A stretch of 64,000 nt of DNA from Mayamaea pseudoterrestris (lineage: Eukaryota; Bacillariophyta; Bacillariophyceae; Sellaphorales; Sellaphoraceae). The position numbers and the translations under genes were made by a program. Shown here piece by piece: positions 1 through 64,000 of this stretch; position 1 is the first letter of the stretch; each line of letters begins with the position of its first letter. Where the stretch lies: NCBI GenBank assembly GCA_027923505.1, contig BROI01000028.1, positions 186,001-250,000 of the forward strand. Direction: 5' to 3'. The notes under the pieces were generated by a model. That model did not search any database, was not told the origin of the DNA, and saw only the letters and a list, made by a program, of their open reading frames with translations.

Positions 1-848
1 ACGACCGTTGCCGCTTGGGCGCTCCTCGCTCGTCCTCGAATGCGGGCAGCTATATTGCCGCGACCTGCGTGACCGGCTTGTAAAATCGACTCTGGCAGGT
101 TGTATTGACTCCGAATATCAACACTTGCGCGATTCAGTTGCTCTGCATTGTTCGTGGAAGCAGATGCTGTTGCATTTAGAGCGTTTACAACATTATCGCC
201 TGCACCGGCAAATCGCCTTCTATTTAGACTCGATTGTAAATTAATAAGACCTGCATCAGGATGCAGTTGACCGCCCCAGGGACGCGTCCGTGTACCGAAT
301 AAGAAGTTTGATTCACGTCCCATCGTTCGTCTCGTCCAAGAGTCCCGCTGACGAGCATGTGCATCAGGTTCGGGCGATTTATCACACAAAATGCCAAACT
401 GAACCAATTTCGGACTTGCTCCAGACTTCTTGTCTGCTGCTCGCGCCGCTTCTATTTGCTCCTGCAAGTGTTGAATCCACGCGCGCTCCTTGAAACGCAT
501 CGGAATGGTATCTCCCGGGAATACAACAACGTCCATGTTCATGACCGCAAGCGTTCTGTAATTGGGACGAATTGCCAGTGGTTCCTGCGAATTGCGACGA
601 ATAGTCGTTGCAGCAGTCGAGTCATCGTACGGATTCGTCTTGTAAGTGGAAGTTTCCCGAGTGGTTTGGCGAGTATCAGTTGTATTTGCATCGCTGCCAA
701 GATTTACAGCAGTCGATGATGCAATATTCGTCCAGTGATTCGCCGTGGAAAGAATTTGTAGCGAGCCCGATGGAAGGTAGGAGTGTTCGCGCGCGGTCGG
801 CTGCAGCGGCAGCGATGGAGCGGAGGCGCGCTCTGGATCAGACGACAT
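1..848 (-). CDS. Cereblon-like LON-domain protein, N-terminal part (cut by window edge)
   Basis: An uninterrupted 282-codon frame runs from the ATG at 848-846 to the window start without a stop, so the C-terminal end is missing. The first 100 or so residues are low-complexity and rich in Ser, Thr and Pro. Around residues 125-145 the stretch VVVFPGDTIPMRF, followed by a helix and later QFGIL, resembles the start of the LON substrate-binding domain of cereblon (human: MILIPGQTLPLQL...). In known family members this domain sits in a CUL4-DDB1 ubiquitin ligase receptor and is followed by a CULT domain, which would lie outside the window. A Gly/Arg/Asn-rich stretch interrupts the LON region after residue 200, an insertion relative to animal cereblon. 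It is divergent from TIMELESS. Assignment is by motif only; another LON-domain protein is possible. Confidence 0.6.
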   Translation of the reverse strand, partial: MSSDPERASAPSLPLQPTAREHSYLPSGSLQILSTANHWTNIASSTAVNLGSDANTTDTRQTTRETSTYKTNPYDDSTAATTIRRNSQEPLAIRPNYRTLAVMNMDVVVFPGDTIPMRFKERAWIQHLQEQIEAARAADKKSGASPKLVQFGILCDKSPEPDAHARQRDSWTRRTMGRESNFLFGTRTRPWGGQLHPDAGLINLQSSLNRRRFAGAGDNVVNALNATASASTNNAEQLNRASVDIRSQYNLPESILQAGHAGRGNIAARIRGRARSAQAATV

Positions 849-1312
849 GCTGTTAATTTTAATGTATCGAATATAGCAACAATAAAGGGAGACGGCGAAA
901 TGTTTTGTCAAGCAGCGAACTCGTCGATCTTGATCACACTTCTTGTCATGTTGTGATGTGTGATGTGCGAAATGGCCTGCCAAGATATCGCTGCGACAGA
1001 GTATTCACTGTGGAGACGAACACTTTCATTCCCGTCTGACGTCATCGGCATTGGCATGCATTGGTTCTCGATCGTGCATCATGCAAAGGGTCGACATTCG
1101 ACCATGACATTGCTGAGCGGACCATATCATAAGCTACAAGTGCTACAGTTTGCGGTTTGAGTTGCAACCGATTAAACGAAAGTTGCGAGATTGTGACGAA
1201 TACGGTCGCTTTATTTACTCACCCTTCGGCAACACATTCCGACTCGACGATTCATCGGCTCATCGATCGTGCATCGCTCCTCCACCAAAATCGCAACGAC
1301 AACTTTATCAAC
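849..1312. other. Divergent intergenic region (cereblon-like / TIMELESS)
   Basis: This 464-bp spacer separates two divergently transcribed genes and probably holds both promoters. The only notable element is a minus-strand copy of the recurrent motif GTCGCAGCG at 989-997, inside a longer match (CTGTCGCAGCGATAT) to the copy at 21431. Short frames here have no recognisable product. A frame joined to TIMELESS extends upstream of 1313 but has no ATG. Confidence 0.5.
989..997 (-). promoter_or_regulatory. Recurrent motif GTCGCAGCG
   Basis: Exact copy of a 9-mer that recurs in other intergenic regions of this window. It lies 316 bp upstream of the TIMELESS start and 141 bp upstream of the cereblon-like start. 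A regulatory role is inferred from position and recurrence only. Confidence 0.35.
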
Positions 1313-4300
1313 ATGGAAGCAGCCACTCAGTCTCCTCCGAGCGCGCCTCTGCCTTCAACGACTGGCATGAAACCAACAGCAGCCACTGTATCGCCCGAGG
1401 CATTTTCGTCCTTGTCGTCTCGCATGCAAGTCAACAAAAACGTTGTCGACGAACTTCTCTTGGTTTGCGGAGTGATTGGAACTGCAGCTGAAGGTGATCA
1501 GTTTGTTCCAGTCACGGATTGTCTCAATTGGTTGCAAGATTTACAGCGAGCATTGCGTCGAGATGAAGATTTGTATCGGCCCATTAGCTTGCTGCTTGGA
1601 CAGTGGAAGGTGGTGCCGCAAAAGCTGCTTCCACTCGTCATGACTTGTCGATACGATACGGCCATGGTGTTGACTGTGTGCAAGATTTTGGTGATTTTGA
1701 CCAAGCCACTTGCGGGAAATACCGTCCGAGCCGCGCAAATGGTGATTGATACGAAAAAGACAAAGAGTAGTCCACCAGAGTAAGTGAAGCGAATCTGAGT
1801 GAACCTGGTATGCTTTTGCTGTTTCCTTAAAATACTGCATCTTACTCTTCGATGATATCTCTTGTAACATCATTAAGGTTTGAAATGCTCATTGCGCAAA
1901 AGATCAAGCTCCGCGAGAACGCATTGGCCCAGTGTAACACGCTGCTTGATCTCAAACATTCAATTTGCCATCATCCGTCACACTACGGCAGCGACGACGG
2001 TAACGGAGGTCTACTATCCATATTTGTTTCCTTGCTTGCCGAACCCTTGTCGAAAGCCGGTACGGCTCGGACAGACGCCGACCACTTGACAATTGAGCTA
2101 GTGTTGCACTTGTTTCGAAACTTGCTTGCGGCGGAGTCTTTGCTTGGAGGTGATGCCAGCCACCGATCGCAGCAGCTCCACAATGATTTGATTGTCCTGC
2201 TGGAGCAGGAAATGGTTTTGGAAATCCTGTTTGTTCTGGCGGCAGACTTGGAAGCCCGAGAGAATCAGCCGTACAATCTAATGGTCATGGAACTGGTGCA
2301 TCACATGTTGAAGCATCACGATCCAACCGCTGTGGCGCGAGCCAACGCCAAGGACCATCGGCAAGGAAGCGCTACTGCCCCAAAGGTCCAGTCGGGTCGT
2401 TTGAAAGAGCAGCTTTTGCGCGAAAAGCAGTCTATTGCTTCCAACGCGCTCACTCGCCATTCACGCTTTGGTGGCACACTTGTTGTGGAGAAGCATGGGC
2501 GCAAGCAAATCATTCCAGTCGTCCGCGTCGGAGAAAAGCGCAAGGTATTGCCCGCCATTGCGAAGAAGAGGCGAAATAAACGATCGGATCCTTTTGTAAG
2601 TGGAACGTTATCAGTACACGATGAGGGAGGACCGTCACAGCAACGAGCGATGAAGACTATAAATATCTTTTGCGAGCGCTTTGTGAGAGATTGCTATGGG
2701 CCATTCACTAAGAGCGTTAAAAATGAGTTTCGTCGCGAGTCAGCTAGACTGGAAGATGCAGACAATGCCGTATTCTTCCGCATCATTTGGTTCTTTTGCC
2801 AGTGGTGGCGTGTCTCGGGCAAGAACAAGCTTATGCCGACCGAGACGGGCGGAGAAAACCGAGCAGCCTCAGAAAGCGCGCTGGGTCAATTGATCTTTAC
2901 CATGGATATCTACACTTTCAATCTGGTTTTGAAATCCATCGACTCTTTCCTGGATCGCAAGCATTACGCACGCTTGGCGCAGTCGGTTGCAGTTTATAGC
3001 GAGCTTACTCACCTCCTGCACGTCATGTACAATTCGCCCGAGCAGACGGAGCAGATTATGGCCATGGGTCTCATGAATCGGTTATTTTACGCCAGTGAGC
3101 CCCTGGACCGGCTGCCTAAACTGCTAAGCCGATGGATACCTGGGACATGCACGCGAGAGTATCTCTGTGATCTGGCAGAGCTGACTCACATGACGCTGAA
3201 GGTACTCGACGAAAGCTACAAGAAAAGTGAAGGAGCTGCGATGAGACAAGGCGAAAAGCAAGACAAGGTTGACAGGATGCGTGCCCAAGCAGCAGAGTTT
3301 GACGTAGGCGTATACTTTGGACGAAAGATTGTCTCCAACCAAATGGTATTCATGTATACGCAGCTGCTTTCGCGGTATGCTTCAAATGCCCCGCACGTCA
3401 ACCACCGAATCATTGCTTTATTCCTACGGCTTGGCAAGCATAAGGTTGTCTCTCCCGACGCATCTCCGGAAGCGAGTACCTTCTTGCTTCGCCATAAAGT
3501 CGCGTCTCTCGAGCCTATGCTATACAATGTGCACTTGCTTAATGTAATCGACAAGATTCTAAACGACATGAGCATCCGTCGCCAGCAAGACTATGCATCT
3601 CTTCTTTCTTATGCGGCGAGCTTCATATTCAACTTTGCGCAAGCCGCTAAGATCAACCCTGTCCTGTTTGTCGAAGCTCTTTTCAAGCAGCCACATCCGC
3701 ATAGGTTTAGTGAATTGACCGCCAATATGTACGTCAACGATGAACTGCGCCAAATTGCTGAACGCGATCTCTACATGGAAGAGGGAAAGGCTTTGGAGCA
3801 GGAGGAGTTGAAGGTGAAGCAAAAGGCAGGCAACGACTCGGAATCTTCAGACGATGAATTAGAGTTTGATGACTCTGGTATCACGGGCGGCACTTCGCCG
3901 ACGAAAATTAAGAAATTGAAGAAGCGGCGGATGATCAAGAAGAAAAGGATTGCTATTGATAGTGACAATGCCAGCTCCGGTGAAGGAAGTGTAGACGCAA
4001 ACGAGCCGTTCAAGGCAACTGGCACGGTCGACAAAAGTTCCCTCGCAAAGGATTCGGCAGACACTGATTCTGAAGGCGAGCAAGAAATGCAGACTGGAGA
4101 GAAATCAAAGTCGCGAAAGAAGCAGAGACACAGCATGGGCGACGAGGATGATGACGCCAGCAAAGCCTCGACCAGGGGCAACACTGTCAACGCCGGCTCC
4201 CTAAGATTCTCGGATAAAGGTGACGACGACTCAGACGATGGGCCCACTCTCGATCGAGAACAGCGGTCAGCTGAGAAGTTTGCCAAAATGAAGAAAGCTA

Positions 4301-4425
4301 TAGGGGCGATGAATACGTCAAACAGCGAAAGTGGCGACGAAGAAGTAGATGCGGCGACACAGAAATCAACAGCTGGAATTGGCCGAAGCTTGTACGACGG
4401 TGACAACGGCAATGATACCGACTAA
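1313..4425 (+). CDS. TIMELESS: TIMELESS/Tof1-like replication fork protection protein
   Basis: Two exons, 1313-1779 and 1878-4425, joined across a GT-AG intron (GTAAGT donor) that splits a GAG codon; 1004 residues. The first in-frame ATG is 1313, in a good context (AACATGG). The N-terminal region (about residues 40-300) matches the TIMELESS domain, including DCLNWLQDLQRALRRDED and the hallmark RHSRFGGTLVV near residue 216. A helical middle part follows. The last 250 residues are acidic with basic clusters (KKLKKRRMIKKKR), as in Tof1/Swi1/TIMELESS tails. In the known family, this protein with Tipin/Csm3 travels with the replisome, stabilises paused forks and supports checkpoint signalling and cohesion. 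I see no C-terminal PARP1-binding region. The identification is strong; function is inferred from the family. Confidence 0.9.
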
Positions 4426-4475
4426 TTTAGTGCTATATGCATGGCGCAATGACTCAACTTATCATTATATATTTA

Positions 4476-5714
4476 CTAAAATATGACATCACATGCACTG
4501 CGAACGATAAAGTAGATCTGAGATTTAGATTTTTGACGTCGCGCCATAATCACAAGCGTCCGGATCGCCGCCCGACGCAAAAGAGGATTCGTGATCTTCA
4601 GTACTTCCTCCATTCGAAGAGGCACCATTTTGTTAAGTTGCAAGCAACGCACAATCTGACATATCCATGTACGTGGGTGTTTACAATTTTTCGGAAGCTG
4701 CACATCCTGCAAGAAGGGGCTCGATTTGACCAAGTCGGCAATCAGTTGCGAATACACATACGGTTCTTGTAGAGCGTCGAGGGTTCGGATCAGAGGATCA
4801 AACCCGATCTTCTGCATGGTAGGATGCGCTTTCATCAATGGGCAGAGCGCTTCCCAAAATGTGAGTAAATCAAACCAAGCACCACTTAGACGTAGCGTCG
4901 TCAGCCGTAGCCTGTGCAAAACATTCGCGAGGGATGTAGCGTTGCGGACGCATAAAGCCTTTAGCGCATCGCGTGTTTCCCCAGCGTATGGGAATCCTTG
5001 GCTTGTATGGATCCGGAGTGATGTTACTTGAGAAGCTTCATTCAGCGACCAAATGCAATCGTCATTATTACTATATATATTAATATATAAATGCAGTGTG
5101 TTCAAAGTCACCGGAAAAGTACCATTTACCTGGACATGAACCAAGCAAAGATTTGGAATCAACGACGCACCCAAAGCATCAAAATGACCCTTATCAAGAC
5201 AGAGATAGGAAATGCTGAGCGTCGTCAAAGAGTCATTTGGCTCTACAAAAGTCGCCAACGCAGCTGAGGAAAATGGAAAGCGAGAACTACCAGCATTCTT
5301 TCCGTCAAATTCCACCGACTTGATTCGAAGGGCTCTTAAAATATGCAGGAGATTGTCGAGTGGTAAGGTATCCATGGGTTGCAAGCCGTCGTTTTGAACC
5401 ATGTAGACGCCAATCTTAAGGTCCTGATGAAAATGTCCGTCATGAGAGGTGACGTGCAACAAAAAGGTGAATTCGTCATGTCGCCGCAATTTACGCGCGA
5501 TAGGACCTCGCGAGTCGATGAGGAAAAGGTGCCGAGATAGCCAGACAATTCTAGTCCGCCCGTATTCCGCGAAGATACGAATATTACTGCCTTGAAAGGC
5601 AGCATGTATGAGCTCAGGTCTCACTAGCTCGACTTCGGAGCACCCGCGAAAGTCTTCTCCAAGGCCGTTCTCGGGAGTCCCCAAGCGGTGAATGGCGGCA
5701 AAACACGACTCCAT
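4476..5714 (-). CDS. Unknown protein, 412 residues, weakly LRR-like
   Basis: Single-exon frame from ATG 5714-5712 to a stop at 4476, only about 50 bp from the TIMELESS 3' end (convergent). I do not recognise a family. The middle (about residues 120-290) has Leu-rich segments with spacing like degenerate leucine-rich repeats (SLTTLSISYLCLDKGHFDAL, RLTTLRLSGAWFDLL). The last 60 residues are basic and Leu-rich. I see no signal peptide or membrane segment. The long frame and codon use like its neighbours argue that it is real. It could be a lineage-specific LRR-type protein, or F-box/LRR-like without a visible F-box. Confidence 0.6.
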   Translation of the reverse strand: MESCFAAIHRLGTPENGLGEDFRGCSEVELVRPELIHAAFQGSNIRIFAEYGRTRIVWLSRHLFLIDSRGPIARKLRRHDEFTFLLHVTSHDGHFHQDLKIGVYMVQNDGLQPMDTLPLDNLLHILRALRIKSVEFDGKNAGSSRFPFSSAALATFVEPNDSLTTLSISYLCLDKGHFDALGASLIPNLCLVHVQVNGTFPVTLNTLHLYINIYSNNDDCIWSLNEASQVTSLRIHTSQGFPYAGETRDALKALCVRNATSLANVLHRLRLTTLRLSGAWFDLLTFWEALCPLMKAHPTMQKIGFDPLIRTLDALQEPYVYSQLIADLVKSSPFLQDVQLPKNCKHPRTWICQIVRCLQLNKMVPLRMEEVLKITNPLLRRAAIRTLVIMARRQKSKSQIYFIVRSACDVIF

Positions 5715-5844
5715 TAGTTTTACTTGCTTCTACTAGTGCTGTCGCGTAGATCTGTATCAATTCACTTGCAGGATATGATAGCAGCGTGGGCTTTCTCGCT
5801 GCTGGCTTTTTGAAAAACCATGGCGATGAGTGTGAGCGTATTAT

Positions 5845-5853
5845 GTCGCAGTG
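5845..5853 (+). promoter_or_regulatory. Recurrent motif GTCGCAGTG
   Basis: Variant copy of the recurrent GTCGCAGYG motif, in the 291-bp divergent spacer between the unknown gene ending at 5714 and the large gene starting at 6006. It lies 153 bp upstream of the latter. The role is inferred. Confidence 0.3.
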
Positions 5854-6005
5854 TGACAATAGCGCGAATGAATGCGAGTCTTAATTGCGCGCCAGTCGTC
5901 GGAACGATGCGCGCATCACCATGGCGGAGCAAAAATCGTAGCCGTTCCATTCCGTCTTTTCACAGCAACTGCCTACCCTGATACATTCAGCAGCAATTTG
6001 TAATA

Positions 6006-9000
6006 ATGGATCGCAAGCCTCCTGCCGATGCAACGATAGAACCCCAGCGCAAAAAGCCGCGACGAGTGGGGGTGATTGCCCTTGAAGACATCAAAACGGT
6101 GATCCCAGCTTCGCAACTTCCATGGAACAATCGTGATATAGAGCCTGTTGGTGGCCTGCGCATTCCGTCACAGGGAATCGCTCTTCCGTTTGACATTGAT
6201 GAGTCGGATCCTATTTTGCAGAACGCCATCAGTGAAACTGCTGGGGCGACAGAAACCGCTGCCTCTGCGAACCCAGAAAGGACGGACGCGGCGAGTCGCG
6301 TGGCAGCGACGAACATTGGACTAACTGACGGGACGGCTTCTTCGTCTGGTGACAAATCCCAGCTGCCCACGGATAAAACTAGTGATCAAAACTCTATCAA
6401 CGCACACGACAATTCGCAGTGGTCGGACGAGATCTACGAAACTTTTCCAATCACCATTGCAGCGAAAGGATCACTGTCGGGAACTCTTGGTCTATATGAC
6501 GCAACTCCCGACATGATCAAAAGATTCAAATGCCATTCGAATCAAAATATTTGCAAGGTGACTGGAATGACACCCGACGGCATTGGAACTGCCAGCGGCT
6601 TACGAGTGGGAGATTTTTTCGTCAAGCGAATAGATGCTGCCACCGTCGCTTTGGAGGACTATGAAAGTGTTTTCGATCGACTCAAATCGGCGGAACGACC
6701 ATTGACGCTTTTGATTGCGCGCTTGCGAAGCCAAAGTTCTAAGGAACTTGCATCGACAGTGTCTGCGCAACCGCAAGCAGCTGCAGGGGATGCGTCTACA
6801 ACAAATGCACTGGAGTCTGCGCCAATCGAGGCGCCCAGCCAAGAAACACTGGCACAACCAACAACGAAGGAACAAACTGCTGCGGCCAGTTCTGGCAAGG
6901 ATGAGTCGGATGAGCTGAACACCTCGTCAACTCGTAGTGAAAGAACTGCTGTTGCAGCCTGTGACAAGCCATCCTTGCCAAGTGGTGACAATAGTGCTCC
7001 GTCGGCGAAAGGGGTGGAAGATTTGGAATGGGAGACAATGTTTCAGAGGTTCTGTAAAGTAGGGGAAGGCACTACGGAGTTAAAAGCTGGCATTGAAACA
7101 GATCAAGCACTTGCCGCGTGGATAGTTCAACAGCGATCACTGTCTGAGCATGGTAATGGCCAGTTAAGTAAAGAGAGAATTAGACAACTAGAGTCCAACG
7201 GGTTAGCGTTTGGCCGACCCGCGGTATCAGGTCCAGATTCAAGCTCCGGGGCAACAAGCGAACCGTGCGACACTGTTGTCGCCGATAAACGACTAATCGT
7301 TATGAACAACGCCCCACCTACAGTTACGAAACGCTCAATGCAAGTACCAACGCCTCGTAGCACAGGCGTCGTTGCAAACCAAGACAAGGGCGCACCCACT
7401 GCTGACTGGCTCGACATGTTCCATGCCTTGGTGGCTTATAAAGAGAAACATGGCACGTTTGTTGTACCAAATAACGTGGTTCATTGTGGCAAAAACCTGT
7501 CATTTTGGCTTCAAACACAACGCCGCCTTTACAAGAACAAATTTCGAAATACGAAACCTTTTCTATCGCAGCAAAAGATCGACTTATTTCGTTCCATATC
7601 GCTTGATCTAGACCCGTTGGGAAGGCTTTCGAATCAAGACAACGTGCCCGGTGGGACGAATGCAAACACGGAGCCTCCATCCGTCAATCTTGGCTCGGAA
7701 CGCGTGGAATTGGAGCTGACAAGGGCAAGCAGGAACGCAGAGAAAATGACGACCCGAGTTTTGTCGCAGGAGTCCGAGAACGACTCCGTGACTGCGGCGT
7801 CCGGACGCCCTGCTCTGGCTGACAGTGGACCTGAAACCGAATCTGCAAGACAAACGCAAGGCCATTTTTCCGCGCATGAACCGCCATCAGCTTCTATAGC
7901 AGTGATGAACGATGTGGTGGTGAATGATAGACTTTCGCATGGTCTGCCTGTTACCGCGGGCGATGTTTTGCCTACCACACCGGTGTGCGAGGCTGCGGAG
8001 AGAGCACACAAAGAACGATGTCTGTTAGAGAGTCGCGTCATGTCATGGCTTGATCGTCGAATTTGTGCCGCCGAAGAGAGTGCATACATGGACGAACAAA
8101 ACGTAGACATCACCCTTGCAGAAAAAAACGAGCGACGCACTGCCTTCGTGCAAGAGAATTTTCTAAAAGACAACGTTTCTTCTCCGATTAGTCAGTCTGA
8201 TTGCCTCCAGTTTGCATCCGAAGAGCGAAAATACTTGGAGGAAGTCAGTCTGGAAATTGAACAAGCTGCTGCAATTGCAAACAACATGTATACACAAATG
8301 ACATTAACGGATACGGCGAATACGGCGACGGACACCAGATTGGAAGTTCGCAACAATCAGCTCAAGTGTCATAGCCCAACCAATATTGCAAAGAAGCAAT
8401 TCAAAATGAAAGCTTTTTTGCCTTCCTTCCAAGTGCTCAACGGAATGAATAAACCGCTTTGGACCTTCGATGACATCGACAAGATTGCTCGTTCCGTCGA
8501 AGCTGCACCAAATATGAAGCTGCAAGGTGCCCTTACCGTTAAAGAATGCAAAGATGATGATTCCACTATCTGCCTAGAATTAATTGGATCGAAAGAAGTT
8601 AGTGAACAGATCATGTCGGCGATTGGAAATGTCCTTGGAAGACGTTGTCGCGCCCACGAAAAATGTGGGGCTGTTATAGGCGTTGACTCGCTGGTAACTG
8701 ACATTGATTGGACCAATAAAGATTTAAGATTGGGTAACCCGGCGTTTGTCAAAGAGACATATAAGGCGCCGCCGTCGTTGAATATAGTCGCTGCGGACAG
8801 GAGTCGAGAGGCACCACTTAAAGGTGTCAGTCCAAAAGTGGTTTCGTACACGCATTTTGCCAAAAAAGTTAAGGACGCTATTGATATCGAATGGAAGCAG
8901 TCGAAGATTGCATCGACTTTTGTATCTGGCCGCATGTGGGCCCGACACAAGAGGATGTTTGGTTTTCTCTGCGATGATGCCTGTAAATGTGTGTTTAGTT

Positions 9001-12000
9001 TAGGCAGTTTAAGCGCTACGGTGGTAGCAGACAAGCTCAGAGATCTTTCAAAGGAGGATTGGACGAACCCGCTGGCTTTGACTGCTAACAAAATGCCAGT
9101 TGGGTTTGTTTCCGCGTACGCGGATAAGTTTCTGCCGCGGCTACAAGAGAAGTACCCGCTAGAGTCACCTGCTGCATTGCTTGGTCGTCTTGTGAAGATG
9201 TGGCATGTGCACGAGACGGCCTGCAATAATGTTTGCGAATGTGACGCCAATATGGCGATGGAGAGTCCGAGCAAATTCGTCGCAACGGTCGACGCTTTGC
9301 AAAGCGTCATCCCACGAAAACGCAAGGTTTATGAAGTAGAACCTTCCAGCACGCTGCTCTCCAGCGGAAAAGACACTAAAAAGGCGGAAGCTCTTGCGAC
9401 GACTGGTGGTTTGGTTGCCAATAACTCGGAGTATGAAGTTGATTTTCGTGCTTCCGATCCACTGGGCTTCTTTTGTGTCTCCTACGAGAACCATATTCAC
9501 GAGTCAGCATGCAAAATTGCCTCTGTAGCTCCGAATGGCCAAGCTCGCTCGCTTGATACTAGGATCCAAGGCGGAACGATTATTATGAGCGCCTCGAATG
9601 AGGGCAACATGGAGCGCGTATCAACTCTAGCACATTTGCAAGAGCTGTATGAACGCGCCCATCGCAACAAGGGTTCGTTGCGTTTGTCGCTTAGTAACAA
9701 GGACGTCACCACTCTTACTATGGCTCAAGCAGAAGACCTCAAGTCGCATTGGTCAAGCGGCGGTAAATGGAAAGACACTACTTTAAAAGGCTGGGCGGGA
9801 GAAAGTCCGCGTCTGCTAGAATATGCCCCTGTTGTTCATCCAGACAGGCTCGCAGAATCGGCGGTACAAGTACTGCCTACTGCCGCAAGGACGGACATAC
9901 CGGTAGACGCACCTGATGCGCGTGCAAGATCAAAATGGATCATGTTTGAATCCACAAGAAATGTTGTGGGTCATTGTCAAGCACCGCCTATATTGAAACA
10001 ACGAACGTCAGCGGGGGAGAAATACGGTACGAAGCGCGTAAGGTTCCCTGCTAATGTAATAAAGGAGTACCGCGTGTATCTCACAGATCGGGCACCAAAC
10101 ATATTTTGGATTGAAAACTCATCAGGAAGTGCTGGGAAAGCCACTACGCAAGCACCATCGAAGGAGGATCTTTTGCAAGCTTTACAATTACAAGGATTTA
10201 AAGAAACGATTACACTTTTGCAGCGAGGCGCGGCCGCAGACATCGAGTCACCAGATGCGCTGACGATACTCTTGAAAGATGTTATAAATCCTTCACTAGT
10301 AAATACTGCCGCTCAATTGAAAATAAACCCGAATGATAAGACTCTTGCCAACATCCATCGAGATCTCTTCATCAAGAAGCAGCTCTTGAAGATTTGCGAG
10401 CGTCAGATACTAGCCGTAAAGAAAGTTAAAGCACTCAAGAAATGGGCTATGATTGAGCTCCAAATACTCTCGATTCATGATCTAAGCTTGAATTCCGTAG
10501 CTGAGAGTGGCAGCCAGTTGGTCCTTGCTGTTTTGAACCGCCACGATGAACCGCCGATTGCGAAGCTGCCAATGATGCCATTTGCAAGTTGCGTGAAGTA
10601 TACGGAATCGCCAATCTACGAAACCCGAGTCAATGTATTGTTAGAATCGCGACAATGGGATATCCATGTGAGTCAGCGCTACTCAAACGGCGTTCAAGTA
10701 CTTCTGGGCTCCGTAAGTGTATCTGCAAAATTCCTCGAAGAATTTTTTCAGGGGAAAAACAAAGCTGGCGACGGCGAAGAAGATTGGCAGACAGTAGATT
10801 GCGACATTGTACCAACTAGCACCAGTAAACTTATTGGCGGACGCATGCTTATAAAGTTTCGAAAAGTGGACATCGACGCCAAAGTTTTCGAGAAAAAGAG
10901 GAAGGAAGCAATTCAAGCAATAAAATTAATGTTTGACTGGATGAAGCAATTCAATATTAAAGAGTTGCACGATTCGGAAAGGGAAATGTATAGTTTGAGC
11001 GTGAACATGCGTATTAGTCAGCAACCACTTCTGGACACAGCCATTCAATTGGAAGAACCCGAGCTAATCCGGCAGGCGATGGACTTAGGCGCTGTTGCTT
11101 CAACGTCAGCACTCTTACTGGCTGAAAAATTAGAAGAAAACTTGTCGAGTTGTGAACGATCCGATAGTAATTCTACTAGCACTTTCACCAACGAGCGGCG
11201 CGCACGTATAAAGCAAATAATAAATCTGCTGGGCAACCTAGAGAGCGAGACATTGCAGGAGGTTTTGGACGTCACCGATCCACCCACTTCGACGTCCCCA
11301 TCCCCAGATCGCGTCATGCTCGAGGCGTCGCCGGAGACGGATGCAAAGATTGTGAAAGTACAAGCTCAACCGGAACAAGATGCTGGTCCACATAGAAAAA
11401 CTGAACTTTCAAAGCTACCTGTGCCGGACATGGAAAGACCTAAAGCACCGGCAAGACAATGGAACTCATTGCCATTAGTCGCGGCGTCTTGCAGACAGAA
11501 GGAAACGTCTGAATTATCTGATTTGAACCTGGAAAGACCACAACCACGGGAACGATCACCCACCCAATTGTCAGCGGAGACAGGTTTTCGCAGAGAGCCA
11601 GAAGCGTCGGAACGCCCTGAACTCGATTTGGATTGGCCGCAACAACGGGAACAATCACCCTCAACCTTGGCATCGCGCAAAGAGGTTGATACGCCGGTGC
11701 TACCTGGATTAGACTTGGAACGGTGGATCCTTTCCCGAGACCGCAAGCATGCATGCTGCTCTCACCAATACCGTGGAGGCTGTCGGAGTGCACGCACCAA
11801 TTGTCGCTTTATCCATATTAACTCACTCTGGGGCCCAGCTAATTTTGAATCGCTCTGGTCTTCCAGCAAATCGTCATTCACGGCAGAAGTGGAACGTCTT
11901 GTTGATCGACATGCCACTTATCGAACATGGGAGGCAGGCAATGGGACAGAGTGGTTCACAGCCAAGTATTCGTCCGTTGCGACTGGCGAGAACAGCAGGC

Positions 12001-12209
12001 ATGCAACGGATCAACACGTCATTTTAGCTGAAGGACAACCTTGCCAACCTTCATGGCAAGGTATCTGCTGGTACCGATCAAAGGAGGAAGCCAGAAGGGC
12101 CCTTGAAAAGACGGTGCACATCACCTTTTATGCATATCAGATTAATAAATTTTCGGCGTTGGGAGGACCGGCCAAGCTGCTGCAAGAGATTTTTAAGAAT
12201 TGTAATTAA
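6006..12209 (+). CDS. Giant multidomain protein: PDZ-like, helicase-associated repeats, C2-like, CCCH zinc finger
   Basis: Intronless 6.2-kb frame, 2067 residues, from ATG 6006. Visible parts in order: a disordered N-terminus; a PDZ-like domain (about 144-235, GLRVGDFFVKRID core); two helicase-associated (HA) repeats (about 338-401 and 466-536, W/F-rich, FHALVAYKEKHGTFVVP), which are abundant in diatom proteomes; a long region with a coiled coil near 740-760; a second PDZ-like domain (about 1151-1235); and a possible C2-like beta domain (about 1480-1620). Repeats of roughly 37 residues follow (1799-1909, variants of LERPQPRERSP), then a CX7CX6CX3H zinc finger at C1918/C1926/C1933/H1937 and a folded C-terminal domain. 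HA repeats and CCCH fingers suggest nucleic-acid contact and the PDZ domains protein binding, but no enzymatic motif is visible. The precise function is unknown. The domain calls other than HA and CCCH are tentative. Confidence 0.75.
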   Translation: MDRKPPADATIEPQRKKPRRVGVIALEDIKTVIPASQLPWNNRDIEPVGGLRIPSQGIALPFDIDESDPILQNAISETAGATETAASANPERTDAASRVAATNIGLTDGTASSSGDKSQLPTDKTSDQNSINAHDNSQWSDEIYETFPITIAAKGSLSGTLGLYDATPDMIKRFKCHSNQNICKVTGMTPDGIGTASGLRVGDFFVKRIDAATVALEDYESVFDRLKSAERPLTLLIARLRSQSSKELASTVSAQPQAAAGDASTTNALESAPIEAPSQETLAQPTTKEQTAAASSGKDESDELNTSSTRSERTAVAACDKPSLPSGDNSAPSAKGVEDLEWETMFQRFCKVGEGTTELKAGIETDQALAAWIVQQRSLSEHGNGQLSKERIRQLESNGLAFGRPAVSGPDSSSGATSEPCDTVVADKRLIVMNNAPPTVTKRSMQVPTPRSTGVVANQDKGAPTADWLDMFHALVAYKEKHGTFVVPNNVVHCGKNLSFWLQTQRRLYKNKFRNTKPFLSQQKIDLFRSISLDLDPLGRLSNQDNVPGGTNANTEPPSVNLGSERVELELTRASRNAEKMTTRVLSQESENDSVTAASGRPALADSGPETESARQTQGHFSAHEPPSASIAVMNDVVVNDRLSHGLPVTAGDVLPTTPVCEAAERAHKERCLLESRVMSWLDRRICAAEESAYMDEQNVDITLAEKNERRTAFVQENFLKDNVSSPISQSDCLQFASEERKYLEEVSLEIEQAAAIANNMYTQMTLTDTANTATDTRLEVRNNQLKCHSPTNIAKKQFKMKAFLPSFQVLNGMNKPLWTFDDIDKIARSVEAAPNMKLQGALTVKECKDDDSTICLELIGSKEVSEQIMSAIGNVLGRRCRAHEKCGAVIGVDSLVTDIDWTNKDLRLGNPAFVKETYKAPPSLNIVAADRSREAPLKGVSPKVVSYTHFAKKVKDAIDIEWKQSKIASTFVSGRMWARHKRMFGFLCDDACKCVFSLGSLSATVVADKLRDLSKEDWTNPLALTANKMPVGFVSAYADKFLPRLQEKYPLESPAALLGRLVKMWHVHETACNNVCECDANMAMESPSKFVATVDALQSVIPRKRKVYEVEPSSTLLSSGKDTKKAEALATTGGLVANNSEYEVDFRASDPLGFFCVSYENHIHESACKIASVAPNGQARSLDTRIQGGTIIMSASNEGNMERVSTLAHLQELYERAHRNKGSLRLSLSNKDVTTLTMAQAEDLKSHWSSGGKWKDTTLKGWAGESPRLLEYAPVVHPDRLAESAVQVLPTAARTDIPVDAPDARARSKWIMFESTRNVVGHCQAPPILKQRTSAGEKYGTKRVRFPANVIKEYRVYLTDRAPNIFWIENSSGSAGKATTQAPSKEDLLQALQLQGFKETITLLQRGAAADIESPDALTILLKDVINPSLVNTAAQLKINPNDKTLANIHRDLFIKKQLLKICERQILAVKKVKALKKWAMIELQILSIHDLSLNSVAESGSQLVLAVLNRHDEPPIAKLPMMPFASCVKYTESPIYETRVNVLLESRQWDIHVSQRYSNGVQVLLGSVSVSAKFLEEFFQGKNKAGDGEEDWQTVDCDIVPTSTSKLIGGRMLIKFRKVDIDAKVFEKKRKEAIQAIKLMFDWMKQFNIKELHDSEREMYSLSVNMRISQQPLLDTAIQLEEPELIRQAMDLGAVASTSALLLAEKLEENLSSCERSDSNSTSTFTNERRARIKQIINLLGNLESETLQEVLDVTDPPTSTSPSPDRVMLEASPETDAKIVKVQAQPEQDAGPHRKTELSKLPVPDMERPKAPARQWNSLPLVAASCRQKETSELSDLNLERPQPRERSPTQLSAETGFRREPEASERPELDLDWPQQREQSPSTLASRKEVDTPVLPGLDLERWILSRDRKHACCSHQYRGGCRSARTNCRFIHINSLWGPANFESLWSSSKSSFTAEVERLVDRHATYRTWEAGNGTEWFTAKYSSVATGENSRHATDQHVILAEGQPCQPSWQGICWYRSKEEARRALEKTVHITFYAYQINKFSALGGPAKLLQEIFKNCN

Positions 12210-12597
12210 CTTTAGTTTGGTTATACCGGTTGTTATAAAGTCCAGATAACACAAGTCGCGTGGTCAATCAAAGACATGAAAGGCGATCGCGCGCTGCGCA
12301 CAAACATCATCAAGCATTTCAAGTCTTGTAGCAGAGCTTTACAGACCTATAAGAGTGGACGATGCAAAGATGCTTGACTACAAATGCGACAGCTGATCAA
12401 TGTGCACACCAACTGGGGACGGGCGCCTTATTGAGCAGGTTGGTAGGAATCCGATCTCAGGGAATTGCCATTAAGAAGCGCGCGCGCAAAATCGTTAACT
12501 ACGTAGTTGAAATATATGATACATTAGTTAAACTTGCTTGTGTGGGTGTAAACAAGAAAAAAGTTTACGAACGCTGTGTTCGTCTGGCTGACAAAAA
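12210..12597. other. Gene-free spacer
   Basis: 388 bp between the giant protein gene and the tRNA. Only short frames without recognisable similarity. The tRNA poly-T terminator lies at its right edge (12593-12597, minus strand). Confidence 0.5.
12593..12597 (-). terminator. Pol III terminator of tRNA-Ala
   Basis: A run of five T on the minus strand directly follows the discriminator base of the tRNA, the usual RNA polymerase III stop. Confidence 0.75.
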
Positions 12598-12670
12598 TGG
12601 AAGACAGCGGAATCGAACCGCTGACCTCGTGCATGCTAAGCACGCGCTCTACCAACTGAGCTAGACTCCC
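12598..12670 (-). tRNA. tRNA-Ala (anticodon AGC)
   Basis: A 73-nt cloverleaf without intron. The acceptor stem starts GGGAGTC and ends GTCTTCC plus A73. The D-arm is GCTC-AGTTGGTA-GAGC, the anticodon arm CGTGC-TTAGCAT-GCACG with anticodon AGC, and the T-arm AGCGG-TTCGATT-CCGCT. The G3-U70 wobble pair, the classic alanine identity element, is present. There is one T6-T67 mismatch in the acceptor stem. Internal A and B boxes are intact (the B box contains GGTTCGATTCC). Confidence 0.95.
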
Positions 12671-12878
12671 TTGTGATTGTTGATGGAATGTGTTGGTTAT
12701 TGTAGTCTGCACCGCAGATGTTCATTCTTTGTGGTCGATTTCACACGTTGGCTCGTCGAACTTCGCAAACGTGCACCTCGGCAACAAACCTTGAACTGCA
12801 CAACTTCGACTTCCATCACAAAAAGAAGCATCGGACTGCATTCTGCCAACGACAATTGCGCCATCAAGACGAGCAGCA

Positions 12879-14975
12879 ATGACAGCAACAGCAACAACAA
12901 CAACGACAACAGGAGTCTCACCGTTGGAAGGCATTGTGCAATCCCAACTCAACTACCTCGATGACACTGACTGCTACGCCACTGCCTGGCGCGAAGCTCT
13001 CCTTCATTCCAACGGGCGCTGGGGTGGCAGAGGCAAGGGAGGACGCGCCCTTGGACGGCGAACCACCCAGCCGCACGATGTTGTCGTGAGCGACGTTTCG
13101 CTTGCCTATGTTGGAAACGCGGCAGGTTCCTGTACTTTGCTGTTGGAGAATGCGCAGCTAAAGCTTTTATCCGGTCATGTTTACTGTCTCCTTGGAAAGA
13201 ATGGATCAGGCAAATCGTCGCTGCTAAGACGTATCGCATCTGGAAGGATTCCTGGATTTCCTCCACATGTCAATGTGTTGTACATTCCACAGGAGATTGT
13301 ATGCAACAGTCAAGACTTGACCCCGTTGGAGTATTTGCTACAAATATACAAAGCGCAAGCGAAAGTGTCAAAGGAAGCCGTGCAGGCCGACATTGAGCAG
13401 TTGGAAACGCTAATCGATAATTTGAATGTTGAAGACGAAGAAGAGCAACGGCAATTGGAAGAGCTTGGAGAAAAGTTATCGAGCTTGGAGGAGCAACTGA
13501 TTGACGAACCACACCATGCTTTGCAACGAAAGATGGAGGACGCACTTGAATTCATGACAGTCTCATCCAAATATTGGAGCGCTTCGTTAAGAATTCTTTC
13601 GCCGGGCGTACAAAAGAAGATTATGCTTGCAGTCGCAATGCTATGTCCTTGTAACTTGCTGTTGCTGGACGAGCCTGCAACACATTTGGATGTTTCCGGC
13701 CTACTGCAGTTGCGACGGCTCGTTGAGTTTGTAACTGCGTCGCAGAACGACTCTGGACACCCGGCGACTGTGTTGATGACTTCGCACGACCTTGATCTCA
13801 TTAATGATGCAGCTACGGATGTCATTGAGCTTTCGAATGCGCAGCTTTACTATTCTCCTGGCAACTACGATGCATACCTTGGTTACAAGCAGCAACATGA
13901 CATTCATTCGTTGCGGCAGACGGCTGCATTGGACAGGAAGCAAAACGACATGGCCAAGACGCTGGAGAATCTCAAGAAGCAAGCCGTTTCGAAACGTGGA
14001 GGCGCCAACAAGATTGGGAAGCAGATTGACTCGCACCGCAAGAAGATGGAGAAGGAAGGGATTAATGCTGACGCTAAGGGACATCGCTGGACGGCACAAA
14101 ACACCGGGAGTGGTATCAAGGCAGGCTCGATTAATTCCATTGATGCATCGACGAGACGGAACATGACGACGCAGGAGCTGCTCAAGATGGCGCAACAGTC
14201 GGTGCGTCCGCCTCCCGACAAGGGCGTGCAATTTGCTTTTCGAAACCCGTCAAGTGAGTGGGGCGAGCCGCTGATACGAGCATTTAGCGTCGGGCATGCA
14301 TACGATATACCCGCCAACGGTAGCGACGATAAAGTAGTATTCGACCCGCTACGTGCTCGGGATGGCTACCTCTTTGATAATGTGGACTTGTGCGTCGAGG
14401 AACATGGTCGATACTGCATCCTTGGCGAGTCCAACTCTGGCAAGTCTGTACTGTTGCGTCTATTGGCTAAACTTGAGGAGCCGCTTGAAGGAAGCATTCA
14501 CCATGCGCTAAATGTTGATATTGGATACATGGATCAGCGGATGGTGGACGGCATGATAGAAACGTCAATGGAGGACGAGACTGCACTCTCGTATCTTACA
14601 CGAATGTACCCAATGAAAAAGGACCAAGAGCTTCGGACCGAACTCATTTCCTTTGGATTGTCGACAAAGCAATCATGCATGAGCGTGCGATTCTTGAGCG
14701 GAGGTGAGCGACGCCGTTTGGCAATGGCATTTATTATGCTTCGCGATCCGCAAGTGCTAATCCTCGACCAGCCAACAGCCGACTTGGACCCAATGTCAGT
14801 AGAGGCCTTGATTCATGGACTAAAAAATTGGAAAGGGACGCTGATACTATCGACGCATGACACTCATTTCTTGAGGTCGCTCGAAGTCGATTGCTACGCG
14901 CTTGTGGATGGACGCCTTCGGCATGTTGTGGGAGGCGTCGACCAGTATTTGCGATCGTTTGCGGAGGCGAAATAA
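12879..14975 (+). CDS. ABC-F family ATPase (two nucleotide-binding domains, no membrane segments)
   Basis: 698 residues from ATG 12879; a poly-Thr start encoded by a CAA/ACA-rich run precedes the folded part. NBD1 has Walker A GKNGSGKS (K112), signature LSPGV (240-244) and Walker B LLLLDEPATHLD (D264, E265). A charged linker with coiled-coil character separates it from NBD2, which has Walker A GESNSGKS (K522), signature LSGGERRRL and Walker B LILDQPTADLD (D630, Q631). Known ABC-F proteins act on ribosomes or in translation control. NBD2 has Gln where the catalytic Glu is expected and NBD1 has a degenerate signature, so one of the two composite ATP sites looks inactive. The exact subfamily is not clear to me. 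Confidence 0.88.
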   Translation: MTATATTTTTTGVSPLEGIVQSQLNYLDDTDCYATAWREALLHSNGRWGGRGKGGRALGRRTTQPHDVVVSDVSLAYVGNAAGSCTLLLENAQLKLLSGHVYCLLGKNGSGKSSLLRRIASGRIPGFPPHVNVLYIPQEIVCNSQDLTPLEYLLQIYKAQAKVSKEAVQADIEQLETLIDNLNVEDEEEQRQLEELGEKLSSLEEQLIDEPHHALQRKMEDALEFMTVSSKYWSASLRILSPGVQKKIMLAVAMLCPCNLLLLDEPATHLDVSGLLQLRRLVEFVTASQNDSGHPATVLMTSHDLDLINDAATDVIELSNAQLYYSPGNYDAYLGYKQQHDIHSLRQTAALDRKQNDMAKTLENLKKQAVSKRGGANKIGKQIDSHRKKMEKEGINADAKGHRWTAQNTGSGIKAGSINSIDASTRRNMTTQELLKMAQQSVRPPPDKGVQFAFRNPSSEWGEPLIRAFSVGHAYDIPANGSDDKVVFDPLRARDGYLFDNVDLCVEEHGRYCILGESNSGKSVLLRLLAKLEEPLEGSIHHALNVDIGYMDQRMVDGMIETSMEDETALSYLTRMYPMKKDQELRTELISFGLSTKQSCMSVRFLSGGERRRLAMAFIMLRDPQVLILDQPTADLDPMSVEALIHGLKNWKGTLILSTHDTHFLRSLEVDCYALVDGRLRHVVGGVDQYLRSFAEAK

Positions 14976-15326
14976 TGCAATATTATCATAGAGCTTATTA
15001 TAGACTCAGCAGACTGTGGACACAAGTATGTAGGCTCGTCGGCATAGGTGCAAGTACAGTAGCTAACTGCACCTTTTCGCCATCTCCGATCTTCAGTCAT
15101 GGTTCAACTTTGGCGCGAACGTCTGTCCGGCGATCGCTCAAGGTGCGTCACTTTGTGCGGTCACCACGGCATCGCAATGCTGACGACCCTTTGGTGGATG
15201 GAGGAGCCATCGACCTTGATCTGTTGTTGCTCACCGCCTCGTTCCATCATCCACGCATCAGCCCTTGATCAAGCAAAGTTTGCATAGCAGCAGCAAGTCT
15301 TAAAGCCTATTTTCATAATTTGTACG
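14976..15326. other. Gene-free spacer
   Basis: 351 bp between the ABC-F gene and the pseudouridine synthase gene, presumably 3' UTR and promoter. A 62-codon frame from ATG 15099 ends without similarity to anything I know. I see no RNA gene. Confidence 0.4.
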
Positions 15327-16561
15327 ATGCGTTTATCACTTGCTGTTGCAGTTTTACTTTCGTCGGCTTCTTCGGCCTCGGCCTATTCCTCGTCATCATG
15401 GGGCGTTCCAAAGTCAAGCAAGCTGTTTAGCACTGTCGAAGGCACGTCCGTGGGCGTTGACATTCCCATTCTATCGACGGAGCAAGCCGTGGTAGAAGTT
15501 GAGTCAAACGCACCAGTTACTATTTCTGGTGCCGCCATTAAGGAGCGACTGGAGAGCATGCTCCAGAAGCTGCAAAAGAAGGATGCGACATCCAGACAAC
15601 TTAGTAAAGAGGTGAGTCATTGGAATAAAGGTTCATGTGTAAGCGATAAATGTCTATTGCTGCGACATACAAAGCTTATCAAATGCACAGCACAGCCTTT
15701 CTTTTTGAATGGTATTAATAGCAGTAAAGGGACTCATCTCACTCTATCACTATTAAAATTCTGCAGGACCTTGAAGTGGTGTTTGAGGATGAGCACATTG
15801 TCGTCATCAACAAACCCACCAATGTTCTTACTGTCACTAGCAATGGTGATCACCCAAACCTTGCGCAATCCGTTTTCGACGCCATTGGCTGCGAAGCCAG
15901 TCGGGCCGACATGATGGTGGTGCACCGACTCGGCATGGACACATCCGGTTTGATTGTCTTTGCCAAGACAACGGAAGCGCTACGAAACATGCACACTGCC
16001 TTTAGAACTCGCACCATTGAACGAAAGTACGAGGCACTGGTTTGCGGACACGTGGAAAAGGACGAGGGTATGATTGATTTGCCGCTGATGCGGGACTACG
16101 TCTTTCCTCCATTCATGCGAGTCTCGACGGATGAGCACCAACAAAATCTTCTTCAAGTCGACCCTGAGGAACTCGACAAGAAGTACTTACAAGCACCCAA
16201 GGAGAGTCTCACCAAGTTTAGCGTGATTGCCCGCGAGGAGCTTGAGGGACAACCCGTCACTCGTGTCGCGCTCACTAGCATTTCTGGACGAACTCACCAG
16301 TTGAACGTTCATCTGGCAGCCTTTGGTCATCCCATTGTCGGCGACACGGTGTACGGAGTCAACGGCTGGGCGGCACGCGACGGTGGCTTGACGGAAGATG
16401 AGCTAAGTGTCATGGTGCCGAATGCGTCACGAGCGAGCCTTGATTTGCAAAAGGCGATTAGCAACGTTGCCAAGACACCCTGCGTGCACGCCAAATCGTT
16501 GAAATTTCGACACCCAGTGACATTGGAAGAGCTTTCCTTGTCGGTAGATGCTCCTTTTTAA
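15327..16561 (+). CDS. RluA-family RNA pseudouridine synthase, probably plastid-targeted
   Basis: Exons 15327-15611 and 15767-16561 (GTGAGT donor, CTGCAG acceptor, phase 0); 359 residues. The N-terminus is a signal peptide ending SASSASA before Tyr, like the aromatic +1 cleavage site of secondary-plastid proteins, so import into the plastid is likely. The catalytic fold starts near residue 98 (VVFEDEHIVVINKP) and contains the family motif as H148-R-L-G-M-D-T-S-G, then RKYEALVCG and SGRTHQLNVHLAAFGHPIVGD. The family isomerises uridine to pseudouridine in rRNA or tRNA. The usual catalytic Asp of HRLD is Gly151 here, with Asp153 two residues on. It is probably an organellar rRNA/tRNA modifier, or a variant with altered chemistry. 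Confidence 0.85.
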
Positions 16562-16621
16562 GAGTTAGTAGCTAGCTATTGCTTGAAAAATATATGACTT
16601 TTGTACAGTAGTTATATACAT

Positions 16622-17755
16622 TTATTGCTCGACTGGGTCTCTGTCAGCAACGGCTGCTACAAGCGCGACCAAGTCCAGTTTTGCTGGTATGCCTGGTCGA
16701 TATAACAGCACGGTATGGCCTACCGTTTGAGCAACATGCGCTTGCAATTCTTTGGCTATTCGTTCTCCCAGTCGCTGGACCAACTTCTTCCTCTTGACTG
16801 CCTTGTTCAGCTGAAGCAAGACCAGCTCCTGGCTCCAGAGAACAGAGTCAACATGCTCCATCCATTTTGGCGGCAATTCCAGCGAGTCGACGGCTTGTTC
16901 TTGCTCATCTTGAGCAACATCCACGTCGACCGACGATGCACCCCATGTCACCTTGGTCATGCTTCCATTTTGCTTCTTGCGAGCTGCCAGTGATCTCAGC
17001 GCTGATCGCATCGCTCCATTCACATGCTCATAGCCGGCAATTTCGGGACGAGGAGTAATGCGTTTGACAAAGTTGGTTACCAAGTCGGAACATGCTTTTT
17101 GTAGAGCGCCTTCAGCCATGACAACAGGAATGCCTGCATTTTCCAAAAGCTTGACGCCTCCGCCATCGACGCGTGGATTGGGATCGCGGAATCCAATCAC
17201 GACGCGACTTGGTTTTGCCAATACCAGGGACGCCGCGCAAGGAGGAGTCTTTCCGTGGTGACAGCATGGTTCCAATGTAACGTAGGCAGTCACCATGGGA
17301 GTCTCGTCGTTGCCGACCAACAAGCAGTCTTGAAACATTGTTTGCGGGCCCATCTCTTCTGCATATTTTCGAGTAAACTCGTCTGCCACTTTCAAAAGAG
17401 CATCATCATCATTTCTATTTACCACTCCCTTTGCCAAAGCGACTCCATCTGGAACATGCTGCGCTGCCTGAAGCAAGGCAAAGACTTCGGCGTGCGGATA
17501 TCCAGCTCGCGGATGAAAGCCTTGTCCAATGACTTCCTTGGTATCATCCCTCACCAAAACACAGCCGACTGCAGGATTTGGAAACGTATGACCCAATCCA
17601 TGTTTTGCACAGTCAATCGCTAGCTTGAGAAAACGTTCGTCGTCGTCGGATGTGAGTGCTGAGCGAGCAATGAGCGATGATGATTGTGGAAGCTGCGGAA
17701 CGAATGCAGTAGAAAAACGAACGCAGGAAGCGAATAGAATAATTTGGTAGCGCAT
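16622..17755 (-). CDS. Plastid riboflavin-biosynthesis deaminase (RibD N-domain) with CRM/YhbY-like tail
   Basis: 377 residues. I chose ATG 17755 because it opens a signal peptide followed by STAFVPQ, the plastid-type cleavage motif; the frame is open further upstream but only from a GTG. The deaminase domain (about residues 38-225) has the zinc site H88-A-E90 and C164...C173 in EPCCHHGKTPPC. It should deaminate diaminohydroxyribosylaminopyrimidine phosphate, the second step of riboflavin synthesis. No RibD reductase domain follows. Instead, residues of roughly 262-372 end in ELQAHVAQTVGHTVLLYRPG, which matches the end of the CRM/YhbY RNA-binding fold. This looks like a fusion, or at least an unexpected tail. 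Plants also split the deaminase and reductase functions. Confidence 0.85.
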   Translation of the reverse strand: MRYQIILFASCVRFSTAFVPQLPQSSSLIARSALTSDDDERFLKLAIDCAKHGLGHTFPNPAVGCVLVRDDTKEVIGQGFHPRAGYPHAEVFALLQAAQHVPDGVALAKGVVNRNDDDALLKVADEFTRKYAEEMGPQTMFQDCLLVGNDETPMVTAYVTLEPCCHHGKTPPCAASLVLAKPSRVVIGFRDPNPRVDGGGVKLLENAGIPVVMAEGALQKACSDLVTNFVKRITPRPEIAGYEHVNGAMRSALRSLAARKKQNGSMTKVTWGASSVDVDVAQDEQEQAVDSLELPPKWMEHVDSVLWSQELVLLQLNKAVKRKKLVQRLGERIAKELQAHVAQTVGHTVLLYRPGIPAKLDLVALVAAVADRDPVEQ

Positions 17756-17879
17756 ATCTAGTCGTTTGATTGTAGTGACAGCGAGTCTGGCAAGCATCCC
17801 AATGTGGGCCAGCTCCAATGCAAGCACTTTGATGTATTATGGATGACCATCGCACGGTGAACGAATCCATCAAACAAGA

Positions 17880-17909
17880 GTCGCAGTGGTTCTGATATTT
17901 GTCGCAGCG
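17880..17909 (+). promoter_or_regulatory. Two copies of the recurrent motif GTCGCAGYG
   Basis: GTCGCAGTG at 17880-17888 and GTCGCAGCG at 17901-17909, both about 125-155 bp upstream of the riboflavin deaminase start (minus-strand gene). The 21-bp spacing is two helical turns. Regulatory function is inferred. Confidence 0.35.
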
Positions 17910-17964
17910 ATTTTCAGTTGTGTGCGCCTAGCAAACGCCGCGACTTGAACACCGCTTTATCTCT

Positions 17965-18861
17965 ATGTCAATGGCACACCCTGGACACGTTTTGCCTGAC
18001 TCATTGGGTCGTTGAGTGGCCAGGGCATGGGCATCCTAGTGGTATGATTCCATAAATTGGGGTGTTGGCCACACCCATCCTGTCCATGGTGTAGACATCC
18101 GAGCAGTCCTTTTTGCACCATTTGAGACCATGCTCATGTCAATGGCACACCCTGGACATGTTTTGCCTGACTCATTGAGCGGCACCATGTAACAATGCCT
18201 GTCAACTGCCAGCTATCAACTTATACCTCTCTGGCCATTGGAGGTGGGTCATGGCAGCCAGCTACTGTGGACAAGCCTGGGGCCACAAAAGTCAGGCAGT
18301 CCCTGTGGCAGAACTTGGAGACTGCATGGGCAAGTGATGAATGCATTGCATTTTCTACCTCATGAAATTATGCCTGCCAACTGCCAGCTATCGATGTATA
18401 CCTCTCTGGCCATTGGAGTGGGTCATGGCAGTTAGCTACCGGGGACAAGCCTGGGGCCATGACATTCAGGCAGTCCTACTGGCAGGACTTGGAGACTAAA
18501 TAATGTATTGCACAAAGAATGCATCATGAAACAATGCCTGTCAACTTTGATTTATACCTCTCTGGCCGTTGGAGTGGGTTATGGCAGCCAGCTGTTGGGG
18601 ACACGCCTGAGCCTAAGAATTCTAGCATTCCCTGTGGCAGAAGGCAGAGACTAGATGGGCTAGAAATGAATACATTACCCTTTCTACATCACAAAAGAAT
18701 GCCTGATCACTGTCAGCCAACATTTTATACTTTAGCGGCCTATTACTGAGGAGACGTTTTGCCTTCCACTTCAAGCAGTCCCAGCTGCGGCAGAACTGAG
18801 AGACTACCGGCCGATGGGCTAGTGACGAATGCATGGCACTTTCTACTTCATAAAGCAGAGT
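17965..18861. repeat. Degenerate tandem array of about 165-175 bp units
   Basis: A nearly identical 42-bp segment occurs at 17965-18006 and 18136-18177, 171 bp apart. From 18191 the same kind of periodicity continues: four diverged copies, each anchored by ATGCCTG at 18195, 18370, 18534 and 18699 (spacings 175, 164, 165). They share TATACCTCTCTGGCC, GGGTCATGGCAG, GGACAAGCCTGGGGCC and a TTTCTAC end. No protein is encoded consistently across copies. It occupies a gene-free stretch between two minus-strand genes. It is an old, diverging minisatellite; the unit is near nucleosome-repeat size, which may be coincidental. Confidence 0.75.
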
Positions 18862-18919
18862 AATACAAAATGGTACTTATAGTTAATTTATGATTCTAAT
18901 CTCTTTTCAATCCAACCTT

Positions 18920-19855
18920 CTACTTCTTGTTGGTGTGGGCACCCTCGCCCAAAAGTACCTGTACGCGCTTGATGGCAGCTTCGTCTTCCATGACGACAAA
19001 GCCATTGCCAGCAGCAGCGAGGAAACGGAATTGGTTCTGAGTAGCGAGCGCGAAGACTGACTTGGCGAGAGACTTCTTTGCCGCTTTTCCATTCTTGGTC
19101 AAATCGTAACTCATGTACTCCTCCTTGAGGCTGGGGCGAGTGCCCGTCGATTCGGTCAAGAATGAGAGAAACTCGACGTTGCCGGTATGGTTGTTCGCGT
19201 CCTTGCTTTTGCCCGGGCGAACGTCCAATGGACGTGGGACAATGAATGGTCCACTGGAGGCTGTTGTCGTGTTGATAAGCGTAGGCGCCGTCATGTCGAC
19301 GTCGGGTTCGTTTTCATCATCGTCACCTTCATAAAGAGTGAAGAGCGTCGACTTCTCGGGAATCAAAGGCTTGAACTCGGGAAAACGGAGCTCGGCGTCG
19401 TCGACTTCCTCGGTCGTCGTCGACATGGGCGCAACCATTGTCTTCTTGGGCACAGGTCCTCCCTTTTTCGGCGGCTCACGGTTGCGAAGATTGGAAAGCG
19501 GCGCCGCCTCGGGAGCCAAAGACTTGTACAGGGGATAATGGAGATCCGCGAGGCGAAATGTCTTGGTCGACATCTTCCCATACTTCGCCTTTGTCTCCTT
19601 ACGCACGGGTCCATCCTTCTTCGGCTGCTCAGGATTGCCGCTGCGAACGGGCGCCGTCAAATTCAAGGAACGAAGTGGAATGGTGGAATTCTTCGCCTTC
19701 GTCTTCTTGCGCACAGGTCCATCCTTGTTCGGCTGCTTAGGATTGCCGCTGCGAACGGGCGGCGCCTTCATCGCAAAGGTTTGAAGCGAAAAGGTGGGAC
19801 ACTTGCGGGTCGGGTGGCGCTGAGTCGAGCGTTTGGCAGTAGTAGTGGCAGACAT
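18920..19855 (-). CDS. Unknown basic protein with internal repeats
   Basis: 311 residues from ATG 19855. The first half holds at least two close copies and one weak copy of a repeat of about 35-40 residues, with cores PPVRSGNPKQPNKDGPVRKK, APVRSGNPEQPKKDGPVRKE and NREPPKKGGPVPKK. The repeat region is Lys/Pro-rich and probably disordered. The middle is acidic (EGDDDENEPDVD). The last 100 residues look folded (SLAKSVFALATQNQFRFLAAAGNGFVV). There is no signal peptide. I do not recognise a family. A nucleic-acid or polyanion partner is plausible from composition only. Confidence 0.6.
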   Translation of the reverse strand: MSATTTAKRSTQRHPTRKCPTFSLQTFAMKAPPVRSGNPKQPNKDGPVRKKTKAKNSTIPLRSLNLTAPVRSGNPEQPKKDGPVRKETKAKYGKMSTKTFRLADLHYPLYKSLAPEAAPLSNLRNREPPKKGGPVPKKTMVAPMSTTTEEVDDAELRFPEFKPLIPEKSTLFTLYEGDDDENEPDVDMTAPTLINTTTASSGPFIVPRPLDVRPGKSKDANNHTGNVEFLSFLTESTGTRPSLKEEYMSYDLTKNGKAAKKSLAKSVFALATQNQFRFLAAAGNGFVVMEDEAAIKRVQVLLGEGAHTNKK

Positions 19856-20121
19856 CTTGATAAGTACTTGTTAATAAGGGCGAGTGAGTGTTTGTAAAAG
19901 CGGAGATGGCGTGTGCGTCGTCTTGCTTTCGAAATTTGTGATGGGCAAGTCGACTGAGCGCATCGCCAAAAGAAAACGGTCTTTCGCCAGATCGATAGTG
20001 TCACTGCGGTATTTGATGTGGTACTTGATGCGACACGACACGACGATAACGACTCCAAAGCTGTGAGATGATGATGTAACGGTAGATGGAACAAGTTGCC
20101 TGACGGAACATCCAGACGACA

Positions 20122-21243
20122 ATGACCAATGTTATAGAAAACGATGTATTGGAAGGCTCGGCTATTCCAGTCATTGACCTCGCTAATAAGTCTGAGAAAG
20201 CGCTGATTGAGCAAATCGCGGACGCATGCTCAACGTTTGGATTTTTTCAAGTGAGCAATCACGGAGTTGCGCCCAATACCATTGAGGCATTTCGCAATGC
20301 CTGCAAGCAATATTTTGCTTTGCCATTGGAGATGAAGAGGAAATGGAGACGAAATGAAGGAAATGCACGGGGATTCTTCGACGATGAACTCACTAAGCAG
20401 CGAAGGGATTGGAAGCAGTGTTTAGATGTCGGCGTACCAGGCTCACGCGACTGGAATATACCCGACGATGATGTTCAAAATGACTGTTTGGATGGAAGTA
20501 ACAAGTTTCCGTCGGACGAGGAGCTTGCAGGTTTTCGAGAAGCGGTGACTGCCTACTTTGATGAGTGCGTCGAATTGTCTCATCGACTTGCCATTCTCAT
20601 GGCAAAGGGAATTGTTTCGAATGGCACTGAAGAACCGCTCATTCAGGATTTGCATGCTAGTCACACATCCTATCTGCGATTGAACTATTATCCAGTTTGT
20701 GATTCTGACGAACTTCCACCTCCGCTTGGCATTTCGCCGCACAAGGACGCTGGCTTTTTGACGGTGCTACTGCAGGACGATGATTGCCACTCGTTGCAAG
20801 TCTTCAAAGACAATCAGTGGCTGACCATGCATCCCGAACCAAATACGTTTACAATTAACACTGGCGATATGGCACAAGTTTGGTCCAACGGCGTATATCA
20901 AGCACCCTTGCACCGCGTCTTGGCCAATCGCGAAACGATTCGATACTCGGCGCCATTCTTCTACAACCCAAGCTATGCAGCGTGGGTCCAGCCAGTGGAT
21001 TCCAATGACGATGCTAAATATCATCCTGTACTTTGGGGTTACTTTCGAGCAGTGCGATTCGCAGGCGACTTGACGGATCTTGGCGTAGAGATTCAGATTC
21101 AAGACTTTGAAACGTCCAACGAAAAAGCTTCGCATCACCTTGAAAAGCAACAAGTCTTTGCTACTCAAGCTCGCTTTGACGAGCCTTTTAGCGTTATAAG
21201 GTACCGTCCATTGTTGGCGTCTGCGCCGGACGACGACTATTGA
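20122..21243 (+). CDS. 2-oxoglutarate/Fe(II) oxygenase of the isopenicillin-N-synthase type
   Basis: 373 residues, single exon, ATG 20122. The N-terminal DIOX_N part is clear (IPVIDLA near 16, FGFFQVSNHGV near 45). The double-stranded beta-helix core has Fe ligands in SPHKDAGF (HxD) and the distal His in APLHRVLAN, followed by RYSAPFF, whose Arg-x-Ser binds the 2OG carboxylate. Relatives oxidise or hydroxylate small molecules (gibberellin- or flavonoid-type oxidases, many uncharacterised). The substrate cannot be told from sequence. There is no targeting peptide, so it is probably cytosolic. Confidence 0.88.
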   Translation: MTNVIENDVLEGSAIPVIDLANKSEKALIEQIADACSTFGFFQVSNHGVAPNTIEAFRNACKQYFALPLEMKRKWRRNEGNARGFFDDELTKQRRDWKQCLDVGVPGSRDWNIPDDDVQNDCLDGSNKFPSDEELAGFREAVTAYFDECVELSHRLAILMAKGIVSNGTEEPLIQDLHASHTSYLRLNYYPVCDSDELPPPLGISPHKDAGFLTVLLQDDDCHSLQVFKDNQWLTMHPEPNTFTINTGDMAQVWSNGVYQAPLHRVLANRETIRYSAPFFYNPSYAAWVQPVDSNDDAKYHPVLWGYFRAVRFAGDLTDLGVEIQIQDFETSNEKASHHLEKQQVFATQARFDEPFSVIRYRPLLASAPDDDY

Positions 21244-21428
21244 CCTTGTCGATCCAAGCCATAAACGAGTCGCTCAATTAACTCGAACATGTTCGACGAA
21301 TCTTACGAAACGTAGTAGTATGAGTTTGCTATTTACAATGATATATTAAGTTGAATCGGAAGATGGTCCGTTTCATACAACCCATACGTACCGGTAGGTA
21401 GGACAACACACTTTATCGTTACATACGA

Positions 21429-21458
21429 CGCTGTCGCAGCGATATTCCGGCGACAGCG
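21429..21458. repeat. Perfect 9-bp inverted repeat upstream of the GT41 gene
   Basis: CGCTGTCGC and its exact complement GCGACAGCG flank a 12-bp loop, 83 bp before the ATG at 21541. The left arm overlaps a copy of the recurrent motif GTCGCAGCG (21433-21441). It could form a hairpin in the 5' UTR or bind a dimeric factor. Confidence 0.5.
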
Positions 21459-21540
21459 CGCCAAATGGTGCGGTCCGTTTCACCATGGCCAAAAGATCGT
21501 TCTATTTGCTGTATCAAGTTGTCCACGGCAAAGTGAGGCC

Positions 21541-23934
21541 ATGAAAAACTGCGTAACGATCCTATTACGCACTCTGTATATTCTTCTTGTCGTCATTGGA
21601 TGCTGTAGCTACGTTGCATCCTCGTCCGCCGCCTCCCAGCCCGACGGCAAGCAACATCGCGACAAGGGCGTCGCATTGTATCAATCCAAAAAGTACGACG
21701 AAGCAGCCGAGGAGCTATGGTCGGCTGTCATTTTCCACGCACAAACGTCCGAGCCTTACAATGTGCAGGAAGTGTTTCAACTCTTCCTCCAGTGCTACGC
21801 CGTACAAAACAAGCTCGTTGAAGGATTTCTCTACGTGGCGGAACAAAGCTTTCTGCGAGGGCAAAAGGAAATGGGCGTGACGTATCTAGAGCAAGCGTTG
21901 CAAGTGGATCCAAACAATGTCGAGGCGATTCGAATGCAGCAGCGACATGTTGGCGTCAAAATCAATGACGACGGCGAGACGGACTTGGAGAAGGACTTGA
22001 TTGGCAAGACACCGGAGGAGCTATACGAGATTGCATCCGAAGCCTTTGCAAAACATGAGTTTGAGGAGTGTGCAGATGTCTTTGAGTTGAGCTGTCAGTC
22101 GTCGGGCTACCAGCTGGGTCCATCCTGTGCGAATGCTGTCTACTGCCGCACCAAGCTTTTGGATTGGGGCTTCAACGGCAGTCTGTATGACGCGGACATG
22201 GAACGCATTAGCCAATTAACAGAAAAGGAAACAAAGGAATTTCGCGTCGCTGCATCCGACGATCGCTTCGTATGGAACCGAGCTGCATCGGTTCATCCGC
22301 ACATGACGCTAGGCTATCCCATTGACCCGTTGTTGAAGCGATATGTTGCCGAAAGCGTGGCATACATGGATGAAAAGATGGCAAGATTCACGCAGCGGGG
22401 CGACAATGTCCTTGATCCGCTTCCAGATGACATGCCATTTGATGTCGAAAGGTATCGGCAACGATTCCATGCCGATCAGAAGATCCGTATTGGGTTTGTC
22501 TCAAGTGGATTCAATTCCAAAGCTGTAATGTTTTTGTCGCACGACATGTTTCGTTTCTTTGACTATGATCAGTTCGAAGTGCATATCTTTTCTTTCGGTC
22601 CACCAGACAATCCGCTCTTTTTGGAACACGGAATGCGTGGAGTGGATTGGCGGGAACGTGTGAAGAACAACGTCGATCACTTCCATGACATGCAAAAATT
22701 TACAAGCAGTCACGTCAATGCTGCTCGATACATTCATGAGCAAAACATCCATATACTCGTTGAATGGGATGGGTATGCCAGGCAAGGGGAGAGAGCCCAG
22801 GGACTCTTTGCCCTACGGCCGGCACCTCTGCAAATGCTCCACCAAGAGTACCTTGGCACAAGTGGGGCGCTATACGTGGACTACATCTTTTCGGATCTCA
22901 TATCGACGCCCCCAGAGACGCAAAGGCTATTCACTGAAAAGATTATCTACATGCCAAACCATTTCTTTAGCAAAGGCCACGCATACCAAGTGGAGGTGAA
23001 ACAGCCTACTGTCGCGTACGCACCAAAGAGCCCGGTGTATGTGCACGGAACTGGAAGTCCTCAAGAGAATCGGTGTATGGCACCTCCAGATTCGGGACCG
23101 GAGCGACCGTCGTTTGTCTATTGTAATTTCAATAAATTTTTGAAAAACAATCCGGAGACGCTCAGAAGTTGGGTTCGTATACTCCGCGAGGTGCCCGGGT
23201 CAATGCTATGCCTTTTGGAATATCCGAAGGAAGGCATTCCATACCTTCGCAAATTTGTACACGAGGCAGCTGGAACGTCCGACAATAACAGTGACTTTGA
23301 GAGTTTTCAAGCCGCTGATGGCGATGAGTTGAATACTCGCATTCATTTCCTTCCATGGGCTCGCAATCCCTTTGATCACCAAATGCGCAACCAAGATTTT
23401 TGCAACGTCATGCTTGACAACTATCCGTACAATGGACATACTGTGGCTCAAGACGCGCTGTACGGTGGCGTTCCCATCGTCACTCGGAGTGACGGTCTGG
23501 ATATGAGCTCCCGAGTCACTACGTCGGCAAACATTGTTTTGGATATCCCAGCAATGAACGCTTACAATGGGACGAAGGAGTACGAGGAGATTGCGATCCG
23601 GATAGGCACTGATTCAAAATTTTACAATTCCGTGAGAGAAAAGATAATAGCGTCCGCGTTGCAGCGGAACCCGATGCATCCATACTGGGATGTTGCGCGA
23701 TACGTGAAGAACTTTGAATTTGGGTTGAAGGTCGCCTGGGAGCGTTTTGTTAATGGAGAGCGGCCTGATCACATTTATGTTAAAGAAACGGAAGCTGCTG
23801 CGCGAGGGACATACGACGAGGAAATTCTTGCTCACGATAAGGATGGCCAGCATCGGCAACGACGTCAGCATGAATCTTTGAACGATGATCCTGGAGACAA
23901 TCCTGCGACCGATGATGGACTTGACGAGCTGTAG
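21541..23934 (+). CDS. OGT/SPINDLY-like GT41 glycosyltransferase with N-terminal signal peptide or anchor
   Basis: 797 residues, intronless, ATG 21541. Residues 6-32 form a hydrophobic segment ending in a small-residue cleavage-like site (SSSAAS). A short TPR-like region (about 37-140) follows, then the catalytic GT41 region from about 315: RIGFVSSGF, LRPAPLQMLHQEYLGTSGALYVDY, NFNKFLKNNPETLRSW (matching the UDP-contacting Lys of human OGT) and DNYPYNGHTVAQDALYGGVPIVT. Known family members (OGT, SPY) are nucleocytoplasmic and add GlcNAc or fucose to Ser/Thr. A secretory leader here implies lumenal or membrane-bound action. By ungapped comparison the GNHPTSH segment containing human His498 is replaced (NSKAVMF). 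Donor sugar and acceptor are unknown. The C-terminal 60 residues are acidic and His/Gln-rich. Confidence 0.85.
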   Translation: MKNCVTILLRTLYILLVVIGCCSYVASSSAASQPDGKQHRDKGVALYQSKKYDEAAEELWSAVIFHAQTSEPYNVQEVFQLFLQCYAVQNKLVEGFLYVAEQSFLRGQKEMGVTYLEQALQVDPNNVEAIRMQQRHVGVKINDDGETDLEKDLIGKTPEELYEIASEAFAKHEFEECADVFELSCQSSGYQLGPSCANAVYCRTKLLDWGFNGSLYDADMERISQLTEKETKEFRVAASDDRFVWNRAASVHPHMTLGYPIDPLLKRYVAESVAYMDEKMARFTQRGDNVLDPLPDDMPFDVERYRQRFHADQKIRIGFVSSGFNSKAVMFLSHDMFRFFDYDQFEVHIFSFGPPDNPLFLEHGMRGVDWRERVKNNVDHFHDMQKFTSSHVNAARYIHEQNIHILVEWDGYARQGERAQGLFALRPAPLQMLHQEYLGTSGALYVDYIFSDLISTPPETQRLFTEKIIYMPNHFFSKGHAYQVEVKQPTVAYAPKSPVYVHGTGSPQENRCMAPPDSGPERPSFVYCNFNKFLKNNPETLRSWVRILREVPGSMLCLLEYPKEGIPYLRKFVHEAAGTSDNNSDFESFQAADGDELNTRIHFLPWARNPFDHQMRNQDFCNVMLDNYPYNGHTVAQDALYGGVPIVTRSDGLDMSSRVTTSANIVLDIPAMNAYNGTKEYEEIAIRIGTDSKFYNSVREKIIASALQRNPMHPYWDVARYVKNFEFGLKVAWERFVNGERPDHIYVKETEAAARGTYDEEILAHDKDGQHRQRRQHESLNDDPGDNPATDDGLDEL

Positions 23935-24113
23935 CATGCGATGCGGGCACACTCTGGTGCGATACGCCAGTTCTGCTCTACTTTCATTCAAATCATTAGC
24001 ACAACGTGTACATATGCTATTTCGTTAAGGCCTTTTCTTATATTTAATCATCGTGCGCGCTTCATGCAGTGCTTTACATTGCACACCGGCATGTACTGTA
24101 CGGACCTATCGTC

Positions 24114-25415
24114 TTACGCACTCTTAGCTTTGCCGCTTTTCGACAATGGAACATTCTCCAGGGACTTGTAGTATTGAATGCCCTCACTCTCCTCCACGTA
24201 GTGGCAGGTCCGCGCAATCCTCCACATGGCCATGTACCACGGCGTCGGATCGTAATTGTACAATCCCTTTGGCTCCAGAAACGCCTTGACCTTTTGTGTG
24301 GCAATGCCAGCATTGTACCAAGGCATTTCGTGAAACAAGTGATGAACGACATGAGTCGATCCAATCGTATGGTGAAAAAAGTCAAAGATTCCATACGGCC
24401 GATCAATGGTGCTGAGGGCGCCCTTGACCCACGTCCACTCTCCCTCGCCGTAGTGCGGAACGCTCGGATCGCTGTGCTGCAACCACGTGTACAAGACCAA
24501 CCAAGCGTTGACCACCGTGTAGGGGCACCAGTACCAAAGAATGACGGCAAGACTTCCATACTTGTTCATGGCGCAGACTAGTCCAATCACAGACGCAACG
24601 ACTGTCACGGTGGACAATAGAATCTTGGCAGAAATCTTGGCCGGAAACATGGGCGAGGATGGACGAAAGTGATCCATGATTCGGCCATTGAGCGGCTTGC
24701 CGTCGTGCCCAACCTTGCCCGTCGATGCCATGCCCAGTAGATACAAGGGCCATCCAATGGCAAGATGCGACCAAATTTGAAAGGCGGCAAAGGCGCCGTC
24801 GCCCATGGCTTCGTGCATGACGGCATAGAACGAATGGCGCTCGCCGTTGACCAAGCCATTGTCGACTGCCGTCGATGGAACGTGCGACTCGCCTTCCGTC
24901 AAGTGATTGGTGCGGCGATGATGCTTGGCGTGAGTGTACTGCCAGGCAAAGTATGGTACCAAGAGTGCTTGGTGCAAGACAAAGCCAACAATGTCGTTGA
25001 CGGTTTGCGAGTCGCTAAAGGCGCCGTGTCCACATTCGTGGGCAATGACCCATGGTCCAGTCATGATGGTTCCCATCCAAAAGGTGTAAAAGGTCCAGCC
25101 AAAGACGAACTTGAGTATTTCCAGTGGATTTGAGAGAGAGGGAAGGTCTGTCGAAAGTACTTGAGAGGTTGCGTAGACAAAGGCTGATGCAATGAGCATG
25201 TCTCGTGCCAGATAGGCGAAACTCCAAAAGTAGCTTCGCTTGAAGCATTCAGCTGGAATGACTGCCTTGATTTCACCCTTGGATGGAAGCTCTGGTGCAT
25301 TCTTGTCGAGAGGATTGTAGCCCGTTTTCCATACTGTTGAGCTTGAGGAATCATTCTTTGCCGACGTGGATGCCGCTTGCTTGACGGCGACTCGTTGTTC
25401 ACCTCCCTTGCCCAT
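24114..25415 (-). CDS. FAD2: Delta-12 fatty acid desaturase (FAD2 type)
   Basis: 433 residues, single exon, ATG 25415. Three histidine boxes bind the di-iron centre: HECGH (126-130), HRRTNH (166-171) and HVVHH (355-359). Membrane segments surround boxes one and two. The lysine-containing C-terminus (KSGKAKSA) may act in ER retention. It closely resembles the microsomal Delta-12 desaturases of diatoms, including the MGKGG start. In that family it converts oleoyl-phosphatidylcholine to linoleoyl in the ER, using cytochrome b5, and so feeds EPA/DHA synthesis. It has no plastid leader. It shares a 371-bp divergent promoter region with the oxygenase gene at 25787. Confidence 0.95.
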   Translation of the reverse strand: MGKGGEQRVAVKQAASTSAKNDSSSSTVWKTGYNPLDKNAPELPSKGEIKAVIPAECFKRSYFWSFAYLARDMLIASAFVYATSQVLSTDLPSLSNPLEILKFVFGWTFYTFWMGTIMTGPWVIAHECGHGAFSDSQTVNDIVGFVLHQALLVPYFAWQYTHAKHHRRTNHLTEGESHVPSTAVDNGLVNGERHSFYAVMHEAMGDGAFAAFQIWSHLAIGWPLYLLGMASTGKVGHDGKPLNGRIMDHFRPSSPMFPAKISAKILLSTVTVVASVIGLVCAMNKYGSLAVILWYWCPYTVVNAWLVLYTWLQHSDPSVPHYGEGEWTWVKGALSTIDRPYGIFDFFHHTIGSTHVVHHLFHEMPWYNAGIATQKVKAFLEPKGLYNYDPTPWYMAMWRIARTCHYVEESEGIQYYKSLENVPLSKSGKAKSA

Positions 25416-25786
25416 AATGTATTAAGTAGAATGTATAAAGTAGTAGCTAGTAGTGTTGACAATGAAGTGGAGGTGCGGCAGAGTGCTGTATTGTTGTGGA
25501 CTCGCACGAAAGAATCTGTGAGGTGGACCACGTCCTCCAAGAAAAATGCCGATGATGATGCATCGACAATGCCGACGAGTGGTCGGCTTGGCGACGAGGA
25601 CAAGAAATCCTCCTCCATGCGATCGGTAGTGCACGATGCATGCATGTTCAATAGTCATCAAGGGAGTGCTTGAAACAAGGCCATTGACTCGGATCGGAAA
25701 TCCAAACCTCGTCATCACTTCGGAGTCGGTCACAATTTGTCGCAGCGGCTATCAAGATGTCGTAGCGGTATTTTCTCTGCAAGGCG
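25416..25786. promoter_or_regulatory. Divergent promoter region with recurrent motif
   Basis: 371 bp between two divergent genes. It contains GTCGCAGCG at 25739-25747 as part of a 19-mer, GTCACAATTTGTCGCAGCG (25729-25747), which matches 46361-46379 at 18 of 19 positions. Frames inside are short and unrecognisable. Confidence 0.4.
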
Positions 25787-26778
25787 ATGGAAGCGTCGCC
25801 ATGGACGCTGCAATCGAGCATCGCATACGGTTCAACCATGACTACTACTGCTTTCCCCAATGTCGACGAGGCGTCATTTAAGGAGAATGTAGTGGTTCAG
25901 ATGTCTCCAGCGAAGACTTGCAGCTTCATACGACCAAATTTACAGTCGGAAATTACCAAACAAGTCATTCGCAAAAAGCTGTTCAAGCAGCGGCACCTGA
26001 TCATTGAAAAGGCCATTGATCCAGCCTATTTGGATTCCCTCTTTCCACAAATCATTCGACTATTCACTCCTCAAACCGTCTACTACAATGGAGGCGTCGC
26101 CAAAGTACCAGAATGGAAGATTTCATGCTACGTAGAAGTCATGCCGGGCGGAATACCAACGACGGAACCAAACTTGCTGCTTTTCGAACTGCTCACGCCG
26201 CTTCTGGAGCAATGCAATCAAATGTTTCTGCACTGGTATCGACAGCAGCATGCCTGTAATAGCAGTCGCCGCAGTCTGCTGAATTTAAAACGATGCAACG
26301 ACAAGAATGACGCTGCTGCCGAGAATGTGAATGGCGAAACGCCGAACAACACCACATCAACTCAACTTTCGTGCCATCGCCTCATGACATTCATTACGCG
26401 CTACACTCCCGCTCCAGGCGAGCAAGCCTTGCTGAAACATGTCGACGGAGCTGGCAAGGTGGATGGAAGCATTGTGGTGGCGCTGCCCATGGAAGCTGGC
26501 AAGAAGTTTACTGGAGGAGGTTTGACTGTTTGGGATGGAAAGGATGCGTCAACCAAGCGAACGTTGGAGACGCACTATGAGACTCGAAATGGAGATGTTG
26601 CGTTTATTGATAGGTGAGACTGAAGGGTGACTGTTCGTGTGCTAGAGAGCGTTGCACGTCACTCGTGATGCTCATCGGCTTGTTTCTTATCAGAGCTGTA
26701 TGGCATCAAGCTGATCCAATCACTGAGGGTACTCGCTGGGCTCTCGTCATCTTCTACAAGGTCGAGACGTCGTCGTGA
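25787..26778 (+). CDS. Prolyl-4-hydroxylase-like 2OG-Fe(II) oxygenase
   Basis: Exons 25787-26613 and 26694-26778 (GTGAGA donor, CAG acceptor, an AG|A Arg codon split); 303 residues. The first exon alone ends at a stop without a complete active site. The second exon supplies the distal Fe ligand and 2OG Arg in WHQADPITEGTRWALV. The HxD pair is in LLKHVDGAGK, followed by FTGGGLTVWDG and GDVAFIDR, the usual order for this fold. A central low-complexity insert (NSSRRSLLNLKRCND..NNTTSTQ) is present. An alternative start is ATG 25841. There is no signal peptide. The substrate is unknown; relatives hydroxylate prolines or modify small molecules. Confidence 0.85.
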
Positions 26779-26933
26779 ACCAGTGTGCAGCATGCTACGC
26801 ATGTGGCTAGCACACCTTGAGAAGGACCACGCGTCATGCGATGCACGCCATCTAACATGATCTATACTACCACTTTCTCTAATAAAGTTTAAAAGTTGTC
26901 TAGAAAAGCGAATTTACAGTAAAAAGTAGTCGT

Positions 26934-27623
26934 CTATTCCCATCCAGCGTCCGAGGAGGCAATCACGTATGCGGCAACGTTGGCAATGTCTTCGTCACTC
27001 AAACGTCCACCAAAGGCAGGCATGGCGTTCTTTCCGCCAGTCACTTGGGTAATGACAGACTTTTCGTTACGGCCTCCCGCCAAGTATTGCTCGAGTGCCT
27101 CCTTCTCTAGGGTTTTTTCGGGCATGATGACGTTCTGTCCACCGGCATGGCATGCGGCGCAGTTGGCGTTGAAGACTTGCTCTCCGGCACCAACGTCACC
27201 GGCAAAGGCAGGTTGGGCGATTAGAAAGGCAGCGGCTCCGGCGGCGGCAGCACCTTGGGCGACCTGTTGAAGAGGAGAGGGAATGCAAACGTGTCAGAGA
27301 CGGGACGGGTGATGTCAGTGGAGGTCGCCCATTGCGGCTTCGAGGTGCGAATGCTTGACGTTGACTCATCCATGATCACCATGAGGGAATGGGTCACGAG
27401 GGTCATCAAAGGCCACAACATAAACTCATCGTAATACAACATCTTTAACGGTTCCAGACGCACGCAAACATGACATGCCGACGTGTGACAGTCGCGTGCT
27501 CGACACGGGCTTGCACTTTCGAAGCCAAATTTTTCGACTGACCTTTCCGAAATCAACCTTTGGTTGGTTTACAGTGAACGCAGACGCACTGGCGAGAAGG
27601 GTGGCGGCGATGGTGATCTTCAT
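26934..27623 (-). CDS. petJ: Cytochrome c6 (thylakoid lumen electron carrier)
   Basis: Exons 27623-27543 and 27263-26934, intron 279 nt, phase 0; 136 residues. Exon 1 encodes the ER signal peptide ending ASASA before Phe, then a short transit piece. Exon 2 begins VAQG and encodes an Ala-rich hydrophobic thylakoid signal (about 31-48, ending PAFA), so the leader is three-part. The mature protein (about 88 residues) has the haem-binding C62-A-A-C65-H66 and the axial Met108 in NAMPAFGG. It carries electrons from cytochrome b6f to photosystem I; I see no plastocyanin gene here. It is one of the best indications of a secondary red plastid. Confidence 0.95.
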
Positions 27624-27982
27624 GGTGATTAATAATTGATTGCTTTGACACTGAAAATGGAAGGCAACGATCGGAAGGATACCAAGGCGAGGAAAGCAAC
27701 ACGTCATTTTACGTGGGTCTGGTAGGGAATTCTACGGGCTCCGAAAGGTTGAGGAAATCTTGCTTCCGGGTCGATGGCAATGGTGTCCACCTCAAGTCGC
27801 AGTGTGATTCAACGAGCGACGACGTCGAATGATGCGATGGTAGCACTTTAGCTAATGCATACGGTACCTACGATGTATGCACAAATTGAGCAAATGTAAT
27901 ATGTGTTGACTTATTGGTAAATCACTAAACTAATGGAAATATGAACATTGCCTCCCGGAATGGACTGGCGTGACACCGAGGT
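27624..27982. other. Spacer upstream of cytochrome c6
   Basis: 359 bp between the cytochrome c6 start (minus strand) and the 3' end of the 5'-nucleotidase gene. It carries GTCGCAGTG at 27796-27804, about 175 bp upstream of the cytochrome c6 ATG. Nothing else is recognised. Confidence 0.4.
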
Positions 27983-30023
27983 TTACACCCGCGTCATTTC
28001 TGCGGCAGCGCCGACAGTCTTTTTCGGGTAGTACAATCTCCAGGCTGCATTATCGTACATGCCTCCTAGCTCCTCGCAGAAGACGTCCATGTCGCGCTTC
28101 GTTACGGTGCCATCGCCATTCGTGTCGGCAAAAGAATGAACGAATTCTGCTAGAGTCAGCTCCCGATCGTCCACTGAAACGCCAAGGTAATCTCGCAACG
28201 CTTTTTGAATTTCCTGCACCGATACAGTGCCATCTCCTGTTCTGTCGAGCATCTTGAGTCGTTCCTCCGATGAGGAGCATTCGTCAAGCCCGCATTCCTC
28301 GCCGAGTTCCTCGCTCATGGCTTCCCAAACCTTTCGCCAAAGGTTACGGGCAAAGTATGACATGAGCTCCGATTGAACATTGAGGTAGGCTCCCTTTGGC
28401 GGCAGGACTTCGGGGTAATCCTTGTAGTATTCGGTAAAGGGAGGACTTTGACCATTCGTCAAGTCGCTCACCTTTGTGGCGACTCGGTATATGCGGTCCG
28501 GGTCAATCGGCTCCTCCGCCACATGCGTGATGACGGGAGGATGCTGCGAAAAGTCTTCCTTGATGCCCTGATCATACTGCATCCAACCTGGGATTGGGTC
28601 GCCTGCATGCGTTGCGGCAATACCTTCGGCCAGTAACCATCCAGGCATTGGCACGACACCCACCACTTCGTCACTCTTGACTTCCGCCTCGAGCGCTTCG
28701 AGCGAAAAGAATGACCCAGGAGCATAGTCGGCATTTCCGCGAATGTTTCCACCCATCAGGAGGACAGCATCAATCTGCAGAGATTTTTGGCGTCTCGATA
28801 CGTTCATGGCCGAACGAATAAGGCTGCAAATGTACTTGCCCATCGTGCAAACACTTCCTCGCGAGTTGTTTGAAGTCAGCGGTTCAAACGTTGGAGGTAC
28901 TCGAGCTAGTTCCGTATTCTTGAGCGGTTCCAGTGCGTCGTACGCTCGTTCGTTCATCTCCTCGTCCACTGGATCTGGCTCCCAATCTTGGCATCGAACA
29001 AAACGCGAACGAATCTTTGGTTTGCCGGCAGCATTGTCGGGCCAAGAAATCTCCAAAACAGTCGCGTACTCGCCGTTCATGCCAGGTTTAATAAGGCGAG
29101 TTCCTTCAACGACTTCGTCAACGCGATGATGATCGTGTCCAGACAAAATAACGGGAAAGTCAAACTCGCGGCAGGTTCGATGATCATCCGGCACGTAGAG
29201 ATGTTGCAATGGAACGACCAAGTCACACTTGTGCTCCGGACCTTCCAAAAGTGCCTTGTATTTTGTAAGTGTAGCCCAGGGATCATTTATAGTCGCTCCT
29301 CCAAACGCTCCTGGAGCTTTGAAATGCGAATACAAGCCTGGGTCGTCGGACAAAACGGCAATTAGGCCAACCTTGCGCTTGTTGCTACCATCTGGTGAAT
29401 CGAGTTCAATCACATCGTACTCCTGCTGGAACTCCATCCTGCCAAAATAATGGAACCAAGTCAGGCGTCGGCTCCACAACCAAGCAAAACGTCATTGAAA
29501 AACTGCTCACTTACGCTTCATGATCAAGCATGTTGCTGTTCAACCACTTTCCTTTGAAATTTCGAACATGCTTGCACACTGTCTTGTGTGCAATATCAGC
29601 CTCATGGTTACCCCACGTCAGGTATGTCAAGGGAATGGAATTGAGCGCGTTCATCATACCTTTGCCCTGATCAACACTACTCAGCAGATAGGGCGATAGA
29701 AAATCGCCAGTCAGCATACAAACGACAGTTGCGTCTGCGTTCCGCTTCGTCTCCTCAAACAGGGTTTTAAATGATGCAAGATTCTCGAGTGTATAAACAT
29801 CAGTAATTTGTAAAACAATCAACCTTGCCTCTGACGGTTCAACTGGAGATGGTCCCCATTGCTCGGCACTTTCATCGACCTTGTCTTGGTTCGTCGGGGC
29901 GCGTCCTCCGCCTGTCCCCTTCATGCTATTACGTTTTTGGCTTGGAACGGCAAACGACATGACTAAATATATCTTCTCCCACGACACTATGTATATGAGT
30001 GCCAGCAGCAATGAAGTGCGCAT
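27983..30023 (-). CDS. 5'-nucleotidase/metallophosphoesterase with C-terminal EF-hands
   Basis: Exons 30023-29515 and 29438-27983 (GTAAGT donor, GGCAG acceptor, split Ala codon); 654 residues. ATG 30023 opens a hydrophobic leader; ATG 30077 is an in-frame alternative and the frame is open upstream only from TTG. Metal-site motifs are ITDVY (the usual DxH His is Tyr), GDF, GNHEAD and SGHDHH, then the 5'-nucleotidase C-terminal domain (LMGGNIRGNADY). Two canonical Ca2+ loops follow near the end: DRTGDGTVSVQE and DTNGDGTVTKRD. Family members remove phosphate from nucleotides or related esters, often at the cell surface. Ca2+ control is inferred from the EF-hands. The final segment may be a short membrane-distal tail. 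Confidence 0.85.
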
Positions 30024-30427
30024 GATGACGACGAACCGAATTTGAGACCCTCGCGCCCGAGTCGCCAAGATTTCCATCGCCTTCGAACGAGCTTCGTCAT
30101 TCGTCACATCATGGTTTCGAAGAAAGAAAACGTGAAGATCGAATGCCGCCGAACCCAAAGAGAACAAAGTAAGCTAAAATAGTCGCATGTACACCGATGC
30201 GACTTTTGACACGATCGAATGCAGCACAAGGTGGGCGAACAACTCTCCACACGCACCTACCTACCAGTAGGTTAGCAAAGCCCTTACACATTGCTGTAGC
30301 TTCGAGTCAGTGCTTGCCTATTATACAATGTCAGTGTGCTTCTATCATAACAAGCTATGATATCGGACCTCGCGCATTTTTAACTTCTGCGCGAATTCAA
30401 GCTACACAGGGCCACAGGGCCAAACGT
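30024..30427. other. Intergenic region, nothing identified
   Basis: 404 bp upstream of the 5'-nucleotidase start and beyond the 3' end of the histidine kinase gene. If ATG 30077 is used, the first 54 bp are coding. I see no RNA gene or clear repeat. Confidence 0.4.
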
Positions 30428-32344
30428 CTACACCATTGCAACCTCAGATGAGCCTTCACCAAGTAAGTAATATGTACATTTCTGGTGCAAGTGCTCGCGA
30501 AGAATTGGCTTGGTGAGAAATTCGGTCACACCAGCCTCAATGGCATCTTGCTTGCTGGCATCTACGGCGCAAGCAGTCAATGCCAGGATTGGAATATCCA
30601 ACTTGCACGCCCTAAGTATCCTCGTGGCTTGGCAGCCGTCAAGAATAGGCATTGATAGATCCATAAGAATCATGCCAAAGTGAGTCGCATTGGGCAGTTT
30701 GGTGACGTTACGAGACTTCATCATAATGTCGACTGCTTGCTGGCCATCTTCGGCTAGCTCGTATTCGAGATTAAAGTTCGACATCATTCGGGCGAGTAGC
30801 TTCCTGTTGACATGATTGTCGTCAACAATCAAGACTTTATTCACTTGAGAGTCGATATTAAACAAGTCAAGGCTTGGTTTTCGCTTGTGCGCGGCACTAT
30901 TAACGACAGGTTTATCTGCGATGATAAGTCGGCCATACGCTGTATCGAACGAAGCGTCTAACAAGGATGTCGACTCCTTCACAGCCTCTCTGGGACGGTC
31001 TTCTATTGCAACAGTTGCTTGTGTCTTGCAGAGTGCTGCCGGGGAAAATGTGGTCTGGTCTGCTCCTACTTCAAGGCTTTCTTTAAAATGCAATGTCTGA
31101 AGCTCTGGAAGGACATGAAGTTGGATGTAAATTGTGAATTTGCTCCCGATGGCTTCCGTGCTTGCGACATGGATGGTACCACCCATCTTTCGAGCAAGCT
31201 TGGATAAAATCGCCAAGCCCAATCCAGTGCCACCATGCACCCGATATTCTGTCAGCTTCGACCAAGAGTATGGGACAAAGATTCGTTCAAGAAGGCCGTG
31301 CGATATACCACAACCCGTGTCACTGACTTCAATTTTCAACACACAAACATTCGCCGCTTCCACCGAGGTGCCGCTCGTCCCTTCTTCCGCGCTGAGAAGT
31401 CGCAAGGCGGACTCGTCGTCATGCGTACTGGCAAATGTTGTTTCCGAAGAGTCCGTGGGCTTGTCACCGTCGAAGACCAGCTTGTTCACGCCTTTGTCGG
31501 CATTCGTGTTGATCCAATTCTTCTTGAGCGCTTCGTCGAAGCACACCATCGAAGCGGTAAACTCAATAACGCCTTCATCGGTGAACTTTGCTGCGTTAGA
31601 CAGCAAGTTGTATGCAATTTGAAGGATTCGCGCACTGTCTCCAAGCGCGACACTTGGAACGTTTGGGGCGATATGGCACTTGTATTGAACGCTGGGCTTT
31701 TGTCGTAACTGCATCTCCGTACTAGTACCGACCGACTCGAGCAGCTCTCGTAGATCAAACTCTTTCTCTTCGAGTTCTAGTCTCCCTGACTCGAGCTTGC
31801 TAATGTCAAGAACGTCGTTGACGAGTCTGACCATTAGGTGTGTCGACTGTTGGATGCTCGCTAGAGCGCGCTCTTGGTTCGGCAACAAATGCTCGTCCTC
31901 GAGGAACGCGCAAAAGCTAGTGACGGCGAACAAGGGATTACGAATCTCATGACACAGGAACGCCATGAAAGTGACCAATTTGCGCCTCGACTCCTCACTT
32001 TCTTCATTTAGCCGGCGTAGCTCCTGGATTCCTGCATCAAGTGAGCTCATTAGGTTTGGAACAAGTGGAACGAGATAGCAAGCTGTTGCCAGTGATATGA
32101 AGGCGGTAAACCAATTGATGATGAAAAATGCGTTCTGATTTGAAAATCCGAGACAGCGCATAAGATGCCCTGTGCCGCACAGGAAGATGAAGAGTGCAAA
32201 AAGGATCAGCAAGACCAGAATCTTGACCGGCATTGATGTGAGACGCGGATATCGATAAAGAGAAATCAATAACTGGATAGGTATCGAGAAGTATGCCACG
32301 GTTATAATCATGTCATCGACTCGCATTCCTCGCATTGATGCCAT
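30428..32344 (-). CDS. Hybrid histidine kinase with ethylene-receptor-type membrane domain
   Basis: 638 residues, single exon, ATG 32344. Three membrane segments (about 11-30, 39-66, 72-97) match the ethylene-binding domain: D11...AY18-FSIP and LC56-G-T-G-H60. They align with ETR1 Asp25, Tyr32 and the copper-ligating Cys65/His69. A coiled linker leads to the HisKA domain (phospho-His H132 in CHEIRNP) and an ATPase domain with NLLSNAAKF, VSDTGCGIS and GGTGLGLAI. A receiver follows with VDDN, phospho-acceptor D562 in LMDLSMP, then LTA and TKP. Every catalytic residue for a phosphorelay is present. There is no GAF domain, unlike plant receptors. An upstream exon adding the very N-terminus cannot be excluded. 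Ethylene sensing is an inference from the binding-site residues. Confidence 0.9.
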   Translation of the reverse strand: MASMRGMRVDDMIITVAYFSIPIQLLISLYRYPRLTSMPVKILVLLILFALFIFLCGTGHLMRCLGFSNQNAFFIINWFTAFISLATACYLVPLVPNLMSSLDAGIQELRRLNEESEESRRKLVTFMAFLCHEIRNPLFAVTSFCAFLEDEHLLPNQERALASIQQSTHLMVRLVNDVLDISKLESGRLELEEKEFDLRELLESVGTSTEMQLRQKPSVQYKCHIAPNVPSVALGDSARILQIAYNLLSNAAKFTDEGVIEFTASMVCFDEALKKNWINTNADKGVNKLVFDGDKPTDSSETTFASTHDDESALRLLSAEEGTSGTSVEAANVCVLKIEVSDTGCGISHGLLERIFVPYSWSKLTEYRVHGGTGLGLAILSKLARKMGGTIHVASTEAIGSKFTIYIQLHVLPELQTLHFKESLEVGADQTTFSPAALCKTQATVAIEDRPREAVKESTSLLDASFDTAYGRLIIADKPVVNSAAHKRKPSLDLFNIDSQVNKVLIVDDNHVNRKLLARMMSNFNLEYELAEDGQQAVDIMMKSRNVTKLPNATHFGMILMDLSMPILDGCQATRILRACKLDIPILALTACAVDASKQDAIEAGVTEFLTKPILREHLHQKCTYYLLGEGSSEVAMV

Positions 32345-33063
32345 TATAAAAGACCTGTGAAGGCGTAGCTTTTCTGGATGGGATGGGTAAGGGGCAATGG
32401 CCAGTAATGGGAGTAAGGGGCCTGCTGGAGAAGACTCAGTTTCCGTAGGATTGTTTCGCTCCTACGCAAAAGCACCGCCGCTCAAAATCCCTCGCTTCGT
32501 TTCAACGGTATGACTATAATGGGCAAATTGCAGTGTCTTTGTTTCGAGATGCATCAATATAGTCGCAGTAAAGCGAACGATCAACATGCCGCCCAAGCGA
32601 GGTTCTTGGAAGTTTGGGAGTGTTGAAGCGCGGAGATGTTATCGAAGGGCTTTATTTAAAATGAAGTCAAAGTTCTAAAGTGACTCATATTGAAGTTGAA
32701 CTTACGAAATGCATTAAGTAAATTTAGAAACTAACCAATAATGACGTGCATTGACATGCAGATCAGAACCGAAATGAAATGAAATATGAAACTTCAATAT
32801 CTGGCGTCTGATTATGTGAGTTGGTCGCCCAAAAAAAGGACGAGATGCGCTTCCTTGGCGTTCAAACCACGAGTCAAGTCCTCCCCGACGACGCCAGTAA
32901 GCGACTGAAGTCTACCGGTAGCAGGGATAACTATGTTCGATTAGCCTACGTCAAAGAAACAAAAGAAATATATGAATTGCTATGGTAGGAGTCGGCATGC
33001 TTCTCTCGTATGTCTCTGGCCAAGCATGGCTGCAGTGATTCAGGAAACACAGAGCACTCGTCC
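32345..33063. other. Gene-free spacer
   Basis: 719 bp upstream of the histidine kinase and downstream of the annexin gene. There are no frames of note, no RNA gene and no clear repeat. An AT-rich central part is probably promoter. Confidence 0.5.
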
Positions 33064-34231
33064 CTACCCCTGCTCCGGCCAAGCCGTATCTAGAACATGC
33101 AGCAACAAATCTCGGAAATTGCCTTTCACTTCAGATCGGACGCGATCGTGAACAGTTTTGCCATAAAGCTCAATATGAGCTGCCATGACATCTCCCATGA
33201 CCTCCTGCAAGCGAATGAGCGTGCACGTCAATAAGAGTTCATCCGTCCCAATGCCCTTGCATGCCGTCTTGATCAAGTTAGCCATGGCCTCGTACGGCTT
33301 AAGTTTCATCTCAATCAAGTGCACCGTTGCGTCTGCCAGGTTACCGTTAAGCTCCTTGGCCATTGCCTTGGCCAAAGTGTAGCCATACTTCTCCGAGTAG
33401 GCCCGGTCAATCGCCTGCAAGTGTTCCTTGAGCGACTTGGTCAAGATTTTAAATATTCCACGCTCCTCCGTACCCCATTTGCCTTGGCCCTTTTGATAAA
33501 TTTCCTCCGCATCTTCAATTGCCTTCTCCTTGGTGTGATGCTGCGGATCAAATGGATCTTGACCACCTTGAAGGGCACTAAAGACGAGAACCTCCATGTT
33601 ACCAGTGAGCTCGCTCGCTAGTACCTTGCCCTGTAATAAAGTCCGACAATCATGAGACACGAGTAAATCGCGCAGTATATTGCCAAAGATCAAAACTTAC
33701 GAGGTCTTTGCTGTACATGTCATAGTACCTGTTCAAAGAAATGATGAAATAAGTAGTATGAGCAGCAGTTAACGCAAACTGCTACAACACAATCATGACA
33801 CATGCAGCGAGCAAACCAACTCACGTCTTTTTCAAGAGCTCCAGCTCCTCATTCGTCCGTCCAACAAGAACGCTCCAAACAATATTAACATTGGCTCCAA
33901 CGCCCGCCGTGGCCTTGCGAATCATTTTGCATTCGGCCTTGTGCAAAGGCAAGGCGAGAAATCGCAACGCCAGTCCAAAGTTTCCACTAAATTCCTTCTT
34001 CATCAATTCCTCCAAATCTTGTTTATGAAGCTCCTTGTAGCGAATGTACAATTTGTATCGATCCGTCGCGTTGTGCTTCGCCAAGGCGTCGACAACCTTT
34101 TGCTTGTTGGCGCCCCATCCTTTGGTGGCATCGTGAATTTGCTGGCAGCAGTCGTCAATCTCTGGTCCGAATCCGTGATCAGGACTGAGATCTTGGCGCA
34201 TGACCATTTCGGGGTAGAGAGGAATCGGCAT
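33064..34231 (-). CDS. Annexin (four repeats)
   Basis: Three exons: 34231-33825, a 28-nt microexon 33728-33701, and 33630-33064; introns 96 and 70 nt, all GT-AG; 333 residues. The microexon encodes YYDMYSKDL within repeat two and restores the frame exactly. Four annexin repeats of about 70 residues are recognisable. Repeat four has the type-II Ca2+ loop KGIGTDE, repeat three has GKWGTEE, and repeats one and two have altered loops (KGWGANK, AGVGANV). Annexins bind acidic membranes in a Ca2+-dependent way, in vesicle traffic or membrane repair. There is no signal peptide. Confidence 0.92.
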
Positions 34232-34782
34232 GATACAGTCGTTGTGGATGCCAAACTAGTGATTGTAATTAAGAACGAGTCGAGAGTCCAGAGCTTTGTG
34301 TTAGCGCTAATCGTCGGCGATGAGGCAAGGAGCTGAGGTTGATTGATATATCCAACGATTGGCTTATCGTCAAGCAGTCCGCTTGGAAGATCTTATGCTT
34401 TGGTTGTAATGGCAAAAAGCAACGACCCTGCTCAAGGGTCAACGGGTCAATGATCTCGAAACAAGATCCAGATCCACGAATTTCTATTTCCGTGTCGCAC
34501 TGTTTCCACTTTTGTATCGCACTGGTGTTGAACGATCGTCATGCAAATCTGGCGCGGCAGCCAAACGAAGGAACGGCAAACGCCTTGCGCTGCCTTTGGT
34601 ATTCATCACTTTGTTTCAAGTACAAATCGGTTGCTACATTGCGTTTGTGTGCATAGTAGGCAAACACCGTATCTTGCATATAGTGCGATTAAGTAACCAG
34701 TCTAAGGAGTGATTTAGCAGAAGCTAAGCGATTCCTCTGCGCATCCAAAAGTCCTTCTCCATTGGCACTTTCTGAGGGCATC
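34232..34782. other. Divergent intergenic region (annexin / ether-lipid multienzyme)
   Basis: 551 bp containing both promoters. The multienzyme frame extends to a TTG at 34762, but the first ATG is 34783. Other short frames look random. No motif was identified. Confidence 0.5.
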
Positions 34783-37700
34783 ATGACATCGAACGCTGAT
34801 GCTGATGCCGACAAGGATCTTGATGCACCAACTATCCCATCCACCATGCAAGATCTTTTTGAGCAAGTGGTGGGTTGGATACGTGATACGCCAGTCACCG
34901 CAAACATGCAGCCATCCACCGACACCAAGCTCCGCATGTACGGCCTCTACAAGCACGTTCACGACGGTCCCTGCGTTGGCGAACAGCCTTCCGTGTTGCG
35001 CGTCGAGGCGCTCTACAAGTACAAGGCCTACAGGGCGTGCGAAATGTTGAAAAAGGAGGAAGCCATGGAGCAGTACGTTCAAGTGGCTGGTGCGCAAAAC
35101 AATTGGCTCGGGCATAAGATTTTAACGCACTATCAGTCTTGGTGCGCGGCGCACGGCAAGTATGCCACGTCGGCTGTCATACCAATCGCTTCAGACTCGA
35201 ATTCAATTGCAACCAAAATGCTCTCATTGCTTGGGATTCGTCCACTAGTGCCGCGGGGTCAACTCGATATATCCGTTTCCGACTTGCTCTTTGCCATTTC
35301 GTCGTGCTGTTCCCTCTCTGGGTCGTTGCGCTCCAAGGAGCAAGCCGTTCAAGACTTGTTCGCAAGCAGCAGCAGTGATACGCACCACGCAGTGGTGGGC
35401 TTGTCGGCTCGAACATTGATGGATCTATACTTTTGCGCCAAAAAGTATCCAAAGGGATCGCAACTCATCATGAGTCCGGCAATCAACGTTCCTGGTGTCG
35501 TCGCCGTGTTGAAGCACCACGACTTGGAGATTGTGGCGATTGACCTTCCAATGGACGCCAACGGACAAACGCGCATTTCTGTTGACTGCGATGCGATTGA
35601 AAGCGCCGTCACGGCCAAGACGGTGGCAATCATGGTGGTGCATCCGTTTGGCATGCCGTCGGCGAGCGACAAGGAAATGAGTCGACTGCGGAAACTCGCA
35701 AATGAGCAGAATCTAAGCTTGATGGAGGATTGTGCCGAATGCTTTACGGGATTATCAAAAGATGCCTTTCAGCCGAGCACTCTGGCCGACGTTAATTTTT
35801 ATTCGTTTGGATGGATCAAGACGGCAACCGCTCTTGGAGGTGGCGTGGCTCTCGTGAGCGATGACAAGATCGCAAAAGACATGAACAGGATACAGCATTC
35901 ATCATATCCGCTACAATCTACATGGGTCATTTTATGGAGAACTGTGAAGGGATTGTGGATCCATCTCATGACTGCATCGCCCGTTTTGTTCGCGCTGTTT
36001 GCATATGCTCTTAACTTGGTTGGCCTTGACCTGGACGCCGCCGTGTACGCAGTGATTCGAGGATTCTCGTCGCCGTCTCCCGCCGAAAGGCTACGTCAGA
36101 TACGCCAACGGCCATGCGCTGCCTTGCTATCCATGCTGAACAGACGGTTAAAGCAATCGCGCAACAATGTCGTTCCGTCTGTGGAAGCGAGGAAACGACG
36201 TTGCGAAACGGTTTTAAAATCATTGCGTACCAGCAATCCTGACACTGTCGGTCATCTGGATGACAGTTCAACCTTTTGGTTGTTTCCTATAATATCTAAG
36301 AATCCAAAACGCTTTTGTCAGGCGCTTCGGAAAAATGGATACGATGTGACGAGGGGCATGTCCCAGTTAAAGTGTGTGGATGACGGCCAGTCATGTCCTC
36401 GAGCGTCAGAATTGATGCAAAGTGCCGTATATTTACCCATTTCCAGTCGCAGCATGAGCGATTCGCAGCTTTGTCGTCTGACAGAATTGATACAAGCAGC
36501 AGAACCCGAAACGTCGAAGCCTCCGCTCAAAGCGTACAACACTTGGAGAGTCAGCTGGAAAACTGCTGTATTCGTCGGCGCAATGCTGGTGATGCTGTCA
36601 TCCCTACGATATACAATGCTCTTCTTTATAAATGTCTTCATACTGCTCGGCCTTCTTGCACTTGCAACTTCTGTGATACTCCGATGGAGCGTTTCTGATT
36701 GGTACCTAGACCATTCATCTAATTTTGTCAAGTATAGCCACTTGCTGACGGGTCATGACGAGCGCAAGTCGGACATTTCCAGTCGAAATGTGTTGAAAGC
36801 GATGGATGTGCTTAAAGTCCCAGCTAACTCATTGGGCGAAACGAGAAAAGTGTTTCTTACCGGATCGACTGGCTTTGTCGGGTCCAACTTACTACGCAAT
36901 CTTTTGCTGAATCGCAAGGAACTCTTGATCGAGTCCGTCACTCTCCTGTGTAGGTCAAAGCGTGGCCAATCGGCGAGGTCACGGGTAGACAAGCTCTTGA
37001 GTGAGCCTCAATTTTCCTTTTTGTCTGACGACGAGAAACTGTCGGCTGTTCAAGTTGTTGAAGGAGAAGTGTCAACGCCTAATGTCGGGTTGAGCGAGAC
37101 GGATTACAATGCAATAATAGAAGACTCAAAGTTTACCCACGTCATTCACTGTGCCGCCTCGGTCAGCTTTACTCAAGAGCTTCCCGATGCCGCACGGACG
37201 AATATCGCTTCTTCACTGCATCTTCAGAAGTTGACCGCTATGATAACGTCGGGCTCTGCTATTTTTGTCCACGTAAGCACTGCTTTTGTCCACGGCGGTG
37301 ATACCGGAACCGCGGCCGAGCCCTTGCCTGAAAAGCTTTACTCGCTCGGAAAGTACGACCCAGCGCGACTTTACTCCTCTATGCTTGGATCCCAATTTTA
37401 CGCTGCAAAGGCAATGCATGAACTCGGTTTTCACAATTCATATACTTTTAGCAAGTGCGTTTGCGAGCATCTACTATCAAGAAATTCTTGTGTACGAACA
37501 ATCATCATTCGACCTAGTATTGTTGGACCGGCCGTTGAATTGCCTTGGGAGGGATGGGCTGGTGCGAAGCCTTCCACGATTGTTGCTGCTGCTTGCTTAT
37601 ATATGGCCTACCAATGGAATCTCTGGTCGTTTGGCAATCACAGAGTTCCTTGCATTCCTGTCGACATTTTAAGTTCGTTCATTGTTGCCAAAGTTTTTGC

Positions 37701-40700
37701 AGTGGAACACATTGAGGACGCGTCGGAAATTCTTGTACCGTCGAGCGCGGATAGCGATTCGGCTAGATCTAGCGCAATCAGCTTCGAAAAGATAAAGCGA
37801 GCTGATAGCACTGCGTCGTCATCAAGTGACTCTTGGCCTGATTCAGCCGCGTCTCAGCATTCCCTTGATATATACAATGCAGCCTGGAATGGTGCATCGC
37901 CCGAGTCGTCGTCTTTTACATGGATTGACTACGCTGCGGCAATATGTCAAGTTGGTGCTATCACCGGCTATTTCTCCAGACCAACTGCCTTCGTCAGTCT
38001 GGGCTTTGCAAAAAGGATTGTTCCCTGGGCATCATTTTCTATAAATTCCTTCCGTCGGCTTCATGCTCTTGTTGTTGATATACCTTTCAATACGATAAAA
38101 AAGATGGGAAACTTTTTTGGATATGATACGTCGCTCATGAAAAAGTTGCACCCGTTTCTGGAGTTGCCACTTCTCTTCTATCCGTTTATGAATTCCAAAT
38201 TTTATTTTGATTCTGACTTGACGGCGCCAGTCGAATTAAATGGGCAGCGATACATGTTTAGCTGCACTGCCGCGGCTCATCGTTTTATGGTCAATGACAG
38301 AAACAATACGTCGGAAAACTCTGCGAAACCATTTCTAGGTTCAACCGACAAGATTTATTCCTGCCGGATAGCGGGCTCACTTCATCAGCAAACCTGTCCC
38401 GATGCTTGGTGGGCCTTGACGCAGCCCGAAGGCGGCTACTTTACGCGATTTGCAGGATGGATAATAGTCAAGATTTTAAGAGCCACTTGCACCGAAGTAA
38501 CAGTTGATGTGGATTCGTTTCGATCAATAATCACGCATTTGGAAAACGAAGCAGAGCCAATGACGGTCATACTCGCTCCGACGCATCGGTCCTTCATGGA
38601 TTTCATAGTCTTAAGTTATGCTCTATTTGCTCTCCCTGAATTAAAGGTGAAAATCCCTCACATCGCTGCCGCGGACGACTTTGAGAGACTCCCTTACATC
38701 GGGTGGCTGGCGACACGCTTAGGGGCCTTTTTTGTTCGAAGAGGGAGAAAGCATAAAGACCCAAAGTTGCGGGATAACCTGTCGTCAATTACGAATTCGG
38801 CTACGCATCATAGCCCTTTCATAGAGGTTTTTATCGAAGGGACAAGAAGTAGAGACCGACGATTTCATCGTCCGAAAACTGGTTTCTTGCGCTGCATTCA
38901 GAATCAAGGCCCGATTGTGGTAGCTCCAATTACCATCAATTACGAGCGTGTTCCTGACCAGCATGCCTTGGCTGCTGAGGCGACAGGAGGACTAAACAAG
39001 GGTTTGAACGTGTTTTCTCTAATCAACTGGCTTCGTCGAGTATCGGGTGGAAAAGTGCGTCTGGGGCGCATTCATATTGCCGCGTGCCAGCCTATTTCTG
39101 CTACGGACGGTAGCAACCAGCTTGATGCGCGCATTTTAGCCGATATGATTCAGTGCAGACAACAAGAGCAAGTTTGTATATCGGACTATCATATCAAAGC
39201 CGCATCCAGCTTGCTAAAATTAAAAGTTGAGACTGTGGAGGATGCAATGCGACGTGTGGACTGCAAATTCTGGCCTAAGACAAATGCTGGATCGTCGCTG
39301 CTAGACGTTCCTACTGACGAAACTGAGCTTCTGACTGTCTTACTACAAGCAAGTCCAACTCTGTCCAAGCTCTTTGTCGAGTCGCATCCAAATTGGTCAA
39401 ATTGGCTGAACCGTTTGAACGAAACAACTTTAGACGAATCACTGCGCGGAGTGGACTCGGTGCGTCAAATTATTGACAGCTTAGTGCCCATGTTCGACGA
39501 GGCCGATCGATGTACCGGAGAGGCTCTACGAATATTAACGGAAAAAGGCTTTTCGAACCCGAAACCTGAGCATGCTTTGCAGAAAACGCTGACATTTAGC
39601 AACAAGTTGCCTCATGGACTCATCCGAGCTTCATTGGCAATGAAATTACATGGGTCTTTGGTCACGTACGATGAGACCATGCCTTATTTCAGCGACGGAG
39701 CAGTAGCGAAACAAAGAATACCAAACTCGGACGAATCGCTTGGCTTCTGGGGCTTTCACGATTCATCTTTTGTCGTGCAAACGGATAGCCAAGGTTCCCC
39801 GTTCGTAACCATGCAAGGCAAACGATACACTCTTAGCAACGCTCGTATGAGGAAGATACTGCCGTTTATACAGGAGGAGATGAATGTCAAGGTAGATCTT
39901 TTCCGTGAAGCGTTTCTTGACAATGAAAAGATTGCATTTCCTGGCTGCTGCATCGTCGCGGAAGACCTTGAGCTCCTAAAACCAACCTGTTTGTCGGTTA
40001 CATATGAAGAAAGAGTTCGTCATGGAACCGGTCATTGCCAAGAGGACGTGTTCGCAATCCGCAGCGGCCACTTACCTCGTATTCCGGATCTTGTTGTATG
40101 GCCAAAAACTCAGGCGGAAGTCCAAAGCATTGTTCGCCTTGCCAAGGAAAAGTCTTGGTGCCTTATACCGTTCGGCGGAGGAACAAACGTTTCGCTTGCG
40201 ACTCGTTGTCCATCCCTTGAAGTTGAACCTCGTCCTATTGTGTCCGTCGACATGAGAAAAATGTCCAAGATACTCTGGGTCGACGAAGAGAATGGCCTAG
40301 CTCGCGTTGAGGCCGGTATTACTGGGCGTCATTTGGTGGAGCAAATGGCACAGCGGGGGTATACAATTGGGCACGAACCGGATAGTATTGAATTCAGCAC
40401 TCTTGGTGGTTGGGTTGCTACAAAAGCCAGCGGTATGAAGCGTAACAAGTACGGCAACATTGAAGATATCGTCAAGGCTGTTCGTGTGATTGGCCCGAAC
40501 GGTGTCTTGCAACATGGCAGTGATGGAGAAGTTGTCTGGGGACGTGAAGCAAGCGGCATGGATCTTTGCTCGGTCATGTTTGGATCAGAAGGGTGTCTCG
40601 GAATTATAACGAGCGCCACGCTACGAATTTGGCCAGAGCCTGAAGTGAAAGACTACGATGGCTTCATCTTTCCAGACTTTGAAATGGGTGTTCGCTTCGC

Positions 40701-41490
40701 TCGGGGCGTTTCCAAGCTCGGGACTCGAATGCCTGCCTCGGTGCGCGTGCTCGACAACGAGCACTTTCGACTGGGACAGGCTCTTCGTCCAGCTTCCAGA
40801 TCGCCGTTTGAGACCATTTTAAAGCCAATATTGCAGTCGCTACTGCACAAGTTCGGTAATTTTGAATCAAAGAAAGTCACTTGTGCTACCATTGGATATG
40901 AAGGCTCGAGGAACGAAGTTCGATTGCAACAGACGTCTCTCGCCAAGCTGGCAAAGGAGCACGGTGGCATTCGTCTTGGAAGTCAGGTTGGCAAGGACGG
41001 TTACAATTTGACGTTTATGATTGCATACCTTCGAGACTTTGCCATGACTTACCACTTTCTTGGCGAGTCATTCGAAACGTTTGTGCCGTGGTCCAACGTT
41101 CAGCAAGTCGTGGAGCGTACCAAAGCTCGCATTTTTAAGGAGCATGCCGATCGATGTCTTCCAGGCAAGCCTTTTGTCGGCGCCCGCGTGACACAGCTTT
41201 ACCACGAAGGCGCTTGCATATACTTTTACTTTTGCATGAACTTTGAGAATGTGCCTGATCCCAGCCACGTTTATTCTGAAATTGAGCACGCGGCTCGTCG
41301 TGAAATCATGGACAATGGTGGATCTGTCAGCCACCATCATGGAATAGGCAAGGTCCGCGCCGAGTATCTCAAGGAAATCAATTCTTCAGCCTTTATGGAT
41401 AGTCTGCAAATGTTTAAAAAAGGCGTTGATCCATTGAACATATTCGGGGCGCGCAATAGTGCATTTGCGACCGACAAGCCCGAGGAGTAA
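34783..41490 (+). CDS. Ether-lipid multienzyme: ACBP + PLP aminotransferase-like + FAR + DHAP acyltransferase + alkyl-DHAP synthase
   Basis: Intronless, 2235 residues from the first ATG (34783). Domains in order: acyl-CoA-binding protein (about 22-109, LRMYGLYKHVHDGPC, EEAMEQYV). DegT/DnrJ-type PLP aminotransferase-like (about 157-573; PLP-ring D316, Schiff-base lysine K346 in SFGWIKTATALGGG) with a hydrophobic insertion. Membrane segments (about 592-640). Fatty acyl-CoA reductase (about 689-1010; TGSTGFVG, catalytic Y887-x3-K891). GNPAT-like acyltransferase (about 1218-1513; H1268-x4-D1273, EGTRSR). FAD-dependent AGPS (about 1650-2230; FGGGTNVS, HEPDSIEFSTLGGW, GACIYFYF, triple His 2184-2186). 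FAR makes fatty alcohol from acyl-CoA, GNPAT acylates DHAP, and AGPS swaps the acyl for the alcohol, giving alkyl-DHAP. I see no PTS1 and no clear PTS2, although animal GNPAT and AGPS are peroxisomal. The role of the aminotransferase-like domain is unknown. Confidence 0.93.
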   Translation: MTSNADADADKDLDAPTIPSTMQDLFEQVVGWIRDTPVTANMQPSTDTKLRMYGLYKHVHDGPCVGEQPSVLRVEALYKYKAYRACEMLKKEEAMEQYVQVAGAQNNWLGHKILTHYQSWCAAHGKYATSAVIPIASDSNSIATKMLSLLGIRPLVPRGQLDISVSDLLFAISSCCSLSGSLRSKEQAVQDLFASSSSDTHHAVVGLSARTLMDLYFCAKKYPKGSQLIMSPAINVPGVVAVLKHHDLEIVAIDLPMDANGQTRISVDCDAIESAVTAKTVAIMVVHPFGMPSASDKEMSRLRKLANEQNLSLMEDCAECFTGLSKDAFQPSTLADVNFYSFGWIKTATALGGGVALVSDDKIAKDMNRIQHSSYPLQSTWVILWRTVKGLWIHLMTASPVLFALFAYALNLVGLDLDAAVYAVIRGFSSPSPAERLRQIRQRPCAALLSMLNRRLKQSRNNVVPSVEARKRRCETVLKSLRTSNPDTVGHLDDSSTFWLFPIISKNPKRFCQALRKNGYDVTRGMSQLKCVDDGQSCPRASELMQSAVYLPISSRSMSDSQLCRLTELIQAAEPETSKPPLKAYNTWRVSWKTAVFVGAMLVMLSSLRYTMLFFINVFILLGLLALATSVILRWSVSDWYLDHSSNFVKYSHLLTGHDERKSDISSRNVLKAMDVLKVPANSLGETRKVFLTGSTGFVGSNLLRNLLLNRKELLIESVTLLCRSKRGQSARSRVDKLLSEPQFSFLSDDEKLSAVQVVEGEVSTPNVGLSETDYNAIIEDSKFTHVIHCAASVSFTQELPDAARTNIASSLHLQKLTAMITSGSAIFVHVSTAFVHGGDTGTAAEPLPEKLYSLGKYDPARLYSSMLGSQFYAAKAMHELGFHNSYTFSKCVCEHLLSRNSCVRTIIIRPSIVGPAVELPWEGWAGAKPSTIVAAACLYMAYQWNLWSFGNHRVPCIPVDILSSFIVAKVFAVEHIEDASEILVPSSADSDSARSSAISFEKIKRADSTASSSSDSWPDSAASQHSLDIYNAAWNGASPESSSFTWIDYAAAICQVGAITGYFSRPTAFVSLGFAKRIVPWASFSINSFRRLHALVVDIPFNTIKKMGNFFGYDTSLMKKLHPFLELPLLFYPFMNSKFYFDSDLTAPVELNGQRYMFSCTAAAHRFMVNDRNNTSENSAKPFLGSTDKIYSCRIAGSLHQQTCPDAWWALTQPEGGYFTRFAGWIIVKILRATCTEVTVDVDSFRSIITHLENEAEPMTVILAPTHRSFMDFIVLSYALFALPELKVKIPHIAAADDFERLPYIGWLATRLGAFFVRRGRKHKDPKLRDNLSSITNSATHHSPFIEVFIEGTRSRDRRFHRPKTGFLRCIQNQGPIVVAPITINYERVPDQHALAAEATGGLNKGLNVFSLINWLRRVSGGKVRLGRIHIAACQPISATDGSNQLDARILADMIQCRQQEQVCISDYHIKAASSLLKLKVETVEDAMRRVDCKFWPKTNAGSSLLDVPTDETELLTVLLQASPTLSKLFVESHPNWSNWLNRLNETTLDESLRGVDSVRQIIDSLVPMFDEADRCTGEALRILTEKGFSNPKPEHALQKTLTFSNKLPHGLIRASLAMKLHGSLVTYDETMPYFSDGAVAKQRIPNSDESLGFWGFHDSSFVVQTDSQGSPFVTMQGKRYTLSNARMRKILPFIQEEMNVKVDLFREAFLDNEKIAFPGCCIVAEDLELLKPTCLSVTYEERVRHGTGHCQEDVFAIRSGHLPRIPDLVVWPKTQAEVQSIVRLAKEKSWCLIPFGGGTNVSLATRCPSLEVEPRPIVSVDMRKMSKILWVDEENGLARVEAGITGRHLVEQMAQRGYTIGHEPDSIEFSTLGGWVATKASGMKRNKYGNIEDIVKAVRVIGPNGVLQHGSDGEVVWGREASGMDLCSVMFGSEGCLGIITSATLRIWPEPEVKDYDGFIFPDFEMGVRFARGVSKLGTRMPASVRVLDNEHFRLGQALRPASRSPFETILKPILQSLLHKFGNFESKKVTCATIGYEGSRNEVRLQQTSLAKLAKEHGGIRLGSQVGKDGYNLTFMIAYLRDFAMTYHFLGESFETFVPWSNVQQVVERTKARIFKEHADRCLPGKPFVGARVTQLYHEGACIYFYFCMNFENVPDPSHVYSEIEHAARREIMDNGGSVSHHHGIGKVRAEYLKEINSSAFMDSLQMFKKGVDPLNIFGARNSAFATDKPEE

Positions 41491-41636
41491 GGTGCAGCAA
41501 CTATGCGTATCATCGCGTATACTGTCAAGTAATAAAGATGATACGGCTTAGAGAATATAAAAACAAATTATGATGTTGTAAATGTACTCTTTACTGGAGA
41601 AAAAGGTAGGCTCAGACCAACTAATAAGCTCTTCCA

Positions 41637-42674
41637 CTAGCCTGAATCTGTGACATCGAATACAGAGCCGAGGCTGCACGGCAAAATCTGCGTCGTCGAT
41701 GGTGGAGCGTCTGACTCTGCTGCATGCCCGTGTGTCTCGTCCAAAGTGCCGCTAGATATGTTGGTAGTTTGCTCCAAGGTTGGCTGATAATCGGATCCGG
41801 CATTGTTGAAAATGTCATCGTCCGAGTCGTCGGCAATGTCAACCGCCAGTGCCTTTGTTCGGTCCTTCTCACGCTCATGTTTTACAAGAGGCTTCCATAA
41901 CGCATCTTTGATTGACTGCAGCAAGCTCGGAGTCACTGGACTCGCCTTTAGTACAACGCCAGTGTCGTCTGCATCCGTATGAAACGTCGCCAGTGTGCGT
42001 TCCATTGGAACGAGCCACGCGCGCGATCGGTTGCGAGGATCCGGCATGTCCGCCGCAAACTCCAAAATTGTCCGCTGCACAAGTCTACCAGCGTTGGTTG
42101 GAGTTGCTGCTGCGGCTGTCATGGTTGGCGCTGGCTGCAGCTTGGATTTGCAGTAGGCGAGCAAGTCGCGGCCCAGGTCGGTTTGCGCTTGAATTTGATC
42201 GTTTAAAATTAAAAACTCTGCTTCCTCCTTTGTATTTGGTACATGTGACAAGTTTTCTTGCGTTTGATGCTCTCGAACATGTTGCCGCTTCTTCAATCCA
42301 TGTGTCCACGCCTGTTCGAGATCGTCGTCGAGCGTCGGTGCGTCCTTCTCGTAGTGTCGCAAGTCATTGTCTCTTGTCAATTCGTCAGTTTTGCCTTCTC
42401 GTCGTTCCTTGGCACGGTCCCGATATGTAGATGCATTTTCTTGTTCCGATGTCATGTCTTTGTCTTCCTCCTGGTCGCCATCGCGTTGGCGCTGCTTCTT
42501 GCGTCGCTTGTCGCTCGCTTCCTCGTCGGAAGATCCATCTTCGTTATTACCGCCATGCCGCTGCTGCCGCTTGTTCTTTCGCTTAAAGTCGGACTCGACT
42601 GCTTGGCGAGCAAACTCCCTCGTCGAAGCAGTCGCTCGATGGCGCACGAGGGATGCAAAGGCGTCGTTGTTCAT
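41637..42674 (-). CDS. RED/IK-like spliceosomal protein
   Basis: 345 residues if translation starts at ATG 42674, chosen because the protein then begins MNNDAFASLVRHR, comparable to the TNEDFRKLL start of RED. ATG 42758 is in frame and would add 28 residues. A Lys/Arg/Asp/Glu-rich segment precedes YRDRAKERREGK (about residue 85), the hallmark of the RED N-terminal domain, and THGLKKRQ follows. RED/IK with its partner SMU1 joins the spliceosome B complex and helps splice-site activation. The C-terminal half diverges and lacks the RED repeats seen in animals. Head-to-head with the LCMT-GNAT gene, 232 bp apart. Confidence 0.7.
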   Translation of the reverse strand: MNNDAFASLVRHRATASTREFARQAVESDFKRKNKRQQRHGGNNEDGSSDEEASDKRRKKQRQRDGDQEEDKDMTSEQENASTYRDRAKERREGKTDELTRDNDLRHYEKDAPTLDDDLEQAWTHGLKKRQHVREHQTQENLSHVPNTKEEAEFLILNDQIQAQTDLGRDLLAYCKSKLQPAPTMTAAAATPTNAGRLVQRTILEFAADMPDPRNRSRAWLVPMERTLATFHTDADDTGVVLKASPVTPSLLQSIKDALWKPLVKHEREKDRTKALAVDIADDSDDDIFNNAGSDYQPTLEQTTNISSGTLDETHGHAAESDAPPSTTQILPCSLGSVFDVTDSG

Positions 42675-42906
42675 GATGAAAATGTGCGAAAGGGGATGCA
42701 CGAGAAACGCGATAGACGAACGTCGCACCGTTATTTCCCCGGTGTTGCGATGCGACATTCTTTTGCACGATTGATGAACCAACGACGAGGGCGGTCGTCG
42801 CTCACATGGATAAGTGCTGCTACCGGGGTTTCATACTAATGTAACGATAGCCATCACCTTAAGCTGTAATCGTTACTACACTTCTTATTCGTTGATCAAT
42901 GATATT

Positions 42907-44613
42907 ATGAGACCTGACACGAGCTGCATTGCCGTCAGCAAGACGGCGCGAGACGCGCTGCAGGCGAAGTGGTCGGCCGTTTCCGTCGGCAAGTACAACG
43001 TGGCATCCACAAACCATGACCAACAAGTATACCATCAAATGATTCATGCCATGGCGCATCACGCTAAAGCAACGAGGCCGCAGACTCCATTGGTGAATGC
43101 GGGATACGCCATGCGAGTCACTGTCATGCTCCACAACATGCAAAGTTACTTGCGATTTCATCGCGCCTTGAGCGGCTCGCTCCAACATGTGCAGATTGTC
43201 ATACTTGGCGCGGGCTTGGACGTTGCTGGCTTTTGGGCATTGTCGCAGCTGGAACATGATGATGATCAGGTGCATTTAGTGGAAATTGACGTGCACTCGG
43301 TGTGGCAGGCGAAGCGTGACGCAGTGACGTCGCTCAATTGGGTGGTTCCTTCCAACGAAGCAGACAACGCTCACGTTTGGCACGGCGTGCCGCAGGTCGG
43401 AAAAGGCCAGTGTCGATACAGTCTTGTTCATGCTGACCTTCGTGACACGTCAAAGTTGCAGGAAACTCTCTCATTCTTGCAACTTGACAATCCGACGCTT
43501 GTTTGCGCGGAGCTCGTCCTGGCGTACCTTGGCGAGCAACGTTGCGACGACCTACTGCAATGGTGCTCCAGCAACCTTTGTCGACACCCCATGAGCTGTC
43601 TCATTGCCTTGGAACCGCTCGGTAGTCAGACGCAGGAGTCAGTCTTGAGTGGCTATCAGTACAACTACGTGTCGCAATTCACGGCGAAACTGAACCGAGG
43701 CCTAGCTGATAACGGATCACACAAGGGACCGCTGTTTGATCCGTTAGGTGCGAATCGCGCGTCTGTCATTAGAAGAATGCACGAGAACGGGTGGACAAGC
43801 TCTAGGATTCTGACATGTGGTGATGCAGCCGCGGAAGCGGTTCAGTTTGGAGCTGACTTGATCTGCCGCGAAGTGTTTGACGAACATGCGGCGCTCCATC
43901 TTCATCTTCAGTCCTACGTGATGGTGCTAGGATTCAAGCACGAGACGGAACACTTACTCCAGCGATACATGAATGCCAAGAATATAAACGAACGTCCACT
44001 TGGTCGCTTATTGAAGGATGGTTCAAGGATTTGGTTAACCGAAATTGAACGCCAGGATGAAGCGGAACTACGCAGCCAGTTCTCGTCAACTTATCAACGT
44101 TATTTTGATACATACCCAGCAATCAAAAAGATGGTAAAGACGGCGTTGAGAAAAGACCTTGCCTCATCGTCAGTCGATGGCGATGATACTTCCAAAATCC
44201 ACTTGCACTATCGCAGCATTGATGGACACTTTCTGGTTGCGGTACAGTATCCTCCAATGAGCAATATAAACTCAATGACTCGGATACTGATTGGAGGTAT
44301 TGGCTGGCGCAAATTGTCACCAAAGGAGCAAGCCGCCCGCGGATTCCAGTGGACTAGCTATGAAATTCATCGCCTCGTCGTGGCACCGCACTCGCGGCGC
44401 CTGGGCGTTGCTCGTTGCTTGTTGGAGCGCGCGGAATCGTTGATTCAACATGGCACTCCAGCCTATCAACTAATTGCGACTACACCTGTATTCCAAGTGG
44501 ATGCCACTGCATTCTATCGAGGCAATGGATTCATGCTCTTGTCGGAAGCTGAAATGGGAAACATCACGCTACAAACATACTCAAAAATTACTAACATAGA
44601 GCAAGGTAGCTAA
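42907..44613 (+). CDS. Fusion of leucine carboxyl methyltransferase-like and GNAT acetyltransferase-like domains
   Basis: 568 residues from ATG 42907; the frame is open upstream only to a GTG. The N-terminal part (about 15-330) follows the PPM/LCMT family: KYN..ASTNHDQQV, PLVNAGYAMRV (the PLINRGY motif), SAM-binding VILGAGLDVAGF, and LVCAELVLAYL. In that family LCMT1 methylates the C-terminal Leu of PP2A, and LCMT2/TYW4 acts in wybutosine synthesis. The C-terminal part (about 350-560) has a GNAT core, YEIHRLVVAPHSRRLGVARCLL, followed by AFYRGNGF. I know of no such standard fusion. Which substrates are used is open. Confidence 0.75.
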   Translation: MRPDTSCIAVSKTARDALQAKWSAVSVGKYNVASTNHDQQVYHQMIHAMAHHAKATRPQTPLVNAGYAMRVTVMLHNMQSYLRFHRALSGSLQHVQIVILGAGLDVAGFWALSQLEHDDDQVHLVEIDVHSVWQAKRDAVTSLNWVVPSNEADNAHVWHGVPQVGKGQCRYSLVHADLRDTSKLQETLSFLQLDNPTLVCAELVLAYLGEQRCDDLLQWCSSNLCRHPMSCLIALEPLGSQTQESVLSGYQYNYVSQFTAKLNRGLADNGSHKGPLFDPLGANRASVIRRMHENGWTSSRILTCGDAAAEAVQFGADLICREVFDEHAALHLHLQSYVMVLGFKHETEHLLQRYMNAKNINERPLGRLLKDGSRIWLTEIERQDEAELRSQFSSTYQRYFDTYPAIKKMVKTALRKDLASSSVDGDDTSKIHLHYRSIDGHFLVAVQYPPMSNINSMTRILIGGIGWRKLSPKEQAARGFQWTSYEIHRLVVAPHSRRLGVARCLLERAESLIQHGTPAYQLIATTPVFQVDATAFYRGNGFMLLSEAEMGNITLQTYSKITNIEQGS

Positions 44614-44688
44614 TGGTCATATCATTACTGTTAACATGTTATACAAGGTGACCAATCTTTCTTGACTTGCAGCGACGACAATTTATGC

Positions 44689-46173
44689 TTATGCTAGCGT
44701 CGCATCGACAAATTGCTTGAGAGCATCCACTGTTCGCACCTCGGATTCATACTTGACGACTGTTCCATCCGCCTTGATGACATTGACGGTAGGGAAAGAC
44801 TTTGTGTTCATGTTTTCCATGACAAACTCACGCTCCTCGTCGCCGCGGAATGTAAAGACATCCACCTCGCCGCCAACAGCCTTGGCAAACGCTTCATACT
44901 CGTCCTCCATCTTTTGCGAAAACGAGCACCATGGCGCGTACACGACAACGACAGCCGGTTTACCCGAGTCCTTGACCTGAATGGCTTCATCGACAGACTT
45001 GATCTTCTTAGCGGCACTCTTTCCATCCTCCCATACTAAAAAACGATGCCAACAAAAAAACATGAGTCAGATGCTATCGGCAGCAGCATCATCACCACCA
45101 CCACAACATATACTTACAGTCACGCTCCCAGGTACGCTCAGCGCCATCCACATGGATGCCGCATTCAGTCTTGGCCGATCCGTCCTTGGTCTTTAAACCA
45201 ACGAATCGACCGACGCGTTCCTTGGCATAGTCAAGCCAGATAGTCTTGTCACCGACCCATTCATAATTGACAAACTTGACAGATCCATCCTCAGGAACTG
45301 GAATAGTATCCTTGGCATCTCCAATACTAGGGTATCCCTTTTCGTGGAGCGGGTGGTATGGAATCTTGTACTTGACCATGTAGTCAAACACATCCTCCAA
45401 CGTCCAGTAAGCTAGCGGATTGCACTTGGCCAAGCCACCGCCAATTGGTGCATTTTCAAACAGATCAATCCAGGCGCGCTCAAAGCCTTGCCAGCGGGTA
45501 CGTCCATTGATCATGCAGTCAGTGTTGAGCGTCTTGAGGCCGCGTTGAAAGGGCTCCACCTTGCAGACGCGATCATACTCGTCAATGTCTTCCTTCCACA
45601 AGTCGGCACCGTATCGCTTGTCAAAGGCAGCCTTGTCATTGACGGGAATACCGTCGGCGCAAAACACTTCAGCCTTGAAATTGTACTTTGACTCGAGCTG
45701 TGTGTTGGGAGTGATGTCATGAGCAAAGGTGAGCAAGTCGATCGATTTAACACAAGCCTAAAGAAACCTACACCCCACACACTTACCGTCTTTAAAAAAT
45801 CCATTGTCTCTGGGAACAAGTGAAAGGTATCAACAACCATAATCTTGGCCTTGCCATTCTCTCCCAAGTAACCAAGTCGCCCCAAAAGATCGGTAATGAC
45901 ACAGTCACCGGCAATCATTGCATTTGGAAAAACAGCGTTTCCGTAATTCTCGCAACTAATTTTCAAAGCGTACATGGCTTGCTCCTCCAAATGAGCCAGT
46001 CGAAGTTCCTTGCCCTTGGCGTTGAACTGCTCCTGGTCAAAGGCAGCGTCGGCGGCTGCCATGTAGGTTGAAGAAGACGCGGCGCGAAGAAAGGAAACAT
46101 GTTTTTGAGGTGCAAACGCCTGGGACAACTGGAGTCCCGCAATGGCGAGAATGGCAATGGAAGTGAATAGCAT
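44689..46173 (-). CDS. APR: Plastid APS reductase, Fe-S-free type, with thioredoxin-like C-terminus
   Basis: Three exons: 46173-45787, 45697-45118 and 45035-44689 (introns 89 and 82 nt, GT-AG); 437 residues. The start is a signal peptide followed by SQAFAP, the plastid cleavage motif. The reductase domain includes VDTFHLFPET and the catalytic ECGIH (C308). The Cys residues that hold the [4Fe-4S] cluster in plant APR are missing: the CC pair reads VC and GCEPC reads GDAKD. This is the APR-B pattern known from Physcomitrella and diatoms. The C-terminal thioredoxin-fold domain has APWCSFS, so the second active-site Cys is Ser362. The enzyme reduces adenylylsulfate to sulfite in cysteine synthesis. 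It shares a 512-bp divergent region with the ABCC gene. Confidence 0.92.
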
Positions 46174-46685
46174 GTTGCAGTTTCTCTTTGTATCAAGTGA
46201 GAACAAGCCTGGCTGAGTTAGGTAACAAGCCGATGGACGAGAAATGAACGAAAAGGATCAGCACGTTCGAAGATCCTTGCAGCGTCGAGCAGCGGATGAC
46301 AATCTTCTAAATCGAAGCGTGTGAATCGAGTCGTGGAGAAATGGATGGTTCCCATCGCCTGTCACAAATTGTCGCAGCGCCACTCATTCAGAACCGGTAC
46401 GATGCTAGAACAATTCGAATGACGCCACCGACATCACGCAAAATGAAGGCGATCGAAGAGCGCGACCATGAGTCAGTGCATTAATACACACAAAACGCTT
46501 GCAACTCCTTGTGATTGGACTGCAAATAGCCTACCGCAATCGCCACCAAACCTTGTTGTGGATAGTTTAGAAAGGATTATAGAAGCTCAGCTAGTGGACA
46601 AGTAGCAACAGTGAACCAACGAGTAGTAGAAGCCAGCATTTCCAATCAGAACAATCGCGCCTTCGCTTTTTCTGTTTCAAGCATC
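46174..46685. promoter_or_regulatory. Divergent promoter region (APR / ABCC) with recurrent motif
   Basis: 512 bp. It contains GTCACAAATTGTCGCAGCG at 46361-46379, nearly identical to the copy at 25729-25747. This is 188 bp upstream of the APR start and 307 bp upstream of the ABCC start. An upstream frame joined to ABCC starts at GTG 46611 and is not counted as coding. Confidence 0.4.
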
Positions 46686-49600
46686 ATGACGGAACCAGTG
46701 AGCAGCGACAGCCACCACTCCGCCGAGATGATGGAAGTTTCTCTCAGAGACGACAAGTTCTTGGAACATGAATCAGCCAAGAAGGAACCACAATTGCAGC
46801 TGGAGCGATCATGCTGTGGCTTGCGCAGCAAACCAATTCCAAAGTCTGCCGCTGAACTTGGCGTATGGGAAGCATCGCTGGAGGACCGGAGTAACTGTAT
46901 ATCAAGATGGACGCTCGACTACTTGACGCCGTTGCTCAAGCTTGGCTCGCACAAGGTACTTGATGCAGGGGACATGGGAGTGCCCTCCAAGCAGGATTCT
47001 GCGGAACGCGCATATGCGGAAACGTTACGAATCTTCAAGGCGCAGTGCGTCAAGTGCAAAGCCAAGAATGAAGAGATTTTGGCCAAGCGCGAGGCAGTGC
47101 TAGCCAAATGCCAGACGGAGGAGGCGCGTCTTAAAGTCAAGCCGGCGAAGTTGCATGAACCATCGATAGCCTTTGCGCTAGCCAAGGCGTTTGGTCTGGG
47201 GCAGCTGGTGGTTGCTGTTCTTTACTACATTGTTGGAGCGATTCTCGGATTTGCTCCAGTCATTATCTTGAATGATCTTGTCAAGTTTTTCGAGTCTGGC
47301 CTTTCCATCAACGAGTATGATGGCTACGTGCATCCGTGGGCCGAGGTTGCCGCGCTGGCAGTGGTCCCAGTCATTATTACCTTGCTGCAGACGCGCCATT
47401 CAGTCATCATGTCACACTGCGCCGTCTTTGTGCGAACGGCCGTTAGCACCATGCTGTATCGCAAGGCGCTGCGTGTTTCGGCGGCGGCGCGAGCCAAGAC
47501 TAGCACTGGTCAAGTCATTAATATGATGTCGAACGATACTGCTCAGCTGCAGCGATTCTTGCAATTTGCCGGTATGATTTTGGTGGCACCAATCCAGATT
47601 ATCATTGCGTTGGTTCTCATCTTTCAGCAAGTGGGTAATGCGACGTGGGTGGGAGTAGGTTTCATGGTGATGTTGATTCCTGTAAATACCTTTATCTTTT
47701 CCATCATTTCCAAGCAACGCCGCGCAGTGCTCAAGTATTCGGACATGCGCGTTCGAACAATGAACGAAGTACTAGCAGGGATTCGCATTATCAAGTTCTA
47801 TGCATGGGAGCGTCCCTTTGGGAAAGAAATTGGACGGTTGCGTGGCGAGGAGCTCAAAGCTCTCACCAAGCTTGCTTACACTGTCGCGATTGGATTCTCA
47901 CTCATTTTGATGTCGGCGCCGCTGATCCAACCGATTCTGGTGTTTCTGACTTATGTTGGAATTCAAAGCGAATCGCTGACTGCTGCTACAGCATTTACTA
48001 CTGGTACGTGTTAATCGACAGTTGTTGCAGCCCCCCTGGACTTGATCTAACGCTTTATGCTTTTTCAATCGTAGTCGCCTTGTTCAACATTATGAGAATG
48101 CCATTCGCATTTCTTCCGATGGGTTTTCTTCAGTACATTCAATCGCGTATTTCATTGCGCCGACTGGAACGATACTTGGATCTACCGGAGCTCGAGTCTT
48201 ATGTTGAACACAGCGGTCCGCCGGACGACATGGACGATGCTGCCTCCAAGGAAGGCAGTGTTGCTATTCGGCATGGTAGTTTCAGCTGGATTAACCCTGA
48301 CAGTGAACCCATTCGCGCCGTGAATGAGCCAGATGTATCTCGCAAGGCGCGCAAGTCGAAGAAAAGCGTCCGATTTTCTGGTGTTGACCACGACATGAAA
48401 GTTAGCATTCATAGCTCTGTAAGCCAGGCCAGTCAAGCGAGCGAAAGTCCAAAAACAGCAACCATTACGCTGCAAGACATATCCTGCACGATAAATTCAG
48501 GCGAACTTGTTGCTGTTGTCGGTCCTGTTGGCTCCGGAAAATCTAGTTTTCTGTCGGCTATTTTGGGCGAAATGGAACCTATCAACAACTCAAAGGTTTA
48601 CATTTCGCGCCCTGCTGATGCGGCCCTTGGATATGTCTCATATTGTGCGCAAACGCCATGGGTCGTTAATGATACGCTGCGTGGTAACATTTTGTTTGGC
48701 CGAGAATACGACGAAGAGCGATACATGTCTGTTGTTGCTGCTTGCGCTTTGGAGGACGATCTTGCTATTCTACCTGCAGGAGACGAGACGGAAATTGGCG
48801 AACGAGGGATCAATCTCAGCGGCGGGCAGAAGGCGAGAGTTAGTCTTGCTCGCGCAATGTATTCCGGAGAAACGCGTATCGTGTTGCTTGACGATCCGCT
48901 GTCGGCTGTTGATGCGCACGTGGGCGAGCACATTTTCCAGCACGCAATATCCGGTCAGCTATGTGCCGGCGTCACTCGCATTCTTGTCACTCACCATGTG
49001 CATTTACTTTCGAGATGTGACAAAGTGATTGTCCTCGACCACGGGCGGATCGCGCACTGCGGAACATATGCAGATTTGGTCGCTCAAGGCGTCGAGTTTG
49101 CCGGCGCCGTCGACGCTTCCAAGGTAAAAGGCGTAACCGAGGATGCAGTAGTGGAGACTGAAAAGGATGTTGGAAAAGATATCAAGAAGGCGGCGGCTCC
49201 GACCATTGACAATTTGGCTGCTCTACAGAAGAACGGCAAAAAATTAGTCAAGGACGAGGAGCGTGAGGTTGGAAGTGTATCAGGCTCTGCATACATCAAA
49301 TATGCACGAGCTGGAGGTGAGTGGAACATTTTCACGTGGAGTTGCTAGTCGAGAGAGATTCTCACTTCGTCCCACTTGCCATTGTAGGATTGTGGATTGC
49401 CGCCGGAGTTGTCGTAATCCAAGGGTTGGGCAGGGTGGCGGAAGTCATGTCGAGTTTTTGGCTAGCGCTATGGGCAAAGCGGAGCCTAGCGGCGCAAGAG
49501 AGTGGCGATCCATTTTCTCGTCAAGAGCAAGACCGCTATCTTGGAATTTATGCTCTGTTTGGTATGTTGGGAATTCTAGGGCTCACAGGTCGCGCATTGC

Positions 49601-51159
49601 TTATCGCAGTGCACCGTCTGGGTGCTTCACAGAAGCTGCATGATAACATGGCGGAAAGTACGCTACGTGCACCGGTGGCGTTTTTTGACGTGACACCTCT
49701 CGGGCGAATTTTAAATCGCTTTGCTGCCGACATGGACAAGATTGATCTGGAGCTCACTCAGTCTGTTTCGCAGGGTGTATCTACAATCTTTAGCGTGTTG
49801 GGAGCTGTTGCTGCCATGGTTGCGGCCACGAAGGGTACTTTTCTTGTTCCTCTGATTCCCATCGGCTATTTGTATTATCTGATCCAGAAGTGGTTTCGCA
49901 AGACTTCGACCGAGCTACAGCGAATTAATAGCATCGCAAATTCTCCTATATTCACCGACTTTTCGCAGACCTTGTCTGGCACCTCAACGATTCGTGCATA
50001 CGGAGAGGAGCATCGGTTCTTTGACCGATGTAAAACGTCGTTCGATACACAAAATGCATCATACTTGCTTGTCCAACTTGCGAGTAGCTGGCTTGGGATT
50101 CGCTTGGATATTCTTGGTGGATTGATGGGCGCGTTCATTGGCGCCATTGCCGTTGCCACATTGCCCATCGGTTTGATTCCAGCAGGTTGGCTGGGTCTGG
50201 CATTGTCTTACAGCATTGAGGTAACAAATTTTTTAAAGCTCGGTGTACGTATGATCGCGACAATTGAAGCGCAAATGAATTCGGTTGAACGAGTCCTCGA
50301 TTATACAAGCAACATTCCGCAGGAGGCACCAGAGTTCATTCCAGAAAATGACCCAAAACCTGGTGAATGGCCGAAGGAAGGAGGCATCACGCTTAACCAT
50401 GCATCAATGCGCTACAGGGATGGTCCTCTCGTTTTGAAAAATATATCGCTTACTATTAAGGGCGGTGAGCATGTTGGAGTTTGTGGGAGAACGGGTTCAG
50501 GCAAATCGAGTTTGATGACGCTGCTGTTCCGTATCTGTGAACTTGAGCCGGATGGAGGGAAACTTGTCATTGACGATATTGACACATCGACCATTGGCGT
50601 GTCACCACTTCGTACAAACCTTTCGATTATTCCTCAAGACCCTGTCCTCTTCTCGAACACGGTACGGTACAACATAGATCCATTTGGAGTTGCGACTGAC
50701 GAAGAGATATGGGAGACACTTCGGAAGGTACAAATGGACGATGTGGTGAGAGAGCTGTCCATGGGATTGGACGAGCAGGTGGCCGAGGGCGGAGAAAACT
50801 TTTCGCAAGGCCAGCGCCAGCTGATGTGTATTGCCCGATCACTTATTCGTAAACCAAAGATTTTGGTAATGGACGAGGCGACAAGTTCTATAGACAACGC
50901 GACCGATGGCCTCATTCAAGAAATGATTAGAGTTAACTTCAAGGATGCGACAGTCCTGACAATTGCGCATCGGCTTAACACCATTATGGACAGTGATCGG
51001 GTGCTTGTGTTGGATGATGGGAATGTTGCAGAGTTTGATAGTCCTCATGCTCTTTTACAGAAGGATGGCAGCTTGTTTCGAGCTATGGTCGAGAAAAGTA
51101 AGGATGCTCAGTCGGAGACGTTGGTGGTCGACGATGACAACAACAACGATCGACTTTAA
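46686..51159 (+). CDS. ABCC: ABCC (MRP-type) full-size ABC transporter
   Basis: Exons 46686-48003, 48075-49316 and 49388-51159 (two 71-nt GT-AG introns, both phase 1); 1443 residues. The layout is cytosolic N-terminus, TMD1, NBD1, TMD2, NBD2, without the extra TMD0 of long MRPs. NBD1 has GPVGSGKSS (about 589), [14 protein letters not shown] and [10 protein letters not shown], with Asp in place of the catalytic Glu as is usual for ABCC. NBD2 has [23 protein letters not shown] and [10 protein letters not shown]. The NBD1-TMD2 linker is acidic/basic and variable. Such transporters export glutathione, glucuronate or metal conjugates, or load vacuoles. The substrate here is unknown. It is convergent with the selenophosphate synthetase gene. 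Confidence 0.93.
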
Positions 51160-51527
51160 GCGCCGTGGTTTTTTTGTATAAAATGTATTAGACTACGTGC
51201 GCATAATATAAAGCATATAAGTATAAAAAGAGTGTGTTTTTATCATGCTTGTCGTTTGCAAGCGATGGGCTCCGCGATGCAGCTACAAATTCTCCGCTGG
51301 CAACCCGAAAGGCGTCGCAATAACTCAGGTAAACTTCGAACACCTCCCTTCAGCGTATCAGAACACCTTAGTAGGATATATCGTGCGAGACTTGTAATCA
51401 TAAGCCATTTGCCAGCGTGTTCAGGAATGTGCCGCTCATAATTAAATAAAAATGACCGCAATCACACACCGTCATTCCGCCTGCAAACGGCGATGAGCAA
51501 TTCACTCGCGTTGTCCATTCATTCAAT
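51160..51527. other. 3' intergenic region; expected location of a SECIS element (minus strand)
   Basis: 368 bp between convergent genes, holding the 3' UTR of the selenophosphate synthetase. A SECIS hairpin is expected here because of the in-frame UGA. I see a short hairpin at 51451-51476 (6-bp arms AATGAC/GTCATT), but without the apical AA and UGA/GA quartet in the right places. I cannot confirm a SECIS by eye. Confidence 0.35.
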
Positions 51528-52926
51528 TCAAAACTCGATAATGCTAAGATCATCTAAAATTGTAGCCCTGCGCCCTGGATCGTCTGTGACGCGTCCAATG
51601 ATCCATGCAGGACAGCCATCCAGCTCCTCCAATTCCCTGCAAAATTCATCTGCGAGCTCCTCTGGAACACAAATGAGCAAGCCACCAGAAGTTTCGGCCG
51701 AATAACCAAGCAACAGACGGAAGTCAAACACCTCGTTGTTAATTTTGGTAGTTCCGGCAATGCAAGGCAACGTATGAATCTCCATTCCAACAGCGTCGAC
51801 TTGATTGTCCATCAAATTCTGCGCATGTCCAAGTATTCCAAAGCCAGTAACATCCGTCGCCGCATGCGCCCCGTGCTTGAGCATCAAGCGAGCTCCGTTG
51901 CGATTCAGCCGCGCCATGGAGACAATCGCCTCGTGCATCATTGTTTCCGCAGCCTCGACGTCAAGCAATTCCTTGTCGACACACTTTTTCCATGAATCGT
52001 TTTGCTTGTATTTCCATTGATGCACATTCACCGCAACCTGCGTCCCAAGCGGCTTGGTCAATATGACAACGTCACCCGCCTTGGCTCCATCCGACTTGAT
52101 AAACTCATTCTCCGAAACAATCGATGTTGCTACACCTCCAATGATTGGCCATGGATTCAGCACCGTCTGCCCTCCCGTAATGGGCGCATCGCACTCGTTG
52201 CAAGCATCTCGAAAGCCTCGAATCATTTCTCTCGTGCAAATGGCTCGTTCCTCGTCTGGCATGTCACGCGAGGCTGCAATGAGCATCAACACATAATCAA
52301 CATGCTCCGTTCCTTCCGCAAACAAGTCTGACAAGACATTGGCTGCTCCAATCCGTCCCTGCATGTAGGGCGAGTCGACGAGTGGAAAGAAAAAGTCGGT
52401 TGTGGAAATGCAAAAGTGACCTTGCCGCGTCTTGCGAACGCTGCAGTCCAAGGCGATGCGACCGTCGGCCGTCCCAAGGTTGGCACCATCTCCCAAATTA
52501 AGATCCCTCAGCAGAACTTGTAGTTCCTGCAAGTTGAAAGACAAAGATATATGCAGGAACGGTGACGTGAGATTGTGCGGCATGGAAGGAGACAGCGCTG
52601 TGTCCGGCTGTCTGATTAGCCAATGCGCAAGTAACACGACTCAACGTACCTTTTGAGGGACCTATTAGAATAAAAGAAAGACAAGACAATGTTAAGAACC
52701 AACTAGTTCTCTCAATTATACATAATATCAAGCAAAGCAATTCATGTACACTAACCTTGCAGGCTCATCCCTTGAGCTGTGAAAAGTTCGTCAATGACCA
52801 GCCAGCCGGCAAGCCGATGGACGTGGGATCAAAGTTGCAAGTCTCGCTACGGCCAAAGGAAAGCCTCCTCTTTGGTTTGCCGCTCATGCCTTTGCAATGG
52901 TACAGTAAGCGAGGTACCGTCAGCAT
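51528..52926 (-). CDS. SPS2: Selenophosphate synthetase 2, a selenoprotein (in-frame UGA)
   Basis: Three exons: 52926-52756, a 12-nt microexon 52661-52650, and 52526-51528; introns 94 and 123 nt. 393 residues with UGA read as Sec at residue 54. Exon 1 ends LTNFSQLKG-Sec-ACK, the microexon encodes VPQK, and exon 3 continues ELQVLL. This reproduces the family active site (KG-U/C-GCKVPQ), so the UGA is selenocysteine rather than a stop. Downstream are TTDFFFPLV, ANVLSDLFAEG, GGQTVLNPWPIIGG and ATDVTGFGILGH. It makes selenophosphate from selenide and ATP, the Se donor for Sec-tRNA. ATG 52887 is an alternative start. The terminal stop is also TGA. Confidence 0.93.
52765..52767 (-). other. Selenocysteine codon UGA in SPS2
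   Basis: On the minus strand the frame AAG GGA TGA GCC TGC AAG runs through this TGA exactly where SPS enzymes carry Cys or Sec. The frame is open on both sides and the downstream exons retain all family motifs. Confidence 0.92.
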
Positions 52927-53247
52927 GGAGGCGCCTTGCAAGTTGTCACAATCGAACCTCCTGCATTCGCGCGGCTGTCACGCTTTCTCATAACCGCTAA
53001 GACAAAATCATGACGTCAACAATAGAGGTTCCGCGTCCTCTCCGCATCGCTGATTTTGCTGCCGCCAATGCGCCATACAATCTTCGTTCCCATCGAAGAC
53101 CAATGGACAGTTGAGAAACGACGACGCGCTATCGTATCTTGCTTACACGTTTTTCTCAAGCAATAACACCTTGTAGTCGGATATCTTGCTAGCTGCTCGA
53201 CACGTCAACCAAGGATTCCCCACCCTGTCCGCCACGAGCAAAAAGTC
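52927..53247. other. Divergent intergenic region (SPS2 / TLDc gene)
   Basis: 321 bp with both 5' ends. No motif or RNA gene recognised. Confidence 0.4.
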
Positions 53248-55993
53248 ATGACTACAATGATTGAACAGCAACCGATAGACGGACAGCAGCCTTCCACGGC
53301 GACGACCTCGTCGAGTCCAAAAGGCCGTCCACCGAAGCCAGTTCCATTTGGCTATGAATATGCCACACCGTCAAACTCTTCAACACTCAAGGAAAAGTCG
53401 ACCACAACTGATGCAGCAGCCAACACTACATCATTGAACAAGACATTGACTGCAGCCGCTGCTGCACCTTCCACTGCAACGTTCTCAGCGATGGACTCGT
53501 CGCTGTCGAGTCACGATGACAGCCGACGTAATCTTCGCGCCGATGTGCAAAAGCGCCGCAAGAGTCTGACGGATCGGGAGATTCAGTTTCTGAATCAACT
53601 TTGCGAGCATGGCAAGGAAATGGAACTACAAGTTGCTCGGACGAGACTACTGGATGAAGCACTCTTTCCGGAATATGATGATAGTCCAAAGAGTCAACCG
53701 AATGATGTTGAAATTGATGCTGATTTAGATGCGAGTGAGCACTCCTCTAGTGACTTGATTCAGTATGGAGGCGAACGAAGTGCGGACTTGATGGAGGGCG
53801 AAGCAACAAAGGAGCCTGATATTCTGACCACTCCGGCTCCAAGCGAACGACTTTTGAAATATCAGCAAATGTCCTCATCGAGTTTGGGATCTGAAAAGAG
53901 ACAAATGCTGCTGGAGAGTCGCAAAAAGAATGCAGTCTTTAACAGTCTCTGGAAGTCGCATCAGAATGGACTATCGCTCTCGAAGGGAGCCAGTCGTCGC
54001 AACCTTTTGGAGCGACAAAACAGCATTAACCGATCCATGCGGACCAGTGGAGGAGGCGATGACATTTTTCGATCACGTCGCAACAGTGCATCGTCGCCAA
54101 AGAGTCCCAGGAATGATATCCAGAGTGATAATTTTCGCCGAGCGTCACGACGACCTTCCTTTCGCCGCAGTCAAACGTTGAGTACGTCAGTTTTAGGAGG
54201 GGGCAGACGGGCAAGCGCATCCAATATTCTGGGAGGCAGACGGGCTAGTGCATCCAATGTATTGGGAGGTCTTGCCGGCAAGCCCATTATGCGTCGTCGG
54301 CAGTCGGACGTTTCGCAAAAGTCTGTCACCTTTGGAGATTTGCCGTCGGAGCGAAAAGACGATGACGAGGATATGGATGCGGGTTTTCTTGATTTTCTCA
54401 AGAGAACGCCTCAGTCAGACTCGTTGAGTTCGTTTCCGTCACTTCACAAGGCACATCGAGTTGGATCTATAGGTTCCCTGTCCATGAGATCGCTCTCGAG
54501 CATTCCTTCTCTGCACTTGGCAAATCGAATTTACTCGCGATCGCAGTCGTCGTTTCGATCATCTCTCTCGACTGGAACGGATTGGGACGTGAATGAAGAC
54601 TCAGCAACGGAAGGTGGCGAAGAAAAGAAGGTGGACGATTTACCAGAATATATGGACATTGACGAATCAAACGACATTAAGGTGCTCCAACCTCTAAGCA
54701 AAGTCTCTAGCGTTGACCTTTCTCGCCCTGTACTGGTGTCAAATGCCCATGGCAACGACGAAGAAGGTATGGAAGTTGCTGACTTTGGACTATTCGCCTC
54801 TGACGACAAGGAACGTCAGCAAAGTGGGCCACTTTCTGTTGACTCTGCTCGTCGTTTGGGTAGTCTCGTGTCATTTGGTGCTGGGAGCGAATGTATAGTA
54901 CCTTCAGCTTCCTTCGACGAGACCATGAGCCACGGTCGAGTTAGTGCTATTTTCCGGCGGTCCAATCTCCTTCGAACGCTATCTGATGATGATATGTCTG
55001 GTGTGTACCTCGGCGGATCGCGACTCTATCGTCACGAGTCGAGCAGCGTCAAGGAGGTTCAGCCTACGGATGATGACGTTTCGTGGATTGGAAGTGACGA
55101 CGACGAATTCGACCATTACGATGCTTGGAATGTCATTAAGGATGATTACGCTAACGGCTATGGAGGTGGTGGTACTCTACCGTTTCTTATTCTCGGGACT
55201 TTTGCGGATGACATTGATTCTCAGCCGCATGTTTTGTCGCCACCTTTGATGGAGAGCCTACAGGAATTTTTGCCCTTTGAGATGATGGGGGAAAACTTTT
55301 GGATGAAGTATTCTTTAGTTCGAGATGGTGCAAGTATGATTGCGCTTTTGAAGGCTGCCCGAGGAACCAAGTACTCCATTCTTGCCATTGAGACGGTAGA
55401 TGGCGAGGTGTTTGGCTGTTTCACGTCGCAAGCGTGGCGGAAGAATTGGAATTACTACGGTGGAAGCGAGTCGTTTCTTTGGCGCATGCAGCATACGCGT
55501 AAGGAAAAGACGAGATCAGTCATCGACCAGGCCCAAATGGAAAGCGATATTGAGGTTTACCCGTACACGGGTGCCAACGACCATATTCAACTTTGCACCA
55601 CCCGCAAGATTGCTGTCGGTGGGCGCAGTGAGCAAGATGCCAAAGAAGCTGAAGAAGATCGTCTTCATCCGTCACTTAAGAATGTAAAGGACTACGAATG
55701 GGGATTTGTAAGTTGAACGAATTGAGAGCACAATTGTATACCCAATGAACTGCGTACTCAACACACTGTTTTCGCAACTTCAGGGTCTTACGATCGAAAA
55801 GGACTGTTTGACGGGAACCACTTCTCCATGTATGACTTTTTCGTCACCATCGCTATCCCATGAACACTCGGATGGAAGCCTTTTTGAGATAATGAACATG
55901 GAGCTGTGGACATTAACCCCTTGCGCGACGGTAGAGGATGCGGAGAGGCTGGAGCTTGCCAAGTTATTCCTGGAGGAGCACACGCCTCGTTAG
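53248..55993 (+). CDS. TLDc-domain protein with long disordered N-terminus
   Basis: Exons 53248-55707 and 55784-55993 (GTAAGT donor, TTCAG acceptor, phase 0); 889 residues. The first 650 residues are Ser/Arg/Asp-rich and disordered, with clusters of basic phosphosite-like motifs (RRAS, RRPS, RKS) and a short direct repeat (GGRRASASNILGGRRASASN, about 315-340). The TLDc domain spans about 670-880. It starts LSPPLMESLQEFLPF, includes WMKYSLVRDGASMIALL and EVFGCFTSQAW, and needs exon 2 for its end (GLTIEKDCLTGTTSPC, ELWTL). TLDc proteins (OXR1, NCOA7, TLDC) protect against oxidative stress, and several bind and dismantle the V-ATPase. There is no TBC or LysM domain. Confidence 0.88.
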
Positions 55994-56334
55994 ACTGATT
56001 AGGAGTAGTTACTTAACATATTATTCTCATTTGCAAGTCCTCGCTTTCGGTAGAGTCAGCTAACGATTCATAATACTAAACGACCGTGGACGAGAAAAGT
56101 GGAGTATTCATGTTGCACAAAAAACAGCTAAAGCGAACTTTAGTCGTATACATCCTAGCCTCCGCCACACTTGTGAGGACAGTCATGACGAACGCCGAGG
56201 AGTCATTAGAACTACTCCAGCGACGTCCAAGATCTTCTTCGCGATTCGATACGCAGCGACCGCTGAGCACATGGAAGCTTCAGCACACCCAACGATGCTG
56301 CTGGCTGATCCTTTTCCTTCTATTAGCAGCAACA
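55994..56334. other. 5' region of the heat shock factor gene
   Basis: 341 bp between the TLDc gene and the chosen HSF start. The HSF frame is open through most of it (ATGs at 56110 and 56185 are in frame), and that extension would encode a hydrophobic stretch (CCWLILFLLLAAT). I treat it as 5' UTR, with doubt. Confidence 0.4.
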
Positions 56335-57874
56335 ATGGCGGATCCTAACAATCACAATCAATCTCCACAAGATATAGGAAAAAATCCTTTGAGATCAGAT
56401 GAAGTAAAGGACGTTTACGATACTCTTTGCTCGCTCATGACGGCCGCACCTGATGCATCCGCTGCTCCAGCAAACCCAGACTCTAGGCCGCAGTGTTCAT
56501 CTCCAGCATCATCCACTGATCAGGCATTTTTCGAATCGAGATCTGACTGTTTTAAATCGTGTCCGAAGCAATTGCAGCTTCCGATGTTTCTATCAAGTAC
56601 GTACTGCTTCCTGCTGCGCGCACTGCTGCTCGAGCAACGGAAACATAAGTAGGAAAAAGCAGCCGTAACTTATCAAATTCTCATGCTTGTTGCAGAAACA
56701 TATCACATGATTGATAGATGTGACGATGACATTGCCGGCTGGAGTGAGCAAGGAGACAGTTTTGTAGTAAAGAATGTGGATCAATTTGCGGCGGTAAGTG
56801 GCAAATCAGTGGGATTGGCAATGCAATCGTGTTATGGATCGTATTAACTCTGGTCTTGTTTTACAATGCAGAGCGTTCTGCCTTTGTATTTTAAGCATAG
56901 GTAAGGCTATGCCGGTAACTCATCGTAGTGAATGAGGCACAAGCGACGAAGTCCCTGTCCCGAACACGGACTCGGTGATTGACTCACCAGCACCCTCTTA
57001 ACTTTTTCTATGCTTCTTCTTATTTCTCTTGTTTCAGCAACTTCTCAAGCTTCGCGCGACAATTAAACTTTTACGGGTAGGTTGAGCTAGAGTTGAACTA
57101 TTTGTTTCGCGTTGATTCCATGGCTAACGATATCCGTTTTCATGTTTAGTTTTAGAAAGCTACGGAGCGAAGGGATACTAACTGCTGCTGCCGATCCACA
57201 GTCTGCGAATTTTGTTCGATTCTATCATCAAAACTTTCAACGTGACAAGGTAAGTCGAGCCATTATCTTTTAGCTGCTGCTATGCATGACCATGTATCAC
57301 TTGCTAACGGAATGTGGTTTGCTTGTCACAGCCTGAACTACTGTCCGAGATTCGGCGAGCTACTAAAACCGACCAGCAATCAAAAGATGATTTAGAAGCA
57401 CTAAAGCAGGAAGTAAAGACATTGAAGCACGCGTTGGCCGTTACGGCTACAGAGTATGATCGACGATTGGCAGAACTATCATATGATTTTAATCGACGAT
57501 TGAATGCTACGAACGTACAATACGAGAAGCTTGCTGCTCTTTTAAGGCAATTGCTTCCATCGCACCTGCAAGGAGATGCTGCTTTAGCGGCCGCGCCCGC
57601 ATATCCCAACCCAGCAACGTCAGACCTTACCGTCGCCGTTGTAGCTGCTGCCGCCAACTCAATTCTTAATTCATCGGAGAGCCCGCCCACGCAACGAAGC
57701 CAGGCAAATCTGCTGCATTCGCTCAGCCAAGTGGCGGCAGCGCATGCGCTACAGCAACAGCAGCAAGCAAATGGCCACATCGGTGTTGCTTATGAAGATG
57801 CAAAGAGACCAGCCGACTCGAATGGCGACGAGCATTTGTCAAAGCTGCCGCGGCTGCCGGACGCTGGAGACTGA
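56335..57874 (+). CDS. HSF: Heat shock transcription factor
   Basis: Six exons: 56335-56596, 56696-56793, 56872-56900, 57038-57076, 57150-57249 and 57332-57874; all introns GT-AG, 73-137 nt; 356 residues. ATG 56335 has a strong context (AACAATGG). The DNA-binding domain (about 82-180) is assembled from exons 1-5: [50 protein letters not shown], then FVRFYHQNFQRDK. The recognition helix SSFARQLN is split over tiny exons of 29 and 39 nt. A heptad region (about 190-250) is the oligomerisation coiled coil. The C-terminus is Ala/Gln-rich. HSFs are greatly expanded in diatoms; they bind nGAAn repeats. The target genes are unknown. Confidence 0.93.
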
Positions 57875-57937
57875 AAGCTGCTGCTCTTAAACCTACTGGT
57901 ACCAATAAATTGTACATATGTAATCTATTTTTCCTCT

Positions 57938-60826
57938 TTAGCATGTACGCCGTGCGAAGAAAGATCTAATCTCGCCAAGCCTGTGGTCGAACGAACGTTG
58001 TTGGCAGCATTCGTTCTTTGCTCCCTTTTTTAGCCAGTGCGGCAAACCATTCCAAACTCGCGTATCAGTTAAGTAGCGACTGTCCAAGAGCACAATGGCT
58101 GCATAATCATTGGCGTGGCGAATAGCACGACCTATACTTTGGTTGACTGCCCGCATGCAGAGATTGTTATAGTAGTCTCGGCCGGTAACTGTTTTCGCTG
58201 ATGATCGGTCCATGGCTGTCATTTTTTCTTTCAGCTCTGGATCGGTTATGTCAGGGTAAGGCAGGCCAACGACGGCAACACACCTCGCCATTTCGTTGCT
58301 AAAGTTTATTCCTTCCGATAGTTTACCACCGATTACCGACAAGAGTAAAGCTCCACGTTCTGTTGCTGCGTCGGCGGCGTAAGCTTGCAATGAGACTTCG
58401 ACCATTTGGGCGTTCTTTGGTTCGCGATGGATCGCTTTTTCTAATTCTAGCTTGTCCCATACACCCGTCGCCTTCCAGCGCGTGACGAGACATATTTCGT
58501 ATGCGTACGACGGCAGAAACAAGACCAATCCATTTGGAACAACACTTGACATCTTCAATAGTGTGAGACCTAGTTCGTCGCACACAGCCGTCGTCGACCG
58601 AGCATGGTGGCGAAAGTCCAGAGTTTTGCCAGTGACGCCCGTCGACATGCACTGCAGCAAGACGTTACTTGATGCAACAACGTGGTCACAAGTAAAAGCT
58701 GTGAACGTGGGAGAAATGAATGCCTCTGACAACTTGTTACTGCGCTGCATCATTTCATCAGCACTAGCCGCGTCCCGAATCACATCCACATTTTCGTGGC
58801 CCAACAGCTCGGCAGCAACATGAACGAATGGACGCAGCGTACCACCCACCAGCGCCACTGCGTATGCTTCAGTTAATAAAGGGTCAAAGAACGTGGCTGG
58901 ATTCAAAAGCACATAACGGAGTGTTGGATGCTGCACAAGCGAAGCCTCATTGGGCAGATCAACCACAATTTTGCCTTCCTTGCTGCTGCCCGAAAGTTTT
59001 TCAAGAAATGTCTCAACAAGCGACATGGCCGAAACATGCTTTGAAAGACCGTCATCATGCTGTATGAATGCGTCATTCGTAGAACACTTGACACCTTGCT
59101 TCGCTTTCTCTAGTCGATAACTGGTAAAACCAAGGAGCTTCTGAGCGAGTCTCGATTTCTCCATGTATCGAAGTATTTTGTACAAATTGACATTAGCCAA
59201 GCGTAACTCATACAAAAGCTCGTCTGAAGTCATCATGGAGTCTCGCGTCTGCTTGTTCGCTAGTCCTAGATATTTCTGGATCTGCACTAATATGCGTCGA
59301 AGCTGTCCAAGGTAGTGAAGGTTGCGACCAGCCAGGCGATCAATGTACTTTGTCGTATATGCGGCGAGCTGATCAAGTGCGGATTGTACCACTGGCAGTG
59401 ACAGTCGTGAAGTGTGCAGTGCTCTGAGCGCTTCTGGTAAATTATGCGCTTCATCAACGATAACGAAAGATTGTGCAAGACTCAATCCGATTGATGCTCG
59501 ACTTTGCTTTGACAAAAGCATACTGTAAGGCAAGACGACAACTTCAGCTGCCGCCAAGGCCGCGCGGCTCGCATAATATGCGCAAGTTTGCACTTTTGAG
59601 CCAATGCTGGCAGCTTCTTCAATGTCAGTAGGTTGTGCCAGTAAGTGCAGCGCCAGTGTATCAACCGCGCCATTGGCGAGCAAAGGACAGCTGCTGCTGG
59701 ACGACTTTTTCAAATCCAGACATGCATCGTTAATAGCAGATTCAATCTTGTACTTGGATAAGAGATCCTTGTTTCCACAAAGTGTTTTGCGTCCACCAAG
59801 GGCCACGACGCGGACCGACTTGCCCCATGCTGTCCGACGCAGCTCCGAAACAAATTGCGAGAGTTGACTGTGTGTTCGAGCGCTGTATATAATTTTGCGG
59901 ACACCAGAAGAGGGTTTCACGCCACCTATAGGCGCTATGTTAGGTGATAAGGAAGCGTGTGCGTTGCGCAAGGCAATGGAGCCATCCAAGGCTGCTCCGT
60001 TCAAAAGTAAACCAGCGTGCGATGGTGTGCGCTTGGAAGTCCACTGGAAATCATTTTCATCATCGTCATCCTTCTCAGACTGCTTCGTGTCGCCATCAGA
60101 CTGGTAGCCTTCCATTACAAAGTCAATATCTGATTGCTGCTGCTGAGGCTGAGCCTCTTCGTTACGCTTACGTTTGGCGAAATTATGCGATTGTCGAGAG
60201 TCTTGTTTCATTTGTACCAGTGCCGAGCGTAGCACGTGCTGACGCTTTTGGGAATCTCCACCCAGCTGGTTCTGGATTCTCGCCAGTTCGTCAACAAGAT
60301 CTTTCCTCGCTTGCTGGGCCTTGGCGCGAATATCCGTCTCGGCCTGCTCCATCTCTCGCTGCTGTGGCGAAACAAAGCTATCGAGCCAATCGATTCCAGT
60401 GGACAAGGTGGAATTTGGAGACTTGCTGATCGCACCTTTGCTTTCGTTCAAATCTTGACTCTCGACATGTCTTAACCAAGCCATGGATGCGCAGGCGAGG
60501 CTCAGACTCTTTCCAGTACCAGTTGGCGACTCGAGCATGAGCACTCGACAACGCTGCTGCGTTCGTTTCGTCTTGTCAACCACGGCTGGCTGGGCCAAGG
60601 ACTGGAGAATCGTATCCATGAGGGCAATTTGCTGCGGATATGGGTTCTCATATGGAAATGGTACAGTGGATCCTGTGGGATAGGACGAAGAGCATCCTGG
60701 AGGATCGTTTGCGGCGCAGGAGGACGCCATGGTCGATTTTGTCGGCGACGCCGCGATCCGGCGGATCTGTGTTTTCAGTGACGCTTTGTAAGGTGAGACT
60801 CCATCTGATTCGCGAACGGTTCGCAT
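57938..60826 (-). CDS. CHL1: DDX11/CHL1-type Fe-S DNA helicase
   Basis: 962 residues from ATG 60826 (ATG 60730 is an alternative that removes 32 residues). XPD-family superfamily-2 helicase. Motif I is SPTGTGKS (about 98). The Fe-S domain Cys ligands lie in LCGNK, DACLDL, SSCPLL and QTCAYY. DEAH is in VIVDEAHNLPEAL (about 456), and motif VI is QSIGRAIRHANDY (about 898). The DWLDSF segment and charged insert before the Fe-S domain are typical of CHL1/DDX11 rather than FANCJ or RTEL. It unwinds G-quadruplex and forked DNA and helps sister-chromatid cohesion, in a complex with Timeless in animals. A TIMELESS gene is also in this window, but 53 kb away. Its 3' end is 63 bp from that of HSF. Confidence 0.9.
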   Translation of the reverse strand: MRTVRESDGVSPYKASLKTQIRRIAASPTKSTMASSCAANDPPGCSSSYPTGSTVPFPYENPYPQQIALMDTILQSLAQPAVVDKTKRTQQRCRVLMLESPTGTGKSLSLACASMAWLRHVESQDLNESKGAISKSPNSTLSTGIDWLDSFVSPQQREMEQAETDIRAKAQQARKDLVDELARIQNQLGGDSQKRQHVLRSALVQMKQDSRQSHNFAKRKRNEEAQPQQQQSDIDFVMEGYQSDGDTKQSEKDDDDENDFQWTSKRTPSHAGLLLNGAALDGSIALRNAHASLSPNIAPIGGVKPSSGVRKIIYSARTHSQLSQFVSELRRTAWGKSVRVVALGGRKTLCGNKDLLSKYKIESAINDACLDLKKSSSSSCPLLANGAVDTLALHLLAQPTDIEEAASIGSKVQTCAYYASRAALAAAEVVVLPYSMLLSKQSRASIGLSLAQSFVIVDEAHNLPEALRALHTSRLSLPVVQSALDQLAAYTTKYIDRLAGRNLHYLGQLRRILVQIQKYLGLANKQTRDSMMTSDELLYELRLANVNLYKILRYMEKSRLAQKLLGFTSYRLEKAKQGVKCSTNDAFIQHDDGLSKHVSAMSLVETFLEKLSGSSKEGKIVVDLPNEASLVQHPTLRYVLLNPATFFDPLLTEAYAVALVGGTLRPFVHVAAELLGHENVDVIRDAASADEMMQRSNKLSEAFISPTFTAFTCDHVVASSNVLLQCMSTGVTGKTLDFRHHARSTTAVCDELGLTLLKMSSVVPNGLVLFLPSYAYEICLVTRWKATGVWDKLELEKAIHREPKNAQMVEVSLQAYAADAATERGALLLSVIGGKLSEGINFSNEMARCVAVVGLPYPDITDPELKEKMTAMDRSSAKTVTGRDYYNNLCMRAVNQSIGRAIRHANDYAAIVLLDSRYLTDTRVWNGLPHWLKKGAKNECCQQRSFDHRLGEIRSFFARRTC

Positions 60827-60879
60827 CTTTTTGCGGAGGTTGACAGGTTGCCCCACAACCTCGGCCTACCTTATTGACC

Positions 60880-61401
60880 ATGTTAAAAAGAATCATCGCT
60901 GTCCTTATCTTGCTAATATTTTTCTCACCAGCCTCTCCTCAGGACCAGCGCCGTCTTGAAGGGCGACATGAACGCAGCGGCGGGCGCCAGAATCAGAACC
61001 GCTGCCCCAAGAGCTGGAAAAGTTTGCAGCAGCGCTACCGCCGCAACAAGAAAAGGTGGGAAACCAAGGCTCCCTCCACAACATGCTATGACATGGCCAT
61101 CAAGCCAACTTGCTTCTGCGCACCAGCCTACACTTCGCCTCACTACGTGCAAGTCCGCCGCGGCAAGGCTCAAAACTCCACGACGGATGAGTTTGCTGGT
61201 CAAATGCCAATTATCAATGAATTGTTTCGCATACTAGACAAGAGTTGCATTCGAAACTGTCCGAAATCAGGAGCCGCTGAGTGTAGGGTGGAGTTTGACA
61301 AGAGATATGGCTATATTACCTCGCTCTACATTGATCAATCAAGAATGATTGCGGATGAGGAACAGGAGTATACCGTCTCGAGCTTGGCCTTTTGCGATTG
61401 A
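60880..61401 (+). CDS. Secreted protein with DUF6174-like domain
   Basis: 173 residues from ATG 60880. Residues 1-21 are a signal peptide (LKRIIAVLILLIFFSPAS). The mature part has a basic stretch, then a small domain: CYDM..TCFCAP, VQVRRGKA, INELFRILDK and FDKRYGYITSLYIDQS...DEEQEY. This pattern (cys-rich start, IdelF, YD..yGyP, DxE) is that of DUF6174, of unknown function, found in secreted bacterial and algal proteins. The His/Pro in GYP is replaced. It starts only 53 bp from the divergent CHL1 helicase start. Confidence 0.7.
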   Translation: MLKRIIAVLILLIFFSPASPQDQRRLEGRHERSGGRQNQNRCPKSWKSLQQRYRRNKKRWETKAPSTTCYDMAIKPTCFCAPAYTSPHYVQVRRGKAQNSTTDEFAGQMPIINELFRILDKSCIRNCPKSGAAECRVEFDKRYGYITSLYIDQSRMIADEEQEYTVSSLAFCD

Positions 61402-62125
61402 TTAACAGGTCAATATCTGATTTTGCGTGCATTGAATGGATTCATACGTGTAGCACAGCTACTAAGCCTTGTGTGCAAGCATTGTACTAGGAGAGCAATA
61501 CGTGCCGTGACGAGGCATCCATATCGCTAAAATTGTCCTACCCGTACATGCGATCAGTGTGCAACTAAATATTAATCTCCAACGGTTTTTCCATTCTGGC
61601 TATGCTTGGGGACACATATGCGGTGAGATTGGTGCAAAACAATCATTCCCAGCTCACATGTTGCATCAGGTGTTTGGGAGGGCAAAGGTCTACCGGTACA
61701 CAGTAACCAGCTCCATGGGGCTAAAGTGTGGCCTGCATCAGTGGTTTACCTCATTGACAGTAGTTAGCTTTTTCCTGAAAAATTCCTACAGATTAGAGAT
61801 ACTACAGCAGATAGCTCACACCGAGTAGCTATCCAATTTGCAGGTTCTGAGCTCAGTGGAAACGGACACGTTTCGTCTTTCGTCACCATGGCGCGCTTAG
61901 AACAGCGAAGAAAGGCAGTCACGTGCGACACAAATTCTCGAGCTTCAGATTCCATCGGCCGGTTCACATTCTGGCATTTTGCCTTATCCAGCCACGTTAC
62001 TTTTAACAAAAAAGCTGATAGCTACCGAATAGTTTCTCTCATAAAGCAGCTTGAGCAAGTGTAAAGAAATATCACGGCCGAAATTGAATTCCACCGCTAG
62101 CGCCAATCTACCGTCGCCATTTACC
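61402..62125. other. Gene-free spacer
   Basis: 724 bp between the secreted protein and the HIG1 gene. Two frames of 80-90 codons, one on each strand, have no similarity or codon signal that I trust. No RNA gene seen. Confidence 0.45.
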
Positions 62126-62388
62126 ATGACGACGAGCAAACCCAGTAGTACCGGTATGCCTACTGCCCATCGCCAAGAGGATGTTGCCGCTGAAGCCACT
62201 CGCGAGGGTTTGATGAACGGCGCCTTGGTCATGATTCCAACGGCTGCCTTGGTTGCTTTAGGCATGCGAAACCCCAACTTTGTGCGACGAACCAATTGGC
62301 AGTCGCGGACGGCGCTTGTCATCAGTAAGTTTTCTTTCACGTTCGATTCTCTAGTGAAATCAATCGAATATACAATGAGGTTGCTTTC

Positions 62389-62419
<31 letters not shown>

Positions 62420-63145
62420 AGAAAACGTTTCTCACTTGTATTTTTACACCTTGCCTGTACTTGCTCAGTGCCTCCACTCTTTGCGTTTGGCTTGACGAGC
62501 GAACATCGCCTCAACAGCAAGATGCGCGAGATTGCCGCAGAAAACCGACACACCAATGAGACTGTTCGCTGGGCCGAGGAGCAAATGAAGCTAAAGCAGA
62601 TTGATTCTGGTCGGCTGGCCGACCTTCACTTGTCGGAACTGTACCTCCAGAGTGTGGAAAGCAGCGGTGTGAACATTGTTCCTGGTGATGAGTTGGGTTT
62701 CCATCATCGCGTGGCAAACTATGTGCAGGCTAATCCGATCAAGTCGCTTGCCGTCTTGGCGATTCCAACTGTGGCGACTATTTTTCGCGGACGCTCGGGC
62801 AAGGAGCACCTTGACTTTTCGGTCAAGATTCTGCACACGCGTGTCTTTGGACAGTTTGCCACGCTGGCGCTCTTGCTTGGAGTCATGGGATTTAAAGAGT
62901 TTATGGATAGTCGGGGAATGTACATGTCTCAGGCAGACGTTGATCGACGCGTCGAGGAGATGAAGATTGTGCGACAGGCGCTTCTGCGACGCTTGGAGGA
63001 CGAGAAGCGCGAGCGCGCGGCAGAGCATGATTTAATTGTGGAGGCGCACCAGCAAGACGTGAAGGATCATAATGTACATAGCAAGAAGCAGCAAAAGCAA
63101 AAGGCAGCAGAACAAGGAGCTGTCAGTACAGTGGTGGAAGCTTGA
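62126..63145 (+). CDS. HIG1-domain mitochondrial protein (Rcf-like)
   Basis: Exons 62126-62324 and 62469-63145; the intron splits an ATG codon (A|TG); 291 residues. Residues 30-75 contain two short hydrophobic helices (LMNGALVMIPTAALVALG and LVIMPPLFAFG). The C-terminal half has a second pair (PIKSLAVLAIPTVATIF and HTRVFGQFATLALLLGVMGF). The last matches the HIG1 signature (R-x-x-Q-F/A-x-T), seen in the respiratory supercomplex factors Rcf1/Rcf2. The C-terminal 70 residues are a charged coiled coil. It should sit in the mitochondrial inner membrane. The intron has a length divisible by three and no in-frame stop, so a retained-intron protein is possible. Confidence 0.7.
62391..62419 (+). repeat. 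TTGC microsatellite inside the HIG1 intron
   Basis: About seven copies of TTGC, within the 144-nt intron 62325-62468. Confidence 0.85.
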
Positions 63146-63256
63146 ACAACGATGGCATGTGCGAGACGTAACATATAGTAGTGAGGTTTATATAAAATCG
63201 TGTCAGAACACTTGGTAAATTGGTTTGTACGAATGAATTTTGTATTTAAATATTGA

Positions 63257-64000
63257 CTACTTGAAAAAGGTTTCCAGCCGCCGATGCGCCTCGGCAATCG
63301 TGTCGTCTCCCTTGCAAAAGGCAAACCGTAAAAAGTTGCCAGCAAGCTTCACTTCTGGCGGACTGTAAAAGGCACTCGGTGGAATAGCAGTCACTCCAAC
63401 CTCCTGCGTCAACCAGCGACTCAAAGCCCAGTCTCTTGGCATGGGATTCGGACTTGCTTCCGTCGGCTGGTCCATGTATGATGATGGAAACTCAATTTGG
63501 CTCGTGTCGGCCATGATGAAAAAACCGCCGGACGGTACAACAGGAGTCATCCCCGCGGCTGTTAGCGCATCCGATAGCAGGCTTCGCTTGCGCTTGTATT
63601 CTGCGACCAAGTAGCTGTAGTAATTGTTGTATCCTTCAAATGGTTCCTTGGCTTGAATTAATGCTTGCGCAATGGCATCCTGATTCGGTGTCGGTGCGGA
63701 AAAGTTGACCCACTGCTGCACCGCCCAAACCGCCTTGACCAAGGACGGCGGACCGACGCACCAACCGACCTTGAAACCAGTCGCTGAAAAGGTCTTTCCG
63801 GAGCTGCTCAATGTCAGCGTTTGTTCAAACATGCCTGGAATGGTTGCAATAGAAATGTGTGGTTCATTCTCTGGGTCATAGATCAAATGCTCGTACACTT
63901 CATCGGAAAGGACTGTTAAGCCGGGATGCTTTTTGACGATTGCAGCAATGCCCTCGAGTTCCGTTCTAGAAAAAATCTTTCCCGTTGGATTGTGTGGCGT
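63257..64000 (-). CDS. Class-I PLP aminotransferase, C-terminal part (cut by window edge)
   Basis: 248 codons from the window end to the stop at 63257; the N-terminus lies outside. The frame opens with TPHNPTGK, then VLSDEVYEHLIY, the PLP lysine in SSSGKTFSATGFKVGWCVG, and the substrate Arg in NFLRFAFCKGDD. This is fold-type-I, subgroup of kynurenine/glutamine aminotransferases (KAT, CCBL), which transfer the amino group of kynurenine, glutamine or methionine to a 2-oxo acid. No introns in the visible part. The exact substrate needs the missing N-terminus. Confidence 0.9.
   Translation of the reverse strand, partial: TPHNPTGKIFSRTELEGIAAIVKKHPGLTVLSDEVYEHLIYDPENEPHISIATIPGMFEQTLTLSSSGKTFSATGFKVGWCVGPPSLVKAVWAVQQWVNFSAPTPNQDAIAQALIQAKEPFEGYNNYYSYLVAEYKRKRSLLSDALTAAGMTPVVPSGGFFIMADTSQIEFPSSYMDQPTEASPNPMPRDWALSRWLTQEVGVTAIPPSAFYSPPEVKLAGNFLRFAFCKGDDTIAEAHRRLETFFK

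Follow-up and report, generated by a model that had tools for sequence, protein, structure and literature searches.

The window, a 64,000-nucleotide stretch of Mayamaea pseudoterrestris DNA, carries an open reading frame of 2235 amino acids plus stop on the forward strand (34783-41490). Translation revealed no internal stop across the 2235 residues and required no intron, in agreement with the single frame claimed by an earlier, sequence-only reading of this DNA. The program-made ORF list holds an alternative TTG start of the same ORF at 34762, and an upstream in-frame stop lies 30 codons 5' of the ATG. Under a simple base-composition model, 2235 open codons would arise by chance with a probability of about 10^-48. 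Codon usage was scored in blocks of 100 codons (the final 35 codons falling outside the blocks), using nine other ORFs of the window as reference. Frame 0 scored above zero in 22 of 22 blocks (range 0.02-0.31). When compared with three other frames, it was best in just 17 of the 22, tied in two and was beaten in three, so that the codon signal is modest.

Directly upstream, on the reverse strand, lies a gene that appears annexin-like by eye and in which short introns seem to interrupt the frames (33064-34231). Further features of the window include a Leucine carboxyl methyltransferase domain fused with a GNAT acetyltransferase domain (42814-44610), an ABC transporter spread across two overlapping frames, perhaps reflecting an intron or frameshift (46611-49345), and, on the reverse strand, a hybrid histidine kinase whose N-terminal membrane domain is ethylene-receptor-like (30431-32344) as well as a Cytidine-deaminase domain followed C-terminally by a CRM (CRS1_YhbY)-like match that stays below cut-off (16625-17827). 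A DUF6824 match also remained below its cut-off.

Domain architecture of the 2235-residue chain

Searching the chain against Pfam returned six families above their cut-offs: ACBP (residues 24-101, 1.9e-16), DegT_DnrJ_EryC1 (200-373, 1.2e-16), NAD_binding_4 (692-966, 1.8e-41), Acyltransferase (1254-1385, 9.7e-21), FAD_binding_4 (1768-1911, 1.4e-36) and FAD-oxidase_C (1953-2222, 1.1e-26). Their order is that of the sequence-only reading, and the five families it had named for a Pfam check (ACBP, DegT, NAD_binding_4, Acyltransferase, FAD_binding_4) are all among them. A seventh family, Epimerase, overlaps the reductase domain, and residues 967-1196 had no Pfam match. The claimed series ACBP-aminotransferase-TM-FAR-GNPAT-AGPS is thus borne out by Pfam matches for each named domain and by an AGPS match of 3.1e-143 to PDB entry 4bby; it reads ACBP, DegT-type aminotransferase, hydrophobic anchor, FAR, GNPAT-type acyltransferase and full-length AGPS.

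The ACBP domain (residues 24-101; 34852-35085, forward strand) scored 60.4 bits against PF00887, with a cut-off of 28.3, and also matched ACB domains in the PDB. It is followed by a DegT/DnrJ/EryC1-type PLP aminotransferase at about residues 165-578 (35275-36516, forward strand), recognized by Pfam and alignment. The PLP lysine K346, together with D316 and H287, is invariant in 15 of 15 aligned sequences, and, as judged from this conservation, the domain keeps its PLP site. Alignments and hydropathy also delineate an insert at about residues 375-440 (35905-36102, forward strand) with a hydrophobic stretch at 391-421, which is helical at low confidence in the structure model and, in the alignments, stands in place of the usual DegT loop (G-N-x-R, then the QAA helix). 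The C-terminal half of the aminotransferase is only weakly related to DegT by hhalign (E 0.12, probability 0.5%) and gave short BLAST matches to two loci (L049, L050); the low-confidence range of the model reaches residue 578. Between aminotransferase and FAR, residues 590-638 (36550-36696, forward strand) form the hydrophobic anchor, modelled as one long helix and containing the strongest hydrophobic stretch of the chain, with weaker ones at 391-421 and 955-975.

FAR occupies residues 690-966 (36850-37680, forward strand; PF07993) and carries TGSTGFVG at 693 and YTFSK at 887-891, and the GNPAT/DHAP-acyltransferase-type domain C-terminal to it (residues 1197-1472; 38371-39198, forward strand; PF01553) carries HRSFMD at 1268 and EGTRSR at 1352. 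The catalytic motifs of these enzymes, TGxxGFxG, YxxxK and HxxxxD, are all kept, and the residues singled out by the sequence-only reading were found where it had placed them (Y887/K891, H1268/D1273 and HHH at 2184-2186). Both domains align colinearly with one 889-aa bacterial FAR-acyltransferase fusion (FARAT; locus L034), with 29% identity over 295 aa for FAR, 35% over 277 aa for the acyltransferase (8e-47) and 30% over the whole alignment, so that the FAR-GNPAT part belongs to the known FARAT type. The acyltransferase also matches GPAT1 (3.2e-14); we infer GNPAT rather than GPAT specificity solely from the bacterial FARAT match. Structure modelling of the FAR-GNPAT part yielded no usable structure (mean pLDDT 31).

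The AGPS domain (residues 1654-2225; 39742-41457, forward strand) comprises the FAD-binding part, R1988, Y2147 and the triple histidine. Besides 4bby, guinea-pig AGPS, the PDB matches included 2uuu, Dictyostelium AGPS (1.2e-80), and the first non-AGPS chain followed at 7.3e-21. R1988 and Y2147 are retained at positions where PDB sequences differ, R being replaced by H in 4bc7 and Y by F in 4bca. Identity reached 41.6% with guinea pig and 32.2% with Dictyostelium, both computed on aligned PDB stretches rather than whole chains, 42.3% (about 42-43%) with the AGPS at L034 and 38.8% with that of a second bacterial locus, L005. As a tree of seven rows supported one of four inner branches and left the diatom sequence unplaced, we make no claim on inheritance versus acquisition and propose no horizontal transfer.

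Related genes in the host genome and in bacteria

Searching the host genome (30.6 Mb, 41 contigs) with the whole chain recovered the fusion itself as the sole match. FAD-oxidase_C matched at three places, namely the fusion, a lactate-dehydrogenase-like ORF and a fragment. We rejected both of the latter as a second AGPS, the ORF having just 22.6% identity to the diatom AGPS domain and the fragment matching that ORF rather than AGPS. No second AGPS was found by this search of the 30.6 Mb, which intron-split genes could escape. NAD_binding_4, a broad family with matches in 14 of 14 control genomes, occurred at seven places, led by the fusion (3.7e-42) and followed at a distance by the next (3.5e-15). 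Comparing the three longest ORFs of each other locus with the FAR region gave weak matches at three of the six (E 3e-5 to 2e-4; sugar epimerases by eye), none at two, and one at E 0.02 in an opposite-strand frame. No second clear FAR was recognized among these six places, again with the proviso that intron-split genes could escape. Likewise, neither the best other DegT place (a 432-aa ORF, L036) nor three weaker ones, compared through ORFs of at least 250 aa, matched the fusion aminotransferase by BLAST.

The silicon-transporter family was represented at ten places in the host genome, nine of them above cut-off (best 2e-197), with matches in one of 14 control genomes and above cut-off in none, which marks the host as a diatom and hence a stramenopile. 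Three tandem matches at G000:C1:2970661-2974680 (L008-L010), each in a 1445-aa open frame, apparently constitute a fused triple transporter.

A search of genome contigs for relatives returned two loci. Of the 395 genomes from the phylum to which G001, a Cyclobacteriaceae MAG, belongs, two had AGPS at E <= 1e-60: G001 itself and G357. In G001, genes named by eye as HMG-CoA-reductase-like and PlsC-like precede AGPS (L005:5985-9707), and no match to FAR or GNPAT turned up when the complete diatom chain was searched against this genome. In G357, L034 holds AGPS, FARAT and an NAD-epimerase-like gene on one strand (549-6070). This AGPS is cut by the contig end, and the 889-aa FARAT starts with TTG 24 bases downstream; neither an ACBP nor an aminotransferase was seen on the 6072-base contig. 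The aminotransferase query matched 59 of 394 genomes of one phylum at E <= 1e-8, the best at 1.0e-11. Plasmid records matched the whole chain (645), the aminotransferase part (91) and the FAR-GNPAT part (31), and no place in the best 30 of 645, 25 of 91 and 25 of 31 records spanned 80% of any query. Viral contigs gave no match in four of four scans, and phages gave two weak DegT-like matches. Among the matches listed for bacterial genomes, plasmids, phages and viral contigs, with neighbours read for L005, L034 and L041, no fused relative was seen.

The gene order of L034 is shared with the M. xanthus operon MXAN_1676-1675-1674, described as AGPS, FARAT and NAD-epimerase (PMC9131029). In both bacteria AGPS adjoins FARAT, resembling the pairing within the fusion; there, however, the proteins are separate and AGPS comes first, whereas in the diatom they form one chain with AGPS last. 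The diatom chain looks as if enzymes of the M. xanthus/L034 type had been linked in the order FARAT-AGPS, preceded by a part made up of ACBP, aminotransferase and anchor.

Comparison with known systems, localization and lipid product

The sequence-only reading had named a FAR-acyltransferase fusion from Dictyostelium. Such a fusion is indeed known there, but the type is wider: FAR and a DHAP/glycerol-type acyltransferase share one chain in both Dictyostelium fatA and Tetrahymena TtFARAT (PMC7375469, PMC13256971), M. xanthus MXAN_1675 is a FAR-acyltransferase fusion (PMC9131029), and Phytophthora Ps131776, with predicted acyltransferase and acyl-reductase domains, is probably a FARAT as well (PMC2705460), extending the type to oomycetes. 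What is new in the diatom chain is therefore the addition of AGPS, ACBP, an aminotransferase and an anchor. Unlike the diatom chain, the FARATs of Dictyostelium, Tetrahymena and Phytophthora are described in the available parts of these sources without AGPS, ACBP or aminotransferase. A C-terminal SKL makes the Dictyostelium protein peroxisomal, and AGPS is a protein of its own there (PMC7375469, in part), whereas the diatom chain ends in DKPEE. M. xanthus ElbD resembles the fusion in being a single multidomain ether-lipid protein with FAR1-like and acyltransferase domains, but its acyltransferase is AGPAT-like and it possesses ACS and ACP domains (PMC9131029), both absent among the nine Pfam families with E <= 0.1 in the diatom chain. 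Animal FAR1, GNPAT and AGPS have homologous domains and catalyse the same three reactions as proposed here (PMC9131029), yet they are three proteins in or on peroxisomes. In a cryptophyte, FAR and AGPS are separate and carry a putative PTS1, the localization of AGPS being inconclusive according to the portion of the source consulted (PMC9244630). Hence, in the organisms compared, FAR, GNPAT and AGPS are separate or partly fused, and the diatom gene appears, from its domain matches, to hold all three. The sequence-only reading had known of no description with AGPS and ACBP added. Our literature search, covering titles and abstract starts of the top-ranked papers with most subscription journals outside it, likewise found no account in which AGPS is joined to FARAT or combined with ACBP and aminotransferase.

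The C-terminal DKPEE of the fusion is no PTS1, a signal that is a feature of the Dictyostelium protein and not a general FARAT requirement, and the PTS2 pattern (R/K)(L/V/I)X5(H/Q)(L/A) had no match over the whole chain. Animal AGPS is a PTS2 cargo with an N-terminal signal. Diatoms are described as importing by PTS1 alone, Pex7 being absent and the PTS2 route lost (PMC3178647, in part). With neither signal in the fusion, we would expect membrane-anchored and perhaps non-peroxisomal synthesis: the chain is likely tethered to the membrane by the hydrophobic segment that separates aminotransferase from FAR, ether lipids are possibly made outside peroxisomes, and the catalytic domains would lie on one membrane side.

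To judge the type of ether lipid, we considered PF10520, which matched at one place in the host genome (L035, G000:C1:1016356-1016871; 5.7e-62). This protein starts with SNAFTPT, which we take to be a plastid-type presequence motif. It has an Arg (CERGF) where PEDS1/CarF has an extra His, a position placed by hand from spacing and the human sequence, with one interval off by one residue. In CarF this extra essential His is H113, and plant proteins usually have Arg there (PMC9131029, in part). We therefore rejected L035 as a PEDS1-type plasmalogen desaturase; with its plastid-type start and the Arg at the PEDS1-specific position, it reads FAD4-like. As it is the sole PF10520 protein found, alkyl (plasmanyl) rather than vinyl ether lipids would be expected. 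To our knowledge, alkyl ether lipids have not been reported from diatoms, and no such report was found among the top-ranked papers. The nearest, in the part available, goes no further than assigning choline-type metabolites to the ether-lipid pathway of KEGG (PMC10856835), and in the accessible text of two others ether lipids appear in reference lists alone (PMC8100218, PMC6723447).

Proposed function and alternatives

Taking domain content, motifs and bacterial relatives together, we consider it probable, with good confidence, that the ORF encodes a multifunctional, membrane-anchored diatom ether-lipid synthase. The ACBP domain would capture long-chain acyl-CoA, FAR would reduce one acyl-CoA with NADPH to a fatty alcohol, and the GNPAT-type domain would transfer another acyl group to DHAP. 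On acyl-DHAP, AGPS would then replace the acyl group with the fatty alcohol, yielding 1-O-alkyl-DHAP, which a separate reductase would convert to alkyl-glycerol-3-phosphate for plasmanyl lipids. Activities, step order, localization and channelling are predictions in this scheme.

Within such a synthase, the ACBP-aminotransferase-anchor part could have lost catalysis or substrate binding and act as a mere scaffold for dimerization and membrane anchoring. Fold-type I enzymes are dimers, the hydrophobic insert replaces the usual DegT loop, the C-terminal half is barely recognizable, and the best relatives in the 394 genomes of one phylum reach merely 1.0e-11, all of which would fit this role. The invariance of K346, D316 and H287 across the 15 aligned sequences would nonetheless be surprising in a pure scaffold, and we rate this reading a serious contender at slightly below even chances. 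An active aminotransferase, in turn, might transaminate C2 of DHAP, acyl-DHAP or alkyl-DHAP, giving an ether lipid with an amino group at sn-2 (serinol-phosphate type) that is later N-acylated. Precedents for the transamination of DHAP are Bradyrhizobium elkanii RtxA (PMC3222319) and Cj1437 (PMC11800397), neither being established as a DegT enzyme in the parts of these sources available; we regard this specific activity as unlikely.

Alternatively, the chain could serve storage or wax lipids, with the FAR alcohol passing into wax esters, the acyltransferase feeding triacylglycerol and AGPS playing a minor part. NAD_binding_4 includes FARs of wax pathways, and the acyltransferase matches GPATs too. 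However, AGPS is nearly full length and keeps all active-site residues checked, and FARAT beside AGPS is the arrangement proposed for bacterial ether lipids (PMC9131029, in part), leaving this reading quite improbable. That neighbouring genes or exons merely share one frame by chance and are transcribed separately is very improbable: the adjacent annexin-like gene seems intron-bearing and the codon signal is modest, but 2235 stop-free codons are not expected by chance, and the regions linking FAR, acyltransferase and AGPS can be aligned with the bacterial FARAT chain.

If the ether-lipid synthase reading is correct, one chain carries all the committed first steps of ether-lipid synthesis. A diatom would then be expected to contain alkyl ether lipids, and there would be a direct test of whether fatty alcohol and acyl-DHAP are channelled when FAR, GNPAT and AGPS are joined. 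Such a synthase would also place a PLP enzyme in the ether-lipid pathway; were C2 transamination to hold, the product would belong to a class of membrane lipids that links glycerolipids with sphingolipids. Finally, given the loss of the PTS2 route in diatoms and the PTS2 import of animal AGPS, the fusion may show how a pathway stayed intact once its route of import had disappeared.
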